Shown here: positions 1 through 64,000 of the stretch, piece by piece
Position numbering within the stretch: the stretch's first letter is position 1
Layout: each line of letters begins with the position of its first letter
DNA from: Streptantibioticus cattleyicolor NRRL 8057 = DSM 46488
GTDB taxonomy: Bacteria > Actinomycetota > Actinomycetes > Streptomycetales > Streptomycetaceae
Assembly (NCBI RefSeq): GCF_000240165.1
Contig: NC_017586.1
Location: 6,213,228-6,277,227 of the forward strand
DNA: 64,000 nt
Direction of reading: 5' to 3'
Position numbers and translations under genes: made by a program
The notes under the pieces: model-generated
Told to the model about the DNA's origin: nothing
Databases searched by the model: none
The model's input: the letters and a program-made list of their open reading frames with translations, nothing else

Positions 1-1181
1 CGCACTCGGCGGCCCTGCAACGCGCCGAGGAGGCCCACGACCGCCTCACCGACCTGGTGCTGCGCGGCGGGGACGTGCCCGAGGTGGCGACCGCGGTGGC
101 CGGACTGCTCGACGGGCCGATCACCGTCCACGACCCGGCCGGCCGGGTGACGGCAGCCGTACGCCCCGGCGGCGCCGCCTTCGCCGCCGACGGCCTGGAC
201 CCGCGGGAGATCACCACCGCCACCGAGGACTCCCGGGCCGCCGCCCGCGCCGTGCGCCGGGACGGGCGCTGGGTGTGCGCCGTACTCGCCGGACCCGAAC
301 TGCTCGCCGCGCTGGTGCTGCACGGCCGCGGCGGCCTCGGTGACTCCGACCGCCGGCTGTTCGAACGCGCCGCCGTGGTCACCGGACTGCTGCTGCTGTT
401 GCGCCGCACGGTCGCCGAGACCGAGAACCGGATCCGCGGCGAACTCGTCACCGACCTGCTCACCGACCCCGGACGGGACCCGGCGGGGCTCGCCGAACGC
501 GGCCGGCGCCTCGGGGTCGACCTGGACCGGCCGCATCTGCTGCTGGTCGCCGAGGCACCCGCCGGGGCCCGGGAGAAACTCGGCGGCGCCGCCGTACGCT
601 ACCTCTTCGGTGCCGACGCCGACGGGGTGAGCGCCGAACACGCCGGCGGCGTGGTGCTGCTGATCGCCGACGACGGCGGGCGGCTGCCGCCCGGCGACAC
701 CGCCCGTGCCACGGCCGCCCAGCTCGGCCAGCTCACCGGCGCCCCCGTCACCGTCGCCGCCGCCGGACCCGCCGCCGGCCCGCGCGACCTGGCCGCCGCC
801 CACGCCGAAGCCGTCCGCTGCCTGCGCGCGATGCGCGTCCTGGGCCGCACCGGCGACGGGGCCTGCCCCGCCGAACTCGGCTTCCTGGGCGTGGTGTTGG
901 GGAACGGGCACGACGTGGCCGACTTCGTCACCGCCACCCTGGGGCCACTGCTCGGGTACGACGCCCGCCGTGGCACCGAACTCGTGCGCACCCTGGACGC
1001 CTACTTCTCCTGCGGCGCCAGCCTCACCCGGGCCAAGGACGAACTCCACGTCCACGTCAACACCGTCGTCCAGCGCCTTGAACGCGTCCAGGCCCTCCTC
1101 GGCCCCGACTGGAACACCCCCGACCGCGCGCTGGAACTCCAACTCGCCCTGCGGCTACGGCGGCTCGGCGACCACAAGTGA
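1..1181 (+). CDS. PucR/CdaR-type transcriptional regulator (5' truncated)
   Basis: The reading frame is open from the first bases of the window, so the start lies upstream and only the C-terminal part is present. The visible part has an N-terminal GAF-like/sensor stretch, an A/G/R-rich middle region and a C-terminal helix-turn-helix (residues roughly 315-350, with DELHVHVNTVVQRLERV). This arrangement is typical of PucR/CdaR-family regulators, whose C-terminal HTH follows a sensory domain. Such proteins usually control catabolic or developmental genes. The next gene starts 63 bp downstream on the same strand, but nothing ties them functionally. The target genes cannot be deduced. Confidence 0.85.
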   Translation, partial: HSAALQRAEEAHDRLTDLVLRGGDVPEVATAVAGLLDGPITVHDPAGRVTAAVRPGGAAFAADGLDPREITTATEDSRAAARAVRRDGRWVCAVLAGPELLAALVLHGRGGLGDSDRRLFERAAVVTGLLLLLRRTVAETENRIRGELVTDLLTDPGRDPAGLAERGRRLGVDLDRPHLLLVAEAPAGAREKLGGAAVRYLFGADADGVSAEHAGGVVLLIADDGGRLPPGDTARATAAQLGQLTGAPVTVAAAGPAAGPRDLAAAHAEAVRCLRAMRVLGRTGDGACPAELGFLGVVLGNGHDVADFVTATLGPLLGYDARRGTELVRTLDAYFSCGASLTRAKDELHVHVNTVVQRLERVQALLGPDWNTPDRALELQLALRLRRLGDHK

Positions 1182-1244
1182 CCCAGGCGAACACCTCGTC
1201 ACTGGCCCGCGTCCGGCGGCCCCGCGCCCACTACCGTCTACCGC

Positions 1245-1883
1245 ATGAACGACGACAACCGCACCGTACCCGCCGACCACCGGACCACCGTCGACTTCTA
1301 CTTCGACGCCGCCTGCCCGTTCGCCTGGATCACCTCCCGCTGGATCCTGGAGGTGGGGGCGCGACGCGACATCGAGGTGCGGTTCCACGTGATGAGCCTG
1401 TACCTGCACAACATCGGCAACGAACTCCCGGACTGGTACCGGGAGCTGGTCGACAAGTCGATGGGCCCGGCCCGGGTCGCCGCCGCCGTCGCACAACACC
1501 ACGGCGCCGAACGGCTGCGCGACCTCTACACCGCCTTCGGCACCCGCATCCACCAGCGCGGCAACGACGACTTCGACGCCGTGATCGCCGAATCCCTCGC
1601 CGAACTCGGTCTCCCCGCCCAGCTCGCCGCGGCCGCCCACACCACCGACTACGACGAGGCGCTGCGCGCGGCGCACGACGCGGGCAAGGACCCGGCGGCC
1701 GGGGCCTACGTCGGCACCCCCACCCTGCACATCGACGGCGTCGCCTTCTTCGGCCCGGTGCTCAACTCGATACCGCGCGGCGAGGACGCGTTGCGGGTCT
1801 TCGACGGCTTCCGGCTGCTCGCCGGCTACCCGGACTTCTTCGAACTCAAGCGCACCCGCACCGGCCCGCTCAACGTCCACTGA
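1245..1883 (+). CDS. DsbA-family protein, mycothiol-dependent nitroreductase (Rv2466c-like)
   Basis: This 212-residue thioredoxin-fold protein has the N-terminal motif CPFAW at residues 24-28 followed by TSRWILEV, and a cis-proline segment GTPTLHID near residue 162. Both fit the actinobacterial Rv2466c-like group of mycothiol-linked reductases. Rv2466c itself has a CPWC dithiol; here the second position is alanine, so a monothiol mechanism using mycothiol is likely. It is predicted to be cytosolic and to act in thiol redox or electrophile handling. The ATG start follows a short spacer after the PucR-type gene. Confidence 0.85.
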
Positions 1884-1902
1884 CGGCGTCCGCCGCCGCG
1901 GC

Positions 1903-2373
1903 TCACCCCTCGTAGGCGTCCCGCAACGCCTGGATGTCGAGCTTGGACATGGTGAGCATGGCCCGCATCACCCGGTCCGACCTGACCGGATCGGGATCGG
2001 ACAGCAACTCGGTCAGCACGGTGGGCACGATCTGCCACGACACCCCGAACCGGTCCTTGAGCCAGCCGCACGGCCCGTGCTGGCCGCCCTCGCCGAGCGC
2101 ACGCCACAACGCGTCGACCTCCTCCTGCGTGGCGCAGTCCACGTAGAGGGAGATCGCCTCGGTGAAGGTGTGGTGCGGGCCGCCGTTGAGCGCGATGAAA
2201 CGCTGGCCGGCCAGCTCGAAGACAACGGTCATCACCGTGCCCGGCGTCCCCGGCCCGGCCTCGCCGTACCGCTGGACCTGCACCACCCGCGAGTCGTCGA
2301 AGACGGAGGTGTAGTGCCGTACCGCCTCTTCGGCCTGGTCGTCGTACCAGAGAAATGTGGTGATTTTCTGCAT
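1903..2373 (-). CDS. VOC-fold protein (PhnB-like, 3-demethylubiquinone methyltransferase domain)
   Basis: A 156-residue protein beginning MQKITTFLWYDDQAEEAVRHY, the hallmark of the PhnB-like branch of the vicinal-oxygen-chelate superfamily. The segments FIALNGGPHHTFTEAIS and CGWLKDRFGVSWQIVP are also characteristic. The substrate is unknown: annotated relatives include resistance-like proteins and enzymes of uncharacterised function. It converges with the DsbA-like gene with only about 20 bp between stop codons. Confidence 0.85.
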   Translation of the reverse strand: MQKITTFLWYDDQAEEAVRHYTSVFDDSRVVQVQRYGEAGPGTPGTVMTVVFELAGQRFIALNGGPHHTFTEAISLYVDCATQEEVDALWRALGEGGQHGPCGWLKDRFGVSWQIVPTVLTELLSDPDPVRSDRVMRAMLTMSKLDIQALRDAYEG

Positions 2374-2489
2374 GACGTGATGGTGTCACGCATCCGGGTC
2401 CCCGCGCCGTCGAAAGGGGCTTTCGGCGTGCCGGGACCCGTGTGTTCCGGCCGCGCGCCCGGTCGGGGCGCGGCCGGAACCGGGCCGGG

Positions 2490-2939
2490 TCAGACCTGGC
2501 CGCGCCAGCCGCCGGTCTCCCGGCCCCGGGACTCGATGTATTCCTTGAAGTTGTGCAGGTCGTTCTTGGCCTGCCGCTTCACGAAGCCCAGCTTGTCGCC
2601 GATGGTGTCGGCGAGCCCCTGCGGGTCGTGGTCGAGCTGGAGCATCACCTTGGTGTGGGTGTCGTCGAGCCGGTGGAAGGTGACCACACCGGCCTGCCGG
2701 GCCTCGCCCTGCACCGTGGTCCAGGCCACCCGCTCGTCGGGGATCTGCTCGGTGATCTCCGCGTCGAACTCACGCCGGTTGCCGCCGACCTTGGTCACCC
2801 AGTGCGTCAGCGTCGGGGTGCGCTGCTCGATGCGCTCGACACCCTCCATGAAGTTGGGGAACTCCTCGAACTGCGTCCACTGGTTGTAGGCCGTGGTCAG
2901 CGGGACGTCGACCGCGATGGATTCCTCGACGTGCGACAT
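2490..2939 (-). CDS. SRPBCC (START-like) family protein
   Basis: The 149-residue product starts MSHVEESIAVDVPLTTAYNQW, characteristic of polyketide-cyclase/dehydrase-like SRPBCC proteins with a hydrophobic ligand cavity. The conserved WTQFEEFPNFMEGVERI segment matches the group often annotated as cyclase or membrane-stress proteins. I chose the internal ATG at 2939 because a GAGGAG ribosome-binding site lies just upstream and the domain begins there; upstream in-frame codons look non-coding. It lies 171 bp beyond the ferredoxin reductase stop and is probably a separate unit. The ligand is unknown. Confidence 0.85.
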   Translation of the reverse strand: MSHVEESIAVDVPLTTAYNQWTQFEEFPNFMEGVERIEQRTPTLTHWVTKVGGNRREFDAEITEQIPDERVAWTTVQGEARQAGVVTFHRLDDTHTKVMLQLDHDPQGLADTIGDKLGFVKRQAKNDLHNFKEYIESRGRETGGWRGQV

Positions 2940-3110
2940 GTCGCAGCACTCCTCGATGTGCGAGAGGTATCGGTCACTCCGCCATCGCGTACCCGCAGCG
3001 GACCATGTGATGCCTTTTCTCCCGGTTCCGCCGCACACCTCGCGGACGCGGCGGCGGGACCGGACGGGGAAGGGGTCCGTCCGGTCCCGCCGCCGCGCTT
3101 CCGCCCGGCG

Positions 3111-4355
3111 TCAGCCCACCGGGGCCACCGCCTGGTCGCGGACGGCCTGGGCCTGCGCCCATCCGGTGGGCGTGGCGGCCAGCGCGCGCAGCGCCCGCAG
3201 CTGCCGGGGCGGCACGCCGATCGCCGCCACCCCGGTCACCCGCTCGTCGTCGCCGTAGAGCGCGACGACCCGGCGCGTACCGCCGTCCTCCACCGTGACC
3301 TCGGTCCGCGTGGCGCCCGCGAGCAGCCCGTACGCCTGGAGCTTCAGGTCGTACTGGTCGGACCAGAAGTACGGCACCGGGGCGAACGGGGTGCGCTCGC
3401 CGCCGTCCGGCACCAGCTCCGCCAGCAGGTTGCGGGCGGCGGCCATGCCCTGCTCGGTGGCGTTCATCCGGTGCTCGACACGCAGCCGGCGCCGGTAACC
3501 GGGGTGGTCCCAGCGAGCCACGTCACCGGCCGCGTAGACACCCGGCGCGGCGGCGCAGTACGCGTCGCAGCCCAGGCCGTCGGCGGTGTCGAGGGCGGCG
3601 TCACCACGCAGCCACTCCACCGCCGGAACCGAGCCGACGGCCACCAGCACGGTGTCGGCGGGCAGCCGTTCGCCACCGGCCAGCCGCACCCCCGACACCC
3701 GGCCGTCCGACCCCTCGAACCCCTCGACCGCGGCGGTCAGCAGCGTCACGCCGTGCGCCCGGTGCTCGGCCGCGAGCACCTGGCCCACCTCGTCCCCGAC
3801 GACCCGGGCCATCGGCAGCGGCTCGGCGCCCACCAGCGTGACCTCGTGGCCCAACGTCCGTGCCACGGCGGCGGCTTCGGCACCCAGCACACCGTTGCCG
3901 ACCACCACCAGCCGCGCCCCGCCGCCCTCCGGCAGCCGGCCGCGCAGCGCCAGCGCGTCGTCCAGGGTGCGCAGCGTGTGGACCCCGGCGAGCCCCTCGC
4001 CGCCGGGCAGCGTACGTGCCCGTACCCCGGTCGCCACGATCACGCCGTCACACACCAGCCGTTCGCCGTCGGCCAGGGTGACCGTGCGGGTGGCGGAGTC
4101 CAGCGCGGTGGCGGCGGTGCCGAGGCGCAGGTCGAGTCCGAGGGCGTCGAGCTGCTCGGTGGTGCGCAGGTGCAGCCGGTCCGGTGTCCAGTCGCCGGCC
4201 AGCAGCTGCTTGGACAGCGGCGGACGGTCGTACGGCGGGTGGGGTTCGTCGCCTATCAGCGTCAGCCGGCCGGTCCAGCCGAAGCGGCGCAGCCCCTCGA
4301 CGGCGGCGAGACCGGCCGCCGAGGCGCCGACGACGGCGATGTGCCCGGTGCTCAC
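3111..4355 (-). CDS. FAD-dependent ferredoxin reductase
   Basis: A 414-residue pyridine-nucleotide-disulphide oxidoreductase with an N-terminal FAD-binding Rossmann motif (VVGASAAGLAAVEG), the PPYDRPPLSKQLL signature of ferredoxin reductases, a second NAD-binding motif (VVVGNGVLGAEAA) and the FAD motif YAAGDVARW. It should pass electrons from NAD(P)H to the ferredoxin encoded immediately upstream. The start codon overlaps the ferredoxin stop by 4 bp (ATGA), so translation is probably coupled. It is the last gene of the P450-ferredoxin-reductase operon. Confidence 0.93.
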   Translation of the reverse strand: MSTGHIAVVGASAAGLAAVEGLRRFGWTGRLTLIGDEPHPPYDRPPLSKQLLAGDWTPDRLHLRTTEQLDALGLDLRLGTAATALDSATRTVTLADGERLVCDGVIVATGVRARTLPGGEGLAGVHTLRTLDDALALRGRLPEGGGARLVVVGNGVLGAEAAAVARTLGHEVTLVGAEPLPMARVVGDEVGQVLAAEHRAHGVTLLTAAVEGFEGSDGRVSGVRLAGGERLPADTVLVAVGSVPAVEWLRGDAALDTADGLGCDAYCAAAPGVYAAGDVARWDHPGYRRRLRVEHRMNATEQGMAAARNLLAELVPDGGERTPFAPVPYFWSDQYDLKLQAYGLLAGATRTEVTVEDGGTRRVVALYGDDERVTGVAAIGVPPRQLRALRALAATPTGWAQAQAVRDQAVAPVG

Positions 4356-4546
4356 TCGTGGACCTGGATGACGGCGGCCGGGCAGATGGTGGCGGCCTCA
4401 CGGACCGCGTCGTGCTGGTCGGCCGGCGGCTCGGCGTCGAGGAGGACGACGACGCCGTCCTCGTCCCGCTGGTCGAAGACCTCGGGCGCGACCAGGACGC
4501 ACTGTCCGGCGGCGCAGCACTTGTCGGCGTCCAGGGTGATCTTCAT
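4352..4546 (-). CDS. [3Fe-4S]-type ferredoxin
   Basis: A 64-residue acidic ferredoxin with Cys10, Cys16 and the late Cys-Pro (residues 55-56), which fits a C-x5-C...CP [3Fe-4S] cluster. A further Cys11 sits next to the first ligand. Small ferredoxins of this kind typically sit beside actinobacterial P450 genes and deliver single electrons to the haem. It lies between the P450 (59 bp upstream) and the reductase (4-bp overlap), making a self-contained three-component monooxygenase system. Confidence 0.93.
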   Translation of the reverse strand: MKITLDADKCCAAGQCVLVAPEVFDQRDEDGVVVLLDAEPPADQHDAVREAATICPAAVIQVHE

Positions 4547-4605
4547 GGCGTACTCCGGTGATGTGTGGTGTTACGGGACTTCGGGGGACGTGGCGGGGGA
4601 GCGGG

Positions 4606-5823
4606 TCACCAGGTGACCGGCAGCGCGTGGCAGCCGTAGATCGCCATGTCGGTACGGAACGGGATCTCCTCCACCGGCACCGCGGGCCGCAGCCCGGGGA
4701 ACCGGCGCAGCAGCGTGCCGATGACGACCTGGAGCTCCACCCGGGCCAGCGCCTGGCCCAGGCACTGGTGGATGCCGTAGCCGAAGGCGACGTGGTGCTG
4801 GGCGTTGGGACGGCACACGTCCAGCCGGTCGGGGTCGGCGAAGACGGTCTCGTCCCGGTTGGCGGACGGCACCGCGGCCACCACACCCTCCCCGGCCCGG
4901 ATGAGCCGGCCGCCGACCTCCACGTCCTCGGTGGCCACCCGGCGCGGACCGTTGCGGATGATGCTGTGGTAACGCAGCAGCTCCTCCACGGCGCCGCGGA
5001 TCAGCCCGGGTTCGGCACGCAGCCGGTCCGCGGACGCCTGGTCGCGCATCAGGGTGAGCGCGCTCAGGCCGATCATGTTGGCGGTGGTCTCGTGTCCGGC
5101 GACCAGCAGCAGCGCGGCGAAGGCCACCACGTCGTCGTGGGTGATCTCGCCGGGGCGCTCCTGCTCGACGATGAGCCGGCTGAGGATGTCGTCACCCGGC
5201 TCCGCCTCCTTCGCCGACACCAACTGGTGCAGGTAGTCCCGCAGTTCGCCGCGGGCCACGTCCCGTTCCGCCTCGCTGACGGTACGGGAGAGCAGCGTAC
5301 CGGTGAGCCGCTGGAAGATGGTGTGGTCCTCGTAGGGGACGCCGAGCAGCAGGCTGATCACGAGCGACGGCACCGGCAGCGCCAGCGCCTCGACCAGGTC
5401 GACCGGCTCCCCGGCCGCGTGCGCGCGGGACATCTCGTCGCACAACTCGTCGGTGATGCGCTGGACTTCGGGGCGGAGCGCCTCCACCCGCTTGACCATG
5501 AACTCCCGGGTGACCATGCGGCGCAGCCGGGTGTGCTCGGGCGGGTCCATGCGGATGAAGCCGCGGTTCTCGGTGCTGGCACCGCCCGTCATGCCGCTGA
5601 GCGGATACCCCGGCAGCGTGGTGTCCGAGCTGAACCGCGGGTCGCCGAGGATCGCCCGGATGTCCGCGTACCGGGTGGCCAGCCAGGCCCAGCTGCCGTC
5701 CGCCAGGGAGATGCGGCTGATCGGCTCCTCGGTGCGCAGCCGGGCGAACTGGGCCGGAGGGTCGAACGGGCAGCCGGCGGGCGGCTCGACCGGCAGCGGG
5801 GCGGGGTCAGAGGTGAGTGTCAT
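4606..5823 (-). CDS. Cytochrome P450 (CYP105-like)
   Basis: A 405-residue soluble bacterial P450. It has the I-helix motif AGHETT (around residue 245), an ExxR motif within EELLRYH, and the haem-binding loop FGYGIHQCLG with its cysteine ligand near residue 354. General similarity, such as the opening CPFDPPAQFARLR, is to CYP105/CYP107-type enzymes. The substrate cannot be inferred. Its redox partners follow directly. Upstream is an AT-rich stretch with a small dyad (5889-5900) and then a TetR gene, so the operon is probably repressed by a TetR protein. Confidence 0.95.
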   Translation of the reverse strand: MTLTSDPAPLPVEPPAGCPFDPPAQFARLRTEEPISRISLADGSWAWLATRYADIRAILGDPRFSSDTTLPGYPLSGMTGGASTENRGFIRMDPPEHTRLRRMVTREFMVKRVEALRPEVQRITDELCDEMSRAHAAGEPVDLVEALALPVPSLVISLLLGVPYEDHTIFQRLTGTLLSRTVSEAERDVARGELRDYLHQLVSAKEAEPGDDILSRLIVEQERPGEITHDDVVAFAALLLVAGHETTANMIGLSALTLMRDQASADRLRAEPGLIRGAVEELLRYHSIIRNGPRRVATEDVEVGGRLIRAGEGVVAAVPSANRDETVFADPDRLDVCRPNAQHHVAFGYGIHQCLGQALARVELQVVIGTLLRRFPGLRPAVPVEEIPFRTDMAIYGCHALPVTW

Positions 5824-5883
5824 GTCGCTCCTTCACACGCGCCCCGGCAACGGGCACGCGACGAGTGCTTCGCCTAACAAGCG

Positions 5884-5913
5884 TAAACTTACATGTGTAA
5901 TGATCAAGTAAAC
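5884..5913 (-). promoter_or_regulatory. AT-rich promoter/operator candidate upstream of the P450 operon
   Basis: A local AT-rich island in otherwise GC-rich DNA holds the inverted repeat TTACA-TG-TGTAA (5889-5900) and two copies of a GTAAAC motif. It lies 60-90 bp upstream of the P450 start, where a promoter and TetR-type operator would be expected. The link to the TetR gene next door is inferred from position only. Confidence 0.4.
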
Positions 5914-6100
5914 CGCCCGGGGTGGCGGTTGAGCGCCCGAGGGGCCCGCGACCCGGCCCCGCGCACGCGAAGAAGCCCGGCGGCGTCGGTACGCGGCCGG
6001 GCTCGGCGGGGGCTTCTGGGAGGGGGCGGAGGGGCGGCCCTCGGCGTTCCGGCGGCGGGCGCGTCGTCAACGCCCCGGCGTCGTCAACGCCCCGGCGTCG

Positions 6101-6766
6101 TCAGCGTTCCAGCAGCAGATGCAGGATCTCGTCCACGAACCGGTCCAGCCGGCTGGTGTCCTTCTGGCTCGGCATGACCTGCCAGATCATCACCCGCCCG
6201 TGGATCGCCGACCACAACACGTACGGCGCCTGGGCGCGCTCACCGCGCACCCGCCAGCCCGCCTCCTCGCAGGCGGTCAGCGCGTCGTGCCAACTGCGCA
6301 CCAGCACCCCGGCCGGATGCCCCGCCAGCCGCTCCGGCCCCACCGGGGTCTGCCGGGTCTCGTACAGCAGCCGGTAGGTCGCCGGGTGCTCGACGGCGTA
6401 ACGGCAGTAGGCACGCAACTGGGCCCGGAGCCGGGCCACGGGGAGTTCGTGATCGGCCGCCTCACGCGGGGCGGACGGCGGTGGTGTGCGGTCGGCCTGC
6501 GCCGCGGCCTCGGTCATCGCGTGGGCCAGCCGCTCGTAGTTGACCTCCAGCGTCGCCCACACCAACTCCGTCTTGTCGGAGAAGTGCCGGTAGATGCTGG
6601 GCGCGGCGACACCCGCCTCACGGGCCACGGCACGCAACGACAAGGCGTCCTCGCTGCCCACCTGCTCCAGCAGCCGCTCCGTCGCGCGCAGCAGCTCACC
6701 CCGGAGCCGGTCGCCCTGCCCGCGCGGATTGCGGGCCCGTACGGCCGCGCGTTCCGTCACCGCCAC
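6101..6766 (-). CDS. TetR-family transcriptional regulator
   Basis: A 221-residue protein with an N-terminal TetR helix-turn-helix (SLRAVAREAGVAAPSIYRHF, about residues 43-62) and a variable all-alpha ligand domain with the C-terminal HGRVMIWQVMPS segment common in this family. It lies upstream of the P450 operon on the same strand, separated by 277 bp that contain the AT-rich dyad. It is the best candidate repressor of that operon, but this is inferred from position. The inducing ligand is unknown. Confidence 0.9.
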   Translation of the reverse strand: MAVTERAAVRARNPRGQGDRLRGELLRATERLLEQVGSEDALSLRAVAREAGVAAPSIYRHFSDKTELVWATLEVNYERLAHAMTEAAAQADRTPPPSAPREAADHELPVARLRAQLRAYCRYAVEHPATYRLLYETRQTPVGPERLAGHPAGVLVRSWHDALTACEEAGWRVRGERAQAPYVLWSAIHGRVMIWQVMPSQKDTSRLDRFVDEILHLLLER

Positions 6767-6916
6767 CCGCCCTTTCCTCGACTCGTCCGACGTTCCCGGC
6801 GCCGCCCGCCGGACGGCCCCGCACCCACCATTGTCCGGTACGGCGCCCTCCCCAGCCTTTCACACCGGCCCGCACACCCCCTCACCAGGGACGACGACGC
6901 GCCCGGGACCGCCCCG

Positions 6917-7588
6917 TCAACCGGGCCGACGACCCGTCAGATACGCCGTCGGCGGGGAACACCACGGGTTGGCCCCCGCTCCGGGGACCGCGCAGTGCAC
7001 CACCGCGCCCCGCTCGGCCGCGGTACGCGCCACCAGCGGCGCGGCCTGCTCGGGCACCCCGTACACCAGGTGACCGAGGCGCCCCGCACGGTGATCGCGG
7101 GCCCACCCCGGCGTGGCCGCCCGCCGGTACACCTCCCACGGCCCCTCGAACGTCACCAGCAGATCGGCGACGGCGGCGTACCCGGGATCCGGGTGCACCC
7201 CGTGGTTGAGCACCACCCGCCCGGCCCCCAGCGCCCGCGCCGCCCGCACCAGCCGACGGCACCGCCGGACCAGCCCGGCCCCGGCCGGCGCCTGGTCGAG
7301 GAAGACCCCGTCCACCCGGTACCAGGCCCGGTGACGGCACACGTCCGCCACGACCGCGCGCACCGGACGCCGCCCGTACGCCACGTCCACGTACCCCAGC
7401 ACCGGCACCCCGGCCGCCCGCAGCAGGCAGGCCGCCGCCACGTACGCCCGGTCCCGCACCGCACCCGGCCCGTCCGCCACGTTGAGCACCACCCCGTACA
7501 ACTCCGACGGATCCCGCGCCAGCGCCGACCACGCCGCGGGGTCCTCGGCCGGATGGACGTACAACGGCACCAGCACCCGCCCCGTCAC
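6917..7588 (-). CDS. Spherulation-specific family 4 protein (galactosaminogalactan-type glycoside hydrolase fold)
   Basis: The 223-residue product begins VTGRVLVPLYVHPAEDPAAW and contains LYGVVLNVADGPG, VLGYVDVAYG, VDGVFLDQAPAG and LLVTFEGPWEVY. These features match spherulin-4 (Sph3/GH135-like) beta/alpha-barrel proteins. Members of that family cleave alpha-linked N-acetylgalactosamine polymers, and related domains occur in PelA. The GTG at 7588 is chosen because it overlaps the stop of the upstream epimerase gene (GTGA). No secretion signal is visible. It is the last gene of the putative exopolysaccharide operon, which suggests a role in trimming or quality control of the polymer. Confidence 0.8.
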   Translation of the reverse strand: MTGRVLVPLYVHPAEDPAAWSALARDPSELYGVVLNVADGPGAVRDRAYVAAACLLRAAGVPVLGYVDVAYGRRPVRAVVADVCRHRAWYRVDGVFLDQAPAGAGLVRRCRRLVRAARALGAGRVVLNHGVHPDPGYAAVADLLVTFEGPWEVYRRAATPGWARDHRAGRLGHLVYGVPEQAAPLVARTAAERGAVVHCAVPGAGANPWCSPPTAYLTGRRPG

Positions 7589-8490
7589 GACACACCCCTC
7601 GCCACCCGGGGCGCCGAGGCACACCACAGATCCCGCACCGACTCCGTAAGCGGGATCCGGGGCCGCCACCCCAGCGCCCGCGCCGCCAGCGTGATGTCCG
7701 CCCGCTGCCAGCCCACCCCGCCCGACCGCGCCGACACGGCACCGCTCTCCTCCAGCGCACCACGGAAACCGGCGGCCGACGCCAACTGCCGGACCAGCTC
7801 CCGCACCGGCACCGCACGCCCCGCGGCCACGTTCACCAGCCGCGGCAACGTCCCCGGCGCGGTCACCGCGAGCACGGCGGCCCGCGCCACGTCACGCACG
7901 TCCACGAAGTCCCGGTACGCCGACAGATCACCCACCCGCACCGTGCCGTCCCGGCCCTGACGCCGCAGCTCGGCGGCGAGCCGGCCCGGCAGCCCGGCCG
8001 CCGGCGCCCCCGGCCCGACCGGGTTGAACACCCGCAGCACCACCGCGTCCAGCGGCGCCGCCACCACCGTCAACGTCCCCGCCAGCTTGGTCGCGCCGTA
8101 CACCCCCACCGGACACACCGGCGCCGACTCCGACAACGCCACCCCCTCCGGACCGGCCCCGTACTCGGCCGCCGACCCCAGATGCACCAGCCGCACCCCC
8201 GGCGCCGCCAGGGCCAGGGCGGCACACAACACCGCCGGTCCCCGAGCGTTGGCCTCCGCGAGTGCCGTCGGATCACCGCCCACCGCCCCCGCGCAGTTGA
8301 CCACCGCGTCCACCGCCAGCTCCCGCACCGCCGACGCCAGCACCGGCACCGGCACACTCCCCAGGTCGGCACAGAGATCGTTCCCCGCGGCCCGCCCGCC
8401 CACCAGCACCCGCACACCCGGCAGCGCGCGCAGGCACGCGACGGTGTGACCGCCGACGAACCCCCGCGCGCCCAGCACCAGAACCCGCAC
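7585..8490 (-). CDS. NAD-dependent epimerase/dehydratase (extended SDR)
   Basis: A 301-residue extended short-chain dehydrogenase with an N-terminal Rossmann motif (VLVLGARGFVGGH), an LHLGSAAEYG segment, the catalytic YGATK (YxxxK) and a substrate-side VFNPVGPG motif. These features are typical of nucleotide-sugar 4-epimerases and 4-reductases. It sits 6 bp after the nucleotidyltransferase gene and overlaps the spherulin-4 gene by 4 bp, so all three are probably co-translated. The likely role is making an activated hexose or hexosamine for the neighbouring PelF-like transferase; the exact sugar is not determinable. Confidence 0.88.
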   Translation of the reverse strand: MRVLVLGARGFVGGHTVACLRALPGVRVLVGGRAAGNDLCADLGSVPVPVLASAVRELAVDAVVNCAGAVGGDPTALAEANARGPAVLCAALALAAPGVRLVHLGSAAEYGAGPEGVALSESAPVCPVGVYGATKLAGTLTVVAAPLDAVVLRVFNPVGPGAPAAGLPGRLAAELRRQGRDGTVRVGDLSAYRDFVDVRDVARAAVLAVTAPGTLPRLVNVAAGRAVPVRELVRQLASAAGFRGALEESGAVSARSGGVGWQRADITLAARALGWRPRIPLTESVRDLWCASAPRVARGVS

Positions 8491-8496
8491 CGGCCG

Positions 8497-9210
8497 TCAC
8501 GCCCCCCGCAGCAACAGGCCGCGGTGCGTGGTGAACTCCGCGTTGGCCCGGTCGTAGTCGGCCGGACGCCCGATGTCCAGCCAGTACCCGCCGAAGTCGT
8601 AACTGGCCGGTGACCGCCCCGCCGCCAGCAGATCCAGCACCAGCTCGTCGAAGCCCAACGGCAGCCCCGCCGTGTACGGATCGAGCGCGGCCCGGGTCAG
8701 CCCGTACACCCCCATCGACACCCGGTAGGCCATGCTGGGTTTCTCGGTGAAGCCCACCACCCGCCCGGCGTGCGTGGTCAGCACGCCGAAGTCGATGGTG
8801 ACGCTGCGCTCGTAGGTGGCGATGGTCAGCGGCGGCCCCTCGGCGCGGTGCCGCCGCAGCATGTCGCCGTAGTCGAGATCGGTGAGCACGTCACCGTTCA
8901 TCACCAGGAAGTGCTCCGGCAGCCGGTCGCGCAGGGTCAGCAACGGGCCGATGGTGCCCAACGGGCTCTCCTCGACCGCGTAGTCGACCCGCAGCCCCCA
9001 CTGCGAGCCGTCCCCGACGTACGCCCGGATGATGTGTCCGAGGTGGCCGATGGCCAGCGTGCAGGTGGTGAAACCGGACGAGGCGAGCTGCCGCAGCACG
9101 ATCTCCAGGATCGGATGCTGGTCGCCGATGGGCACCAGCGGCTTGGGCAGAGCGGTGGTGTAGGGACGCAGCCGGATGCCTTTGCCTCCGGCGAGAATGA
9201 CCGCGTGCAC
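8497..9210 (-). CDS. Sugar-phosphate nucleotidyltransferase
   Basis: A 237-residue protein with the nucleotidyltransferase signature [16 protein letters not shown] followed by [16 protein letters not shown] and the metal-binding [11 protein letters not shown]. It activates a sugar-1-phosphate with an NTP. The GTG at 9210 is preferred because the conserved domain begins right there and a GGGGG ribosome-binding site lies about 8 bases upstream. It is embedded between two SDR sugar-nucleotide genes in the exopolysaccharide operon. RfbA-like and GMP-like identities are both possible. Confidence 0.9.
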
Positions 9211-9250
9211 TGGGAAGACCCCCTTGTGGCGAAGCGTCGGACGGAACGGC

Positions 9251-10252
9251 TCAGACGTTGTACAGATGTGTCTTGTAGCGGGCGAGGCCGGCCGGGTCAC
9301 GGAAGAAGGCAACCGTGCCGGCGAGTCCGTCCTCCAGCGAGTGCCGGGGCGCCCAGCCGGTGACGGCACGCAACCGCGAGGCGTCGCACACCAGCCGCAT
9401 CACCTCCGACCCGGCCGGCCGGACCCGCCGCGGATCCCGCCGCACCTCCACGTCGGCGTCCATCACCTTCCCCACCACGGCCACCAGGTCGGCCACCGAG
9501 ATCTCCCGCCCGGTACCGGCGTTGAACACCCCACCGACCACCGCGTCCGCCGCCGCGGTACCCACCGCCAGGAACGCCGCCGCGGTGTCCGCGACATAGG
9601 TGAAGTCACGCGTCGGCCGCAGATCCCCCAGCGTGATCACCCGCCGGCCCGCCGCCAACTGACCGATCACCGAAGGGATCACCGCCCGCATCGACTGCCG
9701 CGGCCCGAACGTGTTGAACGGCCGCAACGTCACCACCGGCGTGCCGAAACTGGCGTGATAGCTCTCCGCGAGCCGGTCCGCCCCCGCCTTCGACGCCGCG
9801 TACGGCGACTGCGCGTGCACCGGATGCTCCTCGTCGATCGGCACGGTACGCGCGGTGCCGTACGTCTCGCTGGTCGAGGTGTGCACCAGCCGCGGCGTAC
9901 CGTGCCGCCGCACCGCCTCCAGCACGTTGAGCGTCCCCACCACGTTGGTCTCCACGTACGAACGCGGTGCCTGGTACGAGTACGGAATCGCGATCAGCGC
10001 CGCCAGGTGGTAGACCACCTCCGCGCCGGCCACCAGCCCGTCCACCGAACCGGGGTCCCGCACGTCACCGAGGACCACCTCGGTCGCCTCCAGCACCGAC
10101 GGCGGCAACGCGTCCAACCAGCCGTAGGACCCGAAGGAGTTGTACTGCACCATGGCCCGCACCCGATGGCCCGCGGCCACCAGCGCCTCCACCAGGTGCG
10201 ATCCGATGAAACCCTCCGCGCCGGTCACGGCGACGGTTCCCGCTGTACTCAT
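9251..10252 (-). CDS. Nucleotide-sugar 4,6-dehydratase/epimerase-like SDR
   Basis: A 333-residue extended SDR with [15 protein letters not shown] at the N-terminus, HTSTSETYG, catalytic YAASK, and [11 protein letters not shown]. The HTSTSETYG segment is typical of the GDP-mannose 4,6-dehydratase and UDP-sugar 4,6-dehydratase (LegB-like) groups. It probably modifies the nucleotide sugar made by the adjacent nucleotidyltransferase. It follows the membrane-protein gene by 77 bp and leads a tight gene train of sugar-nucleotide enzymes. Confidence 0.9.
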
Positions 10253-10329
10253 GACGGCCTCCAGCGACGATCAGACTGCCTTGATTGCCTCGACTCGCCC
10301 CGGCGCCTCGCGCCCGGGCGGCGTACCCC

Positions 10330-11724
10330 TCAGCGGTGCGCGGTGACCCGGCCCAGCCGGACATGGGCCACCACGGCCAGGACGACGGCGGTACCGCCGC
10401 AGACCACGGCACGCACCACGTCCGGCCCCGACGCCCGCCCGGCCCACGGGACCGACTGCGCGCCCACCGCCGCCGCACACGCCAGCGCCGGGAGCCACGC
10501 GATGCCGAACGCCTGCAACAACAACGCGACCCACAACAACGCACCGAGCGCCGCCAACCCCGCCACCGGCCACACCCCGGCACCACCCCAGACGGCCGGC
10601 GCCGCCCCCGGCACCACCAGCACGGCGACATACCCCCCCAGACACCGCGCCAGCACCCCGCCCATCCGCCCCCGGAACTCCCCGGCGCTCCCCACCGCAC
10701 GCGACACCGCGAACGCCCCAGCGCGGTACCGGTGCAACAGCCACTCGGCCGGACCCATCGACAACGTCAGCACGATCCCCGTCCACCGCACCCGGTCACC
10801 CAGCACCAGCGACACCGTCAACACCCCGCCCGCCAGCCCGAACAACCCGAACGGCACCGACCGCGCCAACGCCGGCGCCGCCCCGGCCACCGCCTCGTCC
10901 CGCCACGCCCGCCGCAACCTGCGCACCGCCGCCGGCACCGCCAGCACCGGCGCCACCGGCAACACCACCAGCGGACCCCACCCCACCCCGGGAACCACCG
11001 CGAGCACCGCACCACCGGCCACCGCGGGCGCCAGCACCACCAGCAGATCCCGCTCCGCGTCCAGCACCAGCAACACCACCGCCGCCGCCAGGTACACCGA
11101 CTCACCCACCGCGAGCCACCCGGCCGCCGCCCCACCGGCCACCGCCAGCGCCCCACCACACCCCAGCACCGCACCCGCCGCGGCACCCCGCAGCAGGCAA
11201 CGCGCCGCACCCCGCCGCCCCGCGACCGCCAGCCACAGATACGCCCGGTGCGCCAGCCCCTGGTACCACCCCCACCCGATCAACGCCGTCACCACCAGCG
11301 CCGCCGCCCCGCGCCCGGACCCGCCCGCCACCGGACCGGCCAGCGCCAACGCCACCCCCGGCAACGCGAAGACCACCCCCCGCAGAAGACACCGCCGCAC
11401 ATCGGCCCGCCACGGGTTGGGCACCTCCGGCGGCGCGGGCGGACGGCGCTCCGTCCGCGCGTACAACTCCTCGGCCACCGCGAACAGATCACCACGACCC
11501 AGCCGCCGCGCCACCACCTCGTCCGACAACCCGTCGGACTCCAGCACCGCCGCCACCTCCCACGGATGCACGGCGGTGGCCAGCGTCTCCGCCAGCCGCT
11601 CGGCCAGCTCGTCCAACGGATCCGGCACGGCCCACGACGGACGGCGCCGTGGCCGCCGCAGCCCGGGCAGCGCGTCCCCGTCGTCCCCCGCGCCACCGGG
11701 CAGCAACCGCAACGGCGCGCTCAC
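10330..11724 (-). CDS. Polytopic membrane protein of the Pel-like locus (possible PelG counterpart)
   Basis: The 464-residue product has a cytosolic N-terminal segment of about 120 residues (SAPLRLLPGG...DPLDELAERLAETLATAV) followed by roughly ten or more hydrophobic helices. A distinctive loop near residue 300 reads SMGPAEWLLHRYRAGAF. The GTG at 11724 overlaps the stop of the pelF-like gene by 4 bp, so the pair is coupled. Pel systems combine the cytosolic transferase PelF with the 12-helix membrane protein PelG. Position, size and topology agree with a PelG-like partner, but I could not establish homology by eye. Confidence 0.75.
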   Translation of the reverse strand: MSAPLRLLPGGAGDDGDALPGLRRPRRRPSWAVPDPLDELAERLAETLATAVHPWEVAAVLESDGLSDEVVARRLGRGDLFAVAEELYARTERRPPAPPEVPNPWRADVRRCLLRGVVFALPGVALALAGPVAGGSGRGAAALVVTALIGWGWYQGLAHRAYLWLAVAGRRGAARCLLRGAAAGAVLGCGGALAVAGGAAAGWLAVGESVYLAAAVVLLVLDAERDLLVVLAPAVAGGAVLAVVPGVGWGPLVVLPVAPVLAVPAAVRRLRRAWRDEAVAGAAPALARSVPFGLFGLAGGVLTVSLVLGDRVRWTGIVLTLSMGPAEWLLHRYRAGAFAVSRAVGSAGEFRGRMGGVLARCLGGYVAVLVVPGAAPAVWGGAGVWPVAGLAALGALLWVALLLQAFGIAWLPALACAAAVGAQSVPWAGRASGPDVVRAVVCGGTAVVLAVVAHVRLGRVTAHR

Positions 11725-13403
11725 CGGCCGCCCTCCGCCGCCACCACCGGCCGGCCGACCACGCCATCCGCCGCCCCCGGCCGCACCCCCGCCGCCAGAT
11801 CCCGGTAGATCACCCGGAACGTCTCCACCGTGCGGGCCAGCGTGAACCGCTCGATCACCCGCGACCGCGCCTCCTGCCCCATCCGGGCCCGCCGCGGCGG
11901 ATCCGCCAGCAACTCCAGGGCCGCCCGGGCCATCGGCTCCGGCTCCCGCGGCGGCACCACCAGACCCGCGTCCCCCACCGCCTCCCGCACCCCGCCCACA
12001 TCGGTGGAGACCGTCGCCCGACCGCACGACATCGCCTCGATCAGGGTGAACGGAAACCCCTCACTGATACTGGAGAGCATCACCACGTTCCCCGCCGCGT
12101 AGGCGTCCCGGATGTCCTCCACCCGCCCCTCGAAGACCACCGCGTCCGCCACCCCCAGCTCCACGGCCAGCTCCTCGCACCGCCGCCGGTACCCCTCACC
12201 CCCGCGCGGCGTACCCCCGAACAACCGCAGCCGCGCCCCGGGCACCTCCGCCCGCACCAGCGCGAACGCCCGCACCAGCGTCTCCAGGTCCTTGATCGGG
12301 TCCACCCGGCCGGCCCAACTCAGCGTCGGCACCTCAGGCTCCGGCCCCACCTGCGGAAACGCCTGCGGATCCACCCCGTTGTACACGGTGCGGATCCGCT
12401 CCGCCGGCGTACCCCCGCGCTCCTCCCACCGCCTGTTGTAACGGTTCCCCGGCGTCACCAGCGCCGCCCGGCGGTAACTCTCCTGCGCCAGTAACCGGAA
12501 GAAACCCAGCAGCAACGCCTTCACCGGCCACGCGTACGGCCCCGTGCGATACCCCAGATAACGCTCCCGCAGATAGATCCCGTGCTCGGTCAGCAGGAAC
12601 GGCGTACCGTGCCGATGATGCGCCACCAGCCCCGGCAACGCCGCCAGCCCGCCGCTGACCGCGTGGGCCACCCCCGACTCCGGCACCGGCGCCGCCAGCG
12701 GACGCAGCGCGTGCTCCAGCAACTCGGTCGCCGTCAGCGCGTCGTGCAACGTCGGCCGGGCCCGCGCCACCTCCAGCCCCGGCCGCCGCCACACCTTCAC
12801 CAGCGTCCGCAGCGCCCCCTCCGACCGCAACCCCGCACTGAGCGTGCCCCCCGCCGCCTCGTCGGCGAACCGGTACAACTCCCGCGCGAAATACCGCTCA
12901 CACGCCGGATCCAGCAACGACAGCACGAACCGCTCGAACGCCGCGAGAAACACCCTGCGCCGCCTGCCCCGCGGCGCCCGCCCGGCCGGCGCCGGCCCCC
13001 ACAACGGCACCGCCACCACCGACGACACCTGCGGCGGCACCTCCCACACCACCGGCTCCCGCCCGGTCCCGGTGACCGCCACCACCCGGAAGTCCACGTC
13101 CGGCATCCCCCGCACGAGCTGGTCGCACCACACGCTCACGCCACCGTGACTGTGCGGGTAGGTGCCTTCGGTCAGCAGTGTCACCGTGGTGGTGTCGGGT
13201 ATGACGTCGTCGGCGGCTTGGACGGGTCTGTGGCGTGCGTCGGGTCTGTGGCGTGCGTCGGGTCTGCGGTGTGCGTCGGGTCTGTCCGGTTCGGTGGATC
13301 TGGCGTGCTCGGCGGGTCCGGCGGGTCTGGCGGGCTCGTCCGGCTTCTCCGGTGTGTTCGGCCTGCTCGGTCTGCCGGGTCTGTGTCCGGTGGTTGTGCG
13401 CAT
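11721..13403 (-). CDS. pelF: GT4 glycosyltransferase, PelF-like
   Basis: A 560-residue GT-B enzyme. After a Pro/Arg-rich linker of about 75 residues it has the PelF-type N-terminus (LLTEGTYPHSHGGVSVWCDQL), FLLTEHGIYLRERYL, and the C-terminal donor domain with SWAGRVDPIKD and the E-x7-E motif in SEGFPFTLIEAM. PelF of Gram-negative Pel systems uses UDP-sugar donors to build a GalNAc/GlcNAc-type polymer. The ATG at 13403 has a GGGGAC ribosome-binding site. The linker contains a degenerate repeat (PDARHR) caused by a short tandem DNA repeat near 13221-13275. The downstream membrane-protein start overlaps its stop. Confidence 0.88.
   Translation of the reverse strand: MRTTTGHRPGRPSRPNTPEKPDEPARPAGPAEHARSTEPDRPDAHRRPDARHRPDARHRPVQAADDVIPDTTTVTLLTEGTYPHSHGGVSVWCDQLVRGMPDVDFRVVAVTGTGREPVVWEVPPQVSSVVAVPLWGPAPAGRAPRGRRRRVFLAAFERFVLSLLDPACERYFARELYRFADEAAGGTLSAGLRSEGALRTLVKVWRRPGLEVARARPTLHDALTATELLEHALRPLAAPVPESGVAHAVSGGLAALPGLVAHHRHGTPFLLTEHGIYLRERYLGYRTGPYAWPVKALLLGFFRLLAQESYRRAALVTPGNRYNRRWEERGGTPAERIRTVYNGVDPQAFPQVGPEPEVPTLSWAGRVDPIKDLETLVRAFALVRAEVPGARLRLFGGTPRGGEGYRRRCEELAVELGVADAVVFEGRVEDIRDAYAAGNVVMLSSISEGFPFTLIEAMSCGRATVSTDVGGVREAVGDAGLVVPPREPEPMARAALELLADPPRRARMGQEARSRVIERFTLARTVETFRVIYRDLAAGVRPGAADGVVGRPVVAAEGGR
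13221..13275. repeat. Short tandem repeat inside the pelF-like linker
   Basis: A 17-18 base unit (core GGCGTGCGTCGGGTCTGT) is repeated about three times, with further degenerate copies to about 13420. It encodes the Pro/Arg/Asp-rich spacer of the PelF-like protein and may vary in length between strains. Confidence 0.6.
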
Positions 13404-13526
13404 GAAGGTTCGGTCCCCGTGAGTGGTTGGGCGCCCGGTCGACGTTGGAACGGTCCTGCGGCGGGCCCGGTGCGGACGCGATGCGTGGCGCGGCGCGCCC
13501 GCACCGGGCAACTGCCCGCGGCCTCG

Positions 13527-15815
13527 TTACCGGCGGGTCCTCGGCGCGGCGGCCGGACGTACGGCACGCACGTCACCCGGCCCGTACGGCACCGCGCGGC
13601 GCACACCGTCCGGCACCCGCGACCGCGGCGCGGGGGCCTGGACACGGACCGCCGACACGGTCTGCGGACGTACCAGGGCGGGCGCCGACGGAGCCGGCAG
13701 CTCCAGCGTGACGCTGCTCTGCAACAGCCCGGGCGTGGCCCATCCGGACAGGGCGCCCGCGTATCCGCCGCCGAACGCGGAGCTGCCGATCAGCTGATCC
13801 TGCCGCGTACCGTCCGGCATGGTCGCCGGCACCGCGACGCCGTCGGGCGCCTCGACGGTGACGGTGTCACCGACCAGGTAGGCGGTCACCGATCCGCCCG
13901 CCACCGCGGCCTGCCAGGCGGCGCGCCGCTGGAGCTCCGCGCCGATGTCGGAGAGGCGCAGGTCGACGAAGGGCGTGTCGTCGGCGAAGAGGGCGCGGTA
14001 CTGGCCCAGAACGGCGTCGAGCACCGGGTAGGCGATGCGGTCCTCGGCGAGGTTCGACTGGTGGATGAAGTGCGGGCTCGGGTTGTTCGACAACACGTGC
14101 CCCAGGTCGATCCGCGCCTCCAACGGCACGATGTACGACGCGTAGCCGGTGGTGGTGTCCAACGGCGCGGGCAGGCAACTGGAGGAGCCCGAGGACTCGC
14201 ACAGCCCGCTACCGCCGGCCGCCTTGCTGGTGTAGATCCAGTTGTACTCGTCCACCTCCTCGTTGACATGGCCCGCGTTGTAGAACACGTTCATCGGCGT
14301 GCGCGGCACCGTCAGCGCCGGACCGGCCTGCCGCTGCCGCGGTTCGCGCGAGGTGTCGCTGGCGATCCACTTCACCCCGGTGGCGGTGAGCGCCGGCGCC
14401 AGGTTCGGGTTGTCCTGCGGCTGCTGCGGCAGCAGCTTGAGCCCGGAGTGCTCGCCGGTGACCAGTTCGTCGTCCTGGAGCGGGATGCCGTGCGCCGCGG
14501 CCCACTGGCGGTTCTGGTCGATCTGCGAGGTGATCGTCGACTGCGGCACCCAGGTCACCGCACCGGAGGAGTCGGTGGTGCACTGCCACGGCACCACGGT
14601 GACGTTCTGCACACACCCCAGGAACTCGTGACTGTAGGTGTGGTTCACCCAGCGGTAGGCATCCTTGTCACCGACGAGCTGCTGAGCCAGCGGATCCGAA
14701 CCGCCGTTGTCCTGCGCGTAGTCGTCGCTGCCGCCGCCGTTGAACACGAAGTCGAAGGTCAGGCCGTTCGCCTGCGACCACTGCTTGGCATACTGCGCGT
14801 CGGCCGCCGTCATCCGGATCGAGTTGGCGTCCGCCCCGGTGCCGGGCGCGCAGTCCACATCACCCGGGGTGCACTTGAGCTGCGTGTTCCACCGGTCGTC
14901 GGCCAGCAGGACATCGTCCACGTTCACCGAGAAGTAGTTCCGTGCGGCCCCCAGATGCACACCCCGCGTCACCCACTCCACCATGCCCCGGGCCAGCAAC
15001 CGGAACTGCTCCTGATACTGGTTGTACGCGAACGTCACCACCAACTCGCTGCGCCCGTCGTGGTCGTACTCCCCGACCAGCGAACCACGCGCCGCCGGCG
15101 ACCCCGGCACCGCCATGTCCACCAACGGCGTGAACGTCGCCCCCGGCGCCTGCTGACCCAACGGCTGCGCCACGTACCCGTAACTCTCCGCAACCGTCGG
15201 CGAGTTGTCCTCGAACGGCACACTGCCCCGCAGATATCCGAACGCTCCCGCCAGGCCGGCCGTGGTGACCTGCGCGGTGTCTCCGTCGAGCGGACCGATG
15301 TAGCCGGAGTTCTGGGCGTAGTCCAGGCCCACTTGCGGCCGGGCGTAGGTGTAGGCGTCGATCTGCCGTATCTGGAACTGCTGCTCGTACGCGGCGAGCG
15401 CGCTCATCTCCGCCGACCCGGCCGCGAACGGATCGTCGTTCGGTGACACCACGGCCTGGAACTTCGCCCGTGGCTGTCCGTCCGTGATGTCACTGAGGAA
15501 AGCGGCGTCGATGGTGGGCCGGTTCGCGCTGGTCAGGTCGACCTTGGTGTAGGGCGTGCCCTCGCTGTCGAGTTCGGCGGTGATGGCCGCGGTGACCGGG
15601 CCGCCGTCGTCGAGGACGAGAACGCGGAGGTCGATGCGTGGGGTGGGGGAAGTGGTGGCGTTCGGGGTGGCTCTGAAGGTGGCTTTGGTAGTGGTTTTGG
15701 TCGTCGCTTTGGTGGTGGCGGCTGTGTCGGTGGCCGCCTGCGCCGCGGCCGGTGCGGTCAGTGTCAGCAGCGCGGCGGTGGCGGATATGGCGAGTGTTCG
15801 TCCGGTTCTGCCCAT
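13527..15815 (-). CDS. Secreted polysaccharide deacetylase, Agd3-like (CE18/NodB fold)
   Basis: A 762-residue exported protein with a signal peptide (about residues 1-28, ending AAAQAA) and a Thr/Lys/Ala-rich linker. A beta-rich domain starting TPRIDLRVLVLDDGG follows, then a NodB-like deacetylase domain. Key motifs are FSVNVDDVLLADD near residue 295 (metal/catalytic Asp pair) and VNHTYSHEFLGC near residue 390 (His-x3-His). This arrangement resembles the fungal N-acetylgalactosamine deacetylase Agd3. With PelF-like and spherulin-4-like proteins nearby, it probably partly de-N-acetylates an exported GalNAc-containing polymer. No C-terminal anchor is seen. Confidence 0.8.
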   Translation of the reverse strand: MGRTGRTLAISATAALLTLTAPAAAQAATDTAATTKATTKTTTKATFRATPNATTSPTPRIDLRVLVLDDGGPVTAAITAELDSEGTPYTKVDLTSANRPTIDAAFLSDITDGQPRAKFQAVVSPNDDPFAAGSAEMSALAAYEQQFQIRQIDAYTYARPQVGLDYAQNSGYIGPLDGDTAQVTTAGLAGAFGYLRGSVPFEDNSPTVAESYGYVAQPLGQQAPGATFTPLVDMAVPGSPAARGSLVGEYDHDGRSELVVTFAYNQYQEQFRLLARGMVEWVTRGVHLGAARNYFSVNVDDVLLADDRWNTQLKCTPGDVDCAPGTGADANSIRMTAADAQYAKQWSQANGLTFDFVFNGGGSDDYAQDNGGSDPLAQQLVGDKDAYRWVNHTYSHEFLGCVQNVTVVPWQCTTDSSGAVTWVPQSTITSQIDQNRQWAAAHGIPLQDDELVTGEHSGLKLLPQQPQDNPNLAPALTATGVKWIASDTSREPRQRQAGPALTVPRTPMNVFYNAGHVNEEVDEYNWIYTSKAAGGSGLCESSGSSSCLPAPLDTTTGYASYIVPLEARIDLGHVLSNNPSPHFIHQSNLAEDRIAYPVLDAVLGQYRALFADDTPFVDLRLSDIGAELQRRAAWQAAVAGGSVTAYLVGDTVTVEAPDGVAVPATMPDGTRQDQLIGSSAFGGGYAGALSGWATPGLLQSSVTLELPAPSAPALVRPQTVSAVRVQAPAPRSRVPDGVRRAVPYGPGDVRAVRPAAAPRTRR

Positions 15816-16245
15816 GGGCGTGGCCCCCCTCGGCGCGGCAGAGTGCTGCCGCCCCCTCTTGTGCGGTGTGGTGTGTTGCTGTGTGTCCGTTGTGCGGGCT
15901 GCGTCGGTTGTGTGCGTGCGGTGGGTGGGGTGGTGGCGGGCGCGTACGTCGGCGGACGGACGCGTTGGGCGGTGGGACGTCGGCGTGGCGGGGCGGTTGG
16001 CTTGTGCGCGGGTTGGTTCCCTGCCGGAGGGCGTGATGGCCGTGCCTCAGCTCGGTGGGCCGTTTACAGGCCAGGCTTCCGCGGCTGGGACGTCCCCTCG
16101 TCCCGACCGGTACAGCGTGGCGCGCTGCGGATCATTCCGCGTTCGCAGGGGACATTCTGGAGGGCGCCGGGGAAGTTTCCGTAACTGATTGCCGAAAACT
16201 GGCGTGAAGTATTCATTACTGGTCGGTCATCGGGTTTTCCCTATA

Positions 16246-16341
16246 GGCCACCGCTGCGGTCTTCGCCGTCTCCATGACCTGCTCACCTGCGAAGACGGTC
16301 CACGGGGAATGCGCTTTCCTTTCCCCGGGCTATGCGGTGCC
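16246..16341 (-). promoter_or_regulatory. Candidate structured leader RNA (three-way junction) upstream of the Agd3-like gene
   Basis: Three sets of complementary segments nest cleanly: an outer stem CACCGC/GCGGTG (16249-16254 with 16334-16339), hairpin A GTCTTCGC/GCGAAGAC (16259-16266 with 16289-16296) and hairpin B CGGGGAA/TTCCCCG (16303-16309 with 16321-16327). Together they form a possible three-way junction about 430 bases upstream of the polysaccharide operon. I do not recognise a known riboswitch consensus. The strand is assigned from the downstream operon; the structure could also form on the other strand. Confidence 0.35.
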
Positions 16342-16531
16342 AATCGGCCATATGTCAATCTCTCAGGGCGGTGTCACAGCCCGTCCACAGCATTTTGAGA
16401 GAGATGGCTGAGGATTGAAATGAGAACGCGCGGCACGGTGGTGTGCGGGTGTGTTTGTGAATGTGCCAGTGGCAACGGTGCGTTCGGTGCGGCCGGTGTT
16501 GTGTGTTGGTGGGCCGTCCGGAAATGAGGAG

Positions 16532-16555
16532 GCCCCACCCGGCGGCGCTTGGGGC
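16532..16555 (-). terminator. Terminator-like hairpin downstream of the AfsA-like gene
   Basis: The inverted repeat GCCCCA (16532-16537) / TGGGGC (16550-16555) with a 12-base loop lies about 60 bases beyond the AfsA-like stop. No U-tract follows, as is common in high-GC actinobacteria. Confidence 0.4.
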
Positions 16556-16617
16556 TCACCGTGGGTGGGGGTCGGTGGGCCGTTGGGGCCGGGTGGGGCT
16601 GTGTTGGTGTTGTGGGG

Positions 16618-17577
16618 TTAGGGGTGGGTGGTGGTGATGGTGGTGGTTGTGGTGGTGGTGTGGTTTTGGGTGGTGTGGGTGGTGGTGGTGTGGGTGTGGG
16701 GTTGGGTGGGGTGGGGTTGGGTGGTGGTGTGGATGTGGGTGGGGGTGTGGTGTTCGGTGTAGTGGTGGAAGGTTGTGGTGAGGTGGGTGATGGTTTGGGG
16801 GGTGGGGTGGTGTTGGTGGTGGGTGGCTTGGCGGGCGGCTTCGAGGAGGAGCATGCCGGGGGTGTGGTCGGTGGGGTGGTCGTAGAGGGTGGGGTGGGTG
16901 GTGTCGGTGCGTAGGAGGTAGGTGTGGGGGTGGGGGGTGGTGGTGAGGACGATGTCGTGGGGGTTGGTGCGGTTGAGGTGGGTGGGGTTGAGGGTGGTGG
17001 GGGGTGGGGTGGGGGTGTGGGTGGTGGGGTGGTGGGGTTGGCGGATGCGGTGGTAGATGGTGGGGGAGTGGTTGGTGTATTGGGTGGTGGCGGTGGCGAG
17101 GGGTTGGTGGTCTTTGGTGATGGTGTAGGTGAGGTGGATGGTGTGGGGGGTGTTGCGGTGGTGGGTGATGTGGGTGGTGGTGGTGTGGATTTCGATGTGG
17201 GGTGGGGTGGGGGTGGTTTTGAGGTGGTGGGGGTGGTGGATGGTGAGGGTGAGGGTTTTCCAGATTTGTTTGTGGTCGAGGGGGGCGTTGTAGGTGGTGT
17301 GGGTGAGCAGGGGGATGGTCTGGCGGATGGTTTCGATGAGGAGGAGGGGGTCGTGGTGGTGGTTGACGGGGTGGTAGAAGGGGTGGTTGCGGGGCCATTG
17401 GGCGGTGATGGTGTGGTGGTCGGGGGTGGTCTGGCGGTAGCTGGTGAGGAGGACTTCGGCGTGGGCGGCGCGGTGGACGAGTTGGCGGGGGACGGTGGTG
17501 GTGAGGGGGGTGGGTGGTGGGGTGGTGTGGTGGGTGGGGTGTGGGTGGTGCGGGGTGGGGTGATGGCGGTGGTCATG
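16618..17577 (-). CDS. AfsA/ScbA-family gamma-butyrolactone synthase (apparent frameshift; extreme T/H/P composition)
   Basis: The downstream reading frame encodes both hotdog repeats of the AfsA family: TTVPRQLVHRAAHAEVLLT, HDPLLLIETIRQ and, in the second half, GMLLLEAARQA, which carry the Glu and Arg positions known to be important in ScbA. AfsA enzymes condense a beta-ketoacyl-ACP with dihydroxyacetone phosphate to make GBL signals. The only good start is ATG 17577 behind AAGGGGG, in a frame that must gain one base to reach the AfsA frame. A six-G run (plus strand 17505-17510) lies at the likely site. Corrected length would be about 320 residues, as expected. It may be a sequencing error or a real mutation. 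The coding strand almost lacks G, so the protein is swamped by Thr, His and Pro. Confidence 0.75.
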   Translation of the reverse strand, partial: HDHRHHPTPHHPHPTHHTTPPPTPLTTTVPRQLVHRAAHAEVLLTSYRQTTPDHHTITAQWPRNHPFYHPVNHHHDPLLLIETIRQTIPLLTHTTYNAPLDHKQIWKTLTLTIHHPHHLKTTPTPPHIEIHTTTTHITHHRNTPHTIHLTYTITKDHQPLATATTQYTNHSPTIYHRIRQPHHPTTHTPTPPPTTLNPTHLNRTNPHDIVLTTTPHPHTYLLRTDTTHPTLYDHPTDHTPGMLLLEAARQATHHQHHPTPQTITHLTTTFHHYTEHHTPTHIHTTTQPHPTQPHTHTTTTHTTQNHTTTTTTTITTTHP

Positions 17578-18452
17578 TGTGGTGTCCCCCTTGGTGGTTG
17601 GTGCGGTGGGTGGTGGGTGGGCTGGTGCTGGGTTGGTGCCGGATGGGTGGGTGGTGGGTGGGTGGTTGGTGTGGTTGGTGGGCCGGGGCCGGGGCCGGGG
17701 TGGTGGCGGGGTCCGGGGTGGTGGCCGGGTGTGACGGGTGTGCGGGTTGTCGGGGTGGGTGGCCGGGTGGCCGGGTGTGCGGGCTGTTGGGGTGGGTGAC
17801 GGGTTGTCGGGTGGGTGGGTGCCGGCTGGTGTGAGGGGCGGTGCCTGGGGTGTGACGGTTCGTCGGGTGTGGTTGTGACGGTTCGTCGGGTGTGGCGGTT
17901 TCCCGGGTGTGGGGTGGGGGTTGCGGGGTGGTGGCCGGCCGGGGTGGGGGTGTGGTGGCCGGCCGGGGTGGGGGTGTGGTGGTTGTGCGGGTTTCTTCGG
18001 GTGTGGCGGGGCCTGGGGTGGGTGGGCTGCCGGCCTGGCGGGTGGGTGGTGGTTGTGGGTGGGTGGTGTCTCCTGTCCTGGGGTGGGGTGGGTTGTCCGG
18101 TGGGGTGGTGCCGGGTGGTGGGTGGGCCGGTGGTGGTGCGGCCGGGTTGGCCGGTGTGGGGTCTGTGTGGTGCGGGCCCGGGTCGGGCCGGTGGTGCGGG
18201 CGGGGTAGGCCGGTGGTGGTGGTTGGGGTTGGGCTGGTGGTGGGTGGGTCGTGTGGGTGCGGGCCTGGTGGGCCGGTGTGGGTGGTGCGGGCCTGGTGGG
18301 CCTGGTGGTTCGGTGCGGGGTGGTGCGGGACCGGGTGGGTGTGGGTGGGGTTGTCCGGTGTGGGTGTGTGGGTGGGTGGTTGGGGTGGTGTGTGTCGGTG
18401 GCACATGCCGGGGGTGGTGGCATGGGTGTGCGGTGGTGTGCGTGCTGGTTGT

Positions 18453-18466
18453 CCGGTTTGTTTTGG
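18453..18466. promoter_or_regulatory. ARE-like half-site upstream of the receptor gene
   Basis: The sequence CCGGTTTGTTTTGG closely matches one arm of known GBL-receptor operators (GGTTTGTTTT). The left arm eight bases away is not conserved. It lies about 150 bp upstream of the receptor gene, between it and the AfsA-like gene. Confidence 0.4.
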
Positions 18467-18570
18467 GGTGGGGTGGGTGGGTTGGTGGTGGGTGGTGCGG
18501 GGGCGGGGTTGGTCCTATCGTGCGGGGTGGGGCGGGTCGGGGGGTGGGGCGGGGGTGGGGGCGAGGGTTA

Positions 18571-18595
18571 AAATACATACTGGATGGTTTCCTTT
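18571..18595. promoter_or_regulatory. Probable GBL-receptor operator (ARE) and promoter of the receptor gene
   Basis: The segment AAATACA-N8-GGTTTCCTTT sits 24-48 bp upstream of the receptor GTG start, in a small AT-rich patch beginning TTAAAATACATA that could serve as a -10 region. It shares the TAC-x-N8-GGTTT layout with sites at 25001, 26291, 36275 and 39788. The placement suggests autoregulation of the receptor, as is known for ScbR-type repressors. Confidence 0.6.
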
Positions 18596-18618
18596 CTAGC
18601 GGTTTGGTGGAGGTTGCC

Positions 18619-19302
18619 GTGGCGCGGTTGAGGCAGGAGCGGGCGGTGCGGACGCGGGAGAAGATCGTGCTGGCGGCGGCGTCGGTGTTCGAGGAGCGGG
18701 GGTTTGCCAGGGCGAGTATCAGTGAGATCTTGGCGCGGGCGGGGGTGACGAAGGGGGCGTTGTATTTTCATTTTCCGTCCAAGGAAGCACTTGCACAGGG
18801 GGTGATGGCGGCGCAGGGGGATGCGCTGGAGCTGCCGGGGGGGACGGCGGGGCTGCAGAATCTGATTGATCTGACGTTGTATCTGGCGGGGGCGTTGCAG
18901 CGGGATCCGCTGTTCCGGGCGGGGGTGCGTCTGGCGGTGGAGCAGGCGGCGTTCGGGATGCGGGACACCACGCCGTACCAGTTGTGGATCGAGGCGTTCG
19001 GGGTGCAGCTGGTGGCGGCGAAGGAGCGGGGGGAGATGTGGCCGCACGTGGAGCCGGAGCGGATCGCGCGGCTGCTGGTGGGTGCGTACAGCGGGATCCA
19101 GTTGCTGTCGAAGTTTTATACCGACCGTGCGGATCTTCCGGAGCGGGTGGCGGAGATGTGGCGGTGTCTGCTGCCGGGGATCGCGGTGCCGGGGATGGTG
19201 GCGCATCTGCGGATCGACGAGCCGCTGGCGGCGTTGTCGTCGGTGCCGGAGGGGGGTCTTCGTCCGGCGCCGGTGCCGGCGGGCGGTGAGCCGGTGTCCT
19301 GA
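18619..19302 (+). CDS. Gamma-butyrolactone receptor, ScbR/ArpA-type TetR regulator
   Basis: A 227-residue TetR protein with the family-defining N-terminus (QERAVRTREKIVLAAASVFE), recognition helix region ARAGVTKGALYFHFPSKEALA (split here as AGVTKGALYFHF), a ligand-pocket Trp123 in PYQLWIEAF, and the C-terminal IAVPGMVAHLRIDEP typical of ScbR/BarA/FarA. It should bind ARE operators until released by the GBL signal. The GTG at 18619 is chosen because GGAGG lies five bases upstream and the protein then matches family length. It is divergent from the AfsA-like synthase gene, the classic receptor-synthase pairing. Confidence 0.92.
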   Translation: MARLRQERAVRTREKIVLAAASVFEERGFARASISEILARAGVTKGALYFHFPSKEALAQGVMAAQGDALELPGGTAGLQNLIDLTLYLAGALQRDPLFRAGVRLAVEQAAFGMRDTTPYQLWIEAFGVQLVAAKERGEMWPHVEPERIARLLVGAYSGIQLLSKFYTDRADLPERVAEMWRCLLPGIAVPGMVAHLRIDEPLAALSSVPEGGLRPAPVPAGGEPVS

Positions 19303-20307
19303 CCGCTTCCCTGACCCGTTTCCCCGACCGCTTCCCTGCCCCCTTTCCCTGGCCGCTTCCCTGACCCGTTTCCCTGTCCGTTCCCCTGGCCTGTTCCCGT
19401 TCCGCCGGCCTGGCCGGCGACTCCGTTCCTGTTCCCGTTCCGCCGGCCTGTTCCCCTGGCCTGTTCCGTCGCCCCGTCCCGCCGTCCCGTTCCCGTTCCG
19501 CCTGCCCGTCGTGTGGTCTGTTGGGCTGTTTGTTGGGCTGGGTGTTCGCCGGCCGGTTCCGGTTGTGCGGGTGGGGGTGGGGCTGTGGGGTGCGTGTCCT
19601 GCGGCTGGGTTCGTGCGGTCCTGGGTGGGGGCGGTGCGGTGTGGGTGTGCTCCTGTGCCGGGTATGGGTGCGGTTCTCGGGCCGGTGGGGTGTCCCGGTC
19701 TGCGGTTGCCGGGGGTGCGTGATGGTTTGGGCCGCCGGCCGGGGCGGACGGTGGTCTTGTGCCCGGTGCCCGGTGCCCGGTGCCCGGTGCCCGGGGTCTG
19801 GTGCGGGGCGGGTTGTCCCGGGGCCGTGGTGTGGGCGGGCGGGGTGCCGCGGTTCCCGGTTTCCGGTTGCCGGTTCGGGGGTCGTGTGGTGGTCTTCGGT
19901 CTTCCCGGTGCGGGCGGGTCGCGGGTCGTGTGCGGGCTGGTCCGGTCTGTTGAGGGTGGTCTGCGGGTGCCGCAGGTCCGCCCGTGGGGGCGGGGGCCGG
20001 CCGGGTGGCTTGCGGGTGTTCGGGCGTGGGTGGTTTCGGTGTTGGGCGGTAGTGGGCCGGCCCGGTCGTTCCCGGGGCGGGTTGCCGGTCCGGTGCCGGC
20101 CGGGGGGCCGGGGGTGTCCGGGTCGTGCACGGTGCGGGTTCGGTCCGGGGCGGGTGGTATTGGGCTGTGCCCGGGTGTTTTGACCGGGAGCCGGCGTAGC
20201 CGTTCCGGCTGCCGGTTCTGTTTGTTCCCGGGTATGTCGTGTGGCCGGGCGGTCCTGGTGGGGGGCGTGCGGGACTGTCTCTCGTGCGGGGCCGTCTCGC
20301 GCAATAA
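19303..20307. other. Gene-free region with degenerate repeats
   Basis: No gene is supported. 19310-19500 is a pyrimidine-rich tract of degenerate 15-20 base repeats around CGCTTCCCTGACCCGTTTCC. 19758-19797 carries an eight-base tandem repeat (GTGCCCG-G) of five copies. The remainder is G-rich on the + strand with no recognisable coding frame on either strand. Confidence 0.6.
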
Positions 20308-21194
20308 CTGATCGTTTCAGAATGAGGTTCGTAGGCGGCGCAGGCATATGAGGCTGCAGGCCAGTTCGAGCAGGCCCTGGTGGATGTCTGCGCGTCGCTC
20401 GTAGCGGATGCGGAGTCGCTTGAACTGGTGCAGCCAGGCGAAGGCACGCTCGACCACCCAGCGGACCTTGCCCAACCCGGAGCCGTGGGCGACGCCGCGT
20501 CGGGCGATCATGGGCTTGATGCCGCGTTTCCACAGCAGGCGGCGGTACTTGTCGAAGTCGTAGTCCCGGTCCGCATACAGCCGCCGGGGCCTGCGGCGGG
20601 GGCGGCCCCGCAGGCCCCGGATCGGCGGGACCGTGTCCAGCAGGGGCAGGAGCTGGGTGACATCGTGCCGGTTGCCGCCGGTGAGGGTGACGGCGAGCGG
20701 GGTGCCGTGACGGTCGACGATCAGGTGGTGCTTGGAGCCGGGGCGGGCCCGGTCGACGGGCGAGGCACCGACGTGATCCCCCCTTTCAACGCCCGGACGT
20801 GCGAGCCGTCCACGGCAAAGTCGTCCAGGTCCAACAGATCGGCACGGCGCAACTCGCTGAGCAGGGCGGCGTGCAGGCGGGGCCATACACCGGCCTCGGT
20901 CCAGTCCCGCAGCCGGCGCCAGGCCGTCACCCCGGAGCAGCCCACGGTCTCCGCAGGGACATCCCGCCACGCGACACCGGTCCGCAACACGTACAGGACG
21001 CCCGCGAGCGCCACTCGGTCGGGAACACGCAGCCGCCCGGGGTGGCGACGGCGCCGTTCGGGAGCGGGCGGCAACAGCGGGGCCACCCGCTCCCACAGAT
21101 CGTCAGGAACAAGATCAGCACGCACCCCGGACACCCTGCCGACCAAGATCGTCGAGCGCAAGACCCACGGCTGAACTCATTCTGAAACGATCAG
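20308..21194 (-). mobile_element. IS5-family insertion sequence (IS427-group-like), complete
   Basis: An 887-bp element bounded by perfect 19-bp terminal inverted repeats (CTGATCGTTTCAGAATGAG at 20308-20326 and its complement at 21176-21194). It is flanked by the duplicated target TAA (20305-20307 and 21195-21197). It carries a two-frame transposase and interrupts a 141-bp tandem repeat. Intact ends, duplicated target and lack of decay suggest recent insertion. Confidence 0.93.
20317..21161 (-). CDS. IS5-family transposase (orfA/orfB, programmed -1 frameshift)
   Basis: The first frame (from 21161) encodes the IS5-type N-terminal domain (VPDDLWERVAPLLPP, GVAWRDVP) and the first catalytic segment FAVDGSHVRALKGG. 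The second frame, entered by a -1 shift, continues with GDHVGASPVDRARPGSKHHL, YADRDYDFDKYR and VVERAFAWLHQFKRLRIRYE, containing the remaining DDE residues. The switch point is an AAAGGGGGG run (minus strand, around 20780), a slippery sequence of the type used in this group. The shifted product would be about 280 residues, the usual size. It is the only gene of the IS. Confidence 0.9.
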
Positions 21195-21197
21195 TAA

Positions 21198-22319
21198 GTC
21201 GTGCGGTCGGTCGTTGTCTTCCTGGCGGGGTGCGGTCACCCGCCGTGGCCACCCGTCGGGGCCGGCGTCGTGTGGCTGGGCGGTCCTGGTGGGGGGCGTG
21301 CGGGACTGTCTCTTGTGCGGGGCTGTCTTGCGCAATGGGTTGTGCGGTCGGTCGTTGTCTTCCTGGCGGGGTGCGGTCATCCGCCGTGGCCATCCGTCGG
21401 GGCCGGTGTCGTGTGGCCGGGCGGCAGTATCTGGTTGTCCGGCCGGCTGTGCCGCTGCCCGGGCTGGATGCCGTGTGCGGCCCGGGCGGTGGCGGCTGCA
21501 CGCGCTGCGGCCAACTGCACCCGCGCCGCCGGGGACTCCCGCGCCGGGGGCTTCCGGGCCGTCAACTACACGCGGGTTGCCGGTGGTTCACGGGTTGCCG
21601 GGGGTTCTTGCGGCTGTGTTTTGTCCGGTCCGGGGCTGCGGCAGCCGTCTGCGTCCCGGGTGTGCCGGGCGTGCTCGTGTGCCGTTCTGGGCGTGTGTCC
21701 CGTGTGCGGCGCGGTGCTCGTTGTCAGCTGCGGGCTGCGGGCTGCGGGCTGCGGGCTGCGGGGCGGCGGAGCGCGTCACGCGGGCCGGGGCCGTTGCCGC
21801 ATCAGTGCGGGCTGGGTCCGTTGCCGCATCAGTGCGGGCTGGAGTGTTGCCGCGCTGTGCGGGGCGGGTCCGTTGCGGGGGTGTCCGGTCGGGAAGGCGC
21901 CGGGCATCCGCACGGTGCCCTGCTGTACCGCCCCGCCCCGCCCCGCCCCGCCCCGTCCCGCCTCGTCCCGCCTCGTCCCGCCTCGTCCCGGCCCGGCCCG
22001 GCCCGGCCCGGCCGGGCCGGGACGAGGCGGGTCGCCGGGTGGTGCTTCGCGCAGGTCGGGCCGCGTTGCGTTGGTGTCCGGGCGGAAGGGCTGTTCTGTC
22101 CCGTCGGGCGGTGGTTGTGCGGCGGGCTGTCTGGAGGGGGGCTCCTGCTGGAGCGGGCGGGTGTGCAACGGGGCTGCCGGGGAAACGGGTGCCTGGCTGG
22201 CGGGGCGGATCCGGTGCGCCGCTGTTCCGGGGCGAAGGTCTCCCCGCCGTCGTTGGCTTTCCGTTCCGGTATCTCTTGCGAGTTTGTTCTTCGGGGTGGT
22301 GGGTGTCCTTTCGTGGCGG
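21198..22319. other. Gene-free repetitive region
   Basis: No gene is supported. After the 141-bp repeat copies there is a GGGCTGC heptamer tandem run (about 21728-21763) and a CCCCG/CTCGT-rich run (about 21937-22020). An operator-like remnant, GGTATC-N7-AGTTTGTTCTTCGGGG, lies at 22268-22296 and resembles the sites flanking the IS701-like gene. Confidence 0.55.
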
Positions 22320-23635
22320 ATGGTTGTGGCCGTGTTGTAGCGGGGTGCCTGGTGCCTGTCCGGGGTGCCGGGCGGCCCGTCCCGGGTGGGGTGGGGTTTC
22401 GGTGTCCTGGCGGGGCAGGGTATGTGCTGGCGGGGGTTTTCGAAGCATCCGCCGGACTGTGCGGGTGTGAGCTGGTGCGGCGCCGTCGGTTTCTGCCCGG
22501 GGGTGCGGCAGGTCGCGGGTGGCCGGAGGCGCGGGCAGTTCGCAGCCCGCGTGATGACCGGCCGCGTCCGCCGGTCTGCAGCCTCTGGTTCCCGAAGCCG
22601 GGGCCGGGTGCGGCCCGGTGTCTGTGTGGATGGCCGGAATGTGTGTTCGGGGCCGGGGTGTCGCAGGAACGTCTGCCAGGCCTGGCCGGTGTCCGCGTTG
22701 TCGCGCCGGTCTTGGAGGACGGCGACCGCAACCGCCGGGGCTGTCCGGTCCTTGGGCAGGTGCCCGGCCTGCGGCCGGGTCGATGTCGCTTTCGGGCGGG
22801 TGGAGTTCGCCTTGATGGTCCGGCCGGGTGGTGCGGTGGGCCGGCCGGGGTGGGCGCGGTCCCGTGTCTGTGTGACGGCCTTGCCGTCGTGGGCGGTGGC
22901 GGTGATGAGGTGGTGACGGCGGGCTCGGGCTGTGTCTGAAGGTTTGGCGGAGCGGGGCTGCGGCGCGTGTTCCGGTGGCCGGCCGCTTTTCGGGTAGGTG
23001 TGCGCCGGCTTCGGCAGCCGCATCCTACGGTTGCCGCGGATGCGGCCGGCCGGCTCGGCAGTCAGGTCCTGCAGGGCCCCGGGCCAGGCGGGTGGCGTCG
23101 TGGCCGGTGTCGGTTGCGTTGGTGGGGTCGGGCTCGCCCGGCGCCGACGGGTCTGCGGTGACGGGCTGTTCGACGGTATCGCGGAGCCGCGCGGCGGTGA
23201 TCGCAAGGGGTATCGTCGGTCTGGCCGGGTCTGGCCGTGTCCAGGGTCTGTGTCCAGGGTGTGGTGCCCGTCTCCAGCACCGGGGCGAACGGGTACGGCC
23301 GGGGATGAGCGGTGAAGCGGTCTTGGCCCGGCCGTGGATGTGGCGGAACAGCCGCTGCGGCGCCTGCGGCGGGATGTCCGCGGGTGCCGGTCCGGCCCTG
23401 GCTGAGGCCGTCGTACCCGGCGCCGTGCCCGCGCCGGGTGCCCGGGCGGCAATGTCACCTCCAGCGCCGGGCGCACCGCACACAGCACCGTGTCTGCCGG
23501 CTCGAACAGTTCATCGCCCCGCACGGTCCGGCACGCGTACAACTCGTCGCGGAAGCGTGCCGCTTCCGCGGACGCTTCCCGTGCAGCAGCATCAGGGCGG
23601 CGGACTCGCCCCCTCAGGGTCTTCGTCGTGGTCAC
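22320..23635 (-). pseudogene. Decayed IS4-like DDE transposase (NF041680-type)
   Basis: Segments recognisable as one transposase family occur in order but in different minus-strand frames. They are ARFRDELYACRTVRGDELFE and ADTVLCAV near 23.55 kb, then FRHIHGRAKTASPLIPG and ITAARLRDTVEQ near 23.2-23.35 kb. After a return to the first frame come RMRLPKPAHTYPKSGRPPEH, EHLPKD-like GHLPKDRTAP, WQTFLRHPGPEHTFR and IPCPARTPKPHPTRDG down to about 22.35 kb. At least two frameshifts and many substitutions, including loss of conserved residues, show long decay. No terminal repeats were located. Confidence 0.7.
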
Positions 23636-23730
23636 GTGCGCCTTGGCTGGAGCACGTGATCGGACGAAGGTGGCCCCGGCGTCCGGCGGTTGCCCGGCCG
23701 GGCTGCCCGGTTCCGATGTGCCGTTCGCAG

Positions 23731-24141
23731 TCAGTCGGGCAGGGCCACGGTGAGGTCCACCTCGATGAGCTGTCCGGGAAAGCCGAGCTGGGCGACGCCC
23801 AGGAGTGTGCTGGCGGTGGTGAACGCCGGTCCCAGGGCGGATTCGGTGAGCCGGCGCCATGCGGCTGCGAGAATGTCCCTTTGGCCGCTTCGCACGTAGA
23901 TCACCGACCGCACCACGTGCTGTGGCTGGGCACCCGCCGCGGCCAGGGCGGTGAGAGCGTTCGCGGCCACCTGGTCGGCCTGCGTCTCGAGGGAACCGGC
24001 ACCGACGAGGTCACCGTTCCGGTCGAGCGGGCACTGTCCCGCCAGGTAGGCCGTCCGCCCTGCCTCCACCACCGTGATGTGGTGGTAGCCGGGCGTCTGA
24101 TGCAGCTGCTCGGGGTTGATGCGGGTGATCTTCTCGGTCAT
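23731..24141 (-). CDS. RidA/YjgF-family protein
   Basis: A 136-residue Rid-superfamily protein (MTEKITRINPEQLHQTPGYH...AYLAGQCPLDRNGDLV...QADQVAANALTALAAAG). RidA enzymes hydrolyse reactive enamine/imine intermediates. The C-terminal motif reads FTTASTLLGVAQLGFPGQLI; the arginine that anchors substrate in true RidA is not evident here, so this may be a non-archetypal Rid subgroup. It stands alone between a decayed transposase and a gene-free tract. Confidence 0.88.
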   Translation of the reverse strand: MTEKITRINPEQLHQTPGYHHITVVEAGRTAYLAGQCPLDRNGDLVGAGSLETQADQVAANALTALAAAGAQPQHVVRSVIYVRSGQRDILAAAWRRLTESALGPAFTTASTLLGVAQLGFPGQLIEVDLTVALPD

Positions 24142-25000
24142 GTCCGCGAGTCTGCCGGGCGTGGTGCCGGCACGCACCGCGTTTTCGCCGCCGGCCGGCA
24201 CCCCGCAGCGACCTGAGGCTGAAGAACAAGCCAAGGGCCAGGGGCGGCACGCAACGGCCGTGCGCTGCGGGGGTGTCCGCTGTGGCGGGCGGAGTCCGGG
24301 GGCATCAGGCCGGGCCGGGGAGGCAGGAGGGGAAGTGACGTCTCCGGCACCGCAGGGGTGCCCGGCACTGCGGGGGTGCGCCGGCTGTGCCGGTTCGGGC
24401 TTGCGCGGGTGCGAGGGCCGGCACGGCACGCAACGGCCGCGCCCTGCGGGGGTGTCCGGTGTGCCGGGCGGGGGCCCGTCCGCGCGGGGCCAGGGGTGCC
24501 GGCTGCGCCGGGCCAGGCCGGGCCGGGGCGGGTCTGGGGGCTGCTGGTGGCCGGCTGCGGGTGGGGCTGGTTGTGGCGGCACCGCCCCTCCGCGGGGGAG
24601 GGGCGGTGCCGGGGGGCCGGGCCGGGGGCGGGTCCGGCCGGGGAGGGTGCGGTGTGCGGCGGGGGCGGATGGGCCAACGGGCCCGGGACGGGGCGGGGCT
24701 GGGGGGCCTGGGGGAGGCGGGGGGCTGTGTCGTGGTGCGGTTTCCCCCTGGCCCGCCGGGGCGGGGGACCCGGGCCGGGGTGTGTGTCTCCTGCGGCTGC
24801 CGGGCCCTGGCGTGCGGGCGGGATGCGGGCGGCGGGACGGGCTGTGCGTGCGGGCTGCGGGCTGCGGGCTGCGGGCTGCGGGCTGCGGGCTGGGGGCTGC
24901 GGGTGTGGGGCCGGGGCCGGAGGATGGGGGCGGGGTGGAGCGGTCCGGCGGGCGGTGCCGGTGGTGCGGGGTGGTTGCCAGGGCGGACGGAGGGCTTGTC
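24142..25000. other. Gene-free G-rich tract
   Basis: No gene is supported. It contains related blocks around 24240-24300 and 24420-24480 (GGCACGCAACGGCCG...TGCGGGGGTGTCCG) and a GGGCTGC heptamer run (24850-24900) like the one near 21.7 kb, which suggests local duplication. Confidence 0.5.
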
Positions 25001-25025
25001 GGTACCGGTTATGCGGTTTGTTTTT
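25001..25025. promoter_or_regulatory. ARE-like site at the 3' end of the IS701-like gene
   Basis: GGTACC-N8-GGTTTGTTTTT, identical in layout and orientation to the site at 26291-26315. It overlaps the last codons of the IS701-like gene, so it may be a regulatory site, a repeat remnant, or both. Confidence 0.4.
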
Positions 25026-26196
25026 GGGGGGTGAGGGGTGGGGCGGGGTGGAGGTGGGTGTGGGCGTAGGCGGCGGAGACGAGGGTCATGTGGTGGTGCC
25101 AGCCGGGGTAGGAGCGGCCTTCGAAGTCCAGCAGGCCGAAGTCGCTTTCCAGGGTGCGCAGGGCGGTTTCGGTGCGGGTGCGGTGGCGGGTGAGGGTGAG
25201 CAGGTGGTCCAGGCGGTGGGTGTGCAGGTTGGTCAGCCACAGGTGGGCGGGGCGGGGGTCGGCGGGGGTCCACTGGGCCAGGAGGCGGTAGCCGGCGGCG
25301 GGGGCGGTGGTGCGGGCGGCGGGCAGGTGGACCGGGCCGGAGCGGGCGGTCAGGTGGCGGGGGCGGGTGCCGGCTTCGATGAGGCTGATGTGGCGGTGGT
25401 GGGCGGCGGGGGTGAGCAGGTCGCCGGCGCGGGCGAGGCGGGGTGCGGTGTGCGGGCGGGTGCCGGGGGCGGCGGCCAGGACGGGCTGGGCGGGGGAGAT
25501 CTCCAGCAGGAAGCCCAGGCGGCGTTCGGTCAGGGCGGTGGCCAGGGGGGTGATGTCGCGCAGGTGGGGCAGGGCGGCGACCAGGGGGGCGCCGGGCAGG
25601 TTCCAGGCGGTGGCGGCGGTGTCGGCCAGGTCCAGGACGTGGGCCCATACCGGGCGGTGGGCGGCGTCGTCGGGGACGCGGGCGCGGGTGCGGCGGGCGG
25701 GGTCGGCGGCCCAGTGCCCGCCCAGGTACAGCCGCCAGTCCACCGGCAGGCTGGCCGGGCCGCAGGCGAGGAAGAGCCCGATGCCCACCTGGCAGTTGAG
25801 GGTGCGTCCGGCCTCGGGGACGAAACGGCGGTGGACCCCCACCGAGTGCTCCCCGCGTTTGGGGATGACCGTCAGGGCGGCCACCCACGCCTGCGGGCGC
25901 AGCCGGGCGGCGACCTGGCGGGCCAGGACCTGCCGGGAGGGCATCCACTCCCACGGGCTCTGGTTGACGAACTGCTGCAGGGAGTGCGCGGCCGTCGGGG
26001 AGGCGGCCACCGTCTGCGCCAGGCGCCGGATCGACTTCTTGCCCGGCAGCGCCAGCAGGCCGCGTAAGTACGCCTGCGCCCAGCGCCGCTGGTCGGCGCG
26101 GGGCAGATGGGCGAAGACATCCCGTGCGAACGCGGCCACCGACTCCTCCTCGGCCTGGGACATCGTCCGCACATCCGGCGCGTACGGCGCAGACAC
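25009..26196 (-). CDS. IS701-like transposase-derived protein, probably domesticated
   Basis: A 395-residue protein recognisable as IS701-family (LPRADQRRWAQAYLRGLLALPGKK with SIRRLAQTV, KRGEHSVGVHRRF, LNCQVGIGLFLA, VDWRLYL, SYPGWHHHMTLVSAAYAH). In active IS701 enzymes the first acidic motif is LDDTG and the last FEETKGEVGL; the equivalents here are ALTVIPKRG and LRTLESDFGL, so catalytic acids appear lost. GTG 26196 is chosen for its GGAGGGGG ribosome-binding site; ATG 26163 is the alternative. No terminal inverted repeats are evident. An ARE-like operator lies about 95 bp upstream, which suggests it is now a GBL-regulated host gene, perhaps DNA-binding. Confidence 0.8.
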   Translation of the reverse strand: MSAPYAPDVRTMSQAEEESVAAFARDVFAHLPRADQRRWAQAYLRGLLALPGKKSIRRLAQTVAASPTAAHSLQQFVNQSPWEWMPSRQVLARQVAARLRPQAWVAALTVIPKRGEHSVGVHRRFVPEAGRTLNCQVGIGLFLACGPASLPVDWRLYLGGHWAADPARRTRARVPDDAAHRPVWAHVLDLADTAATAWNLPGAPLVAALPHLRDITPLATALTERRLGFLLEISPAQPVLAAAPGTRPHTAPRLARAGDLLTPAAHHRHISLIEAGTRPRHLTARSGPVHLPAARTTAPAAGYRLLAQWTPADPRPAHLWLTNLHTHRLDHLLTLTRHRTRTETALRTLESDFGLLDFEGRSYPGWHHHMTLVSAAYAHTHLHPAPPLTPQKQTA

Positions 26197-26290
26197 GCGA
26201 CCCCCTCCAGCATCGGTCTCCTGGTGATCCACGGCGGCTCCCATCCTGCGCGGTCCAAGGGGCGCCGGCGCCAGGGAAACCTGACGAAAT

Positions 26291-26315
26291 GGTACCAGGC
26301 ATTTGGTTTGTTTTT
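26291..26315. promoter_or_regulatory. ARE-like operator upstream of the IS701-like gene
   Basis: GGTACC-N8-GGTTTGTTTTT lies 95-119 bp upstream of the IS701-like start in an AT-rich patch. Its ACC-N8-GGTTTG core equals that of the dyad upstream of the StrR-like gene. It is a predicted binding site for the GBL receptor. Confidence 0.5.
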
Positions 26316-27255
26316 CGGGTGCAGCGGTTGCCCTGCCGCCTCCCGCCCCTCCCCGGTTGCCCCCGTCCCGGACGGCACCCCTCCGCCCCGTCCCGGACGG
26401 CACCCCTCCGCCCCGTCCCGGACGACGCCTCTCCGGCCCCGGGCCGGGACACCCTTCCGCCCCGGACGGGGGTTGCCCTCTCCCGCCGCGGGCCGGGGTG
26501 CCCCCGTTGCTGCCCCCGTTGCGGACCGGGTCGCCCCGGCCGCGCTCCCCGCCCGGGCCGCCGATGCCCCCGCCCCGGGGGCGGGCTGGCAGGGCGGGTG
26601 CCCCTGGGCTGCACCGCACTCCGCCCCCCTCCGGGGGGTGTTGCAGGCCGGATCGCCCCTCGCCGTGCCCGCCCCTGGGCTGCGATGCCCCGCTCGCGGG
26701 GCGCGATTGCCCCGTCCCGGGGGCGGGTTGGCGGGGCGGGGCCCGGCTTCCGCCGCGCCCCGGGCCTCTGGGGGTCTTGGCCCTCCGGCGTTCCCGGTCC
26801 TCTTGCCGGGCCCGGCCTGGCTTCGGCCTTCGTGGGTGCTTCCCGCTGCCTCTGGTGTCGTGTTTTCCGTGCCGTGGTTCCGTCCGGTGGTTCCGTGCGG
26901 TGTCTGGTTTGCGGCTGTTGCCGGGGGTTGTGTTGTTTCCGTTGTTCCAGGGTGGGGTGCGGGAGACGGGGGGCGGGGTGTTTGGGGGGTGTGGGGGTGT
27001 TTTTTGGTAAGTCGGTGTTGTGCGGGGGGTGGTGGCGGGGGGAGGGTGTGGGGGTGTGCCGGCAGGGTGCCGGCACGGAGCGGGGGTCTGCCCGGGGCGG
27101 GCGGTGGGCGGGCTGCCTGCGTGTGGCCCCGGCATCCGGTGCCGGGGTGTCAGGCGGTGCTGCCGCAGGTGCTGCTTCGGGGGCCGGTCGTCGACGGCTC
27201 GCCTTCCCGGGGGGTGCGGCGGCCCGTGCGGCTTGGTCTTTTGTGGAGGCGTGTC
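26316..27255. other. Gene-free region with a 27-bp tandem repeat
   Basis: No gene is supported. A 27-bp unit (core GTCCCGGACGGCACCCCTCC) is repeated about three times at 26360-26440. The rest is C-rich then G/T-rich low-complexity DNA with no recognisable frame. Confidence 0.55.
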
Positions 27256-27915
27256 GTGCCGGTGACGGTCGATGTGTGGTTCGACTACATCTGCCCGTTC
27301 AGTCTGATCGCCCGCCGGGTCGTGGCGGGCGCGCTGGCCGACCGGGACCGAAACGGAACCGGGAACGGAGACGGGGACGGGACCGTGGACGGGGAGGGCC
27401 GGGTGGAGGTGTGCTGGCGGCCGTTCGAGCTGAACCCCGACTGCGCGGAGGAGGCGGGGGAGTACCCGCGGGGAGTGTGGGAGAACTCGGTGCTCCCGCT
27501 GGCCGCGCGGTACGGGGTGGCGCTGGGCCGGCCGCCGGGCCGGGTGCTGCGGCGCAGCCGGGCGGCGTTCACCGGCTACCAGTACGCGGCCGAGCACGGG
27601 GCCGGGACCGCCTACAACGACCTGGTCTTCTCCGCCTACTTCCAGCAGGGGATGGACATCTCCGACACCGCGGTGCTGGCACTGCTGGCCGGCCGGGTGG
27701 GCCTGGACCGGCGCGACTTCCGCGCCGCGCTGGGCTCCCCGCGCTACACCGACCGGCATCTGCGGGCGGTGGCCGAGGCGCGCCGGGTGGACCGGGTCTC
27801 GATGGTGCCCACCGTGGCGATCGGCTCGTGGCGGGTGGAGGGCGTTCCCAGTACGGAACAGATCCAGCGCGCGCTGGCCGGCGCGCGGGCCCGCCAGACC
27901 CCGGCCGCCTTGTGA
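27256..27915 (+). CDS. DsbA-family oxidoreductase (FrnE/HCCA isomerase-like)
   Basis: A 219-residue thioredoxin-fold protein starting VPVTVDVWFDYICPFSLIARR, with WRPFELNP, an alpha-helical insertion and the cis-Pro segment VSMVPTVAIGSWRVEGVPS. It belongs to the FrnE/2-hydroxychromene-2-carboxylate isomerase-like DsbA group. The usual CxxC is CPFS, a single cysteine. The GTG at 27256 is supported by GGAGG six bases upstream. The loop at residues 32-48 (DRNGTGNGDGDGTVDG) is a low-complexity insertion. The 119-bp repeats begin at its stop codon. Substrate unknown. Confidence 0.85.
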   Translation: MPVTVDVWFDYICPFSLIARRVVAGALADRDRNGTGNGDGDGTVDGEGRVEVCWRPFELNPDCAEEAGEYPRGVWENSVLPLAARYGVALGRPPGRVLRRSRAAFTGYQYAAEHGAGTAYNDLVFSAYFQQGMDISDTAVLALLAGRVGLDRRDFRAALGSPRYTDRHLRAVAEARRVDRVSMVPTVAIGSWRVEGVPSTEQIQRALAGARARQTPAAL

Positions 27916-28280
27916 CCCCGGCCCTCGTGCGGCACCGGCCGCGCCGCGGCCCCGGATCCTGTCCGGTACGGGCCCGTGTCGCGGCCCGGATCCTCTGCGT
28001 CCCCGGCTGCGCCGGTGCCCCGGCCGCCTTGTGACCCCGGCCCCTGTGCGGTACCGGCTGCGCCGTGGGCCCGGATCCTGTCCGGTACGGGCCCGTGTCG
28101 CGGCCCGGATCCTCTGCGTCCCCGGCTGCGCCGGTGCCCCGGCGGCTGCGTGACCCCGGCCCCTGTGCGGTACCGGCTGCGCCGTGGGCCCGGATCGTCT
28201 GCGTCCTCGGCTGCGCCGGTGCCCCGGCGGCTGCGTGGTTCCGGCTGCGCCGTGACGCCGGCCGTTCTGTAGCCCCGGCT
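27907..28280. repeat. 119-bp tandem repeat downstream of the DsbA-like gene
   Basis: Two near-complete 119-bp units begin at 27907 and 28026 (GCCTTGTGACCCCGGCCC...CGGATCCTGTCCGG). A third shortened unit starts near 28145 and a fragment near 28230. The first unit overlaps the last codons and stop of the DsbA-like gene, so the array seems to have grown out of its 3' end. Confidence 0.8.
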
Positions 28281-30563
28281 GCGCCGTTATCCCGGCCGCT
28301 GCCTGTCCCCGGCTGCGCCGGAGTGGTGGCCGTACGGTGACGGTGTCCGGCTGGGCGGGCGGGTAGGCGGACGGCTGGGCGGTGCGCTGATGCCCCCCCG
28401 GGCTTCGAGGGGCGGCGGGCCGCGGCGGCGGGGCGTGGTGACCCCCGGCGGCCCGGGAAGTGCCGGTGGTGGTGACGGTCACGCTGACGCCCCCGCACTT
28501 CCGGGGTGGCGGGCCGCGCCGCCGCCCGCGTTGCCCGGTCTCCCGTCACCGCCCGCATCCGCACCCCCCGTCCGGGACCGTGCCTTGTCGTCGCCGAGCG
28601 GGGCCTGTTGGTGTGGTGTCCGCTGTCTGCGGGGCCCGGCCGGTGCGGCGAGGTGAACCGCCCGTCAATGGCGTGCCTTTGGAAGGAGGGCCCGCCGGCA
28701 CGGTCGGCCCTGGAGCTGTGAAGCAGGTGCCGGAGGGGGTGTTGCCCGGCCGACGGCGGCCCCCTGGGCCCCGGTTGACCCTGGGCAGCTGATGATGTGT
28801 GGCCTGCCCGGGGCTGCACTGGGACGCGCCGGGACGCCGGGGTAGGTGGGGCCGGCGCCGGACCGTCCCGCGTGCGGGAGGTGTTGTCCCGCACGGGCGT
28901 GCCGGACTCCCCGTGGGCGGCGTCTCGTCCGGGCGACTGGCGTGTGCGGGTGGGCGGCGCCGGGTCGCGCCAGGGCGCCGGGGGCGTGGCCCGCCGGGAC
29001 CGGAGACGGTGCACACAGAGGTGGTGCGATCGGGGTGGCTGGGGGACCTGGCGTAGCCGGGCTTGGGGCGGGGTGCCTGCGCCTGCTGGTGTGTGCCCCG
29101 GTGCAGTACCGTTCGCGTGGTGCCGGCAAGGCGGCCGGGGCGTTGTCTCCTGCGGCGGTGCGGCTTCCGCCGGGCGTGGTGCCTGCCGGTGGCGGCCGGT
29201 TCGGGGCGGCTGGGGTGCGTGCGTCGAGGGAACGTTGGTCCGTGCGGCGGGCTGGACGGTGAGGCGGCGCCGCGCGTTTCGCACGTACGGTGCCATCCGG
29301 TGCGGACGGTTCCGGGACCGGGAGCGTGTCGGGCTGCGGGCGTGTTGGCCGGTGCGGTGCGTTGGGCGCCGAGGGGGTGCGGACAGTGTCGGGCAGCGGT
29401 GCCTGCTGGTGCGGCCGGTCCCGGGCCGGGGCACGCCTGCCAGGTGTGGTGAGTTGAACACAGAGGCGGTGCCGCGCCGTTCCGGGGTTGCGGGCCGTTC
29501 ACGGGGCCGGCGGTCTCGTCGGCTGCGGGATGCGGGCCGCTGCGTTGTCCGGCGGGCGTGCCGTGTCGCCGGTGGCCGGTCCCCTGCGGGGGTGTGTGTC
29601 TGAGGGCGAGGTGGCCGGGAGAGGGAACGCCGAGGCGGTGTCACATCGGGCGCCGTGCTCGCTGGGTGCGGCCGGTTCGGGGCGGCTGGGGTGCGTGCGT
29701 CGAGGGAACGTTGGTCCGTGCGGCGGGCTGAACGGTGAGGCGGCGGCGCGCGTTTCGCACGTACGGTGCCATCCGGTGCGGACGGTTCCGGGGACGGGAG
29801 CGTGTCGGGCTGCGGGCATGCCGGAGGGTGCGGACAGTGTCGGGCAGCGGTGCCTGCTGGTACGGCCGGTCCCGGGCCGGGGCACGCCTGCCAGGCGTGG
29901 TGGGCTGAACCGGCAGGCGGGGCCGCGTCTTCGGGGGCCCGTTCGCGGGGCTGCCGTACCGCCGCCTGCCCGGGCCCCGCCTGCTGGGGACGGCCGGATG
30001 GGGTGAACGCGGAGGTGCTGCCTGGTGTGTTGCGATGCGCGGGGTGTCCGCCGGGGCGGCTGGTCTTCGGGGCGGAGCGCACGGGGCACGGGCGTGCCGG
30101 CCTGTTCGGCGTGTCTTGCGGGTGTGCGGCGCCTTTCCATGCGGCCGGTCTCGGCCCCGGGCCGCGTACACCGTAGGCGTGTTGGCCTGCGCGGCGGGCT
30201 GAACGGGAAAGCGGCGGCCCGCCTTTTGCTGGGGCTGCGGCGCCCGCACGGGCGCACGTACCCGTGGCGCGGCCCGCTCCGGCCACGCGGGGCCGGCGCA
30301 CCCTGGGCACCCTCGCAAGGCCGGGTGGGGCCGGCGCCGCCTGCGAGCCCCCGGAGCCACGTGGGGCTGGAGCGCCCCGGGAGCTGCCCCTGCCCGGAAC
30401 ACGCGGGGACCGGTTCCGCCCCGGAGCCCCCCGGCCACGCGGGGCCGGCGCCGCCTGGCCGTTCCCCAGGCCACCCGGGGCCGGTCCGCCCCGGAGCCGC
30501 CCCCCCCGGGCCCCCGGGGCCATGCGGGGCGTGACCCGCCCCCGGAGGCTGCCCGGGGGCGGG
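28281..30563. other. Large gene-free, repeat-rich region
   Basis: About 2.3 kb without a supportable gene on either strand; long open frames here are products of the GC bias and have no recognisable domains. It contains the direct repeats listed at 29190-29910 and, near 30270-30530, GGGCCGGCGCCGCC-type degenerate repeats. Confidence 0.6.
29190..29910. repeat. Direct repeats of about 150 and 80 bp
   Basis: A segment starting GCCGGTTCGGGGCGGCTGG and running through GAGGGAACGTTGGTCCG and CGCACGTACGGTGCCATCC occurs at about 29194-29340 and again at about 29670-29815. A second segment starting GCGGACAGTGTCGGGCAGCG occurs near 29378-29457 and 29828-29908. Both pairs keep the same order, which implies a duplication of roughly 450 bp followed by divergence. 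Confidence 0.75.
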
Positions 30564-31061
30564 TCAGGGGTGCAGGGCCTGGCGGAGGAGGGTGGTCAAG
30601 GTGGTGAGGGTGTCGGGGGGCAGGTGGGCGAGCAGGCGGGTGTGGGCGGTGGTGGTGGCGGTGAGGGCCTGGGTGGTCAGGTGGTGGCCTTCGGGGGTGA
30701 GTTCGACCCAGGTGCTGCGGCCGTCGTGGGCGTCGGCTTCGCGGGTGATGTAGCCGGAGGTGGCCAGGCGGCGCAGGACGTTGCTGGTGCCGCCGGAGGA
30801 CAGGTGGCAGGCGGCGGTGATGTCGGTGGGTTTGAGGCGGTGGGGCGGGCCGGTGCGGTGCAAGGCGGCCAGGACGTCGTAGTCGGCGCGGGTCAGCCCG
30901 GTGGGGGCCAGGGCGGTGGTGGTGGCCTCGTCCAGGGCGGCGGCCAGGGCGGTGGTGCGGGCGGCGAGTTCGGTGACGGCCGCGCCGCGGGGGGCGGGGG
31001 CCGGTCGGGGTGCGGGCGCCGCGGGCGGTGCGGGGGTGGTCGGCTTCGGTGGCGGCGCCAT
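30564..31061 (-). CDS. MarR-family transcriptional regulator
   Basis: A 165-residue winged-helix protein with a Pro/Ala-rich N-terminus, GLTRADYDVLAALHRTG, the recognition region LKPTDITAACHLSSGGTSNV, wing LATSGYITREADAHDGRSTW and EAD..D pattern typical of MarR. The ATG at 31061 is preferred over an upstream one because AAGGA lies just before it. MarR proteins bind short palindromes and respond to phenolics or oxidants; a possible target is the AGATAGCT dyad at 50130, though that is a guess. The C-terminal region is Thr/His-rich, echoing the composition of the AfsA-like gene. Confidence 0.88.
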   Translation of the reverse strand: MAPPPKPTTPAPPAAPAPRPAPAPRGAAVTELAARTTALAAALDEATTTALAPTGLTRADYDVLAALHRTGPPHRLKPTDITAACHLSSGGTSNVLRRLATSGYITREADAHDGRSTWVELTPEGHHLTTQALTATTTAHTRLLAHLPPDTLTTLTTLLRQALHP

Positions 31062-31298
31062 GGTGTCCTTCTCGCCTGGTGCGGGTGGGTGGCAAGCGGC
31101 GGTGGGCATTTTAGGTGCCGCCCGCCGCGCCGCGCCAGGCCGCCCGGCCCCGTGGTGTCAAGTCCCTGCGCGCTGCGGGCAGGTTGCCCGCCCCCCGCCC
31201 CGGCGCCCCGGCCCGGGGGCGGGAAGCGGTACGGCCGGCCTCCGCGGGTGCGGGGCCGGCCGCGCCAGGACACGGAACCGGAAACCGGTGATCGGGGG

Positions 31299-33809
31299 TC
31301 AGGCGGTGGTGGGGTGGGTCAGGGCGGTGGTCCAGTGGTCCAGCAGGGCGTGGGCCTCGGCGTCGGTGCCGGCTTCGGCCCACAGGTGGGTGGCGGGGTG
31401 GGCGGGGTCGGGCAGGATGAGGGTCCAGCGGCCGTCGGCCTCGACGATGCGGATGCCGTCGGTGGTGTCGATGGTGCGGGTGCCGGCCTGGTCGGCGACG
31501 GTACGCATCAGGTGGCCCTTGGTCTCCCACGGGGTGGGCAGCCGGCGGCGCCGCACGTGGGGGGTGGGCAGGGCGGCCAGCAGGCTGCTGAGCGGTTCGC
31601 GGTGGGCGCGAAGCAGGGCGGTCAGGTGCAGCAGGGCGGCGATCGCGTCGGGGTGGGGGCCGGCCTGGGGGATGACGAAGGCGCCTTCGGTGTCGCCGGC
31701 CAGGATGGTGCGGCCGTCGGCGGCGGCACGGGAGAGCTGGCCGGGGGTGGTGGGGGTGTACTCCACGGTGGCGCCGTGGGCGGCGGCCAGGCCGGCGGCG
31801 GTGCGGCTGGCGGTGGCCGGCAGCGCGATGCGCCCGGTGCGGGCGTGGGCCGCGCTCAGGTGGCACATCAGCAGCAGCGTCGTCTCATCGGGCACCGGCC
31901 GGCCGGTGCCGTCGACCAGGTGGAGGCGTTCGCCGGTGGGGTCGAAACGCACCCCGAAGGCGGCGTTGTTGGCGGTGACGACGCTGCCGAGGTAGGCCAG
32001 GGCGCCGTGGCGTTCGGTGGCGGTCTCGGTGGCGCGGGCACCGTCCAGGCCGGTGTTGATGACCAGGGCGCGCAGCGCGGTACGGGAGATGACGGCGTCC
32101 AGCAGCAGGCCGGCGGCGCCGAACGCGGCGTCCAGGACCACCCGCACCCCCCCGCCGCCGTCACCGGCGTCCGGGTGGGGGATGCGGTCGGCCAGGTGGC
32201 CGGCGTAGGCGTCCAGGGCGGCCTGGGCGGCGGCCTCGCCGCTGTGCAGGGCGCCGATGTGGCCGGCGGTGGTGCGCCGGTGCTCGGCGCGGTGCATCAG
32301 GCGTTCCAGGGTGCGGTGGGCGGCCGGGGTGGCGTCGATGCCGTCGCCGTCCAGCACCCGCAGGTCGGCGCAGTCGGGCCGGCCGGGGGCGGCGGCGGCG
32401 ATCAGGGCACCGCCGCCGGCCAGGGCGGTCTCGTGCCGGGCGACCGGCAGCGGCAGGTGGCCCAGGTCGCGCACGTCCACCCCGGCCGCCCGCAGCGCCG
32501 CGGTCAGCACCGGGGCCAGGACCTGCCCGGCGTGGGAGTGGTCACGGGCGACGGTGACCACCGCCCCGTCGGGGACCTGGGTGGCGAACGCCCCCGCCAG
32601 CCGGGCGGCGCTCTCGCAGGTCAGGTCGACGCCCAGGGCACCGGACAGGCCGCGGGAGGCGAACATGGTGCGCGGGGTGCGGGCCCGCAGCACGGTGGTG
32701 GCGGCGGTGGCGTGCGCCTCCAGGGTCCGCCCCGGGGGCACCATGACCCCGGCGGCGACCGTGGCGTGCTCCTTGAGCAGGCACCCGTCGCCGAGCACGG
32801 CGCCCTCACCGATCCGCGCCCCGCCGCGCAGGCGGCTGTTGCGGCCCGTCACGCACCCGGCCAGGGCGGCGGCCGGGCCGATGTAGCTGTGCTCGCCGAC
32901 CACCGCGCCCTCGGCCACCGCGGCCTGCTCGACCACGGTGCCGGCCCCGATGACGGTGCCCGGGCCGACCCGGGCACCGGAGGCGATCTGCGCACCCGGG
33001 CCGATGACCACCGGCGCGTTCAGCTGCGCGTCGGCCGCGATCCGCGCCCCGTCCCCGACCCAGATGCCCGCCTCCCGCTCGCTGCCCACCGGTTCGACCT
33101 CCACCCGCCCGGCCAGCACGTCGGCGTGGGCGGCCAGGTAGCTGTCGTGGGTGCCGATGTCCTCCCAGTAGCCCTCGGCGACGTACCCGAACACCGGCAG
33201 GCCGGCCGCCATCAGCGCGGGGAAGACGTCCTTGGACCAGTCGGCGGCACCGTCGGGGACGTGCTGGAGCACCTGCGGCTCCATCACGTAGATCCCGGTG
33301 TTGACGGTGTCGGAGAACACCTGCCCCCAGGTGGGCTTCTCCAGGAACCGCTCGATGCGCCCGTCGGGCGCGGTGACGGTGATGCCGAACTCCACCGGCT
33401 CGGGCACCCGCGCCAGACACACCGTCACCAGCGCCTTCTTCGCGCGGTGGTAGGCGATCAGGGCGCTCAGGTCGAAGTCGGTGAGCGCGTCACCGGAGAT
33501 CACCACGAACGGCTCGCCGCCCAGCAGCCCGGCGGCGTTCCTGACACTGCCCGCGGTGCCCAGCGGGACGCTCTCGTGCGCGTACGCCAGCTGCATGCCC
33601 AGGGCCGAACCGTCCCCGAACTCCTCGCGCACGGCATCGGCCAGATACGCCACCGTCACCACGGTGGAGGTCAGCCGGTGCCGCCGCAGCAGCCGCAGGA
33701 CGTGCTCCATCACCGGACGCCCGGCGACCGGCAGCAAGGGCTTGGGCACGGTGGCGGTCAACGGGCGCAGGCGGCTGCCTTCGCCCCCGGCCATCACGAC
33801 GGCCTTCAT
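31299..33809 (-). CDS. Mannose-1-phosphate guanylyltransferase/phosphomannomutase-like fusion
   Basis: An 836-residue three-part protein. Residues 1-235 form a nucleotidyltransferase (VVMAGGEGSRLRPLTATVPK, SGDALTDFDLSA). Residues about 250-350 form a left-handed beta-helix of hexapeptide repeats. The rest is a phosphohexomutase-like region beginning RTPRTMFASRGLSGALGVDL. The mutase part lacks the standard TASHNP phosphoserine loop, as in other actinobacterial members, so mutase activity is doubtful. Expected role: GDP-mannose or related NDP-sugar supply. It neighbours GalU and UDP-GlcNAc 2-epimerase genes. The ATG at 33809 has an AGAAGGGGACC ribosome-binding region upstream. Confidence 0.9.
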   Translation of the reverse strand: MKAVVMAGGEGSRLRPLTATVPKPLLPVAGRPVMEHVLRLLRRHRLTSTVVTVAYLADAVREEFGDGSALGMQLAYAHESVPLGTAGSVRNAAGLLGGEPFVVISGDALTDFDLSALIAYHRAKKALVTVCLARVPEPVEFGITVTAPDGRIERFLEKPTWGQVFSDTVNTGIYVMEPQVLQHVPDGAADWSKDVFPALMAAGLPVFGYVAEGYWEDIGTHDSYLAAHADVLAGRVEVEPVGSEREAGIWVGDGARIAADAQLNAPVVIGPGAQIASGARVGPGTVIGAGTVVEQAAVAEGAVVGEHSYIGPAAALAGCVTGRNSRLRGGARIGEGAVLGDGCLLKEHATVAAGVMVPPGRTLEAHATAATTVLRARTPRTMFASRGLSGALGVDLTCESAARLAGAFATQVPDGAVVTVARDHSHAGQVLAPVLTAALRAAGVDVRDLGHLPLPVARHETALAGGGALIAAAAPGRPDCADLRVLDGDGIDATPAAHRTLERLMHRAEHRRTTAGHIGALHSGEAAAQAALDAYAGHLADRIPHPDAGDGGGGVRVVLDAAFGAAGLLLDAVISRTALRALVINTGLDGARATETATERHGALAYLGSVVTANNAAFGVRFDPTGERLHLVDGTGRPVPDETTLLLMCHLSAAHARTGRIALPATASRTAAGLAAAHGATVEYTPTTPGQLSRAAADGRTILAGDTEGAFVIPQAGPHPDAIAALLHLTALLRAHREPLSSLLAALPTPHVRRRRLPTPWETKGHLMRTVADQAGTRTIDTTDGIRIVEADGRWTLILPDPAHPATHLWAEAGTDAEAHALLDHWTTALTHPTTA

Positions 33810-34035
33810 GACGGGACGGTCCCCTTCTGTCGAACGGAAAAAGAATCCAAGGTCAGCGATGTGCACCACCCCCCTGCCGGACCCGCACGGCGGCACCGGG
33901 ACACAAGGGCCCCGCCACCGCACCGGCCCGGATGCGCGGGAACGGGCCCGCGCGCACCGGCACGGATGCGCACGGGCCGCGCCCCGGGGCCGGGGGACCG
34001 CGACGCCCCCCGGCCACGGAAGAACAGGGGGGTGG

Positions 34036-34371
34036 TCAGGCGGCCTTGCCGGCCGTGAGCGTCCCGGTCACCACCGTCACGCACTGGTCCAGCCCGCCGG
34101 CGGCCAGCATGCGCCGCACCGGCTCGCCGGCCCCGTCGACCACGATGTCCGCGCCGGCCGGCAGCCGCTGCTGCGCGAAGGCCAGACACCGCACCGCGCC
34201 CGCGGTCACCGACGTCAGCTCCGCCATGCGCAGCACCAGCCGGTCCATCGGACGCGCCAGCGCCGCCTCGATCAGCCGCCGCAGCCGCCCGACCTCCTCG
34301 TCGGTCAGCTCACCGGCCAGATACACCGTCGTGGTGGGCCCGGCATGCCCCACATACGCCTCGAACGCCAT
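34036..34371 (-). CDS. STAS-domain protein (anti-sigma factor antagonist-like)
   Basis: A 111-residue single STAS domain (TVYLAGELTDEEVGRLRRLI, RLVLRMAELTSVTAGAVRCL, VVDGAGEPVRRMLAAGGLDQ). In canonical antagonists the central loop reads DSSGL with a phosphorylatable serine; here the equivalent is TAGAV, so regulation by phosphorylation is unlikely. No partner kinase is nearby, although an ECF sigma gene lies 10 kb away. ATG 34371 is chosen from the domain boundary. The upstream spacer carries 21-bp repeats. Confidence 0.8.
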   Translation of the reverse strand: MAFEAYVGHAGPTTTVYLAGELTDEEVGRLRRLIEAALARPMDRLVLRMAELTSVTAGAVRCLAFAQQRLPAGADIVVDGAGEPVRRMLAAGGLDQCVTVVTGTLTAGKAA

Positions 34372-34384
34372 CAACGGCCTCTTT

Positions 34385-34462
34385 CGCTTGTCGGAGGGGG
34401 TGCAACCACTTGTCGGCGGGGTGCGACCACTTGTCGGTGGAGTGCAACCGCCGGTCGGCGGG
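34385..34462. repeat. 21-bp tandem repeat upstream of the STAS gene
   Basis: Three units of 21 bp (GTGCAACCACTTGTCGGCGG and variants) start at 34400, 34421 and 34442, with a partial unit before them. They lie 15-90 bp upstream of the STAS gene start, where they could act as iterated protein-binding sites. Confidence 0.75.
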
Positions 34463-34547
34463 GTGCGGCGGTGCCGCGACGGCCCCGGGCCGCCGCGGCA
34501 CCGGCAACACCGCCGGCACGCGGGAGCGCGGGGCCGGTGCGCGCGCC

Positions 34548-35159
34548 TCACGCGGCGGCCCCGCGCGGGGTGCTCAGCCGCTCGATGACGGTGCGGGCCA
34601 GCAGGTGGCAGTGCTCGACCGTGCGGCAGGTGACCAGGTCACGGTCGACGACCACGTCCTGGTTGAGGTAGACCGCGCCCATGTTGCGCACATCGGCGGC
34701 CACGTTGTTGTGACAGGCCACCGGACGCTCCCGCAGCAGGTCCGGGGCGCGCGAGAGCAGCAGCAGCCCGTGGCTGGAGAACGCCTTGACCAGATGCGGC
34801 ATCCGGAACGCACGGCGCATCAGCTCCAGCGCCGGCGGGTCCTGTTCGACGTTCTCGCTGTACCGCAGCCGGTCGGCGACCATCCCCGAGGGCACCAGCA
34901 GCGCGGCCAGCTGCGACAGTTCGTGGTAGTCCAGCGCCTCCAGATCACCGGCGACCTCCAGCGCCGCGCGGTGCCCGTGCCCGGTGAACGTCAGCGACGG
35001 CCGGCCCCACAGCCGGGTCAGCAGCTCGACGCCGGCGCCCTCCTCGGCGAACCGGCGCTGGTAGTAGCCGATCTCCTCTTCGACGAAGTCGCTTTCCAGC
35101 AGGATCCCGATGCGCTTGCCGACCAGCCGGCCGGTCGGCAGCGGGGTGACGATTCCCAT
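34548..35159 (-). CDS. DJ-1/PfpI-family protein
   Basis: A 203-residue class-I glutamine-amidotransferase-like protein (LVGKRIGILLESDFVEEEIG, LAALLVPSGMVADRLRY, VKAFSSHGLLLLSRAP, RPVACHNNVAADVRNMG). The putative nucleophile is the Cys in VACHNN, in the position of the PfpI AICHG elbow. Functions in this family range from glyoxalase/deglycase to protease-like and sugar-isomerising reactions. ATG 35159 is preferred over 35177 because a GGGGGG stretch lies about ten bases before it. It shares strand and spacing with the STAS gene but is 176 bp away. Confidence 0.85.
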   Translation of the reverse strand: MGIVTPLPTGRLVGKRIGILLESDFVEEEIGYYQRRFAEEGAGVELLTRLWGRPSLTFTGHGHRAALEVAGDLEALDYHELSQLAALLVPSGMVADRLRYSENVEQDPPALELMRRAFRMPHLVKAFSSHGLLLLSRAPDLLRERPVACHNNVAADVRNMGAVYLNQDVVVDRDLVTCRTVEHCHLLARTVIERLSTPRGAAA

Positions 35160-36271
35160 GGTGTAACGGCCCCCCATGGCCTGGTTGCGGACGAAACGAC
35201 GCGGCCGGCCCGCACGGGTGCGCCCTGCAACCGCGCACCACGGCACCGCCATCCGGGATGCCCGCCCCGCGGCCCGTCCCGCCCCGCCGCACCCGTCCCG
35301 CCCCGCGCCCGCCGCCGGCCCCGCACTCGGCGGCACCGCGGCATGCGCCCCGCGGCACGGCACGGCCCGCCCGGGCCCGCCCGGCCCCGCGCACCGCACC
35401 ACCACCGCCCGGCCGCCCCCGCCCCCACGGCCACCACAGCAGCGCGGTGCCACCACGATGCGTAAAGACACCACCAGCTGCTCCCTGCCGGAGAAGATTT
35501 CGAGGAGGACCGTGACGACCGGTAAGAGGGACGGAAAGGAGATCGGGGAGACTTTCCAGGACACGGCGGAACAGGACCGGGGACCACCGGGCGCAGCTGT
35601 CCCGGACGCCCGCACCGGCCCCGCGGCCGCCCGGCCGGCCCGCCCGCCCGGCGGCCCGCCCGGGCCGCGACGGCGCCCGCCGGCCGGCCCGCGACCGCCG
35701 GCACCCCACCCCTCGGCAGGGCCGGCGGTCCTTCCCGCCCCGGCCCGGGACGGCACCTGGCGCGCCCGGGCCGGAGAAACACACATCCCGCAGTCAACCC
35801 GCGCCCCGGGCAGGCGGGCAACGCCGCAGCCGGCGCCCGCTGCGACTGTGGGGAGTTGCCGCAGTCGCCGCCGCCGCGCCCCCGCACCGCAGCCCGCCCG
35901 CCCGCCGCCCGTTCCCCACCAGTGCACACCCCCCGGCCCGCACCGCACACACAACCGGCCGCCCCCCGGCCCCCGACCCCGGCCGCAGCCCCGGCCCCAC
36001 ACCAGCCCGGTCCCGATCCGGCACCAGTCCCCGGCCCCCGCAGCCTCCTGTCAACCCCTCAGCCCCCTCCGAACCCTCAGCGCGTCCAAGTCCCCTTGAT
36101 CCCCGCGGCCGTTGGAGGACCCCGGGCCGTCACGCCCCCCGCGAGCCCTCCGGGTCCCCGCGGCTGTCGTGAAAGCCGGCCAGTGGCCGCCGGCCCTGCC
36201 CGAAGCCCTCCTGCCCGCCCCCGGCCTTTCCCGTCCGCACCCGCCGCCGTCCGGTACACGGCCGGCGGCGG
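35160..36271. other. Intergenic region, no clear gene
   Basis: Long C-rich tract. A short plus-strand frame from 35513 follows GAGGAGG and reads VTTGKRDGKEIGETFQDTAE before running into Pro/Arg-rich low-complexity sequence. It could be a small peptide gene but is not supported by anything else. Confidence 0.4.
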
Positions 36272-36294
36272 GAAAAACCTGGCCGGCGTTTTTC
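36272..36294. promoter_or_regulatory. ARE-like dyad upstream of the second receptor homologue
   Basis: A perfect inverted repeat GAAAAAC...GTTTTTC with nine bases between, readable as AAAACC-N8-GTTTTTC. It lies 142-164 bp upstream of the second receptor-like gene in a locally AT-rich patch and resembles the other ACC-N8-GGTTTG sites. Confidence 0.5.
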
Positions 36295-36435
36295 GAAATT
36301 CTGTCCGCACGCCTTTACCCGTGGTGGAATCCGGGCCCGCCGCAGGTAAAGCGCGTGATAGGTTCCGGGACCGGACGCGGAAGGGATCCGGCCCCTGGCG
36401 TGTCAGATCCGGCACCGGGAACGGGAGAGTGTTCA

Positions 36436-37104
36436 GTGGTGAAACAGGAAAGGGCGGAACGGACCCGGCACGCTCTGGTCTGCTCGGCGGCCGAGGTATT
36501 CGACCGGCTCGGCTACGAACGCGCCTCATTGGTGCGGATCAGCAACACCGCCGGTGTGACCAAAGGGGCCTTGTCCTTCCATTTCGCCACCAAGGAGGAA
36601 CTGGCCGACGCGGTCGAGGACCTGGCCTGGCGCATGACCCGGCAGGCGGTGCAGGACGCCGCGGCCGGCGGCGGCACCGCGCTGCAGAACCTCATCGACG
36701 TCACCCACGCCCTGGCCCGGCTGCTGTCCGGCAACGCGGTCGCCCGCGCGGGCCTGCGGCTGAGCCGGGAACGGGACCGCGACGGGCAGGCGGAACAGCC
36801 GCAGTGGTTCTCCGCCTGGCTGCCGCAGGTCCGCGTCCTGCTGGAGGAGGCGGCCCGGGACGGCAGCCTGCTGCCCGAGGCCGACGTGCAGGCCCTGGCC
36901 GTGCTGATCACCTGCACCGTCACCGGCCTGGAGACCGCCCAGCGCGTCCCCGGCCACCTGTCCGCCGCCCTCCCCGACCCCGGCCCCGCCGGCCCGCTGC
37001 CCGCCCCCGGCCGCGCCTGGCTGGCCCGCATCTGGCACCTGCTGCTGCCCCGCATCGCCCCGGACGACCACACCGCCTCCACCAAAGCCGAAGGCACCCT
37101 GTGA
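36436..37104 (+). CDS. TetR regulator, divergent GBL-receptor homologue (possible pseudo-receptor)
   Basis: A 222-residue protein starting VVKQERAERTRHALVCSAAEVFDRLGY with recognition region NTAGVTKGALSFHFATKEEL, clearly related to ScbR/ArpA. The ligand domain is more divergent (QPQWFSAWLPQVRVLLEEAA, then a Pro-rich loop) and lacks the IAVPGM ending of true receptors. Such homologues often act as pseudo-receptors that bind the same operators but respond to antibiotics. Start: tandem GTG codons at 36436/36439 follow GGGAGAG. The dyad at 36272 may be its operator. Confidence 0.85.
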   Translation: MVKQERAERTRHALVCSAAEVFDRLGYERASLVRISNTAGVTKGALSFHFATKEELADAVEDLAWRMTRQAVQDAAAGGGTALQNLIDVTHALARLLSGNAVARAGLRLSRERDRDGQAEQPQWFSAWLPQVRVLLEEAARDGSLLPEADVQALAVLITCTVTGLETAQRVPGHLSAALPDPGPAGPLPAPGRAWLARIWHLLLPRIAPDDHTASTKAEGTL

Positions 37105-38425
37105 CCCCAGCGGCACCCCCCGCCCCGCTCCCCGCGCGAACGCGGGACACGCCGGTGCCCGCGCCCACACCGGGCACGGACGGCACCCACAACGCCCCGC
37201 CCGGCGTCCGCCCCGGTCCCGCAACCGGCCAGCCCGGGGCGTGCCCGGTCCGGTCCGTCCCGTGACGGCCTGGCTGCCGTTCGGGTGTCCCTGACCTGGG
37301 GTGGGGCCGGTCGTGGGGCTGCTGTGACGGGCTGCGGCCGTGCCGTGGCGTGGCCCGTGCGGGGTGCCCGGGACGCGAGTGCGCCGGGGCGGCGTCCCGA
37401 GACGAGGGTCTGCCGCGCGGGGGTATGGCGGGGTCCGGTTCCGTGGCGTGGTGGCCCGGCTGCCGTGCGGGTGTCCCTGGCCTGGGGTGGGGCCGGTGGT
37501 GGGGCTGCTGTGACGGGCTGCGGTCACGTCGTGGTGTGGCCTGTGCGGGGTGCCCGGGACGCGAGTGCCCCGGGGCCGGCTTCCTGGCGCGACTGGTGCG
37601 AGCGGGCCGGCCGCGGGCCTGTCCAACCCCCGTAACGCGGCTGCCGTGAACGGTCCGTGCCTGGGCGGATCACCCGGGCGGGCCCGCGCCCGGGCCGGTT
37701 GCGGACCGGCCGCCCGGATGCCGGTCCGCCCCTGCGCACCGGGTGCGCGTTCCGGTGCCCTGACGCCGCCGGTGCGAGCGGCCCGTGCCCGGCCAGGGCG
37801 CGAGGGTCTGCCGTCACCCGGCCGCACGGGGACGGCACGGCCCGGGCCGCCTCCGCCGTGGCGGCGGAGGCCCTGGGGGTACCGGCTCGCGGACGGCGCC
37901 CGGGGACGTGCCGGCACGCTCCTCCGGGCGGTGCCGCGCGGCCACGGCGGCCCGGGCCCGTAACGCGGTCGGCGCGGGCGGCCGGTTCCCGGGGCGGGTG
38001 CGGGCTCGCCCGGTTCCGTGCACCGGCTGCCGCTCACGGCCGGGCCCCGGCGATCCGGGGCCCGGGGTGCCCCCCGGTCCGGCTGCCGCGCAACGGCCCG
38101 GAACGCATCCGCCCGGGCGGAGGGGCCGCTCGCGCCCCGGCCCGGAAGGGGCGGACCGGCACGGTGCCGCGAGGCGGCTGCCGGGGGCAGTCCGGTACGC
38201 CCCCGGGAGCCGGGCGGCCGGCATTCGGGGCGGGCGGGGATTGGTGTTTCCCGGCGCCCGGTCCGGCAAGGGGTTCTTCCCCGGGGGCGGGATTTTGCGG
38301 CGGGGCGGTGTGGGCGGGGGCGGGGCGGGGGTATATTCGCGGGGCCGGGGCGGACGGGTTTTCCCCGGTTGAATCGGGGCGGGAAGCTGTTTCCCATCCG
38401 TGCCCGCGTGCCTATCGTGTTCGGT
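37105..38425. other. Gene-free region with a 190-bp-spaced direct repeat
   Basis: No gene is supported. A segment of about 120 bp (GTGTCCCTGACCTGGGGTGG...GCCCGGGACGCGAGTGC) occurs at about 37272-37395 and 37461-37577. The remainder is G/C-rich without recognisable frames; the last 100 bp are lower in GC and should hold the galU promoter. Confidence 0.6.
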
Positions 38426-39376
38426 ATGAGTCGAAACCCTGACCGCGTCCGCAAGGCGGTCATTCCGGTGGCCGGTCTCGGAACGCGTTTTCTGCCGGCC
38501 ACGAAAGCGACCCCGAAGGAAATGCTGCCGGTCGTCGACAAGCCGGCCATCCAGTACGTGGTGGAGGAGGCCGTGGCCGCCGGGCTGTCGGACCTGCTGA
38601 TGGTCACCGGCCGCAACAAGAGGCCGCTGGAGGACCACTTCGACCGCAATTACGAGCTCGAGGAGATCCTGCAGCGCAAGGGCGAGGACGAGAAACTGGC
38701 CCGGGTCCTGGAACCCAACGACATGGCCGACATCCACTACGTGCGCCAGGGCGACCCGCGCGGCCTGGGCCACGCGGTGCTGTGCGCGGCCCCGCACGTG
38801 GGCACCGACCCCTTCGCCGTCCTGCTCGGCGACGACCTGCTCGACCCGCGCGACCCGCTGCTGCCGTCGATGATCGAGACCCGCGAGCGGTTCGGCGGCT
38901 CGGTGGTGGCGCTGATGCAGGTGCCGGCCGACCAGATCCACCTGTACGGCTGCGCGGCGGTGGAACACACCGGTCCGGGACCGGTGGTACGCATCACCGA
39001 CCTGGTCGAGAAACCCGCCGCCGACCAGGCCCCCAGCACCTACGCGGTCATCGGCCGCTACGTGCTGGACGCCGGTGTCTTCGGCGTGCTGCGCACCACC
39101 GCGCCCGGCCGCGGCGGGGAGATCCAGCTGACCGACGCGCTGCGGCAGATGGCCCGCACCGGCGACGCCGGCCCGGTGCACGGCGTGGTGTACACCGGGC
39201 GCCGCTACGACACCGGCGACCGCGCCGACTACCTGCGCGCCACCGTGCGCCTGGCGTGCGAACGCGAGGACCTGGGCGGGGACTTCCAGCGCTGGCTGCT
39301 GTCCTTCGTCGACCGCGAACTGCGCCCCGCCCCCGCCCCGGCTCCGGCCGCGGCCCACGAGGACAGCGCCGCCTGA
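38426..39376 (+). CDS. galU: UTP-glucose-1-phosphate uridylyltransferase
   Basis: A 316-residue GalU with VIPVAGLGTRFLPATKATPK, EMLPVVDKPAIQYVVEEA, FAVLLGDDLLDP and VEKPAADQAPS. It makes UDP-glucose from UTP and glucose-1-phosphate. The A/P-rich C-terminus is unremarkable. No ribosome-binding site precedes ATG 38426; instead TATCGT lies about nine bases upstream, the spacing expected of a -10 box for a leaderless transcript. The gene sits just upstream of the StrR-like regulator and could supply UDP-glucose to the neighbouring pathway, in addition to any housekeeping copy elsewhere. Confidence 0.95.
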   Translation: MSRNPDRVRKAVIPVAGLGTRFLPATKATPKEMLPVVDKPAIQYVVEEAVAAGLSDLLMVTGRNKRPLEDHFDRNYELEEILQRKGEDEKLARVLEPNDMADIHYVRQGDPRGLGHAVLCAAPHVGTDPFAVLLGDDLLDPRDPLLPSMIETRERFGGSVVALMQVPADQIHLYGCAAVEHTGPGPVVRITDLVEKPAADQAPSTYAVIGRYVLDAGVFGVLRTTAPGRGGEIQLTDALRQMARTGDAGPVHGVVYTGRRYDTGDRADYLRATVRLACEREDLGGDFQRWLLSFVDRELRPAPAPAPAAAHEDSAA

Positions 39377-39782
39377 CCCCTCCGGCGCCACCACGGCACA
39401 CCCGCCGGCACCGCACCACACCGCACCGGACACACCACCCGCCGCCGCACACCACGACGCATCACCACAACGCATCACCGCGGCACCTCACCACGCACCG
39501 CGGCACCTCACCACGCACCCCGGCCCGTGTAACCGGGGAGAATCCCCGCTTGCACGCCCGGCGCACGCCCGCGCCGTCAGCCTCCGCAACACCCTTTTAA
39601 CGGACCGGTCATCTGGTTTTCTTCGGGGTGATGCGGAGGCTGACGTGCATCTGCGGCCCGTACTGAGCAAGCGCTGTCTATGCAGGTCAATGCCGACTTG
39701 GACGGGTAGTTGAGGTTTCTTCGGCCCGGTGGGCAACTGGGTAAGCGGAAGCGGCGGACGGGGCCGGGAACGGGTTGAACGC
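39377..39782. other. Intergenic region with short repeats
   Basis: Contains CAC-rich DNA and a perfect 20-bp direct repeat (GCGGCACCTCACCACGCACC at about 39480-39519). I see no gene on either strand. Confidence 0.5.
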
Positions 39783-39810
39783 ATTGCAAACCGTCCGGGG
39801 GGTTTGTAAT
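39783..39810. promoter_or_regulatory. Strong ARE-like operator upstream of the StrR-like activator gene
   Basis: A near-perfect inverted repeat with ten-base arms: ATTGCAAACC-N8-GGTTTGTAAT, differing at one position. It lies 89-116 bp upstream of the StrR-like start. This is the best operator in the window for a GBL receptor and predicts direct control of the pathway activator by the signal. Confidence 0.7.
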
Positions 39811-39898
39811 CTGCTGGGTGCGCGCAGTGGTTGTCTGCGCGGGTTTTGCACGTTGCCGCCGTGTCAGCGAGATCATCCACGAGGGGGCGTATCCAGCG

Positions 39899-41032
39899 AT
39901 GGCTGTCGTCAGTGTGCCGACGGCGCAGCAGGACATGGCCGGTCAGGCGTCGTTGGTGGCGGGGGAGGGCGCCGGTGGTCTGAGTGAGCCTCAGCTGGTG
40001 CCGCTCGGGCTGCTGCTGCCGGCCGATTCACCGCGCCGCAGCGCGGACAACGCCGATCACGCCCGGTCGCTCGCCGAGTCCGAGAACGGGTTCCCGCCGA
40101 TCACCGTGCACCGGCCCTCGATGCGGGTGATCGACGGGATGTACCGGGTACGGGCGGCGGAGCTGCGCGGCCAGGCCCATATCGAGGTGCGGTTCTTCGA
40201 CGGTTCGCCGGAGGACGCCTTCGTGCTGGCGGTGCGGTCCAACATCGGGCACGGGCTGCCGCTGTCGCTGGCCGAGCGCAAGGCGGCGGCGGCCCGGATC
40301 GTGCTCTCCCACGCCCACTGGTCGGACCGGGCGATCGCGGCGGTCACCGGGCTGGCGGCCAAGACGGTGGCCTCGCTGCGGCGTTCGGCCGCGCGCGGCA
40401 CCGAGCAGCCGCAGGCGCGGATCGGGCGGGACGGGCGGCGCCGGCCGCTGGACAGTGCCGAGGGGCGCCGCCGGGCGGTGGAGCTGATCACCCGCAGCCC
40501 GCAGGCGTCGCTGCGGGAGGTCGCCAAGGCGGCCGGGATCTCCCCGGGCACCGTGCGCGACGTGCGCAGACGCCTGGCCAGCGGACTGGACCCGATACCG
40601 GCGCAGCGGCGGGCCGCGGCCCGGCCGGCCCCGGCGGCCCCGCCGCGCGGCGCGCAGCCGGCGGCGGTGCGCTCCGGCGGCCAGGTCCGGGCCCGTATCA
40701 CCGCCGCGCGCACGCATCCGTCCCTGGCCCGTCCGGCTGCCGCGGGGGCGGCCGGACGGGTGCTGGGCCCCGCCGCGCTGCGCGGCGGTGCGGACCGGGA
40801 CCGGGAGGCGATGTTCAAGGCGCTGTGCCGCGACCCCTCGCTGCGGCACTCGGAGACCGGACGGCTGCTGCTGCGGATGCTGGAGATGCACGCGATGGCC
40901 CCGCAGCAGTGGCAGGCGGTCACCGACGCCGTCCCGGCCCACTGCGCGGACCTGGTACGGGCGCTGGCCGCCGAATGCGCCCGCTCCTGGCAGGAGTTCG
41001 CCACCGTGGTGGCCCGGGGCCGGTGTGCCTGA
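39899..41032 (+). CDS. StrR/NovG-type pathway-specific regulator (ParB-like DNA-binding)
   Basis: A 377-residue protein with the StrR-family core: ENGFPPITVHRPSMRVIDGM (residues 62-81), HIEVRFFDGSPEDAFVLAV, LPLSLAERKAAAARIVLSH, a helix-turn-helix at 141-162 (WSDRAIAAVTGLAAKTV) and a second at about 204-226. StrR activates streptomycin biosynthesis downstream of the A-factor cascade; relatives control novobiocin and glycopeptide clusters. A strong ARE-like dyad lies upstream, so it probably links GBL signalling to the genes to its right. The Ala/Pro-rich linker at 230-300 is typical. ATG 39899 is preceded by GAGGGGG. Confidence 0.9.
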   Translation: MAVVSVPTAQQDMAGQASLVAGEGAGGLSEPQLVPLGLLLPADSPRRSADNADHARSLAESENGFPPITVHRPSMRVIDGMYRVRAAELRGQAHIEVRFFDGSPEDAFVLAVRSNIGHGLPLSLAERKAAAARIVLSHAHWSDRAIAAVTGLAAKTVASLRRSAARGTEQPQARIGRDGRRRPLDSAEGRRRAVELITRSPQASLREVAKAAGISPGTVRDVRRRLASGLDPIPAQRRAAARPAPAAPPRGAQPAAVRSGGQVRARITAARTHPSLARPAAAGAAGRVLGPAALRGGADRDREAMFKALCRDPSLRHSETGRLLLRMLEMHAMAPQQWQAVTDAVPAHCADLVRALAAECARSWQEFATVVARGRCA

Positions 41033-41652
41033 CCAGGACACCCCCCGCCCGCCGCGCCCCGGCCCCCGCCCGGCGCGGCGGCCCGCCGCACGCTGCGCGG
41101 AGCGGTCCGCGGCGCGGCCCCCGGCCCGGGCCGTGCGGCGGTCTGCGGGGCGTTGCGCGGTCTGCCCCGCGAGGCGGCCCGCGGGGCGGTGCCTGTTACG
41201 GGCCGCGGGGCGGCTCGCGGTGCGTACCGCGGTCCGCTGCGTGCGGCGGCCTGCGGCACGGCCTGCGGGCCGGCCCGTGAGGTGGCCTGCGGAACGGGCC
41301 GTGGAGCGGGCCCCGTTGCGGCGTGCGCGGCGGTCCGCGGTACGGCGTGCGGTCCGGTCCCCGTTGCGGCCTGCGGGCCGGGCCTCGTTACGGCTCGCGG
41401 GCCGCAGCGGGCTGATCCCGGGGCGCGGTCCGGCCCGGGGCGGCTCGCGGGGCGGGCCGTGGGGCGGGTGGGGTGGTGTGAGGGTTTCCGCCGCTGGGCG
41501 CAGGGTGCGCGCGGCGGCGGGGTGGTGGGGCGGGGGAGTGCCACCGCGTGGCCGGTGTGTGCCGGCCGGGCCGGCGGCGCGTCCCCCGTTTCCGTGTGTT
41601 GGTGAGTGGACGGCTCTAGGCGAGCCTGTTGGTTTCTCAAGGGAGTTGGCCG
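41033..41652. other. Gene-free region of degenerate CGGCCTGCGG repeats
   Basis: Between the StrR-like and MFS genes lies about 620 bp with many imperfect copies of a 15-25 base G/C-rich unit (GCGGCCTGCGGGCCGG and similar, 41050-41460). No gene is visible. The MFS promoter is expected near 41590-41640. Confidence 0.5.
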
Positions 41653-43176
41653 ATGTCGGCGGTGGATGAGGTATATGCGGATGCGGGCCGGACCGGCCCG
41701 CGCTCCGGGGCCGGCCCGGGTACGGGCGCGGACCCGGCAACGGGCGGTGGCGGGGGCGCCGCGCCGAGGATGACCGGCCGTCAGCGGCTGGTGCTGGTGG
41801 TGCTGCTGGTCGCGCAGTTCATGCTGGCGGTGGACTTCTCGATCCTGAACGTGGCGCTGCCGCAGATCGGCAAGGGGCTGGGCTTCTCGCTGGCGAACCT
41901 GCAGTGGATCGCCACGACGTTCGCGCTGTGCGCGGCCGGGTTCACGCTGCTGTTCGGGCGGGTGGCCGACCTGTTCGGGCGGCGCCGGCTGTTCCTGGTG
42001 GGCCTGGCGGTGCTGGGTGCCTCCTCGCTGGTGGGCGGGCTGGCCGTGGACCCGGCGATGCTGCTGTGCGCGCGGGTGGCGCAGGGTCTTGCCACCGCGT
42101 GCGTGACCCCGGCCGGGCTGTCGCTGCTGACCACCTCCTTCCCCGAGGGGCCGCTGCGGGACAAGGCGCTGGGCCTGAACGGGGCGCTGATGTCGGCGGG
42201 GTTCACCACCGGCGCGATCCTGGGCGGGGTGCTGACCGACCTGCTCTCGTGGCGCTGGTCGTTCTTCATCAACGTGCCCGTGGCCGTGGTGGTCCTGGTG
42301 GTCGCCCCGGCGGTGCTGTCCGAGTCGCGGCCCAAGCAGCGGCCCCGTCTGGACGTGCCGGGCGCGGTGACCGTCACCGCCGGCCTGCTGGCCATCGTCT
42401 TCGGCCTGACCCAGGCCGGTGACCACGGCTGGGGCAGCGCGCCGGCGCTGGCCCCGCTGATCGCCGGCGTCGTGCTGCTGGTCGCCTTCTACTTCGTGGA
42501 GGCCAAGGCCGCCTCCCCGCTGGTGCCGGTGTCCATCCTCAAACGGCGCACCGTCATCTTCGGCAACCTGGCCGGCCTGATCGCCTTCATCACCGAGACC
42601 TCCCTGGTCTTCTTGATGACCCTGTACATGCAAGAGGTGCTGGGGTACTCGCCGCTGGCGGCCGGGCTGTCCTTCGGCGTGCTGGGGGTGGGCACCATCA
42701 TCGGCGGCGCGGTGGCCGCCAGGGTGATCGCGGCCACCTCCACCCGGGTGACCCTGGCCGCCGGCGGCCTGCTGCAGACCGCGGCCACCGCCGTGCTGCT
42801 GCTGCTGGGCGCCCAGCACTCCTCGATCTGGCTGCTGCTGGCCGGCACCTTCGCCGGCGGCGTCGGCAACATGCTGGTCATCGTCGGCTTCATGGTCACC
42901 GCCACCTCCGGCCTGGCCGACCACGAACAGGGCATGGCCACCGGGCTGGCCACCATGACCCAGCAGATCGGCATCACCATGGGCACCCCGATCATGTCCG
43001 CGATCGCCACCTCGGTGATCGCCGGCCGTGCCGGAGGCGGCCCGGTCCTGGACGGGGTCCGCCTGGCGGTGGCCGTCAACGCCGCCGTCGTCCTGGCCGG
43101 CGCGCTGATCGTGCCCGCCGTCCTGCCCCGCCGCACCGCCGCCGCCCCGGCCCCCGCCGCCGCGGGCGGGGCGTAA
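41653..43176 (+). CDS. MFS drug exporter (DHA2/EmrB-QacA type)
   Basis: A 507-residue, probably 14-helix transporter. After a Gly/Ala-rich N-terminus it has the DHA2 signature FMLAVDFSILNVALPQIGKG, GRVADLFGRRRLFLVG (motif A) and GAILGGVLTDLLSWRWSFFI (motif C). Proteins of this kind export antibiotics and confer self-resistance. ATG 41653 follows GGGAG at eight bases. It is the first structural gene after the StrR-like activator and a likely self-resistance exporter for the cluster product. Confidence 0.93.
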   Translation: MSAVDEVYADAGRTGPRSGAGPGTGADPATGGGGGAAPRMTGRQRLVLVVLLVAQFMLAVDFSILNVALPQIGKGLGFSLANLQWIATTFALCAAGFTLLFGRVADLFGRRRLFLVGLAVLGASSLVGGLAVDPAMLLCARVAQGLATACVTPAGLSLLTTSFPEGPLRDKALGLNGALMSAGFTTGAILGGVLTDLLSWRWSFFINVPVAVVVLVVAPAVLSESRPKQRPRLDVPGAVTVTAGLLAIVFGLTQAGDHGWGSAPALAPLIAGVVLLVAFYFVEAKAASPLVPVSILKRRTVIFGNLAGLIAFITETSLVFLMTLYMQEVLGYSPLAAGLSFGVLGVGTIIGGAVAARVIAATSTRVTLAAGGLLQTAATAVLLLLGAQHSSIWLLLAGTFAGGVGNMLVIVGFMVTATSGLADHEQGMATGLATMTQQIGITMGTPIMSAIATSVIAGRAGGGPVLDGVRLAVAVNAAVVLAGALIVPAVLPRRTAAAPAPAAAGGA

Positions 43177-43366
43177 CCCCCTGGTGCCGAGGGGACGGGG
43201 CCGGGGGACCAACCCCCCGCGGCCGGTGACCTTCCTCGCCGGAAAGGGCCGGCCCTCCGCCACGCCAGGGCCGCCCGCCCCGCCCCCTCGCCGCGGCACC
43301 ACCCCCCGGGCCCCTACACCCCCGGGGGGTTCGTCCGAGCACGACCGCAACAGAAAGAACCCCACG

Positions 43367-44155
43367 ATGGCGATCGATCTGCACCTGGACGGCCGGGTGT
43401 TCGTGGTGACCGGGGCCTCCTCCGGGATCGGCCTGTGCTGCGCCCGGCTGCTGGCCGCCCAGGGCGCCCGGGTGGTGGCGGTGGCCCGCCGCCCGCTGCC
43501 CGCCGACGCCGGCCCGCACATCACCGCCGTGGCCGGCGACCTGACCGACCCGCGCACCGCGCAGGAGGCCGCGCAGACCGCGCTGCGCGCCCACGGCCGC
43601 ATCGACGGCCTGGTCAACAACGCCGGCGCGCTGACCTCCCGCACCGGCTTCCTCCAGGTCACCGACGACGACTGGCAGCAGACCTTCGCCACCAACTTCC
43701 ACTCCGCGGTGCGCATGACCCGCGCCGTGCTGCCGGCCATGATCGAACGCGGCGAGGGCGCGCTGGTGCACATCGCCAGCGAGGCGGCCCGTTTCCCCGC
43801 CCCGGCCCTGGTGGACTACGCCGCCACCAAGACCGCGCTGCTGTCGGTCTCCAAGACCCTGGCCGCCGAGTTCGGCCCGCACGGCATCCGCTCGGTGGTG
43901 GTCTCACCCGGCCCCACCCGCACCGAACTGTTCGACGCCCCCGGCGGCTTCGCCGACCAGCTCGCCGCCGAATACGGCATGGACCCCGACGCGGCCGTCG
44001 ACCACTTCGTCCGCAACGAACGCCGCCTGCCCAGCGGACGCATCGGCACCCCCGCCGACGTCGCCCGCGTCGTGGCCTACCTGCTCTCCCCGCTGGCCGG
44101 CCAGGTCACCGGCACCGAATGGGCCGTCGACGGAGGCGCCCTGCGCCAGCTGTGA
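43367..44155 (+). CDS. SDR-family oxidoreductase
   Basis: A 262-residue classical short-chain dehydrogenase with TGASSGIGL, LVNNAGALTSRTGF, HIASEAARFPAPALVDYAATK (Ser and YxxxK catalytic residues) and VVSPGPTRTELF. The ending GQVTGTEWAVDGGALRQL is standard. The substrate is unknown; a role in tailoring the cluster product or in reducing the GBL precursor are both possible. It lies between the MFS gene and the ECF sigma gene, all on the + strand. Confidence 0.92.
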   Translation: MAIDLHLDGRVFVVTGASSGIGLCCARLLAAQGARVVAVARRPLPADAGPHITAVAGDLTDPRTAQEAAQTALRAHGRIDGLVNNAGALTSRTGFLQVTDDDWQQTFATNFHSAVRMTRAVLPAMIERGEGALVHIASEAARFPAPALVDYAATKTALLSVSKTLAAEFGPHGIRSVVVSPGPTRTELFDAPGGFADQLAAEYGMDPDAAVDHFVRNERRLPSGRIGTPADVARVVAYLLSPLAGQVTGTEWAVDGGALRQL

Positions 44156-44353
44156 CCGCCCGCCCCCCTGCCCCGCCCGACCCGACGAACCCCTTGACAC
44201 CGCCCCCGCCCAGCGGCCCGCCGGGCGCGGTGGCCGCAAAGGACGAACCATGACCCCTGACGCCACCGACCGGCCCCCCCGCCCCCCGCCCCGACCCCGG
44301 CCCGGCCCCCCGCCCCCGAACGGCAAGCTCCCGAGGCACGGGAGCCTGCCTCC

Positions 44354-44560
44354 GTGCGGGAGGTTTCCGCTGCGCGGGCATCCGTTCCCGTGCGGGAGGT
44401 TTCCGCGGTGCGGGAGTCTGCCTCCGTGCGGGAGGTTTCCGCTGCGCGGGCATCCGTTCCCGTGCGGGAGGTTTCCGCGGTGCGGGAGTCTGCCTCCGTG
44501 CGGGAGGTTTCCGCTGCGCGGGCATCCGTTTCCGTGCGGGAGGCTTCCGCCGCGCCCGGC
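44354..44560. repeat. 72-bp tandem repeat in the sigma-factor extension
   Basis: Two full 72-bp units (44354-44425 and 44426-44497) and most of a third encode [19 protein letters not shown] with RESAS. The copies are nearly identical in DNA, indicating recent expansion. Confidence 0.85.
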
Positions 44561-46132
44561 GCCACCGGCGTCAGGCCCATCCCCGCGCCGCCGCAGCCCC
44601 CGTCCGCCCGGCATGCCTTCGCGGTGCCAGCAACTCCCGCCGGGCGCGCGGCCGTTGCCGGACGGACGGCCGACGCCGCCTCGCCGCAGGACCTGACGGC
44701 GCCCGCAACCGCTCCCAGCGGTGCGGCGGTTGCCGGACGGACGACTGATGCCTCCTTACCGCAGGGTTCTGCCGGACGGCAGGGCACGGCGGTGCGGACG
44801 GCTCCGGCCGCCCCGCCGGCCGCCGCCGAGGGGCACGCCCTCGCGGTGCCAGCAACCCCCGCCGTGCGCACGGAAGTTGCCGGACGGACGGCCGACGCCG
44901 CCTCGCCGCAGGCCCTGACCGTGCCCGCAACCGCCTCCAGCGGCACGGCAGCTGCCGGACAGCAGACCGGCCACACCCTGCCGCAGCCCCCTGCGGGACC
45001 GGCCGGGAGCACGCCCGGTGCGCGACGGCCGGCCGGCACCGCCGCGCCGCAGCCGCACGCGATACCCGCAACCGGCGCCGCAGGAACGGCCGTTGCGAAG
45101 CGGCCGGCCGCCCCGCCGGCGGGTGCCGAGGGCCGGCCCCCGGCCGCGCCACCGGCCACGGCGGTACCGGCAACCGCCGCCGGAGACCCCGTGGTTGCGC
45201 ACCGGGCGGACGGCGCCGGGGGAGAGCCGGGCCGGACGGTGCGGGGGGCTTCCGGCGGGCGGTTGTCCGGGGACGGCGCCGGGTTGCGCCCGTCCGGCGG
45301 TGCGCCGCGGGATCCGGCCGCAACGCAGCCGGCGGCCGGCGTGGAGCAGGAGAGCGCGCAGGACCGCACCGCGCGGTTCGAGCGGGACGCGCTGGTCCAT
45401 CTCGACCAGCTGTACGCCGCGGCGCTGCGGCTGACCCGGGACCGGCAGGACGCCGAGGACCTGGTGCAGGAGACGTACGCGCGCGCGTACCGGTGCTTCC
45501 ACCAGTTCCGGCCGGGGACCAATCTGCGGGCGTGGCTGCAGCGGATCTTGACGACGACGTTCATCAACGCCTACCGCAAGAAGAAGACCGAGCCGCCGCA
45601 GGCGCCGGCCGGGCAGATCGAGGACTGGCAGCTGGCGGGGGCGGCCTCGCGGCTGCCGGCGGGCGGGGAGTCGGCCGAGACGGCGGCGCTGCGCCGGATC
45701 TTCGACCCGGCGGTGGCCGAGGCGATGTCGTCGATCCCCTACGACCTGCGGCTGGTGGTCTACCTGGCCGATGTCGAGGGCTACGCCTACCGGGAGATCG
45801 CGGCGCTGACCGGGGTGCCGCAGGGCACCGTGACCTCCCGGCTGCACCGTGCGCGGCGCCGGCTGCGGGTGCTGCTGGCCCCCTACGATCCCGGTCACGG
45901 CGCCGGCCATGGCGCGCCCCGGCCGGGGGAGGGGGGCCCGCCGGGGTGCCAGCGGCCACGCGGCGGCGGGCGGGAGGCGCCGGCGCGCGGGCGGATCCCC
46001 GCCCAGCGCGGCCACCGCACCCCCGCCCCCGCCTCCGTCCCCGCCTCCGCCGCGACGGCGGGTTCCGCCGTGCCCGCGGTCTCCGGCGCGGGCCGGCCGG
46101 GCGGCGGGGCCGGGCAGGGGGGTGCGGGTTAG
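44354..46132 (+). CDS. SigR-like ECF sigma factor with a long repetitive N-terminal extension
   Basis: The sigma core (residues about 340-505) is closely SigR-like: [78 protein letters not shown], then sigma-4 [20 protein letters not shown]. SigR controls thiol-oxidative stress and is normally paired with the zinc anti-sigma RsrA, but no rsrA follows. About 330 residues precede the core: a 24-residue tandem repeat, then an A/P/T-rich stretch. GTG 44354 has GGGAG nine bases upstream. ATG 44250 has a better ribosome-binding site but is in another frame, so a one-base error or shift is possible; GTG 45341 would give a normal-sized factor. The stop abuts the next MFS start. Confidence 0.82.
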
Positions 46133-47587
46133 ATGCCGGTGGCACTGCTGGCGCTGGCGCTGGGCGCGTTCGGGATCGGCACCACCGAGTTCGTCATCGT
46201 CGGTCTGCTGCCCGAGGTCGCCGGTGACCTGCACACCTCGATCCCGGCGGCCGGGCTGCTGGTGACCGGTTACGCGCTGGGCGTGGTGGCCGGGGCGCCG
46301 CTGATGACCGCGGCCGGGGCGCGGCTGCCGCGCAAGACGATGCTGGCGCTGCTGATGGTGGTCTTCATCGCCGGCAACGCGCTGTGCGCGGTGGCGGCCA
46401 CCTATCCGCTGCTGATGGCCGGCCGGCTGGTGGCGGCGCTGACCCACGGGGCGTTCTTCGGCATCGGGTCGGTGGTCGCCGCCGACCTGGTGCCCAAGGA
46501 GAAGAAGGCCCGGGCGATCGCGCTGATGTTCACCGGGCTGACCATCGCCAACGTGCTGGGGGTGCCGCTGGGCACCTTCACCGGCCAGCGTTTCGGCTGG
46601 CGGGCGACGTTCTGGGCGGTCACCGTCCTGGGCGCGGTGGGCCTGGCCGCGGTGGTGGCCCTGGTGCCGGCCACGCCCCGCCCGCCGGCCGGCGGACTGC
46701 GCGGGGAGCTGGCGGTCTTCGCCCGCCCGCAGGTGTGGCTGGCGCTGGCGATGACCACCTTGGGCTTCGCCGGGGTCTTCGCCTCCTTCACCTACCTGGC
46801 GCCGATGATGACGCAGGTGGCCGGCTTCGCCCCGGGCACCGTCTCGTGGCTGCTGGTGCTCTTCGGCGCCGGGCTGTGCGCGGGCAACCTGATCGGCGGG
46901 CGGGCCGCGGACCGGGCCCTGATGCCCAGTCTGTACGGGTCGCTGGCCGCGCTGGCGGTGGTGCTGGCGGTCTTCGTCTTCACCGTCCACGACAAGACGG
47001 CGGCGGCGGTGACGGTGGCGGTCTTCGGCGCGGCCGGGTTCGCCACCGTCGCCCCGCTGCAGACCTGGGTGATGCGGCAGGCCGGCGGTGCGCCCGCGCT
47101 GGCCTCGGCCGCCAACATCGCCGCGTTCAACCTCGGCAACGCGCTGGGCGCCTGGCTGGGCGGGGCCGCCATCAGCGCCGGCTGGGGCTACAGCGCGCCC
47201 AACGGCATCGGCGCCGCCCTGTCGGCCGCCGGCCTTGCGGTGACCGCCGTCGCCGGCGCCGCCGCCCACCGCCGCCGCACCCCCGCCCGCCCCCCGGTCC
47301 CCGCGTCAGACCCCGCCCCGGCCCCCGCCTCCGGTCCCGGTCCCGTGCCCACGTCCGGTGCCGTGTCCGGTGCCGGAGCTGGGCCGGATCCGGCACCGGG
47401 GACCGTGTCCGCGTCCGAGCCCGGCTCCGTGCCGGTTCCCGTACCGGGCTCCGCACCCGCACCCGCACCTGCCCCGGCGCCGGCCTGCGGCCCCGCGCCC
47501 GGTACCGCGCCTCCACCCGCGCCCCCGCCGGGGCCCGCACCCGCGACCCGTGCGTCCGGGGCCGTGCGGGGCCGGCGCCGAACTTGA
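46133..47587 (+). CDS. MFS transporter (DHA1, AraJ/Cmx-like)
   Basis: A 484-residue transporter with about 12 helices in residues 1-385: LALGAFGIGTTEFVIVGLLP, GARLPRKTMLALLMV (motif A region) and LGVPLGTFTGQRFGWRATFW. The GTTEFVIVGLLPE signature marks the chloramphenicol/arabinose efflux group. The last 90 residues are a Pro/Ala/Gly-rich cytosolic tail. ATG follows the sigma-gene stop directly (TAGATG), so the two are probably co-translated. A second exporter for the cluster product is plausible. Confidence 0.92.
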   Translation: MPVALLALALGAFGIGTTEFVIVGLLPEVAGDLHTSIPAAGLLVTGYALGVVAGAPLMTAAGARLPRKTMLALLMVVFIAGNALCAVAATYPLLMAGRLVAALTHGAFFGIGSVVAADLVPKEKKARAIALMFTGLTIANVLGVPLGTFTGQRFGWRATFWAVTVLGAVGLAAVVALVPATPRPPAGGLRGELAVFARPQVWLALAMTTLGFAGVFASFTYLAPMMTQVAGFAPGTVSWLLVLFGAGLCAGNLIGGRAADRALMPSLYGSLAALAVVLAVFVFTVHDKTAAAVTVAVFGAAGFATVAPLQTWVMRQAGGAPALASAANIAAFNLGNALGAWLGGAAISAGWGYSAPNGIGAALSAAGLAVTAVAGAAAHRRRTPARPPVPASDPAPAPASGPGPVPTSGAVSGAGAGPDPAPGTVSASEPGSVPVPVPGSAPAPAPAPAPACGPAPGTAPPPAPPPGPAPATRASGAVRGRRRT

Positions 47588-47751
47588 TCCCGTACCGCCG
47601 TGCGGGCCGGCCGGGCCGGCCGGTACCGGTGCCCCACCGGCGCCGGGGCCGGCACCACCGGTCCGCGCACCCGGCGGGCACGTCCCATCCCGCAACCGGC
47701 CGGCCGCGCCCGGCGCGGCCGGCCGCAAGGAACGCCACCAAGGAGTCGTCG

Positions 47752-49437
47752 ATGAGCGCTCTACCCCGCCGTACCGTCCTGGCCGGCGGTGCCGCCGTGG
47801 CCTCCGCCGCGGCCCTGGCCGCCCCGGCCGCCGCCGCGCCGCGCACCGCCGCGGACGGCCCGGACGGCGGACGCGGCGGTGCGTCCGCCGCGCCGAAGGG
47901 GGACACCATCACCCCCTCCGACCCGCGCTACCCGCTGTACACCACGGGCAACAACCAGCGGTTCGTGGCCCGTCCCGAGTACGTCAAGACGATCCGTTCC
48001 ACCGCGGACGCCGAAGCGGCCGTGCGCGAGGCGGTCCGGACGGGCAAGCGCGTCGCGCTGCGCTCGGGCGGCCACTGCTTCGCCGACTTCACCTCCAACC
48101 CGCAGGTGCAGGTGCTGCTGGACCTGTCGGAGATGAACGCCGTCGGCTACGACCCGGCCCGCCGTGCCTTCTTCGTCGAGCCCGGCGCCCGCCTCTACAA
48201 CGTCTACGAGGGCCTGTACAAGGGCTGGGGGGTGACCATACCCGGCGGCATCTGCTGGAGCGTGGGGGCCGGCGGCCACATCGCCGGCGGCGGCTACGGC
48301 CTGCTCTCCCGCGCCCACGGCCTGGTGGTGGACCACCTGTACGCGGTGCAGGTGGTCACCGTCGGCCGCGGCGGGCAGGTGCGCACCGTGGTGGCCACCC
48401 GGGAGCCCGACGACCCCAACCGGGACCTGTGGTGGGCCCACACCGGGGGCGGCGGCGGCAACTTCGGTGTGGTGACCCGCTACTGGTTCCGCTCCCCGGG
48501 CGCCACCGGCACCGACCCCTCCCGCCTGCTGGTGCGGGCCCCCTCCACGGTGCTGGTCTCGGCGGCGGCCGTCGACTGGTCGGAGCTGACCGAGGCGAAG
48601 TTCGCCCGCCTGCTGAAGAACTTCGGCGCCTGGCACGAGGCCAACTCCGCGCCCACCTCCCCGTACCGCCACCTGAGCAGCCTGTTCAACGTCTCCCACA
48701 AGGCCCACGGCAGCCTGGGGATGTTCACCCAGATCGACGCGGCCGTCCCCGGCGCCCGCCGCATGATCGACGACTACATGGCGGCGCTGACCGCCGGCAC
48801 CGGGGTGACCCTCAAGCCGCTGGACCGCGCCGGCGGTGAACTGCCCGCCCTGCCCGGCATGCTGGCCCCCCGCGAACTGCCCTGGCTGCAGGCGTCCCGC
48901 CTGGTGGGGACCGACAACCCCACCATCACCAACCCCACCGCCCGCGGCGCCCACAAGTCGGCCTACATGCGCAAGAACTTCACCGACCACCAGATCGCCG
49001 CCCTGTACAAGGGCATGACCCGCCCCGACTTCCACAACCCCGACACCATGCTGGTGCTCTTCTCCTTCGGCGGGCAGGTCAACGCCGTCGCGGAGAACGC
49101 CACCGCCAACGCCCAGCGCAGCTCGGCGTTCAAGATGTGCCTGCAGACCTTCTGGACCGACGCCGCCGACGACCCGTTCTACCTGGGCTGGGCCCGTGAG
49201 GTGTACGAGGACTTCTTCGCCGCCACCGGCGGCGTCCCGGTCATCGGCGAGCGCACCGACGGCTGCTACATCAACTACCCCGACCGGGACGTCACCGACC
49301 CGGCCCGCAACCGCTCCGGCGTGCCGTGGACCACCTTGTACTACAAGGGCAACTACCCGCGCCTGCAGCAGGTCAAGAAGCGCTGGGACCCCACCGACTT
49401 CTTCCGCCACTCGATGTCGGTCAAGCCCGCCCGCTGA
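47752..49437 (+). CDS. Tat-secreted bicovalent-FAD oxidase (berberine-bridge/oligosaccharide-oxidase type)
   Basis: A 561-residue protein with a Tat signal (PRRTVLAGGAAVASAAALAA), an FAD-binding domain and a C-terminal BBE segment (TDGCYINYPDRDV). His108 in RSGGHCF and Cys168 in GGICWSVGAGGH occupy the positions that bind FAD through two covalent bonds in sugar oxidases such as GOOX. Such enzymes oxidise bulky sugars or natural-product alcohols outside the membrane. A strong hairpin follows. Next to sugar-nucleotide and aldos-2-ulose-dehydratase-like genes, a carbohydrate oxidation role is attractive. ATG 47752 has AAGGAG about nine bases upstream. Confidence 0.92.
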   Translation: MSALPRRTVLAGGAAVASAAALAAPAAAAPRTAADGPDGGRGGASAAPKGDTITPSDPRYPLYTTGNNQRFVARPEYVKTIRSTADAEAAVREAVRTGKRVALRSGGHCFADFTSNPQVQVLLDLSEMNAVGYDPARRAFFVEPGARLYNVYEGLYKGWGVTIPGGICWSVGAGGHIAGGGYGLLSRAHGLVVDHLYAVQVVTVGRGGQVRTVVATREPDDPNRDLWWAHTGGGGGNFGVVTRYWFRSPGATGTDPSRLLVRAPSTVLVSAAAVDWSELTEAKFARLLKNFGAWHEANSAPTSPYRHLSSLFNVSHKAHGSLGMFTQIDAAVPGARRMIDDYMAALTAGTGVTLKPLDRAGGELPALPGMLAPRELPWLQASRLVGTDNPTITNPTARGAHKSAYMRKNFTDHQIAALYKGMTRPDFHNPDTMLVLFSFGGQVNAVAENATANAQRSSAFKMCLQTFWTDAADDPFYLGWAREVYEDFFAATGGVPVIGERTDGCYINYPDRDVTDPARNRSGVPWTTLYYKGNYPRLQQVKKRWDPTDFFRHSMSVKPAR

Positions 49438-49465
49438 CCGGCCGCACATCTGCGCACCTCCCGAA

Positions 49466-49496
49466 GGGGCCCGCCGCCCGGCAAGCGGCGGGCCCC
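49466..49496 (+). terminator. Strong hairpin terminator after the FAD oxidase
   Basis: A perfect 12-bp stem (GGGGCCCGCCGC / GCGGCGGGCCCC) with a seven-base loop starts 29 bases after the oxidase stop. It likely ends the transcript that began upstream with the sigma/MFS genes. Confidence 0.75.
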
Positions 49497-50120
49497 CGCC
49501 CGTTCCCCCACCCCCGGCCCCGGCCCCGAAGCCCGGCGGATACGCCTGCGGGGCCCGGGAGCGCCCTTCGCGGCAACGGGACGGCGGCGCCCCGGAAGAA
49601 GGGCCCCTGCCGCCGGGCCGGAACGCCCTCGCGGCCCGTGGCCGTGCCCGCGGCCCCCGCCCCGGCGGGACGCCCCCGGAGCCCGTCCGGACGCCGCCTG
49701 CGGGGGCACACGCCCGTGTCCCGTGACCGTGCCCGCCGCCCTGCCTGTGCAACTGCCGTGAACGACACGCCGGCCGGGCCTGCACGTCCGGCACCGCACG
49801 CAAGGGGGCCGCCCCCTTCCCGCCTGCCGCGCCGCCCTGTTCCCGGGCAACTCCCGTGACCGCCGCGCCCGTTCGGGCCGCAGCGCCGTCCCGCGTCAGC
49901 TCCCGCAGCCGTCCGCCTCCCCGGAACTCCTTGCGTGCCCGGCGTGTACAGCGCGTCCGGCGGCGTTTGCACACCCGCTTGCACACCGCGGTGGCGGTGC
50001 GGGCCGGGGTGCGGGGGCGGGTGCAGCCGCTGGTCACCGGGGGTACGGCGGCGGGGTGCGGGGCGGCGGGGCGGCAGGCGGGCGGGCGGGGCGGCGGGCG
50101 GGGCGGGGGGAGGAGGGCCG
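49497..50120. other. Intergenic region, no clear gene
   Basis: About 600 bp of GC-rich DNA between the terminator and the regulated promoter of the UDP-GlcNAc 2-epimerase gene. I see no coding signal on either strand. Confidence 0.5.
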
Positions 50121-50160
50121 TTGACACCGAGATAGCTCACGGGAAAGCTATCTAGTGAGC
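50121..50160 (+). promoter_or_regulatory. Promoter with overlapping operator dyads upstream of the epimerase-AUDH genes
   Basis: A consensus -35 box TTGACA (50121-50126) is followed by a perfect dyad AGATAGCT-N8-AGCTATCT (50130-50137, 50146-50153) and an overlapping GCTCAC...GTGAGC pair (50135-50140, 50155-50160). A TATCTA at 50149-50154 could be part of the -10 region. The dyad covers the promoter, as expected for repression by a MarR- or TetR-like protein. It drives the block 50376-55619 if the genes are co-transcribed. Confidence 0.6.
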
Positions 50161-50375
50161 GATCCGGGGAGCGGGAAACTCCCGCCCCCGGCGCAAGGCC
50201 CCCGCCCCACCGGCCGGGCGGCGCCCCGCACCACGCACCACGGGCGCCCCGGCCGCCGCGGAGGAGCACGGCACCACACGGCCCGTACCCCGGCCCGCGG
50301 CCCTCACCGGCCGCCACGGCCGGCCGCGGACCGGATGCGCCATCCGACCCCGATCCACCCGAAGGGAAGACACCC

Positions 50376-51542
50376 ATGCGTTCGGTCACCGTTGTCCTGG
50401 GAACCCGTCCCGAGGCCATCAAGTTCGCCCCCGTCATCCGGGCCCTGGCCGACGACCCCCGGTTCACCCCCGTGGTGGTCTCCACCGGACAGCACCGCCA
50501 GATGCTCGACGACACCCTGCGCGCCTTCGGCCTCCAGCCCGACGTCGACCTGGGCGTGATGGCCCCCCGCCAGACCCTCTCCCAGGTCACCTACCGCTCC
50601 CTGCGCGGCCTGGAGAAGCACCTGGCCGGCCACCCCACCGACGCGGTCCTGGTGCACGGCGACACCGCCACCACCCTGGCCGGCGCGCTGGCCGGCTTCC
50701 ACCACCGCATCCCCGTCGTCCACGTCGAGGCCGGCCTGCGCAGCGGCCACCTGGGCTCCCCCTTCCCCGAGGAGGGCAACCGCCGCCTGGTCGCCCAGGT
50801 CGCCGCCCTCCACCTGGCCCCCACCCCCGGCAACAAGGCCAACCTGCTGCGCGAAGGCATCGCCGAGGACACCATCGTGGTCACCGGCAACACCGTCATC
50901 GACGCCCTGCGCTGGGCCGGCGGACGCTCCCCGGACTTCGGCGACCCGGCCCTGGACGACCTCGACGACGACCCGCGCCGCATCGTCCTGGCCTCCGCCC
51001 ACCGCCGCGAGGCATGGCCCCACCTGACCGACATCGCCCGCGCCCTGCACCTGATCGCCTCCGAACCCGGCGTGCGCGTCGTGGTCCCCCTGCACCGCAA
51101 CCCCGTCGTCCGCGAGGCCATGCTCCCGGTCATCTCCGGCCACCCCGACATCACCGTCGTCGACCCCCTGCCCTACCTCGCCTTCTGCCGCCTGATGGCC
51201 CGCGCCGACATGATCGTCTCCGACTCCAGCGGCTCCCAGGAGGAAGGCCCCGCCCTGGGCAAACCCACCCTCGTCATCGGGGACGTCACCGAACGCGGGG
51301 AAGCCGTCACCGCCGGCACCGCACGCCTGGTCGGCAAGACCACCGACGGCATCGCCGGCGCCGCCCTGGAACTGCTGCGCGACAGCGACGCCTACCTGCG
51401 CATGGCCAACGCCGCCAACCCCTACGGCGACGGCCGCGCCACCGCCCGCACCGTCGCCGCCCTGGCCCACTTCTTCGGCGACGGCCCCGCGGTGGCCGAG
51501 TTCACCCCCGCCGCCCCGGCCCGCACCGCCGCCTACGCCTGA
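50376..51542 (+). CDS. wecB: UDP-N-acetylglucosamine 2-epimerase (non-hydrolysing)
   Basis: A 388-residue enzyme with the family motifs VVLGTRPEAIKFAPVIRAL, STGQHRQMLDD, VHGDTATTLAGALAG, VHVEAGLRSGHLGSPFPEE and SDSSGSQEEGPALGKP. It interconverts UDP-GlcNAc and UDP-ManNAc through a 2-acetamidoglucal intermediate. It is first in a + strand block with the cupin and propeller genes, behind a dyad-containing promoter. Its placement in a metabolite cluster suggests it feeds an amino- or anhydro-sugar route; a wall-polymer role is the alternative. Confidence 0.95.
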   Translation: MRSVTVVLGTRPEAIKFAPVIRALADDPRFTPVVVSTGQHRQMLDDTLRAFGLQPDVDLGVMAPRQTLSQVTYRSLRGLEKHLAGHPTDAVLVHGDTATTLAGALAGFHHRIPVVHVEAGLRSGHLGSPFPEEGNRRLVAQVAALHLAPTPGNKANLLREGIAEDTIVVTGNTVIDALRWAGGRSPDFGDPALDDLDDDPRRIVLASAHRREAWPHLTDIARALHLIASEPGVRVVVPLHRNPVVREAMLPVISGHPDITVVDPLPYLAFCRLMARADMIVSDSSGSQEEGPALGKPTLVIGDVTERGEAVTAGTARLVGKTTDGIAGAALELLRDSDAYLRMANAANPYGDGRATARTVAALAHFFGDGPAVAEFTPAAPARTAAYA

Positions 51543-51595
51543 ACCGCCCCGACACCCACGAGACCTGACGATACGTCAGCAACCCCGGAGCCGAC

Positions 51596-52318
51596 ATGAG
51601 CACCGCCACCGCCCCGGCCACCGTGACCCGGCTGAACTTCTCCGGCCCCCACCTGCGCGCCGACCTCGTCCGCCACGCCCGCGGCCACCTCGTCGAAGGC
51701 CAGGCCATCGTCGTCAACCCCACCCCGCACCCGGTCACCGTCGACCACCACCCCCGCAAACCGATCCCCGCACTGTCCTCGGCGATCCTGACCGACGCCC
51801 GCATCACCGCCGCCGACACCCTGCTGGTCATCCGCACCGGCCCCGTCCCCCGCCCCGCCGACGTCGCCGCCGCCCCGGCCTGGACCCGCCTGTCCGACCT
51901 GCTGCCCGGCTTCCCCGCCACCACCGCACTGTGGCGCAGCCGCCAGGACGACGCCGGCACCGTCCACTTCGACCCCGCCCACCTGCTGGGCGAGACCACC
52001 GTCCCCGCCGCCCCCCAGCCGTTCGCCGTGAAGGTCAACGCCTGGTACGCCCCGGCCGGCACCGACTGCGGCATCCACAACGAACACCCCTTCATCGAGG
52101 TCCACACCCAGACCCACGGCACCGGCCGCATGCAGAAGTTCGCCACCGCCGACCCCGCCACCCGCTACCTCGACCTGCCCATGGCCCCCGGCTACACCAC
52201 CCCCGACCCCTTCTGCTCCACCACCCCCGACGGCACCTTCCGCTACCCGTGGCACCAGTACCGCGCCGACACCGACAGCATCTGGCTCGCCGTCGAGTAC
52301 CACCGCGTCACCGCCTGA
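51596..52318 (+). CDS. Cupin protein matching the C-terminal part of aldos-2-ulose dehydratase
   Basis: A 240-residue protein whose second half is a cupin: KVNAWYAPAGTDCGIHNEHP (residues 146-165), FIEVHTQTHGTGRMQKF, and FRYPWHQYRADTDSIWLAVE. His161, His164, Glu168 and His170 form a plausible metal site. From memory this resembles the cupin region of fungal aldos-2-ulose dehydratase/isomerase (AUDH), including the spacing to the PWH segment. The partner propeller domain is encoded by the next gene, 84 bp downstream. AUDH dehydrates glucosone and 1,5-anhydrofructose to pyrones. The order here is cupin first, opposite to the fungal fusion. Confidence 0.75.
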   Translation: MSTATAPATVTRLNFSGPHLRADLVRHARGHLVEGQAIVVNPTPHPVTVDHHPRKPIPALSSAILTDARITAADTLLVIRTGPVPRPADVAAAPAWTRLSDLLPGFPATTALWRSRQDDAGTVHFDPAHLLGETTVPAAPQPFAVKVNAWYAPAGTDCGIHNEHPFIEVHTQTHGTGRMQKFATADPATRYLDLPMAPGYTTPDPFCSTTPDGTFRYPWHQYRADTDSIWLAVEYHRVTA

Positions 52319-52402
52319 CCCGCACCCCCGACACAACACAACACAACACGGCACAGCACCCGGCATCCGACCCGCACCACACCCGGCGAAGGAGCAACCG
52401 CG

Positions 52403-53725
52403 ATGACCAGCAACCGCACCCCCGGCCTGCGCACCCCGAAGTTCACCCCGGAGGTCGTCGCCGACCAGCTGCGCGACGGCTACTGGCTCGAAGCCCCCGA
52501 CATCGACGCCGACCACCGCCCCGACCTGTTCGGCTACGGCCTGCGGCTGGGGGAGATCTACTGGTACCACAACGACGGGCAGTGGACCCGCCGGCTGGTC
52601 ACCGACCGCGTCCCCATGCCGGTCGGCGGCGACTACGCCGACATCACCGGCAACGGCCACCCCGACATCGTCTTCTGCTACGACCTGTACGGGCCGATCG
52701 GCACCATCCACGACGCCAACACCGCCGGCGGCAAGATCGACTGGCTGGAGAACCCGGGCGCCCCGCACAAGGACGAGTCCCGCTGGAAGCGCCACTACGT
52801 GGGCCGCGCCACCGGCATGCACCGGCTGCGGGTGGGCCACTTCACCCAGACCGAGCGCCTGGAGATCGTCGGGGTGCCGATCGTGGCCAAGGAGGACGTC
52901 CACGCCGTCCTGCCGGTGGTGATGTTCACCCAGCCCGACAACGTGCGCGAGGCCGAGGAATGGCCGATGACCATCGTCGACGACACCCACTTCCGCATGA
53001 TCCACGGCGCCGAGAAGAAAAAGGGCCTCATCCCCGGCGACCCCGAACGCGACTCGCTGCTGTTCGCCTCCGACGAGGGCGTGACCTGGCTGTACTGGGA
53101 CACCGGCACCCGGCAGTGGATCAGGAAACTCATCGGCACCGGCGAGCGCACCCAGTTCGAGCTGACCGGCTTCCGCGGCAGCGGGGACGTCAACGCCGGC
53201 CGCATCGGCGACGACCCGATGGCCTACGTCGCCGCGATCGAGCCCTTCCACGGCAACACCGTCGCCGTCTACACCAAGGCCACCGACGGCCCGGCCGGCG
53301 AGGTGGAGTGGAACCGCGTCCTGCTGGACGTCTACGGCGACCCCAACGAGAACGGCGAGGGCCCCGGCCACCAGATCGTCTGCGCCGACTTCGACGGCGA
53401 CGGCGAGGAGGAGTTCCTGGTCGCCCTGCGCGGCCCGTGGCCCTGGCAGGGCGTGATGTACTACAAGGCCATCGACCTGAAGGCCGGCATCTGGGCCAAG
53501 TGGCGGGTCTCCGACGAGTCCGTGGCCCGCATCGCCACCGCCGACTTCAACGGCGACGGCCGCCTGGACTTCGCCACCATCGCCTACTCGGTCCAGAACT
53601 ACTACGTCGCCAAGGACGCCAAACTGATGGTCTACCGCAACGCCATCGGCGACCAGGACCCCGCCGACACCCCGGAGCCCGACTTCGGCTTCGGCCCCGG
53701 ATACGGCGAGTACGGCGAGCACTGA
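52403..53725 (+). CDS. Beta-propeller (FG-GAP/VCBS) protein matching the N-terminal part of aldos-2-ulose dehydratase
   Basis: A 440-residue cytosolic beta-propeller with FG-GAP-like calcium loops (ADITGNGHPDIV, ADFDGDGEEEFLVAL, ADFNGDGRLDFATI). Beyond the generic repeats it shares specific segments with fungal AUDH as I recall it: DGYWLEAPD, KIDWLENPG, TGMHRLRVGHFTQTERLEIV, VGVPIV, EPFHGNTVAVYTKA, HQIVCADFDGDGEEEFLVAL and RIATADFN...TIAYSV. It lacks the C-terminal cupins, which are supplied by the preceding gene. I read the pair as a split two-subunit dehydratase. The ATG follows AAGGAG. Confidence 0.78.
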   Translation: MTSNRTPGLRTPKFTPEVVADQLRDGYWLEAPDIDADHRPDLFGYGLRLGEIYWYHNDGQWTRRLVTDRVPMPVGGDYADITGNGHPDIVFCYDLYGPIGTIHDANTAGGKIDWLENPGAPHKDESRWKRHYVGRATGMHRLRVGHFTQTERLEIVGVPIVAKEDVHAVLPVVMFTQPDNVREAEEWPMTIVDDTHFRMIHGAEKKKGLIPGDPERDSLLFASDEGVTWLYWDTGTRQWIRKLIGTGERTQFELTGFRGSGDVNAGRIGDDPMAYVAAIEPFHGNTVAVYTKATDGPAGEVEWNRVLLDVYGDPNENGEGPGHQIVCADFDGDGEEEFLVALRGPWPWQGVMYYKAIDLKAGIWAKWRVSDESVARIATADFNGDGRLDFATIAYSVQNYYVAKDAKLMVYRNAIGDQDPADTPEPDFGFGPGYGEYGEH

Positions 53726-53814
53726 CCCGCCGGCCCAGGGGGCGGCCCCCACCCCGGCCGCCCCCGGCCCGCCCCGGTACGCCACCGCCCCGCGAACCAC
53801 CCCCGCACCACCGG

Positions 53815-53985
53815 GCGTTGACCCGGGCCCGTACCACCGGGGCTTCCGGGGACCGCCCGCGTACCGCACGGCCCCCGGGAACGGGCCCCGTACCACGGGC
53901 CGTTGAGCCCGGCCCCGTACCACCGGTGCTTCCGGGAACCGGCCCCGTACCACCAGGCCCCCGGGAACCGGCCCGCACCGCCGGC
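53815..53985. repeat. Degenerate tandem repeat in the propeller-acyltransferase spacer
   Basis: About five imperfect copies of a 30-45 base unit around CCCCGTACCACCGGTGCTTC and GGGAACCGG. The rest of the spacer to 54293 shows no gene. Confidence 0.6.
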
Positions 53986-54293
53986 GATCCCGCCCCCGGC
54001 GCAGGCCGGGCCCCGTCCCCCCGGGGCCCCGGCGCGGGCGGCATCCGCAACCGCAGGGGCACCGGCACCGCCGGGGCCCGCCCGCCGCACCGGCCCCCAC
54101 CGCCACCGCGGCCCGCACCACCCCACCCGCCAGTCTCCTGACACCACATCAGGAAGCGCGTCCCGTCCCCCACCCGGTGGCGCGCCCGGCGGAACGTTCT
54201 TCCCGCCCCCGCCGCCCGGCCGCGAACGTCCGGCCCGGCCGGCAGACCCCCTCGCACCCCGACATCCCATCCCGTCCCGAAAGGCTGAACGTC

Positions 54294-55619
54294 ATGTCTT
54301 CGACCCGCTCTGTGACGGCCGGATCCGCCGCCGAGGCCAGACCCGCCGCACAGCCGGGGCGCCGCCCGCCGCTGCCGTCCCTGACCGGTCTGCGGTTCTT
54401 CGCCGCCTTGCTGGTCTTCTTCTTCCACTCCTCCCTGTCGAACTCCCCGATCCCGCCGAACGCGGCGATCAACCCGTTCGCCGACCACGGCCTGGCCGGC
54501 GCGGTGGAGACCTTGTTCAGCAAGTCCGGCTACGTCGGGGTGTCGTTCTTCTTCGTCCTGTCCGGCTTCGTGCTGGCCTGGGTGGCCAAGCCGGGGGAGC
54601 GGCCCACCGCCTTCTGGCGCCGCCGCCTGGTGAAGATCTTCCCCAACCACCTGGTGGTCTTCGCCGCCGCGATGGTGCTGTGGGCCGGGTCCTCGGTCAC
54701 CGGGGTCGGCCAGTGGCTGCCCAACCTGTTCCTGCTGCACACCTTCTTCCCGCAGCCGCAGATCAACCTGTCGGTCAACCCGCCGACCTGGTCGCTGGGG
54801 AGCGAGCTGCTCTTCTACGCCCTCTTCCCGCTGATCGTCATCCCGATCCGCAAGATCGCCGAGAAGCGGCTGTGGCTGTGGGCGGGTGTGATGGTCGCCG
54901 GCATGGTCGGCGTCCAGCTCGTCGCGCAGTTCCTCATCCCCGCCACCCCGAAGTCGGCCATCACCCCCATCTCCGACATGCAGTTCTGGTTCGGCTACCT
55001 CTTCCCGCCCGGCCGGGTCTTCGAGTTCGCCCTCGGCATCATCCTGGCCCGCCTGGTGATGACCCGCCGCTGGCCGCACCTGCCGATCAGCGCCTGCCTG
55101 GTGCTGATGGCCGCCGGTTACGGCGCCGCGCTGCTGCTGCCGTTCCAGTACGGTTTCGTGGTCGCCACGATCATCCCGGTCGGCGCGCTGATCGCCACGG
55201 TCGCCCAGGCCGACACCGAAGGCCGCCCCACCCGGATGCGCGGCCCGGTGATGCAGTGGCTCGGTGAGGTCTCCTTCGGCTTCTACCTCGTCCAGGGCGT
55301 GACCATCTTCTACCTGCGCAAGCAGCTGCTGGGCACCCACACCTACTCCTGGCCGGTCGCGCTGGCGGTGGTCGCCTTGTTCTTCGCCGCCTCGCTGCTG
55401 GGCGGATGGCTGCTGCACCGCTACGTGGAGATGCCGGCCATGCGCCGCTGGAGCCGCTCGCGCCGCCGCCCCGCCCCCGCGTCGTCCGCCCCCGTGTCGT
55501 CCGCCGTGGCACCCGCTCCTGCCCCCGCCGCCACCGTCCCCGCTGCCTCCGCCGCCGCTGAACCGGTGCAACGGCACCACGGCACCGGGAAGGAGGAAGT
55601 CCTCGCCGACGTGACCTGA
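54294..55619 (+). CDS. Membrane acyltransferase (acyltransferase-3 family)
   Basis: A 441-residue integral membrane protein with about ten helices. It has the N-terminal family signature LPSLTGLRFFAALLVFFFHS (catalytic His), GYVGVSFFFVLSGFVLAW with an Arg-rich FWRRRLVKIFP, and WSLGSELLFYALFPL. Such enzymes O-acylate sugars on polysaccharides, macrolides or glycopeptides. It may acylate the cluster product. The Ala/Pro-rich tail is cytosolic. ATG 54294 is placed after GAAAGG. A strong hairpin follows. Confidence 0.92.
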   Translation: MSSTRSVTAGSAAEARPAAQPGRRPPLPSLTGLRFFAALLVFFFHSSLSNSPIPPNAAINPFADHGLAGAVETLFSKSGYVGVSFFFVLSGFVLAWVAKPGERPTAFWRRRLVKIFPNHLVVFAAAMVLWAGSSVTGVGQWLPNLFLLHTFFPQPQINLSVNPPTWSLGSELLFYALFPLIVIPIRKIAEKRLWLWAGVMVAGMVGVQLVAQFLIPATPKSAITPISDMQFWFGYLFPPGRVFEFALGIILARLVMTRRWPHLPISACLVLMAAGYGAALLLPFQYGFVVATIIPVGALIATVAQADTEGRPTRMRGPVMQWLGEVSFGFYLVQGVTIFYLRKQLLGTHTYSWPVALAVVALFFAASLLGGWLLHRYVEMPAMRRWSRSRRRPAPASSAPVSSAVAPAPAPAATVPAASAAAEPVQRHHGTGKEEVLADVT

Positions 55620-55648
55620 CCTCACCAGCCGCCACGCCCCCGTCCACC

Positions 55649-55691
55649 GGCCGGGTGCACCCCCACCGCCGAAACGGGGGCGCACCCGGCC
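55649..55691 (+). terminator. Hairpin terminator after the acyltransferase gene
   Basis: A 16-bp stem with one mismatch (GGCCGGGTGCACCCCC / GGGGGCGCACCCGGCC) and an 11-base loop lies 30 bases beyond the stop. It likely ends the epimerase-AUDH-acyltransferase transcript. Confidence 0.75.
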
Positions 55692-55785
55692 CTTCGCCAC
55701 CCCGAGCCGGCCCCCGGACCACACCCGACCCGCGCCGCCGCCCCGCCCCCGTCCCGCCCCCCGACCGTCACCAGGAGCCCTTGCG

Positions 55786-56616
55786 ATGACCCGCACCCCC
55801 GACCACCCGACCGCCCAGCCCGGCCGCCCGGCCGTCACCGGCAGCGTGCACGCCGGCGGCGCCGACATCGCCTACACCGCCGCCGGCCGCGGCCCGGGCC
55901 TGCTGCTCGTCCACGGCTCGACCGCCGACTCCGAGGCCAACTACGCCGGGCTGCGCCCGCTGTTGACCGGCCACCGCACCGTGATCACCGCCGACTACGC
56001 CGGCAGCGGCGCCACCGCCCTGCCGCCGGGCGGGGAGCTGACCGTGGACCTGCTGGCCGAGCAGATGGCCGCGGTGATCCGCGCGGCCGGCCCCGGCCCG
56101 GTCGACGTGGCCGGCGCCTCCCTGGGCGCGGTCGTCGCCGCCGCCCTGGCCGCCGCCCACCCGCACCTGGTGCGCCGCCTGGTCCTCATCGGCGGCTGGG
56201 CCCGCAACGACGACCCGCGCCAGCGCCTGGCCCTGGGCCTGTGGCACCACCTGGCCCGCACCGACCGCACCGCCTACCAGCAGTTCATCACCTTGCTGTC
56301 ACTGTCCCCGCAGGCCCTGTCCGCGCTCGGACCGGACGGCATCGCCCGCGCCGCCGCAGCCGCCGAACCCACCGAAGGCGCCATCCGCCAGATCGAACTG
56401 GACCTGGCCGCCGACATCCGCGACCGCCTGCCGCACATCACCGCCCCCACCCTGGTCATCGGCGCCCGCCAGGACCAGGTCATCCCCGTCACCCACGCCC
56501 GCGAACTCCACCAGGCCATCGCCGGCTCCCGCTACGCCGAACTCGACTGCGGCCACAACATCCCCTTCGAAGCCCCCGCCGACCTCGCCCGCCTGATCGA
56601 CACCTTCCTGACCTGA
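55786..56616 (+). CDS. Alpha/beta hydrolase
   Basis: A 276-residue alpha/beta-fold hydrolase with an oxyanion segment LLLVHGSTADSEANY, nucleophile elbow GASLGAV (Ser), the acid in GARQDQVIPVTHA and the final His in LDCGHNIPFEAP. The catalytic triad is complete. The substrate is unknown. Its 3' end overlaps the convergent deaminase gene by 85 bp. Confidence 0.9.
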   Translation: MTRTPDHPTAQPGRPAVTGSVHAGGADIAYTAAGRGPGLLLVHGSTADSEANYAGLRPLLTGHRTVITADYAGSGATALPPGGELTVDLLAEQMAAVIRAAGPGPVDVAGASLGAVVAAALAAAHPHLVRRLVLIGGWARNDDPRQRLALGLWHHLARTDRTAYQQFITLLSLSPQALSALGPDGIARAAAAAEPTEGAIRQIELDLAADIRDRLPHITAPTLVIGARQDQVIPVTHARELHQAIAGSRYAELDCGHNIPFEAPADLARLIDTFLT

Positions 56617-57146
56617 CCCCCGCCCGCCCCCCGGTCCCGTCGCACCGGCCCCGCGCGCCCACCCGGGCACGCGGGGCCGGAGCGTTCCGGCCGCCGGCAA
56701 GGCCAGCGCGGGGCACCCTCGTCGAACGGCCAGACGTCGTCGGCGAACACCCGCGCGAACCAGTGCGGCTGGACGTCCCGCAGCCGCAGCGTGCGCCAGC
56801 GCCGCGGATCGGCCGGCTCGGGCACCGCGACCTGCACATCGGGCCCGTAGGCGAACAGCCGCTCCTGGCAGACACCGCACGGAGCCAGGATCCCGTACCC
56901 GGCCCCGGCCCCGGCAGCGGTCACGCACACCGACGCCACCACACGCCGCCCCCGCTTGAACGCCTCGCAGATCGCCCCCGTCTCATGACACAGCGCCACC
57001 GCGCTGTCGGGCGCCTGCGGGGCCGTACTGGTCAGCACCGTCCCGTCCTCCAGACGCAGCGCCGCCGCCCCGGACCACTGCCGCCCCGCGAAACGCGTAC
57101 GCGCCAACTGGACCGCGGCATCCACCAGTTCCTGATCGACAGCCAT
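56532..57146 (-). CDS. Cytidine deaminase-family protein with extended C-terminus
   Basis: A 204-residue protein with a cytidine/blasticidin-S deaminase-like zinc site: ALCHETGAICEAFK (Cys and catalytic Glu) and LAPCGVCQERLFAYGP (PCxxC). The domain should end near DDVWPFDEG at about residue 140. The frame then continues for over 60 Arg/Gly-rich residues into the 3' end of the convergent hydrolase gene, so the natural stop was probably lost. Likely role: pyrimidine nucleoside salvage or detoxification of a nucleoside-like compound. ATG 57146 is set from the domain start. Confidence 0.85.
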   Translation of the reverse strand: MAVDQELVDAAVQLARTRFAGRQWSGAAALRLEDGTVLTSTAPQAPDSAVALCHETGAICEAFKRGRRVVASVCVTAAGAGAGYGILAPCGVCQERLFAYGPDVQVAVPEPADPRRWRTLRLRDVQPHWFARVFADDVWPFDEGAPRWPCRRPERSGPACPGGRAGPVRRDRGAGGGQVRKVSIRRARSAGASKGMLWPQSSSA

Positions 57147-57264
57147 GCCCGCACCGTAACCGACGCACCCCCCGCCGGGGGACTTCGGGCGCGCACGGGC
57201 CACGGCCCCGGAGGCAGGATGCCCCCGGGGCCGTCACGGCGCGGAACACGGAAGAGCGGGGCGC

Positions 57265-58263
57265 TCAGGCGGCCCCGGCGGTCACCACGCGGGCCGCGTC
57301 CGCCACGGTGGCGGGCGGGCGCAGCGCGAAGGCCTCGGCGAGCAGCTGGTAGGAACGCAGCCGGTCGGCGGGGTCGTGGGTGAGGGTGTTGACCACCACC
57401 TCCCGCACACCGTGGGCGGCGGCCAGTTCGCTGATGGCGGCGTGGACCTGCTCGGGGGTGCCGTGCAGCACCGAGGGACGGTGCACCGCGGCCCGCTCCC
57501 GTTCCCGGGAGGACCAGCGGTGGGCGCGCACGGTGGCCGCCGACGGCAGCGGACGGTCCTCGCCCAGGTCCTTGCGGGCCCGCCACAGCAGCATCGCGTC
57601 GGCCAGCTGCGTGGCCTTCGCCGCGGTGTCGGCGGTCACCGCGCGCACCGCCAGCACCCCCTGCCCGCCACCGTCCGCCACCGGCCCGGCGGCCAGCGCC
57701 TGCCGGTAGGCGGCGAACGCCGCACCCCCCGGCGCCGGCGCCAGGAAATGCGCGAAGGCGAACGAGGTCCCCAGCGCCCCGGCCAGCTGCGCCGAACGCG
57801 TCCCCGCCCCCAGCAGCCACACCTGCGGCGGCACCACCCCGGACGGCATCACCGCCTCGTGCGCGTCCCCGCCCGCACCCCCCAGGTAGGCCAGCACCTG
57901 CGCCACCTGCTCGGGGAAACGCTGCGCCGGCCCGCCGGCCCGCCCCAGCCCCAGATCGATCCGCCCCGGATACACCGCGGCCAGCACCTTGAACACCTCG
58001 GCGACCTTCACCGGGTCGTACCGCGGCAGCAGCACCCCTCCGGTGCCGATCCGCAGGTGACGGGTCCGCCCCAGCAGCACCGCCGCCAGGATCTCCGGGG
58101 CGCTGCCGGCGAACCCGGGGGAGTGGTGGTGCTCGGCCACCCACAGCCGGGTGAACCCCAGCACGTCCAGGGCCTGCGCCAGTTCCACCGAGGCGCCCAC
58201 CGCCCCGGCCGCGGTGCCCTCCTCGGCCACCGGCGTCTGGTCCAGTACCGACAGGCGCAGCAT
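57265..58263 (-). CDS. LLM-class flavin-dependent oxidoreductase
   Basis: A 332-residue luciferase-like TIM-barrel protein (LSVLDQTPVAEEG, FTRLWVAEHHHSPGFAGSAP, HLRIGTGGVLLPRYDPVKVA, IDLGLGRAGG). It probably uses FMNH2 to oxygenate or reduce an unknown substrate. The start codon is fused to the stop of the upstream gene (TGATG), so the two are translationally coupled. The group matching AEHHHSPG is widespread in actinomycetes and poorly characterised. Confidence 0.9.
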   Translation of the reverse strand: MLRLSVLDQTPVAEEGTAAGAVGASVELAQALDVLGFTRLWVAEHHHSPGFAGSAPEILAAVLLGRTRHLRIGTGGVLLPRYDPVKVAEVFKVLAAVYPGRIDLGLGRAGGPAQRFPEQVAQVLAYLGGAGGDAHEAVMPSGVVPPQVWLLGAGTRSAQLAGALGTSFAFAHFLAPAPGGAAFAAYRQALAAGPVADGGGQGVLAVRAVTADTAAKATQLADAMLLWRARKDLGEDRPLPSAATVRAHRWSSRERERAAVHRPSVLHGTPEQVHAAISELAAAHGVREVVVNTLTHDPADRLRSYQLLAEAFALRPPATVADAARVVTAGAA

Positions 58264-58829
58264 CACCGCCGCCCCCCTTCCTCGACTCCACCGGCGGCCC
58301 GCGGGCCACCGGTGATCACCGGAACGATCTCGTAGGTGCGCTGGAAGACCAGGTTGTGCAGGTCGGAGGCGGCGATCGCCCGCAAGGTGGGCACCTCGTC
58401 GGCCGCCTGCTGCGCGGTGAAGACGTTCAGCGGCCAGTCGGCCACCGTCGCCCCGCGCAGATGCGGATGGTGGAAACCGGAACCGTAGAAGGCGTGCAGC
58501 GTCACCGGCGCGATCCGCTGCGCCCGCTGCTCGGGCCACGACAGCGTCCACGCGGCGGCCAGCGACCGGTCCGCGGTGCGCACCACCCCGGTGGCCTCCA
58601 CCTGCCCGGTGTCCAGCATCAGATGGGTGTTGAACTCCTGGAGCACCTGCCGGGCATAGGGGTCCAGCAGCTCCACCGCGGTACGGAACAGCGCCTCCTT
58701 GCCCTGCCGGGAGGCCGCGTCACCGTGCCTCCCGTCCCGCAGGTCGCAAAAGTGCCGGACCAGCGCCTGCACCACCGGCGGCTGCGCGCCGGGGGCGGCC
58801 TGCCGGCCGGCGGGGGCGGGACTGCTCAT
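58263..58829 (-). CDS. Hypothetical protein coupled to the LLM oxidoreductase
   Basis: A 188-residue soluble protein I do not recognise with certainty. Visible features: VVQALVRHFCDLRDGRHGD, SRQGKEALFRTAVELL, a beta-rich middle with TGQVEATGVVRTADRSLAAA and WPEQRAQRIAPVTLHAFYGS, and a conserved-looking HPHLRGATVADWPLNVF. No signal peptide or membrane helix. The alternation of helices and strands could suit an NTF2-like fold, but this is not established. It is coupled to the flavin enzyme by a TGATG overlap, which suggests a joint function. Confidence 0.75.
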   Translation of the reverse strand: MSSPAPAGRQAAPGAQPPVVQALVRHFCDLRDGRHGDAASRQGKEALFRTAVELLDPYARQVLQEFNTHLMLDTGQVEATGVVRTADRSLAAAWTLSWPEQRAQRIAPVTLHAFYGSGFHHPHLRGATVADWPLNVFTAQQAADEVPTLRAIAASDLHNLVFQRTYEIVPVITGGPRAAGGVEEGGRR

Positions 58830-59025
58830 CGAAACACACGCTCCTTCACACGAAACCGTCCGGACACCACCGCCCGGACCGGGAAGACACCACACCGGGG
58901 GACCGGCGCCCGCCGCCCCCTCCCGGGACCGTTGCGGCGACGGGCACACCCCCCCCGCACCCACATCAACACCGCGCACGCCCACACCCTGCGCCCACGC
59001 GCACCTGCGCTGCCCGCGTCGGCGG

Positions 59026-59919
59026 TCAGGCACCCCGGCCGGCCGCGGGCGCGGGAACCTCCAGCGCGCGCACCGCCGACCCCAGCCAGCGGCGCAGCGC
59101 GTTGCCGGCCGGCGCCCGCCCCGGCAGCCCCCGGCCCGCCGGGGCGATGAACGCGCCGTGGCCCAGCAGCGGGAACTCCCGCGTCACCACCGGCACCCCC
59201 GCCTGCCCCAGACGGCGCGCGTAGGTACGCGAGTCGTCGGCCACCGGGTCCCGCCCGCCGAAGGCGATCACCGCCGGCGGCAGCCCGGACAGCTGCGGCG
59301 CGTGCAGCGGCGTGCTGTACAGCCGTATGCCGTCCGCGGCCACCGGCTCCCCCTCCCCTTCGCCGCGGTAGTCGCGCCAGGCGGCCATCAGCCCTTCCCG
59401 GTCGGGGAAACCGCCGGGGTTGCGGTGGTAGGAGGGGGCCAGGCAGGCCGGGTCCAGCGGCGGGTAGGCCAGCACCTGCGCGGCCAGCGGCCGGCTACCG
59501 CCGTACCGGTCACGCCAGGCCAGGGCCGCCCCGGCGGCCAGTGTCCCGCCGGCGCTGTCCCCGCCCACGGCCACCCACGGCCGCCCGCCCGCACCGTCAC
59601 CGGCCGCCTGCGCCCAGGCCCACTCCACCGCCGCCAGCACATCGCACAGCGCCGCCGGATGCCGGTGCGCCGGCGCCAGCCGGTACTCCACACCCACCAC
59701 CCGGGCCCCGGACTGCACCGCCAGGTCCGCGCACGCCTCCTGCCAGCCGGCCACCGACCCGGCCCGCCAGCTGCCGCCGTGCGCCCACACCAGCCACCGG
59801 CCCCCCTGCACCCCGCCGGCCGGGCACAGCACCCGTACCGGCACCCGGCGGCCGTCACCCGGCACGGTCCCGGACTGCCACACGACGCCGTCCGGCGCCG
59901 GCGATGCGGTGGGGGTCAT
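59026..59919 (-). CDS. Alpha/beta hydrolase (hormone-sensitive-lipase family)
   Basis: A 297-residue esterase-like protein with the HSL oxyanion motif WAHGGSW, nucleophile elbow GGDSAGGTLAAG (Ser), the acid in FGGRDPVADDS and the final His in LLGHGAF. It also carries GVEYRLAPAHRHPAALCDV, typical of this family. ATG 59919 follows AGGAGG by six bases; an ATG two codons earlier is possible. The divergent MmyB-type regulator is 257 bp away and may control it. Confidence 0.9.
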   Translation of the reverse strand: MTPTASPAPDGVVWQSGTVPGDGRRVPVRVLCPAGGVQGGRWLVWAHGGSWRAGSVAGWQEACADLAVQSGARVVGVEYRLAPAHRHPAALCDVLAAVEWAWAQAAGDGAGGRPWVAVGGDSAGGTLAAGAALAWRDRYGGSRPLAAQVLAYPPLDPACLAPSYHRNPGGFPDREGLMAAWRDYRGEGEGEPVAADGIRLYSTPLHAPQLSGLPPAVIAFGGRDPVADDSRTYARRLGQAGVPVVTREFPLLGHGAFIAPAGRGLPGRAPAGNALRRWLGSAVRALEVPAPAAGRGA

Positions 59920-60176
59920 GGCCATCCTCCTCGCGAAACCAGCAATCGGCACAACACAACAACACGGGTACGACACAACACCGCGGACACGACACAACAA
60001 GGCACACAGCACAGCGGCCCGCTCCGGCACTCCGCGGTGACACCACCTCAGAATGCGCCCCGCCGGGCGGCGTTACCCAGCCACCTGGGCAAGGTAGGCG
60101 CCGCCAGGGTAGGAACGCGCAGGGTACGCACGCCAGGGACACCCTGCCCGGCCGCCGGCGGGCGACACTGAAACAC

Positions 60177-61049
60177 ATGGACACCTCAGCCGAACTGGGA
60201 GAATTCCTGCGCAGCCGGCGTGCCCGGCTGCGTCCCGCGGACGTCGGACTGCCCCCGCACACCGCCCGCCGCAAGGTCACCGGGCTGCGCCGGGAGGAAC
60301 TGGCCATGCTCGCCGGGGTGAGCCTGGCCTACTACACCCGCCTCGAACAGGGCGCCGCCGGCGCGGTCTCCGACCAGGTGCTGGCCTCCCTGGCCCGCGC
60401 CCTGCGGCTGACCGAGGAGGAAGGCACCCACCTGCGGGCCCTGGCCCGCGCCGCCCGCCGCCCGCCCCGCACCTCCCGCACCCCGGCCGCACAGGAGTGC
60501 GCCCGCCCGGCCACCCGCCGCCTGATCGGCGCGATGGACACCGTCCCGGCCCTGGCCGCCGACCGGCGCGGCGACGTGCTGGCCTGGAACCGGCTGGGCC
60601 ACCTGCTGTTCGCCGGCCACCTGGCCGCCGACAGCCCCGACCGCCCCGCCGACCGCCCCAACCTGGCCCGCCTGCTCTTCCTCGACCCGCACACCCGCGA
60701 ACTGTTCACCCGCTGGGAGACCGAGGCCCGCGACACGGTCGCCGCCCTGCGCCGGGCCGCCGCCCGCCACCCCGAAGACCGCCGCCTGGCCGCCCTGATC
60801 GGCCGGCTCTCCCTGGACAGCCCGCAGTTCGCCGCCTGGTGGTCCCGCCACCCGGTCCGCCCCTGCGCCGGCCCCCAGGTCCCCCTGCACCACCCCGTCG
60901 TCGGCCCGCTGACCCTCACCCGGCAGACCATGCGCCTGACCGACGACTCCGGCCACCGCCTGATGCTCTTCACCGCCGAACCCGGCTCCCCCTCGCACGC
61001 CGCCTTGTGCCTGCTCGCCCGCTGCGCCGCCGAACCCCGCGCCGCCTGA
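60177..61049 (+). CDS. XRE-type regulator with MmyB-like ligand domain
   Basis: A 290-residue protein with an N-terminal helix-turn-helix (LGEFLRSRRARLRPADVGLP, VTGLRREELAMLAGVSLAYY and TRLEQG) and a C-terminal MmyB-like domain (VLAWNRLGHLLFAG, SPQFAAWWSRHPVRPCAGPQ, HPVVGPLTLTRQTMRL). MmyB-like regulators of actinomycetes commonly control an adjacent divergent oxidoreductase or hydrolase. The intergenic region has repeated AGGGTA/AAGGTA motifs (about 60093-60140) that could be its sites. Confidence 0.92.
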   Translation: MDTSAELGEFLRSRRARLRPADVGLPPHTARRKVTGLRREELAMLAGVSLAYYTRLEQGAAGAVSDQVLASLARALRLTEEEGTHLRALARAARRPPRTSRTPAAQECARPATRRLIGAMDTVPALAADRRGDVLAWNRLGHLLFAGHLAADSPDRPADRPNLARLLFLDPHTRELFTRWETEARDTVAALRRAAARHPEDRRLAALIGRLSLDSPQFAAWWSRHPVRPCAGPQVPLHHPVVGPLTLTRQTMRLTDDSGHRLMLFTAEPGSPSHAALCLLARCAAEPRAA

Positions 61050-61121
61050 CCCCCGCCGCGATACGCTGCCCCGCCACCCACCAGCGAACGGACACCCCCA
61101 CCGCCGGGGGACCGCCGCACG

Positions 61122-61755
61122 GACGGTGACATCCGCCGGGCCTGCTTGGCGCGGTGCCGCCGGGGACGTCCACCGGCCCCGCCGCACACCAGACAGCGCC
61201 GCCGGGTACGGCCAGGCCGGGCACCGGCGGGCGAAGGACCCGCGGCCACTTCCCTGGAAGCGGCGCCGCCCCGGCCCGTCCGGCGCGCTGCCGACGAGGG
61301 GGCAGCCCCACCGGGCACCGGCGGACGAAGGGCCCGCGGCCATGCTCAGGGACGGCACCCGTACCCCGGCGCGCTGCCGCCGGGGGAACCGCCGCACCGG
61401 ACAACGGCGGGCGGGAGTATCCGCCGGGCTCCTTTCGGACAGGCCGCCCCCGGGGGCCGCTTCGCGCCGTGCCGCGGAACGACCACCGGTCCCGCCGCAC
61501 GCACACCGACAGCGCCACCCGGTGCGGCCAGGCCGCGCCACCGGCGGCGGCAAGGGCCCGCAACCACGTTCGCTGGAAGCGGCACCGCCCGGCCCGCCTG
61601 GCGCGCTGCCGACGAGGGGGCAGCCCCACCGGGCACCGGCGGACGAAGGGCCCGCGGCCATGCTCGGGGACGGCACCCGCACCCCGGCGCGCCCCCGCCG
61701 GTGACAGCCGCCGCGCCGGGCACCGGCGGACGGTGACATCCGCCGGGCTACCTCC
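61122..61755. repeat. Tandem direct repeat with a 318-bp period
   Basis: Two diverged copies follow each other. The marker GCTGCCGACGAGGGGGCAGC occurs at 61287 and 61605, and the flanking blocks (GGAAGCGGC, GGCGGACGAAGGGCCCGCGG, GGGACGGCACCC) keep order and spacing. A GACGGTGACATCCGCCGGGC block bounds the array on both sides (61122 and 61730). No coding signal is seen in the 61050-61941 gap. Confidence 0.8.
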
Positions 61756-61941
61756 GGCCCGGGCCGCCCCCGGCCCCTTTCCCGGCCGGCCACCCGGGCC
61801 GGGCCGGCCCCCCGGCGGGACGGCGCCCGCTCCGGGCCCGGGGCCGCGGCCACCCCGCCGGCGCAGCCCCCGCCCCCGCCCCCGGGGGAGCGCGGCCCGC
61901 ACCCGCAGGGCGCCCCCGCGGGCGGCGCCCCTCAGAACCCC

Positions 61942-63930
<1,989 letters not shown>

Positions 63931-64000
63931 TTACCGGCCGCACCGCTCACCACCGGTACCAGCGACGCCTGCTCCCGGTGTCGGCAGCCCGGAAAACAAA

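Follow-up and report, generated by a model that had tools for sequence, protein, structure and literature searches.

A split aldos-2-ulose dehydratase-like gene pair and its WecB-type neighbour in Streptantibioticus cattleyicolor: a plausible new route to sugar-derived pyranones

Aldos-2-ulose dehydratase (AUDH) is known from fungi, where it makes antibacterial pyrones from oxidised or anhydro sugars, and 1,5-anhydrofructose is one of its known substrates. The active site reportedly holds Zn, and in the work of Claesson et al. (2012) His155 is said to be the proposed acid/base of the dehydration. A nitrogen-bearing relative of this substrate exists in 2-acetamidoglucal, which has the skeleton of the 1,5-anhydrofructose enol with NHAc replacing the C2 oxygen.

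Glucan lyase yields the enol of 1,5-anhydrofructose (PMC12441222). The non-hydrolysing, Streptomyces-type UDP-GlcNAc 2-epimerase KasQ forms UDP-ManNAc as the first step of kasugamycin biosynthesis; the wild-type enzyme also releases 2-acetamidoglucal (23.8% against 9.2% UDP-ManNAc in 12 h), and its Gly287 contacts the UDP beta-phosphate (PMC8869731). AUDH-like bacterial proteins are already catalogued as a family in Pfam. In the literature searched, with most subscription journals outside it, we found no description of a bacterial AUDH, of its split form or of the three genomic contexts reported below; a new pathway is plausible.

Here we analysed a stretch of 64,000 nucleotides (the window) from Streptantibioticus cattleyicolor NRRL 8057 = DSM 46488 (GCF_000240165.1, NC_017586.1, positions 6,213,228-6,277,227). 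A sequence-only reading had proposed that it encodes a two-gene AUDH acting on glucosone or 1,5-anhydrofructose. We compared both proteins with fungal AUDH by profile and structure searches, and examined the gene neighbourhoods of their relatives (Table 1).

Table 1. Features of the cluster in the window, in positional order
Position	Strand	Feature	Evidence
38522..39376	+	sugar-nucleotidyltransferase, outer part of cluster	PF00483; orthologues in 5 relatives
39956..41032	+	pathway-type HTH regulator, StrR-like by eye	HTH matches; orthologues in 6 relatives
41770..43176	+	second MFS transporter	PF07690; 74-78% identical in 8 relatives
43367..44155	+	short-chain dehydrogenase/reductase (SDR)	PF13561; conserved in 11 relatives
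45341..46132	+	ECF-type sigma factor, in minority of clusters	PF04542/PF08281
46133..47587	+	MFS exporter, CmrA-like	NF033135 353 bits, below cut-off; conserved
47752..49437	+	BBE-type FAD oxidase; proposed late oxidation	PF01565 + PF08031
50376..51542	+	WecB-type UDP-GlcNAc 2-epimerase, AUDH-linked clade; proposed UDP-GlcNAc lyase	TIGR00236, clade, loop change
51596..52318	+	double cupin of AUDH type, predicted isomerase/tautomerase subunit	Foldseek 4a7z, PF18637 sub-cut-off, synteny
52403..53725	+	seven-bladed beta-propeller of AUDH type, predicted Zn dehydratase subunit	4a7k match, PF22301, Foldseek, conserved residues
54312..55619	+	membrane acyltransferase_3, possible alternative start 54177; product O-acylation proposed	PF01757 6.9e-30; conserved beside propeller
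55786..56616	+	alpha/beta hydrolase, some clusters only	PF00561
57265..58263	-	MsnO8-family LLM oxidoreductase, side module	TIGR03558 297 bits; 9 relatives
58263..58829	-	conserved protein, side module	no Pfam or NCBIfam match
59026..59925	-	esterase/lipase, side module	PF07859
60177..61049	+	conserved regulator, XRE-type by eye, divergent from side module	11 relatives

Propeller and cupin subunits

Both ORFs lie on the forward strand where the sequence-only reading had placed them, with a third-position GC of 0.98 in each, a strong bias, and all the motifs it quoted are present (DGYWLEAPD, KIDWLENPG, GMHRLRVGHFTQT, EPFHGNTVAVYTKA, IHNEHPFIEVH and YPWH). Chance can be discounted, as the 440-residue propeller protein matched fungal AUDH (PDB 4a7k) in phmmer at E=1.2e-74 over some 400 residues (11-411), and the Pfam profile PF22301 (AUDH_beta_propeller) at 1e-55 (188.8 bits, cut-off 27). 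No other PDB protein was matched by phmmer up to E=10. In Foldseek, the predicted model (pLDDT 82.6) matched 4a7k with a TMq of 0.82 and 36% identity, the next folds having 8-14% identity. The suspected likeness to AUDH hence extends over the whole length of the propeller and beyond generic FG-GAP repeats, and by sequence and fold the ORF is assigned as a true AUDH propeller.

Fifty-four propellers, 50 of them different, were aligned with fungal AUDH. The fungal positions H155, R156, H215, E292, H295 and H337 are invariant in 54/54 sequences, the catalytic H155 being aligned with H140 of the window protein, and a dehydratase site of the Zn/His155 type is predicted. The position of fungal H98, a possible site residue that was not taken as defining AUDH, varies: it is D77 in the window and Asp in every WecB-linked propeller, His in three of the four glucan-lyase-linked ones, and half His, half Asp in those linked to pyranose oxidase. 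This variation may reflect substrate class.

For the cupin protein (240 residues), in which the HxxHxxxExH and YPWH motifs are conserved, sequence and profile searches against the PDB gave chance matches only and did not recover AUDH, so that a fold search was needed. Its AlphaFold model (pLDDT 90.7) found AUDH 4a7z as the top PDB structure (TMq 0.61), other double cupins such as oxalate decarboxylase, BacB and vicilins reaching a TM of about 0.30. PF18637 (AUDH cupin) matched at 8.8e-5 with 22.5 bits, under its cut-off of 25, and at E<=0.01 in 5 of 14 orthologues. The claimed likeness of the cupin to AUDH was thus borne out by its best solved-structure match and fell short of the Pfam cut-off in sequence; weak as the sequence evidence is, the model identifies the ORF as an AUDH-type double cupin, with a predicted isomerase-type site. 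Neither protein turned out to have generic folds only or better matches to unrelated families.

The split, the cupin-first gene order and the cluster setting noticed earlier are real: 240 and 440 residues in two ORFs stand against a single fungal chain of 900 residues. Cupin and propeller genes are adjacent in many relatives, spaced by -4 to +84 bp; at 7 of the 15 loci for which the spacing was determined, stop and start codons overlap. The ORFs would represent a bacterial AUDH divided into two subunits.

A WecB-type neighbour and the rest of the cluster

Upstream of the pair lies a gene absent from the sequence-only reading, whose product matched TIGR00236 with 390.3 bits (cut-off 210.15). 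Almost every cupin and propeller pair is accompanied by such a WecB, in 33 loci from Streptomyces to Pseudomonas that span Actinomycetota, Paraburkholderia and Pseudomonas. The AUDH-linked WecBs form one clade (support 100/100). The loss of a catalytic residue was considered and rejected, as R10, K15, D95, E117, E131 and H213 are kept in 33/33 enzymes. The same 33 share a change in the UDP beta-phosphate loop TDSGG[IV], which reads SDSSG[SA] (SGG to SSG), while the SGG loop with Gly291 is kept in 18/18 canonical WecB enzymes. From motif and numbering, Gly291 of E. coli WecB probably corresponds to Gly287 of KasQ.

The window WecB is the only one of the 8.1-Mb genome, in which a search found no WecG-type ManNAc transferase. 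Three NDP-sugar dehydrogenases are encoded elsewhere in the genome and could in principle use UDP-ManNAc.

The BBE oxidase has orthologues of 68-78% identity in 13 clusters, and its N-terminus, read by eye, has an RR/Ala-rich export-like signal. The nucleotidyltransferase encoded in the outer part of the cluster is a hint of NDP-sugar chemistry. A 939-bp gap (49438-50375) that separates the genes of the BBE oxidase and WecB holds no convincing ORF; it measures about 165 bp in one relative (L024). The conserved protein of the side module belongs to a family of about 180 residues, which nine AUDH clusters of Streptomycetaceae share at 61-70% identity. A cytidine-deaminase-like ORF (56532-57203, minus strand; PF00383 E=6e-4, below cut-off) lies between the alpha/beta hydrolase and LLM genes. 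Farther upstream, about 13 kb of the window (about 17000-30500) contain few convincing genes and many GC-rich tandem repeats, and the ORF 25009-28545 (minus strand) there has a match to DDE_5 transposase.

Distribution and genomic contexts

Of 396 genomes in the family to which the window belongs, 22 contain PF22301; of 397 sampled from the phylum, 3 do, one with a match below cut-off. Its occurrence is therefore rare and patchy. A contig scan revealed close relatives in Streptomyces, Kibdelosporangium, Saccharothrix, Nocardiopsis, Arthrobacter, Brevibacterium, Cryobacterium, Promicromonospora, Paraburkholderia, Pseudomonas, Roseococcus, Paenibacillus and cyanobacteria. The two genome collections overlap, some loci with identical rows being the same genome.

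Three contexts were distinguished. The window and 32 further loci combine cupin, propeller and WecB, usually accompanied by the acyltransferase_3, BBE oxidase, SDR and MFS genes and by the side module of LLM oxidoreductase, conserved protein, esterase and regulator. Most loci devoid of WecB have in its place a GH31 protein of the glucan-lyase type or a pyranose oxidase.

The GH31 context, in which cupin and propeller adjoin a protein of about 1010-1070 residues, was seen in Paenibacillus and three cyanobacteria. The best PDB match of the Paenibacillus catalytic fragment is the alpha-1,4-glucan lyase 2x2h, and all four proteins carry WQDMT, as against DMNE or DVNE in hydrolases, and TNIT with a lyase-type Asn (N459; PMC12441222). 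These putative alpha-1,4-glucan lyases beside a split AUDH are found at L064:2164-7303, L066:907-6154, L067:9983-15277 and L068:10150-15221. Together with the split AUDH they probably make up a complete bacterial anhydrofructose pathway.

In the third context (12 loci, often with GH15 or GH65) the propeller is found with an IolE-like TIM barrel and a pyranose oxidase, both of which exceeded the NCBIfam cut-offs in the member scanned. These cassettes are at L041:9390-13359 and L042:1085-4986 and in L039, L040, L044, L055-L057, L071, L072, L074 and L075. Among the loci compared, none with pyranose oxidase has the cupin and none with the cupin has pyranose oxidase or IolE, as if the IolE-like protein replaced the cupin. 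Since the GH31 and pyranose oxidase contexts supply known AUDH substrates, 1,5-anhydrofructose in the one and the 2-keto sugar glucosone in the other, they support the dehydratase reading of the family.

In the propeller tree the association with pyranose oxidase arose twice, in separate groups; the glucan-lyase-linked group is nearest to fungal AUDH, on a long branch that calls for caution; and the WecB-linked propellers are not one clade, two changes being needed.

A possible pathway, its alternatives and known systems

In the window genome no pyranose oxidase scored over cut-off and no glucan lyase was recognised; its main GH31 carries the hydrolase motif DMNE. A supply of sugar by either enzyme of this genome is unsupported, and the glucosone and 1,5-anhydrofructose suggested earlier find no backing as substrates at this locus. 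The conserved partnership with WecB points instead to a substrate derived from UDP-GlcNAc.

The reading we favour, tentatively and at somewhat less than even odds, is that WecB releases 2-acetamidoglucal for the AUDH pair, and that later enzymes finish and export a natural product. Homology, synteny, conserved catalytic residues and a WecB clade with its own loop signature are observed; from them we infer the lyase outcome and the substrate hand-over. The dedicated WecB would eliminate UDP from UDP-GlcNAc and, rather than re-adding it to give UDP-ManNAc, would let go of 2-acetamidoglucal and UDP, thus taking the place of glucan lyase. The propeller would then remove water across C3-C4 of 2-acetamidoglucal, and the cupin would rearrange the dehydrated sugar into an acetamido pyranone, whose putative structure resembles ascopyrone or microthecin. 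In a conjectural order of late steps, the SDR would reduce, the acyltransferase acylate and the exported BBE oxidase oxidise the product, to be exported by the MFS pumps. On a slightly more guarded footing, the clusters may represent a nitrogen version of the anhydrofructose pathway, in which a WecB turned lyase and a split AUDH would provide a new class of acylated, exported amino-pyranones in actinobacteria and some proteobacteria.

Several points speak against this route. The main chemical doubt arises because 2-acetamidoglucal is an enamide and lacks the free C2 ketone that known AUDH substrates offer for Zn to polarise; nor does the cluster show an evident deacetylase. The possible NDP-sugar chemistry of the outer nucleotidyltransferase and of the three NDP-sugar dehydrogenases also counts against the route. 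Fungal H98 is replaced by Asp in the WecB-linked propellers, which do not form a clade, and a WecB with every catalytic residue may be an ordinary epimerase. In that event WecB would make UDP-ManNAc; this nucleotide, or else free ManNAc, would be oxidised by the SDR or another enzyme to a keto-aminosugar, which the AUDH pair would dehydrate. The retained residues, the SDR and nucleotidyltransferase of the cluster, and the role of KasQ in kasugamycin formation (PMC8869731) all fit such a sequence of events. However, the change in the beta-phosphate loop is invariant, no glycosyltransferase or NDP-sugar dehydrogenase was recognised among the annotated cluster genes, and most clusters of the Arthrobacter type, of Cryobacterium and of Paraburkholderia showed no SDR, which makes this explanation unlikely in our view.

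We consider it about as improbable that the pair is a conventional AUDH acting on 1,5-anhydrofructose or glucosone, with WecB serving another step and the sugar coming from outside the cell or from a side reaction of ordinary alpha-glucosidases. GH31 hydrolases do leak traces of 1,5-anhydrofructose (PMC12441222), the AUDH homology is full-length, and homologues stand beside glucan-lyase-type GH31 or pyranose oxidase in other bacteria; yet the window genome yielded no recognisable glucan lyase and no pyranose oxidase over cut-off, and the partner linked across phyla is instead a WecB with its own clade signature. That the propeller merely binds sugar or acts as a scaffold, the cupin being an unrelated enzyme and the AUDH likeness lying at the level of fold, is very improbable. 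FG-GAP propellers are often binding proteins (PMC8023676), and the cupin match is sub-threshold, but 36% identity across the full propeller, the invariance of the catalytic His and other polar residues, and AUDH as the only close fold match of both subunits argue against it.

A split bacterial AUDH with three interchangeable feeders (glucan-lyase-type GH31, pyranose oxidase and WecB) suggests a modular route by which bacteria turn ordinary sugars into reactive pyranones. If the WecB version is true, a leaky intermediate of a cell-wall enzyme has become a committed natural-product precursor. The cluster points to an undescribed sugar-derived natural product, and the combination of propeller, cupin and SDSSG-type WecB offers a genome-mining handle for unknown compounds.

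The literature searched yielded no cluster in which a UDP-GlcNAc 2-epimerase gene occurs together with cupin and FG-GAP/VCBS genes, and such neighbours go undiscussed in papers on pyranose oxidases of actinobacteria. The paulomycin cluster was rejected as a known match: its 'pyranose oxidase' match proved to be CetL-like and to belong to another cluster, one devoid of cupin, FG-GAP and 2-epimerase genes.

Among the closest described systems is the AUDH of Phanerochaete chrysosporium (4a7k/4a7y/4a7z), with which the window shares propeller sequence, fold and conserved residues including His155, as well as the fold of the double-cupin partner. The window pair differs in having two genes in reversed domain order, no C-terminal lectin domain, Asp for H98, and linkage to WecB rather than to pyranose oxidase. 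The window WecB resembles E. coli WecB (1f6d) and KasQ in family, catalytic residues and the expected elimination via 2-acetamidoglucal; in contrast to these, it belongs to a separate clade, carries SDSSG[SA] for TDSGG[IV], and has AUDH genes, not those for polymers or aminoglycosides, as its companions. The route from pyranose oxidase and AUDH to cortalcerone has its counterpart in the bacterial clusters that pair this oxidase with the propeller, whereas these have the IolE-like TIM barrel for the cupin and the window genome has no such oxidase over cut-off. Finally, the anhydrofructose pathway of fungi and red algae (alpha-1,4-glucan lyase, dehydratase and tautomerase) likewise leads from a 1,5-anhydro enol sugar to a small pyrone, and bacterial glucan-lyase homologues adjoin the cupin and propeller genes; the proposed entry in the window would instead be UDP-GlcNAc, giving a nitrogen-bearing analogue.
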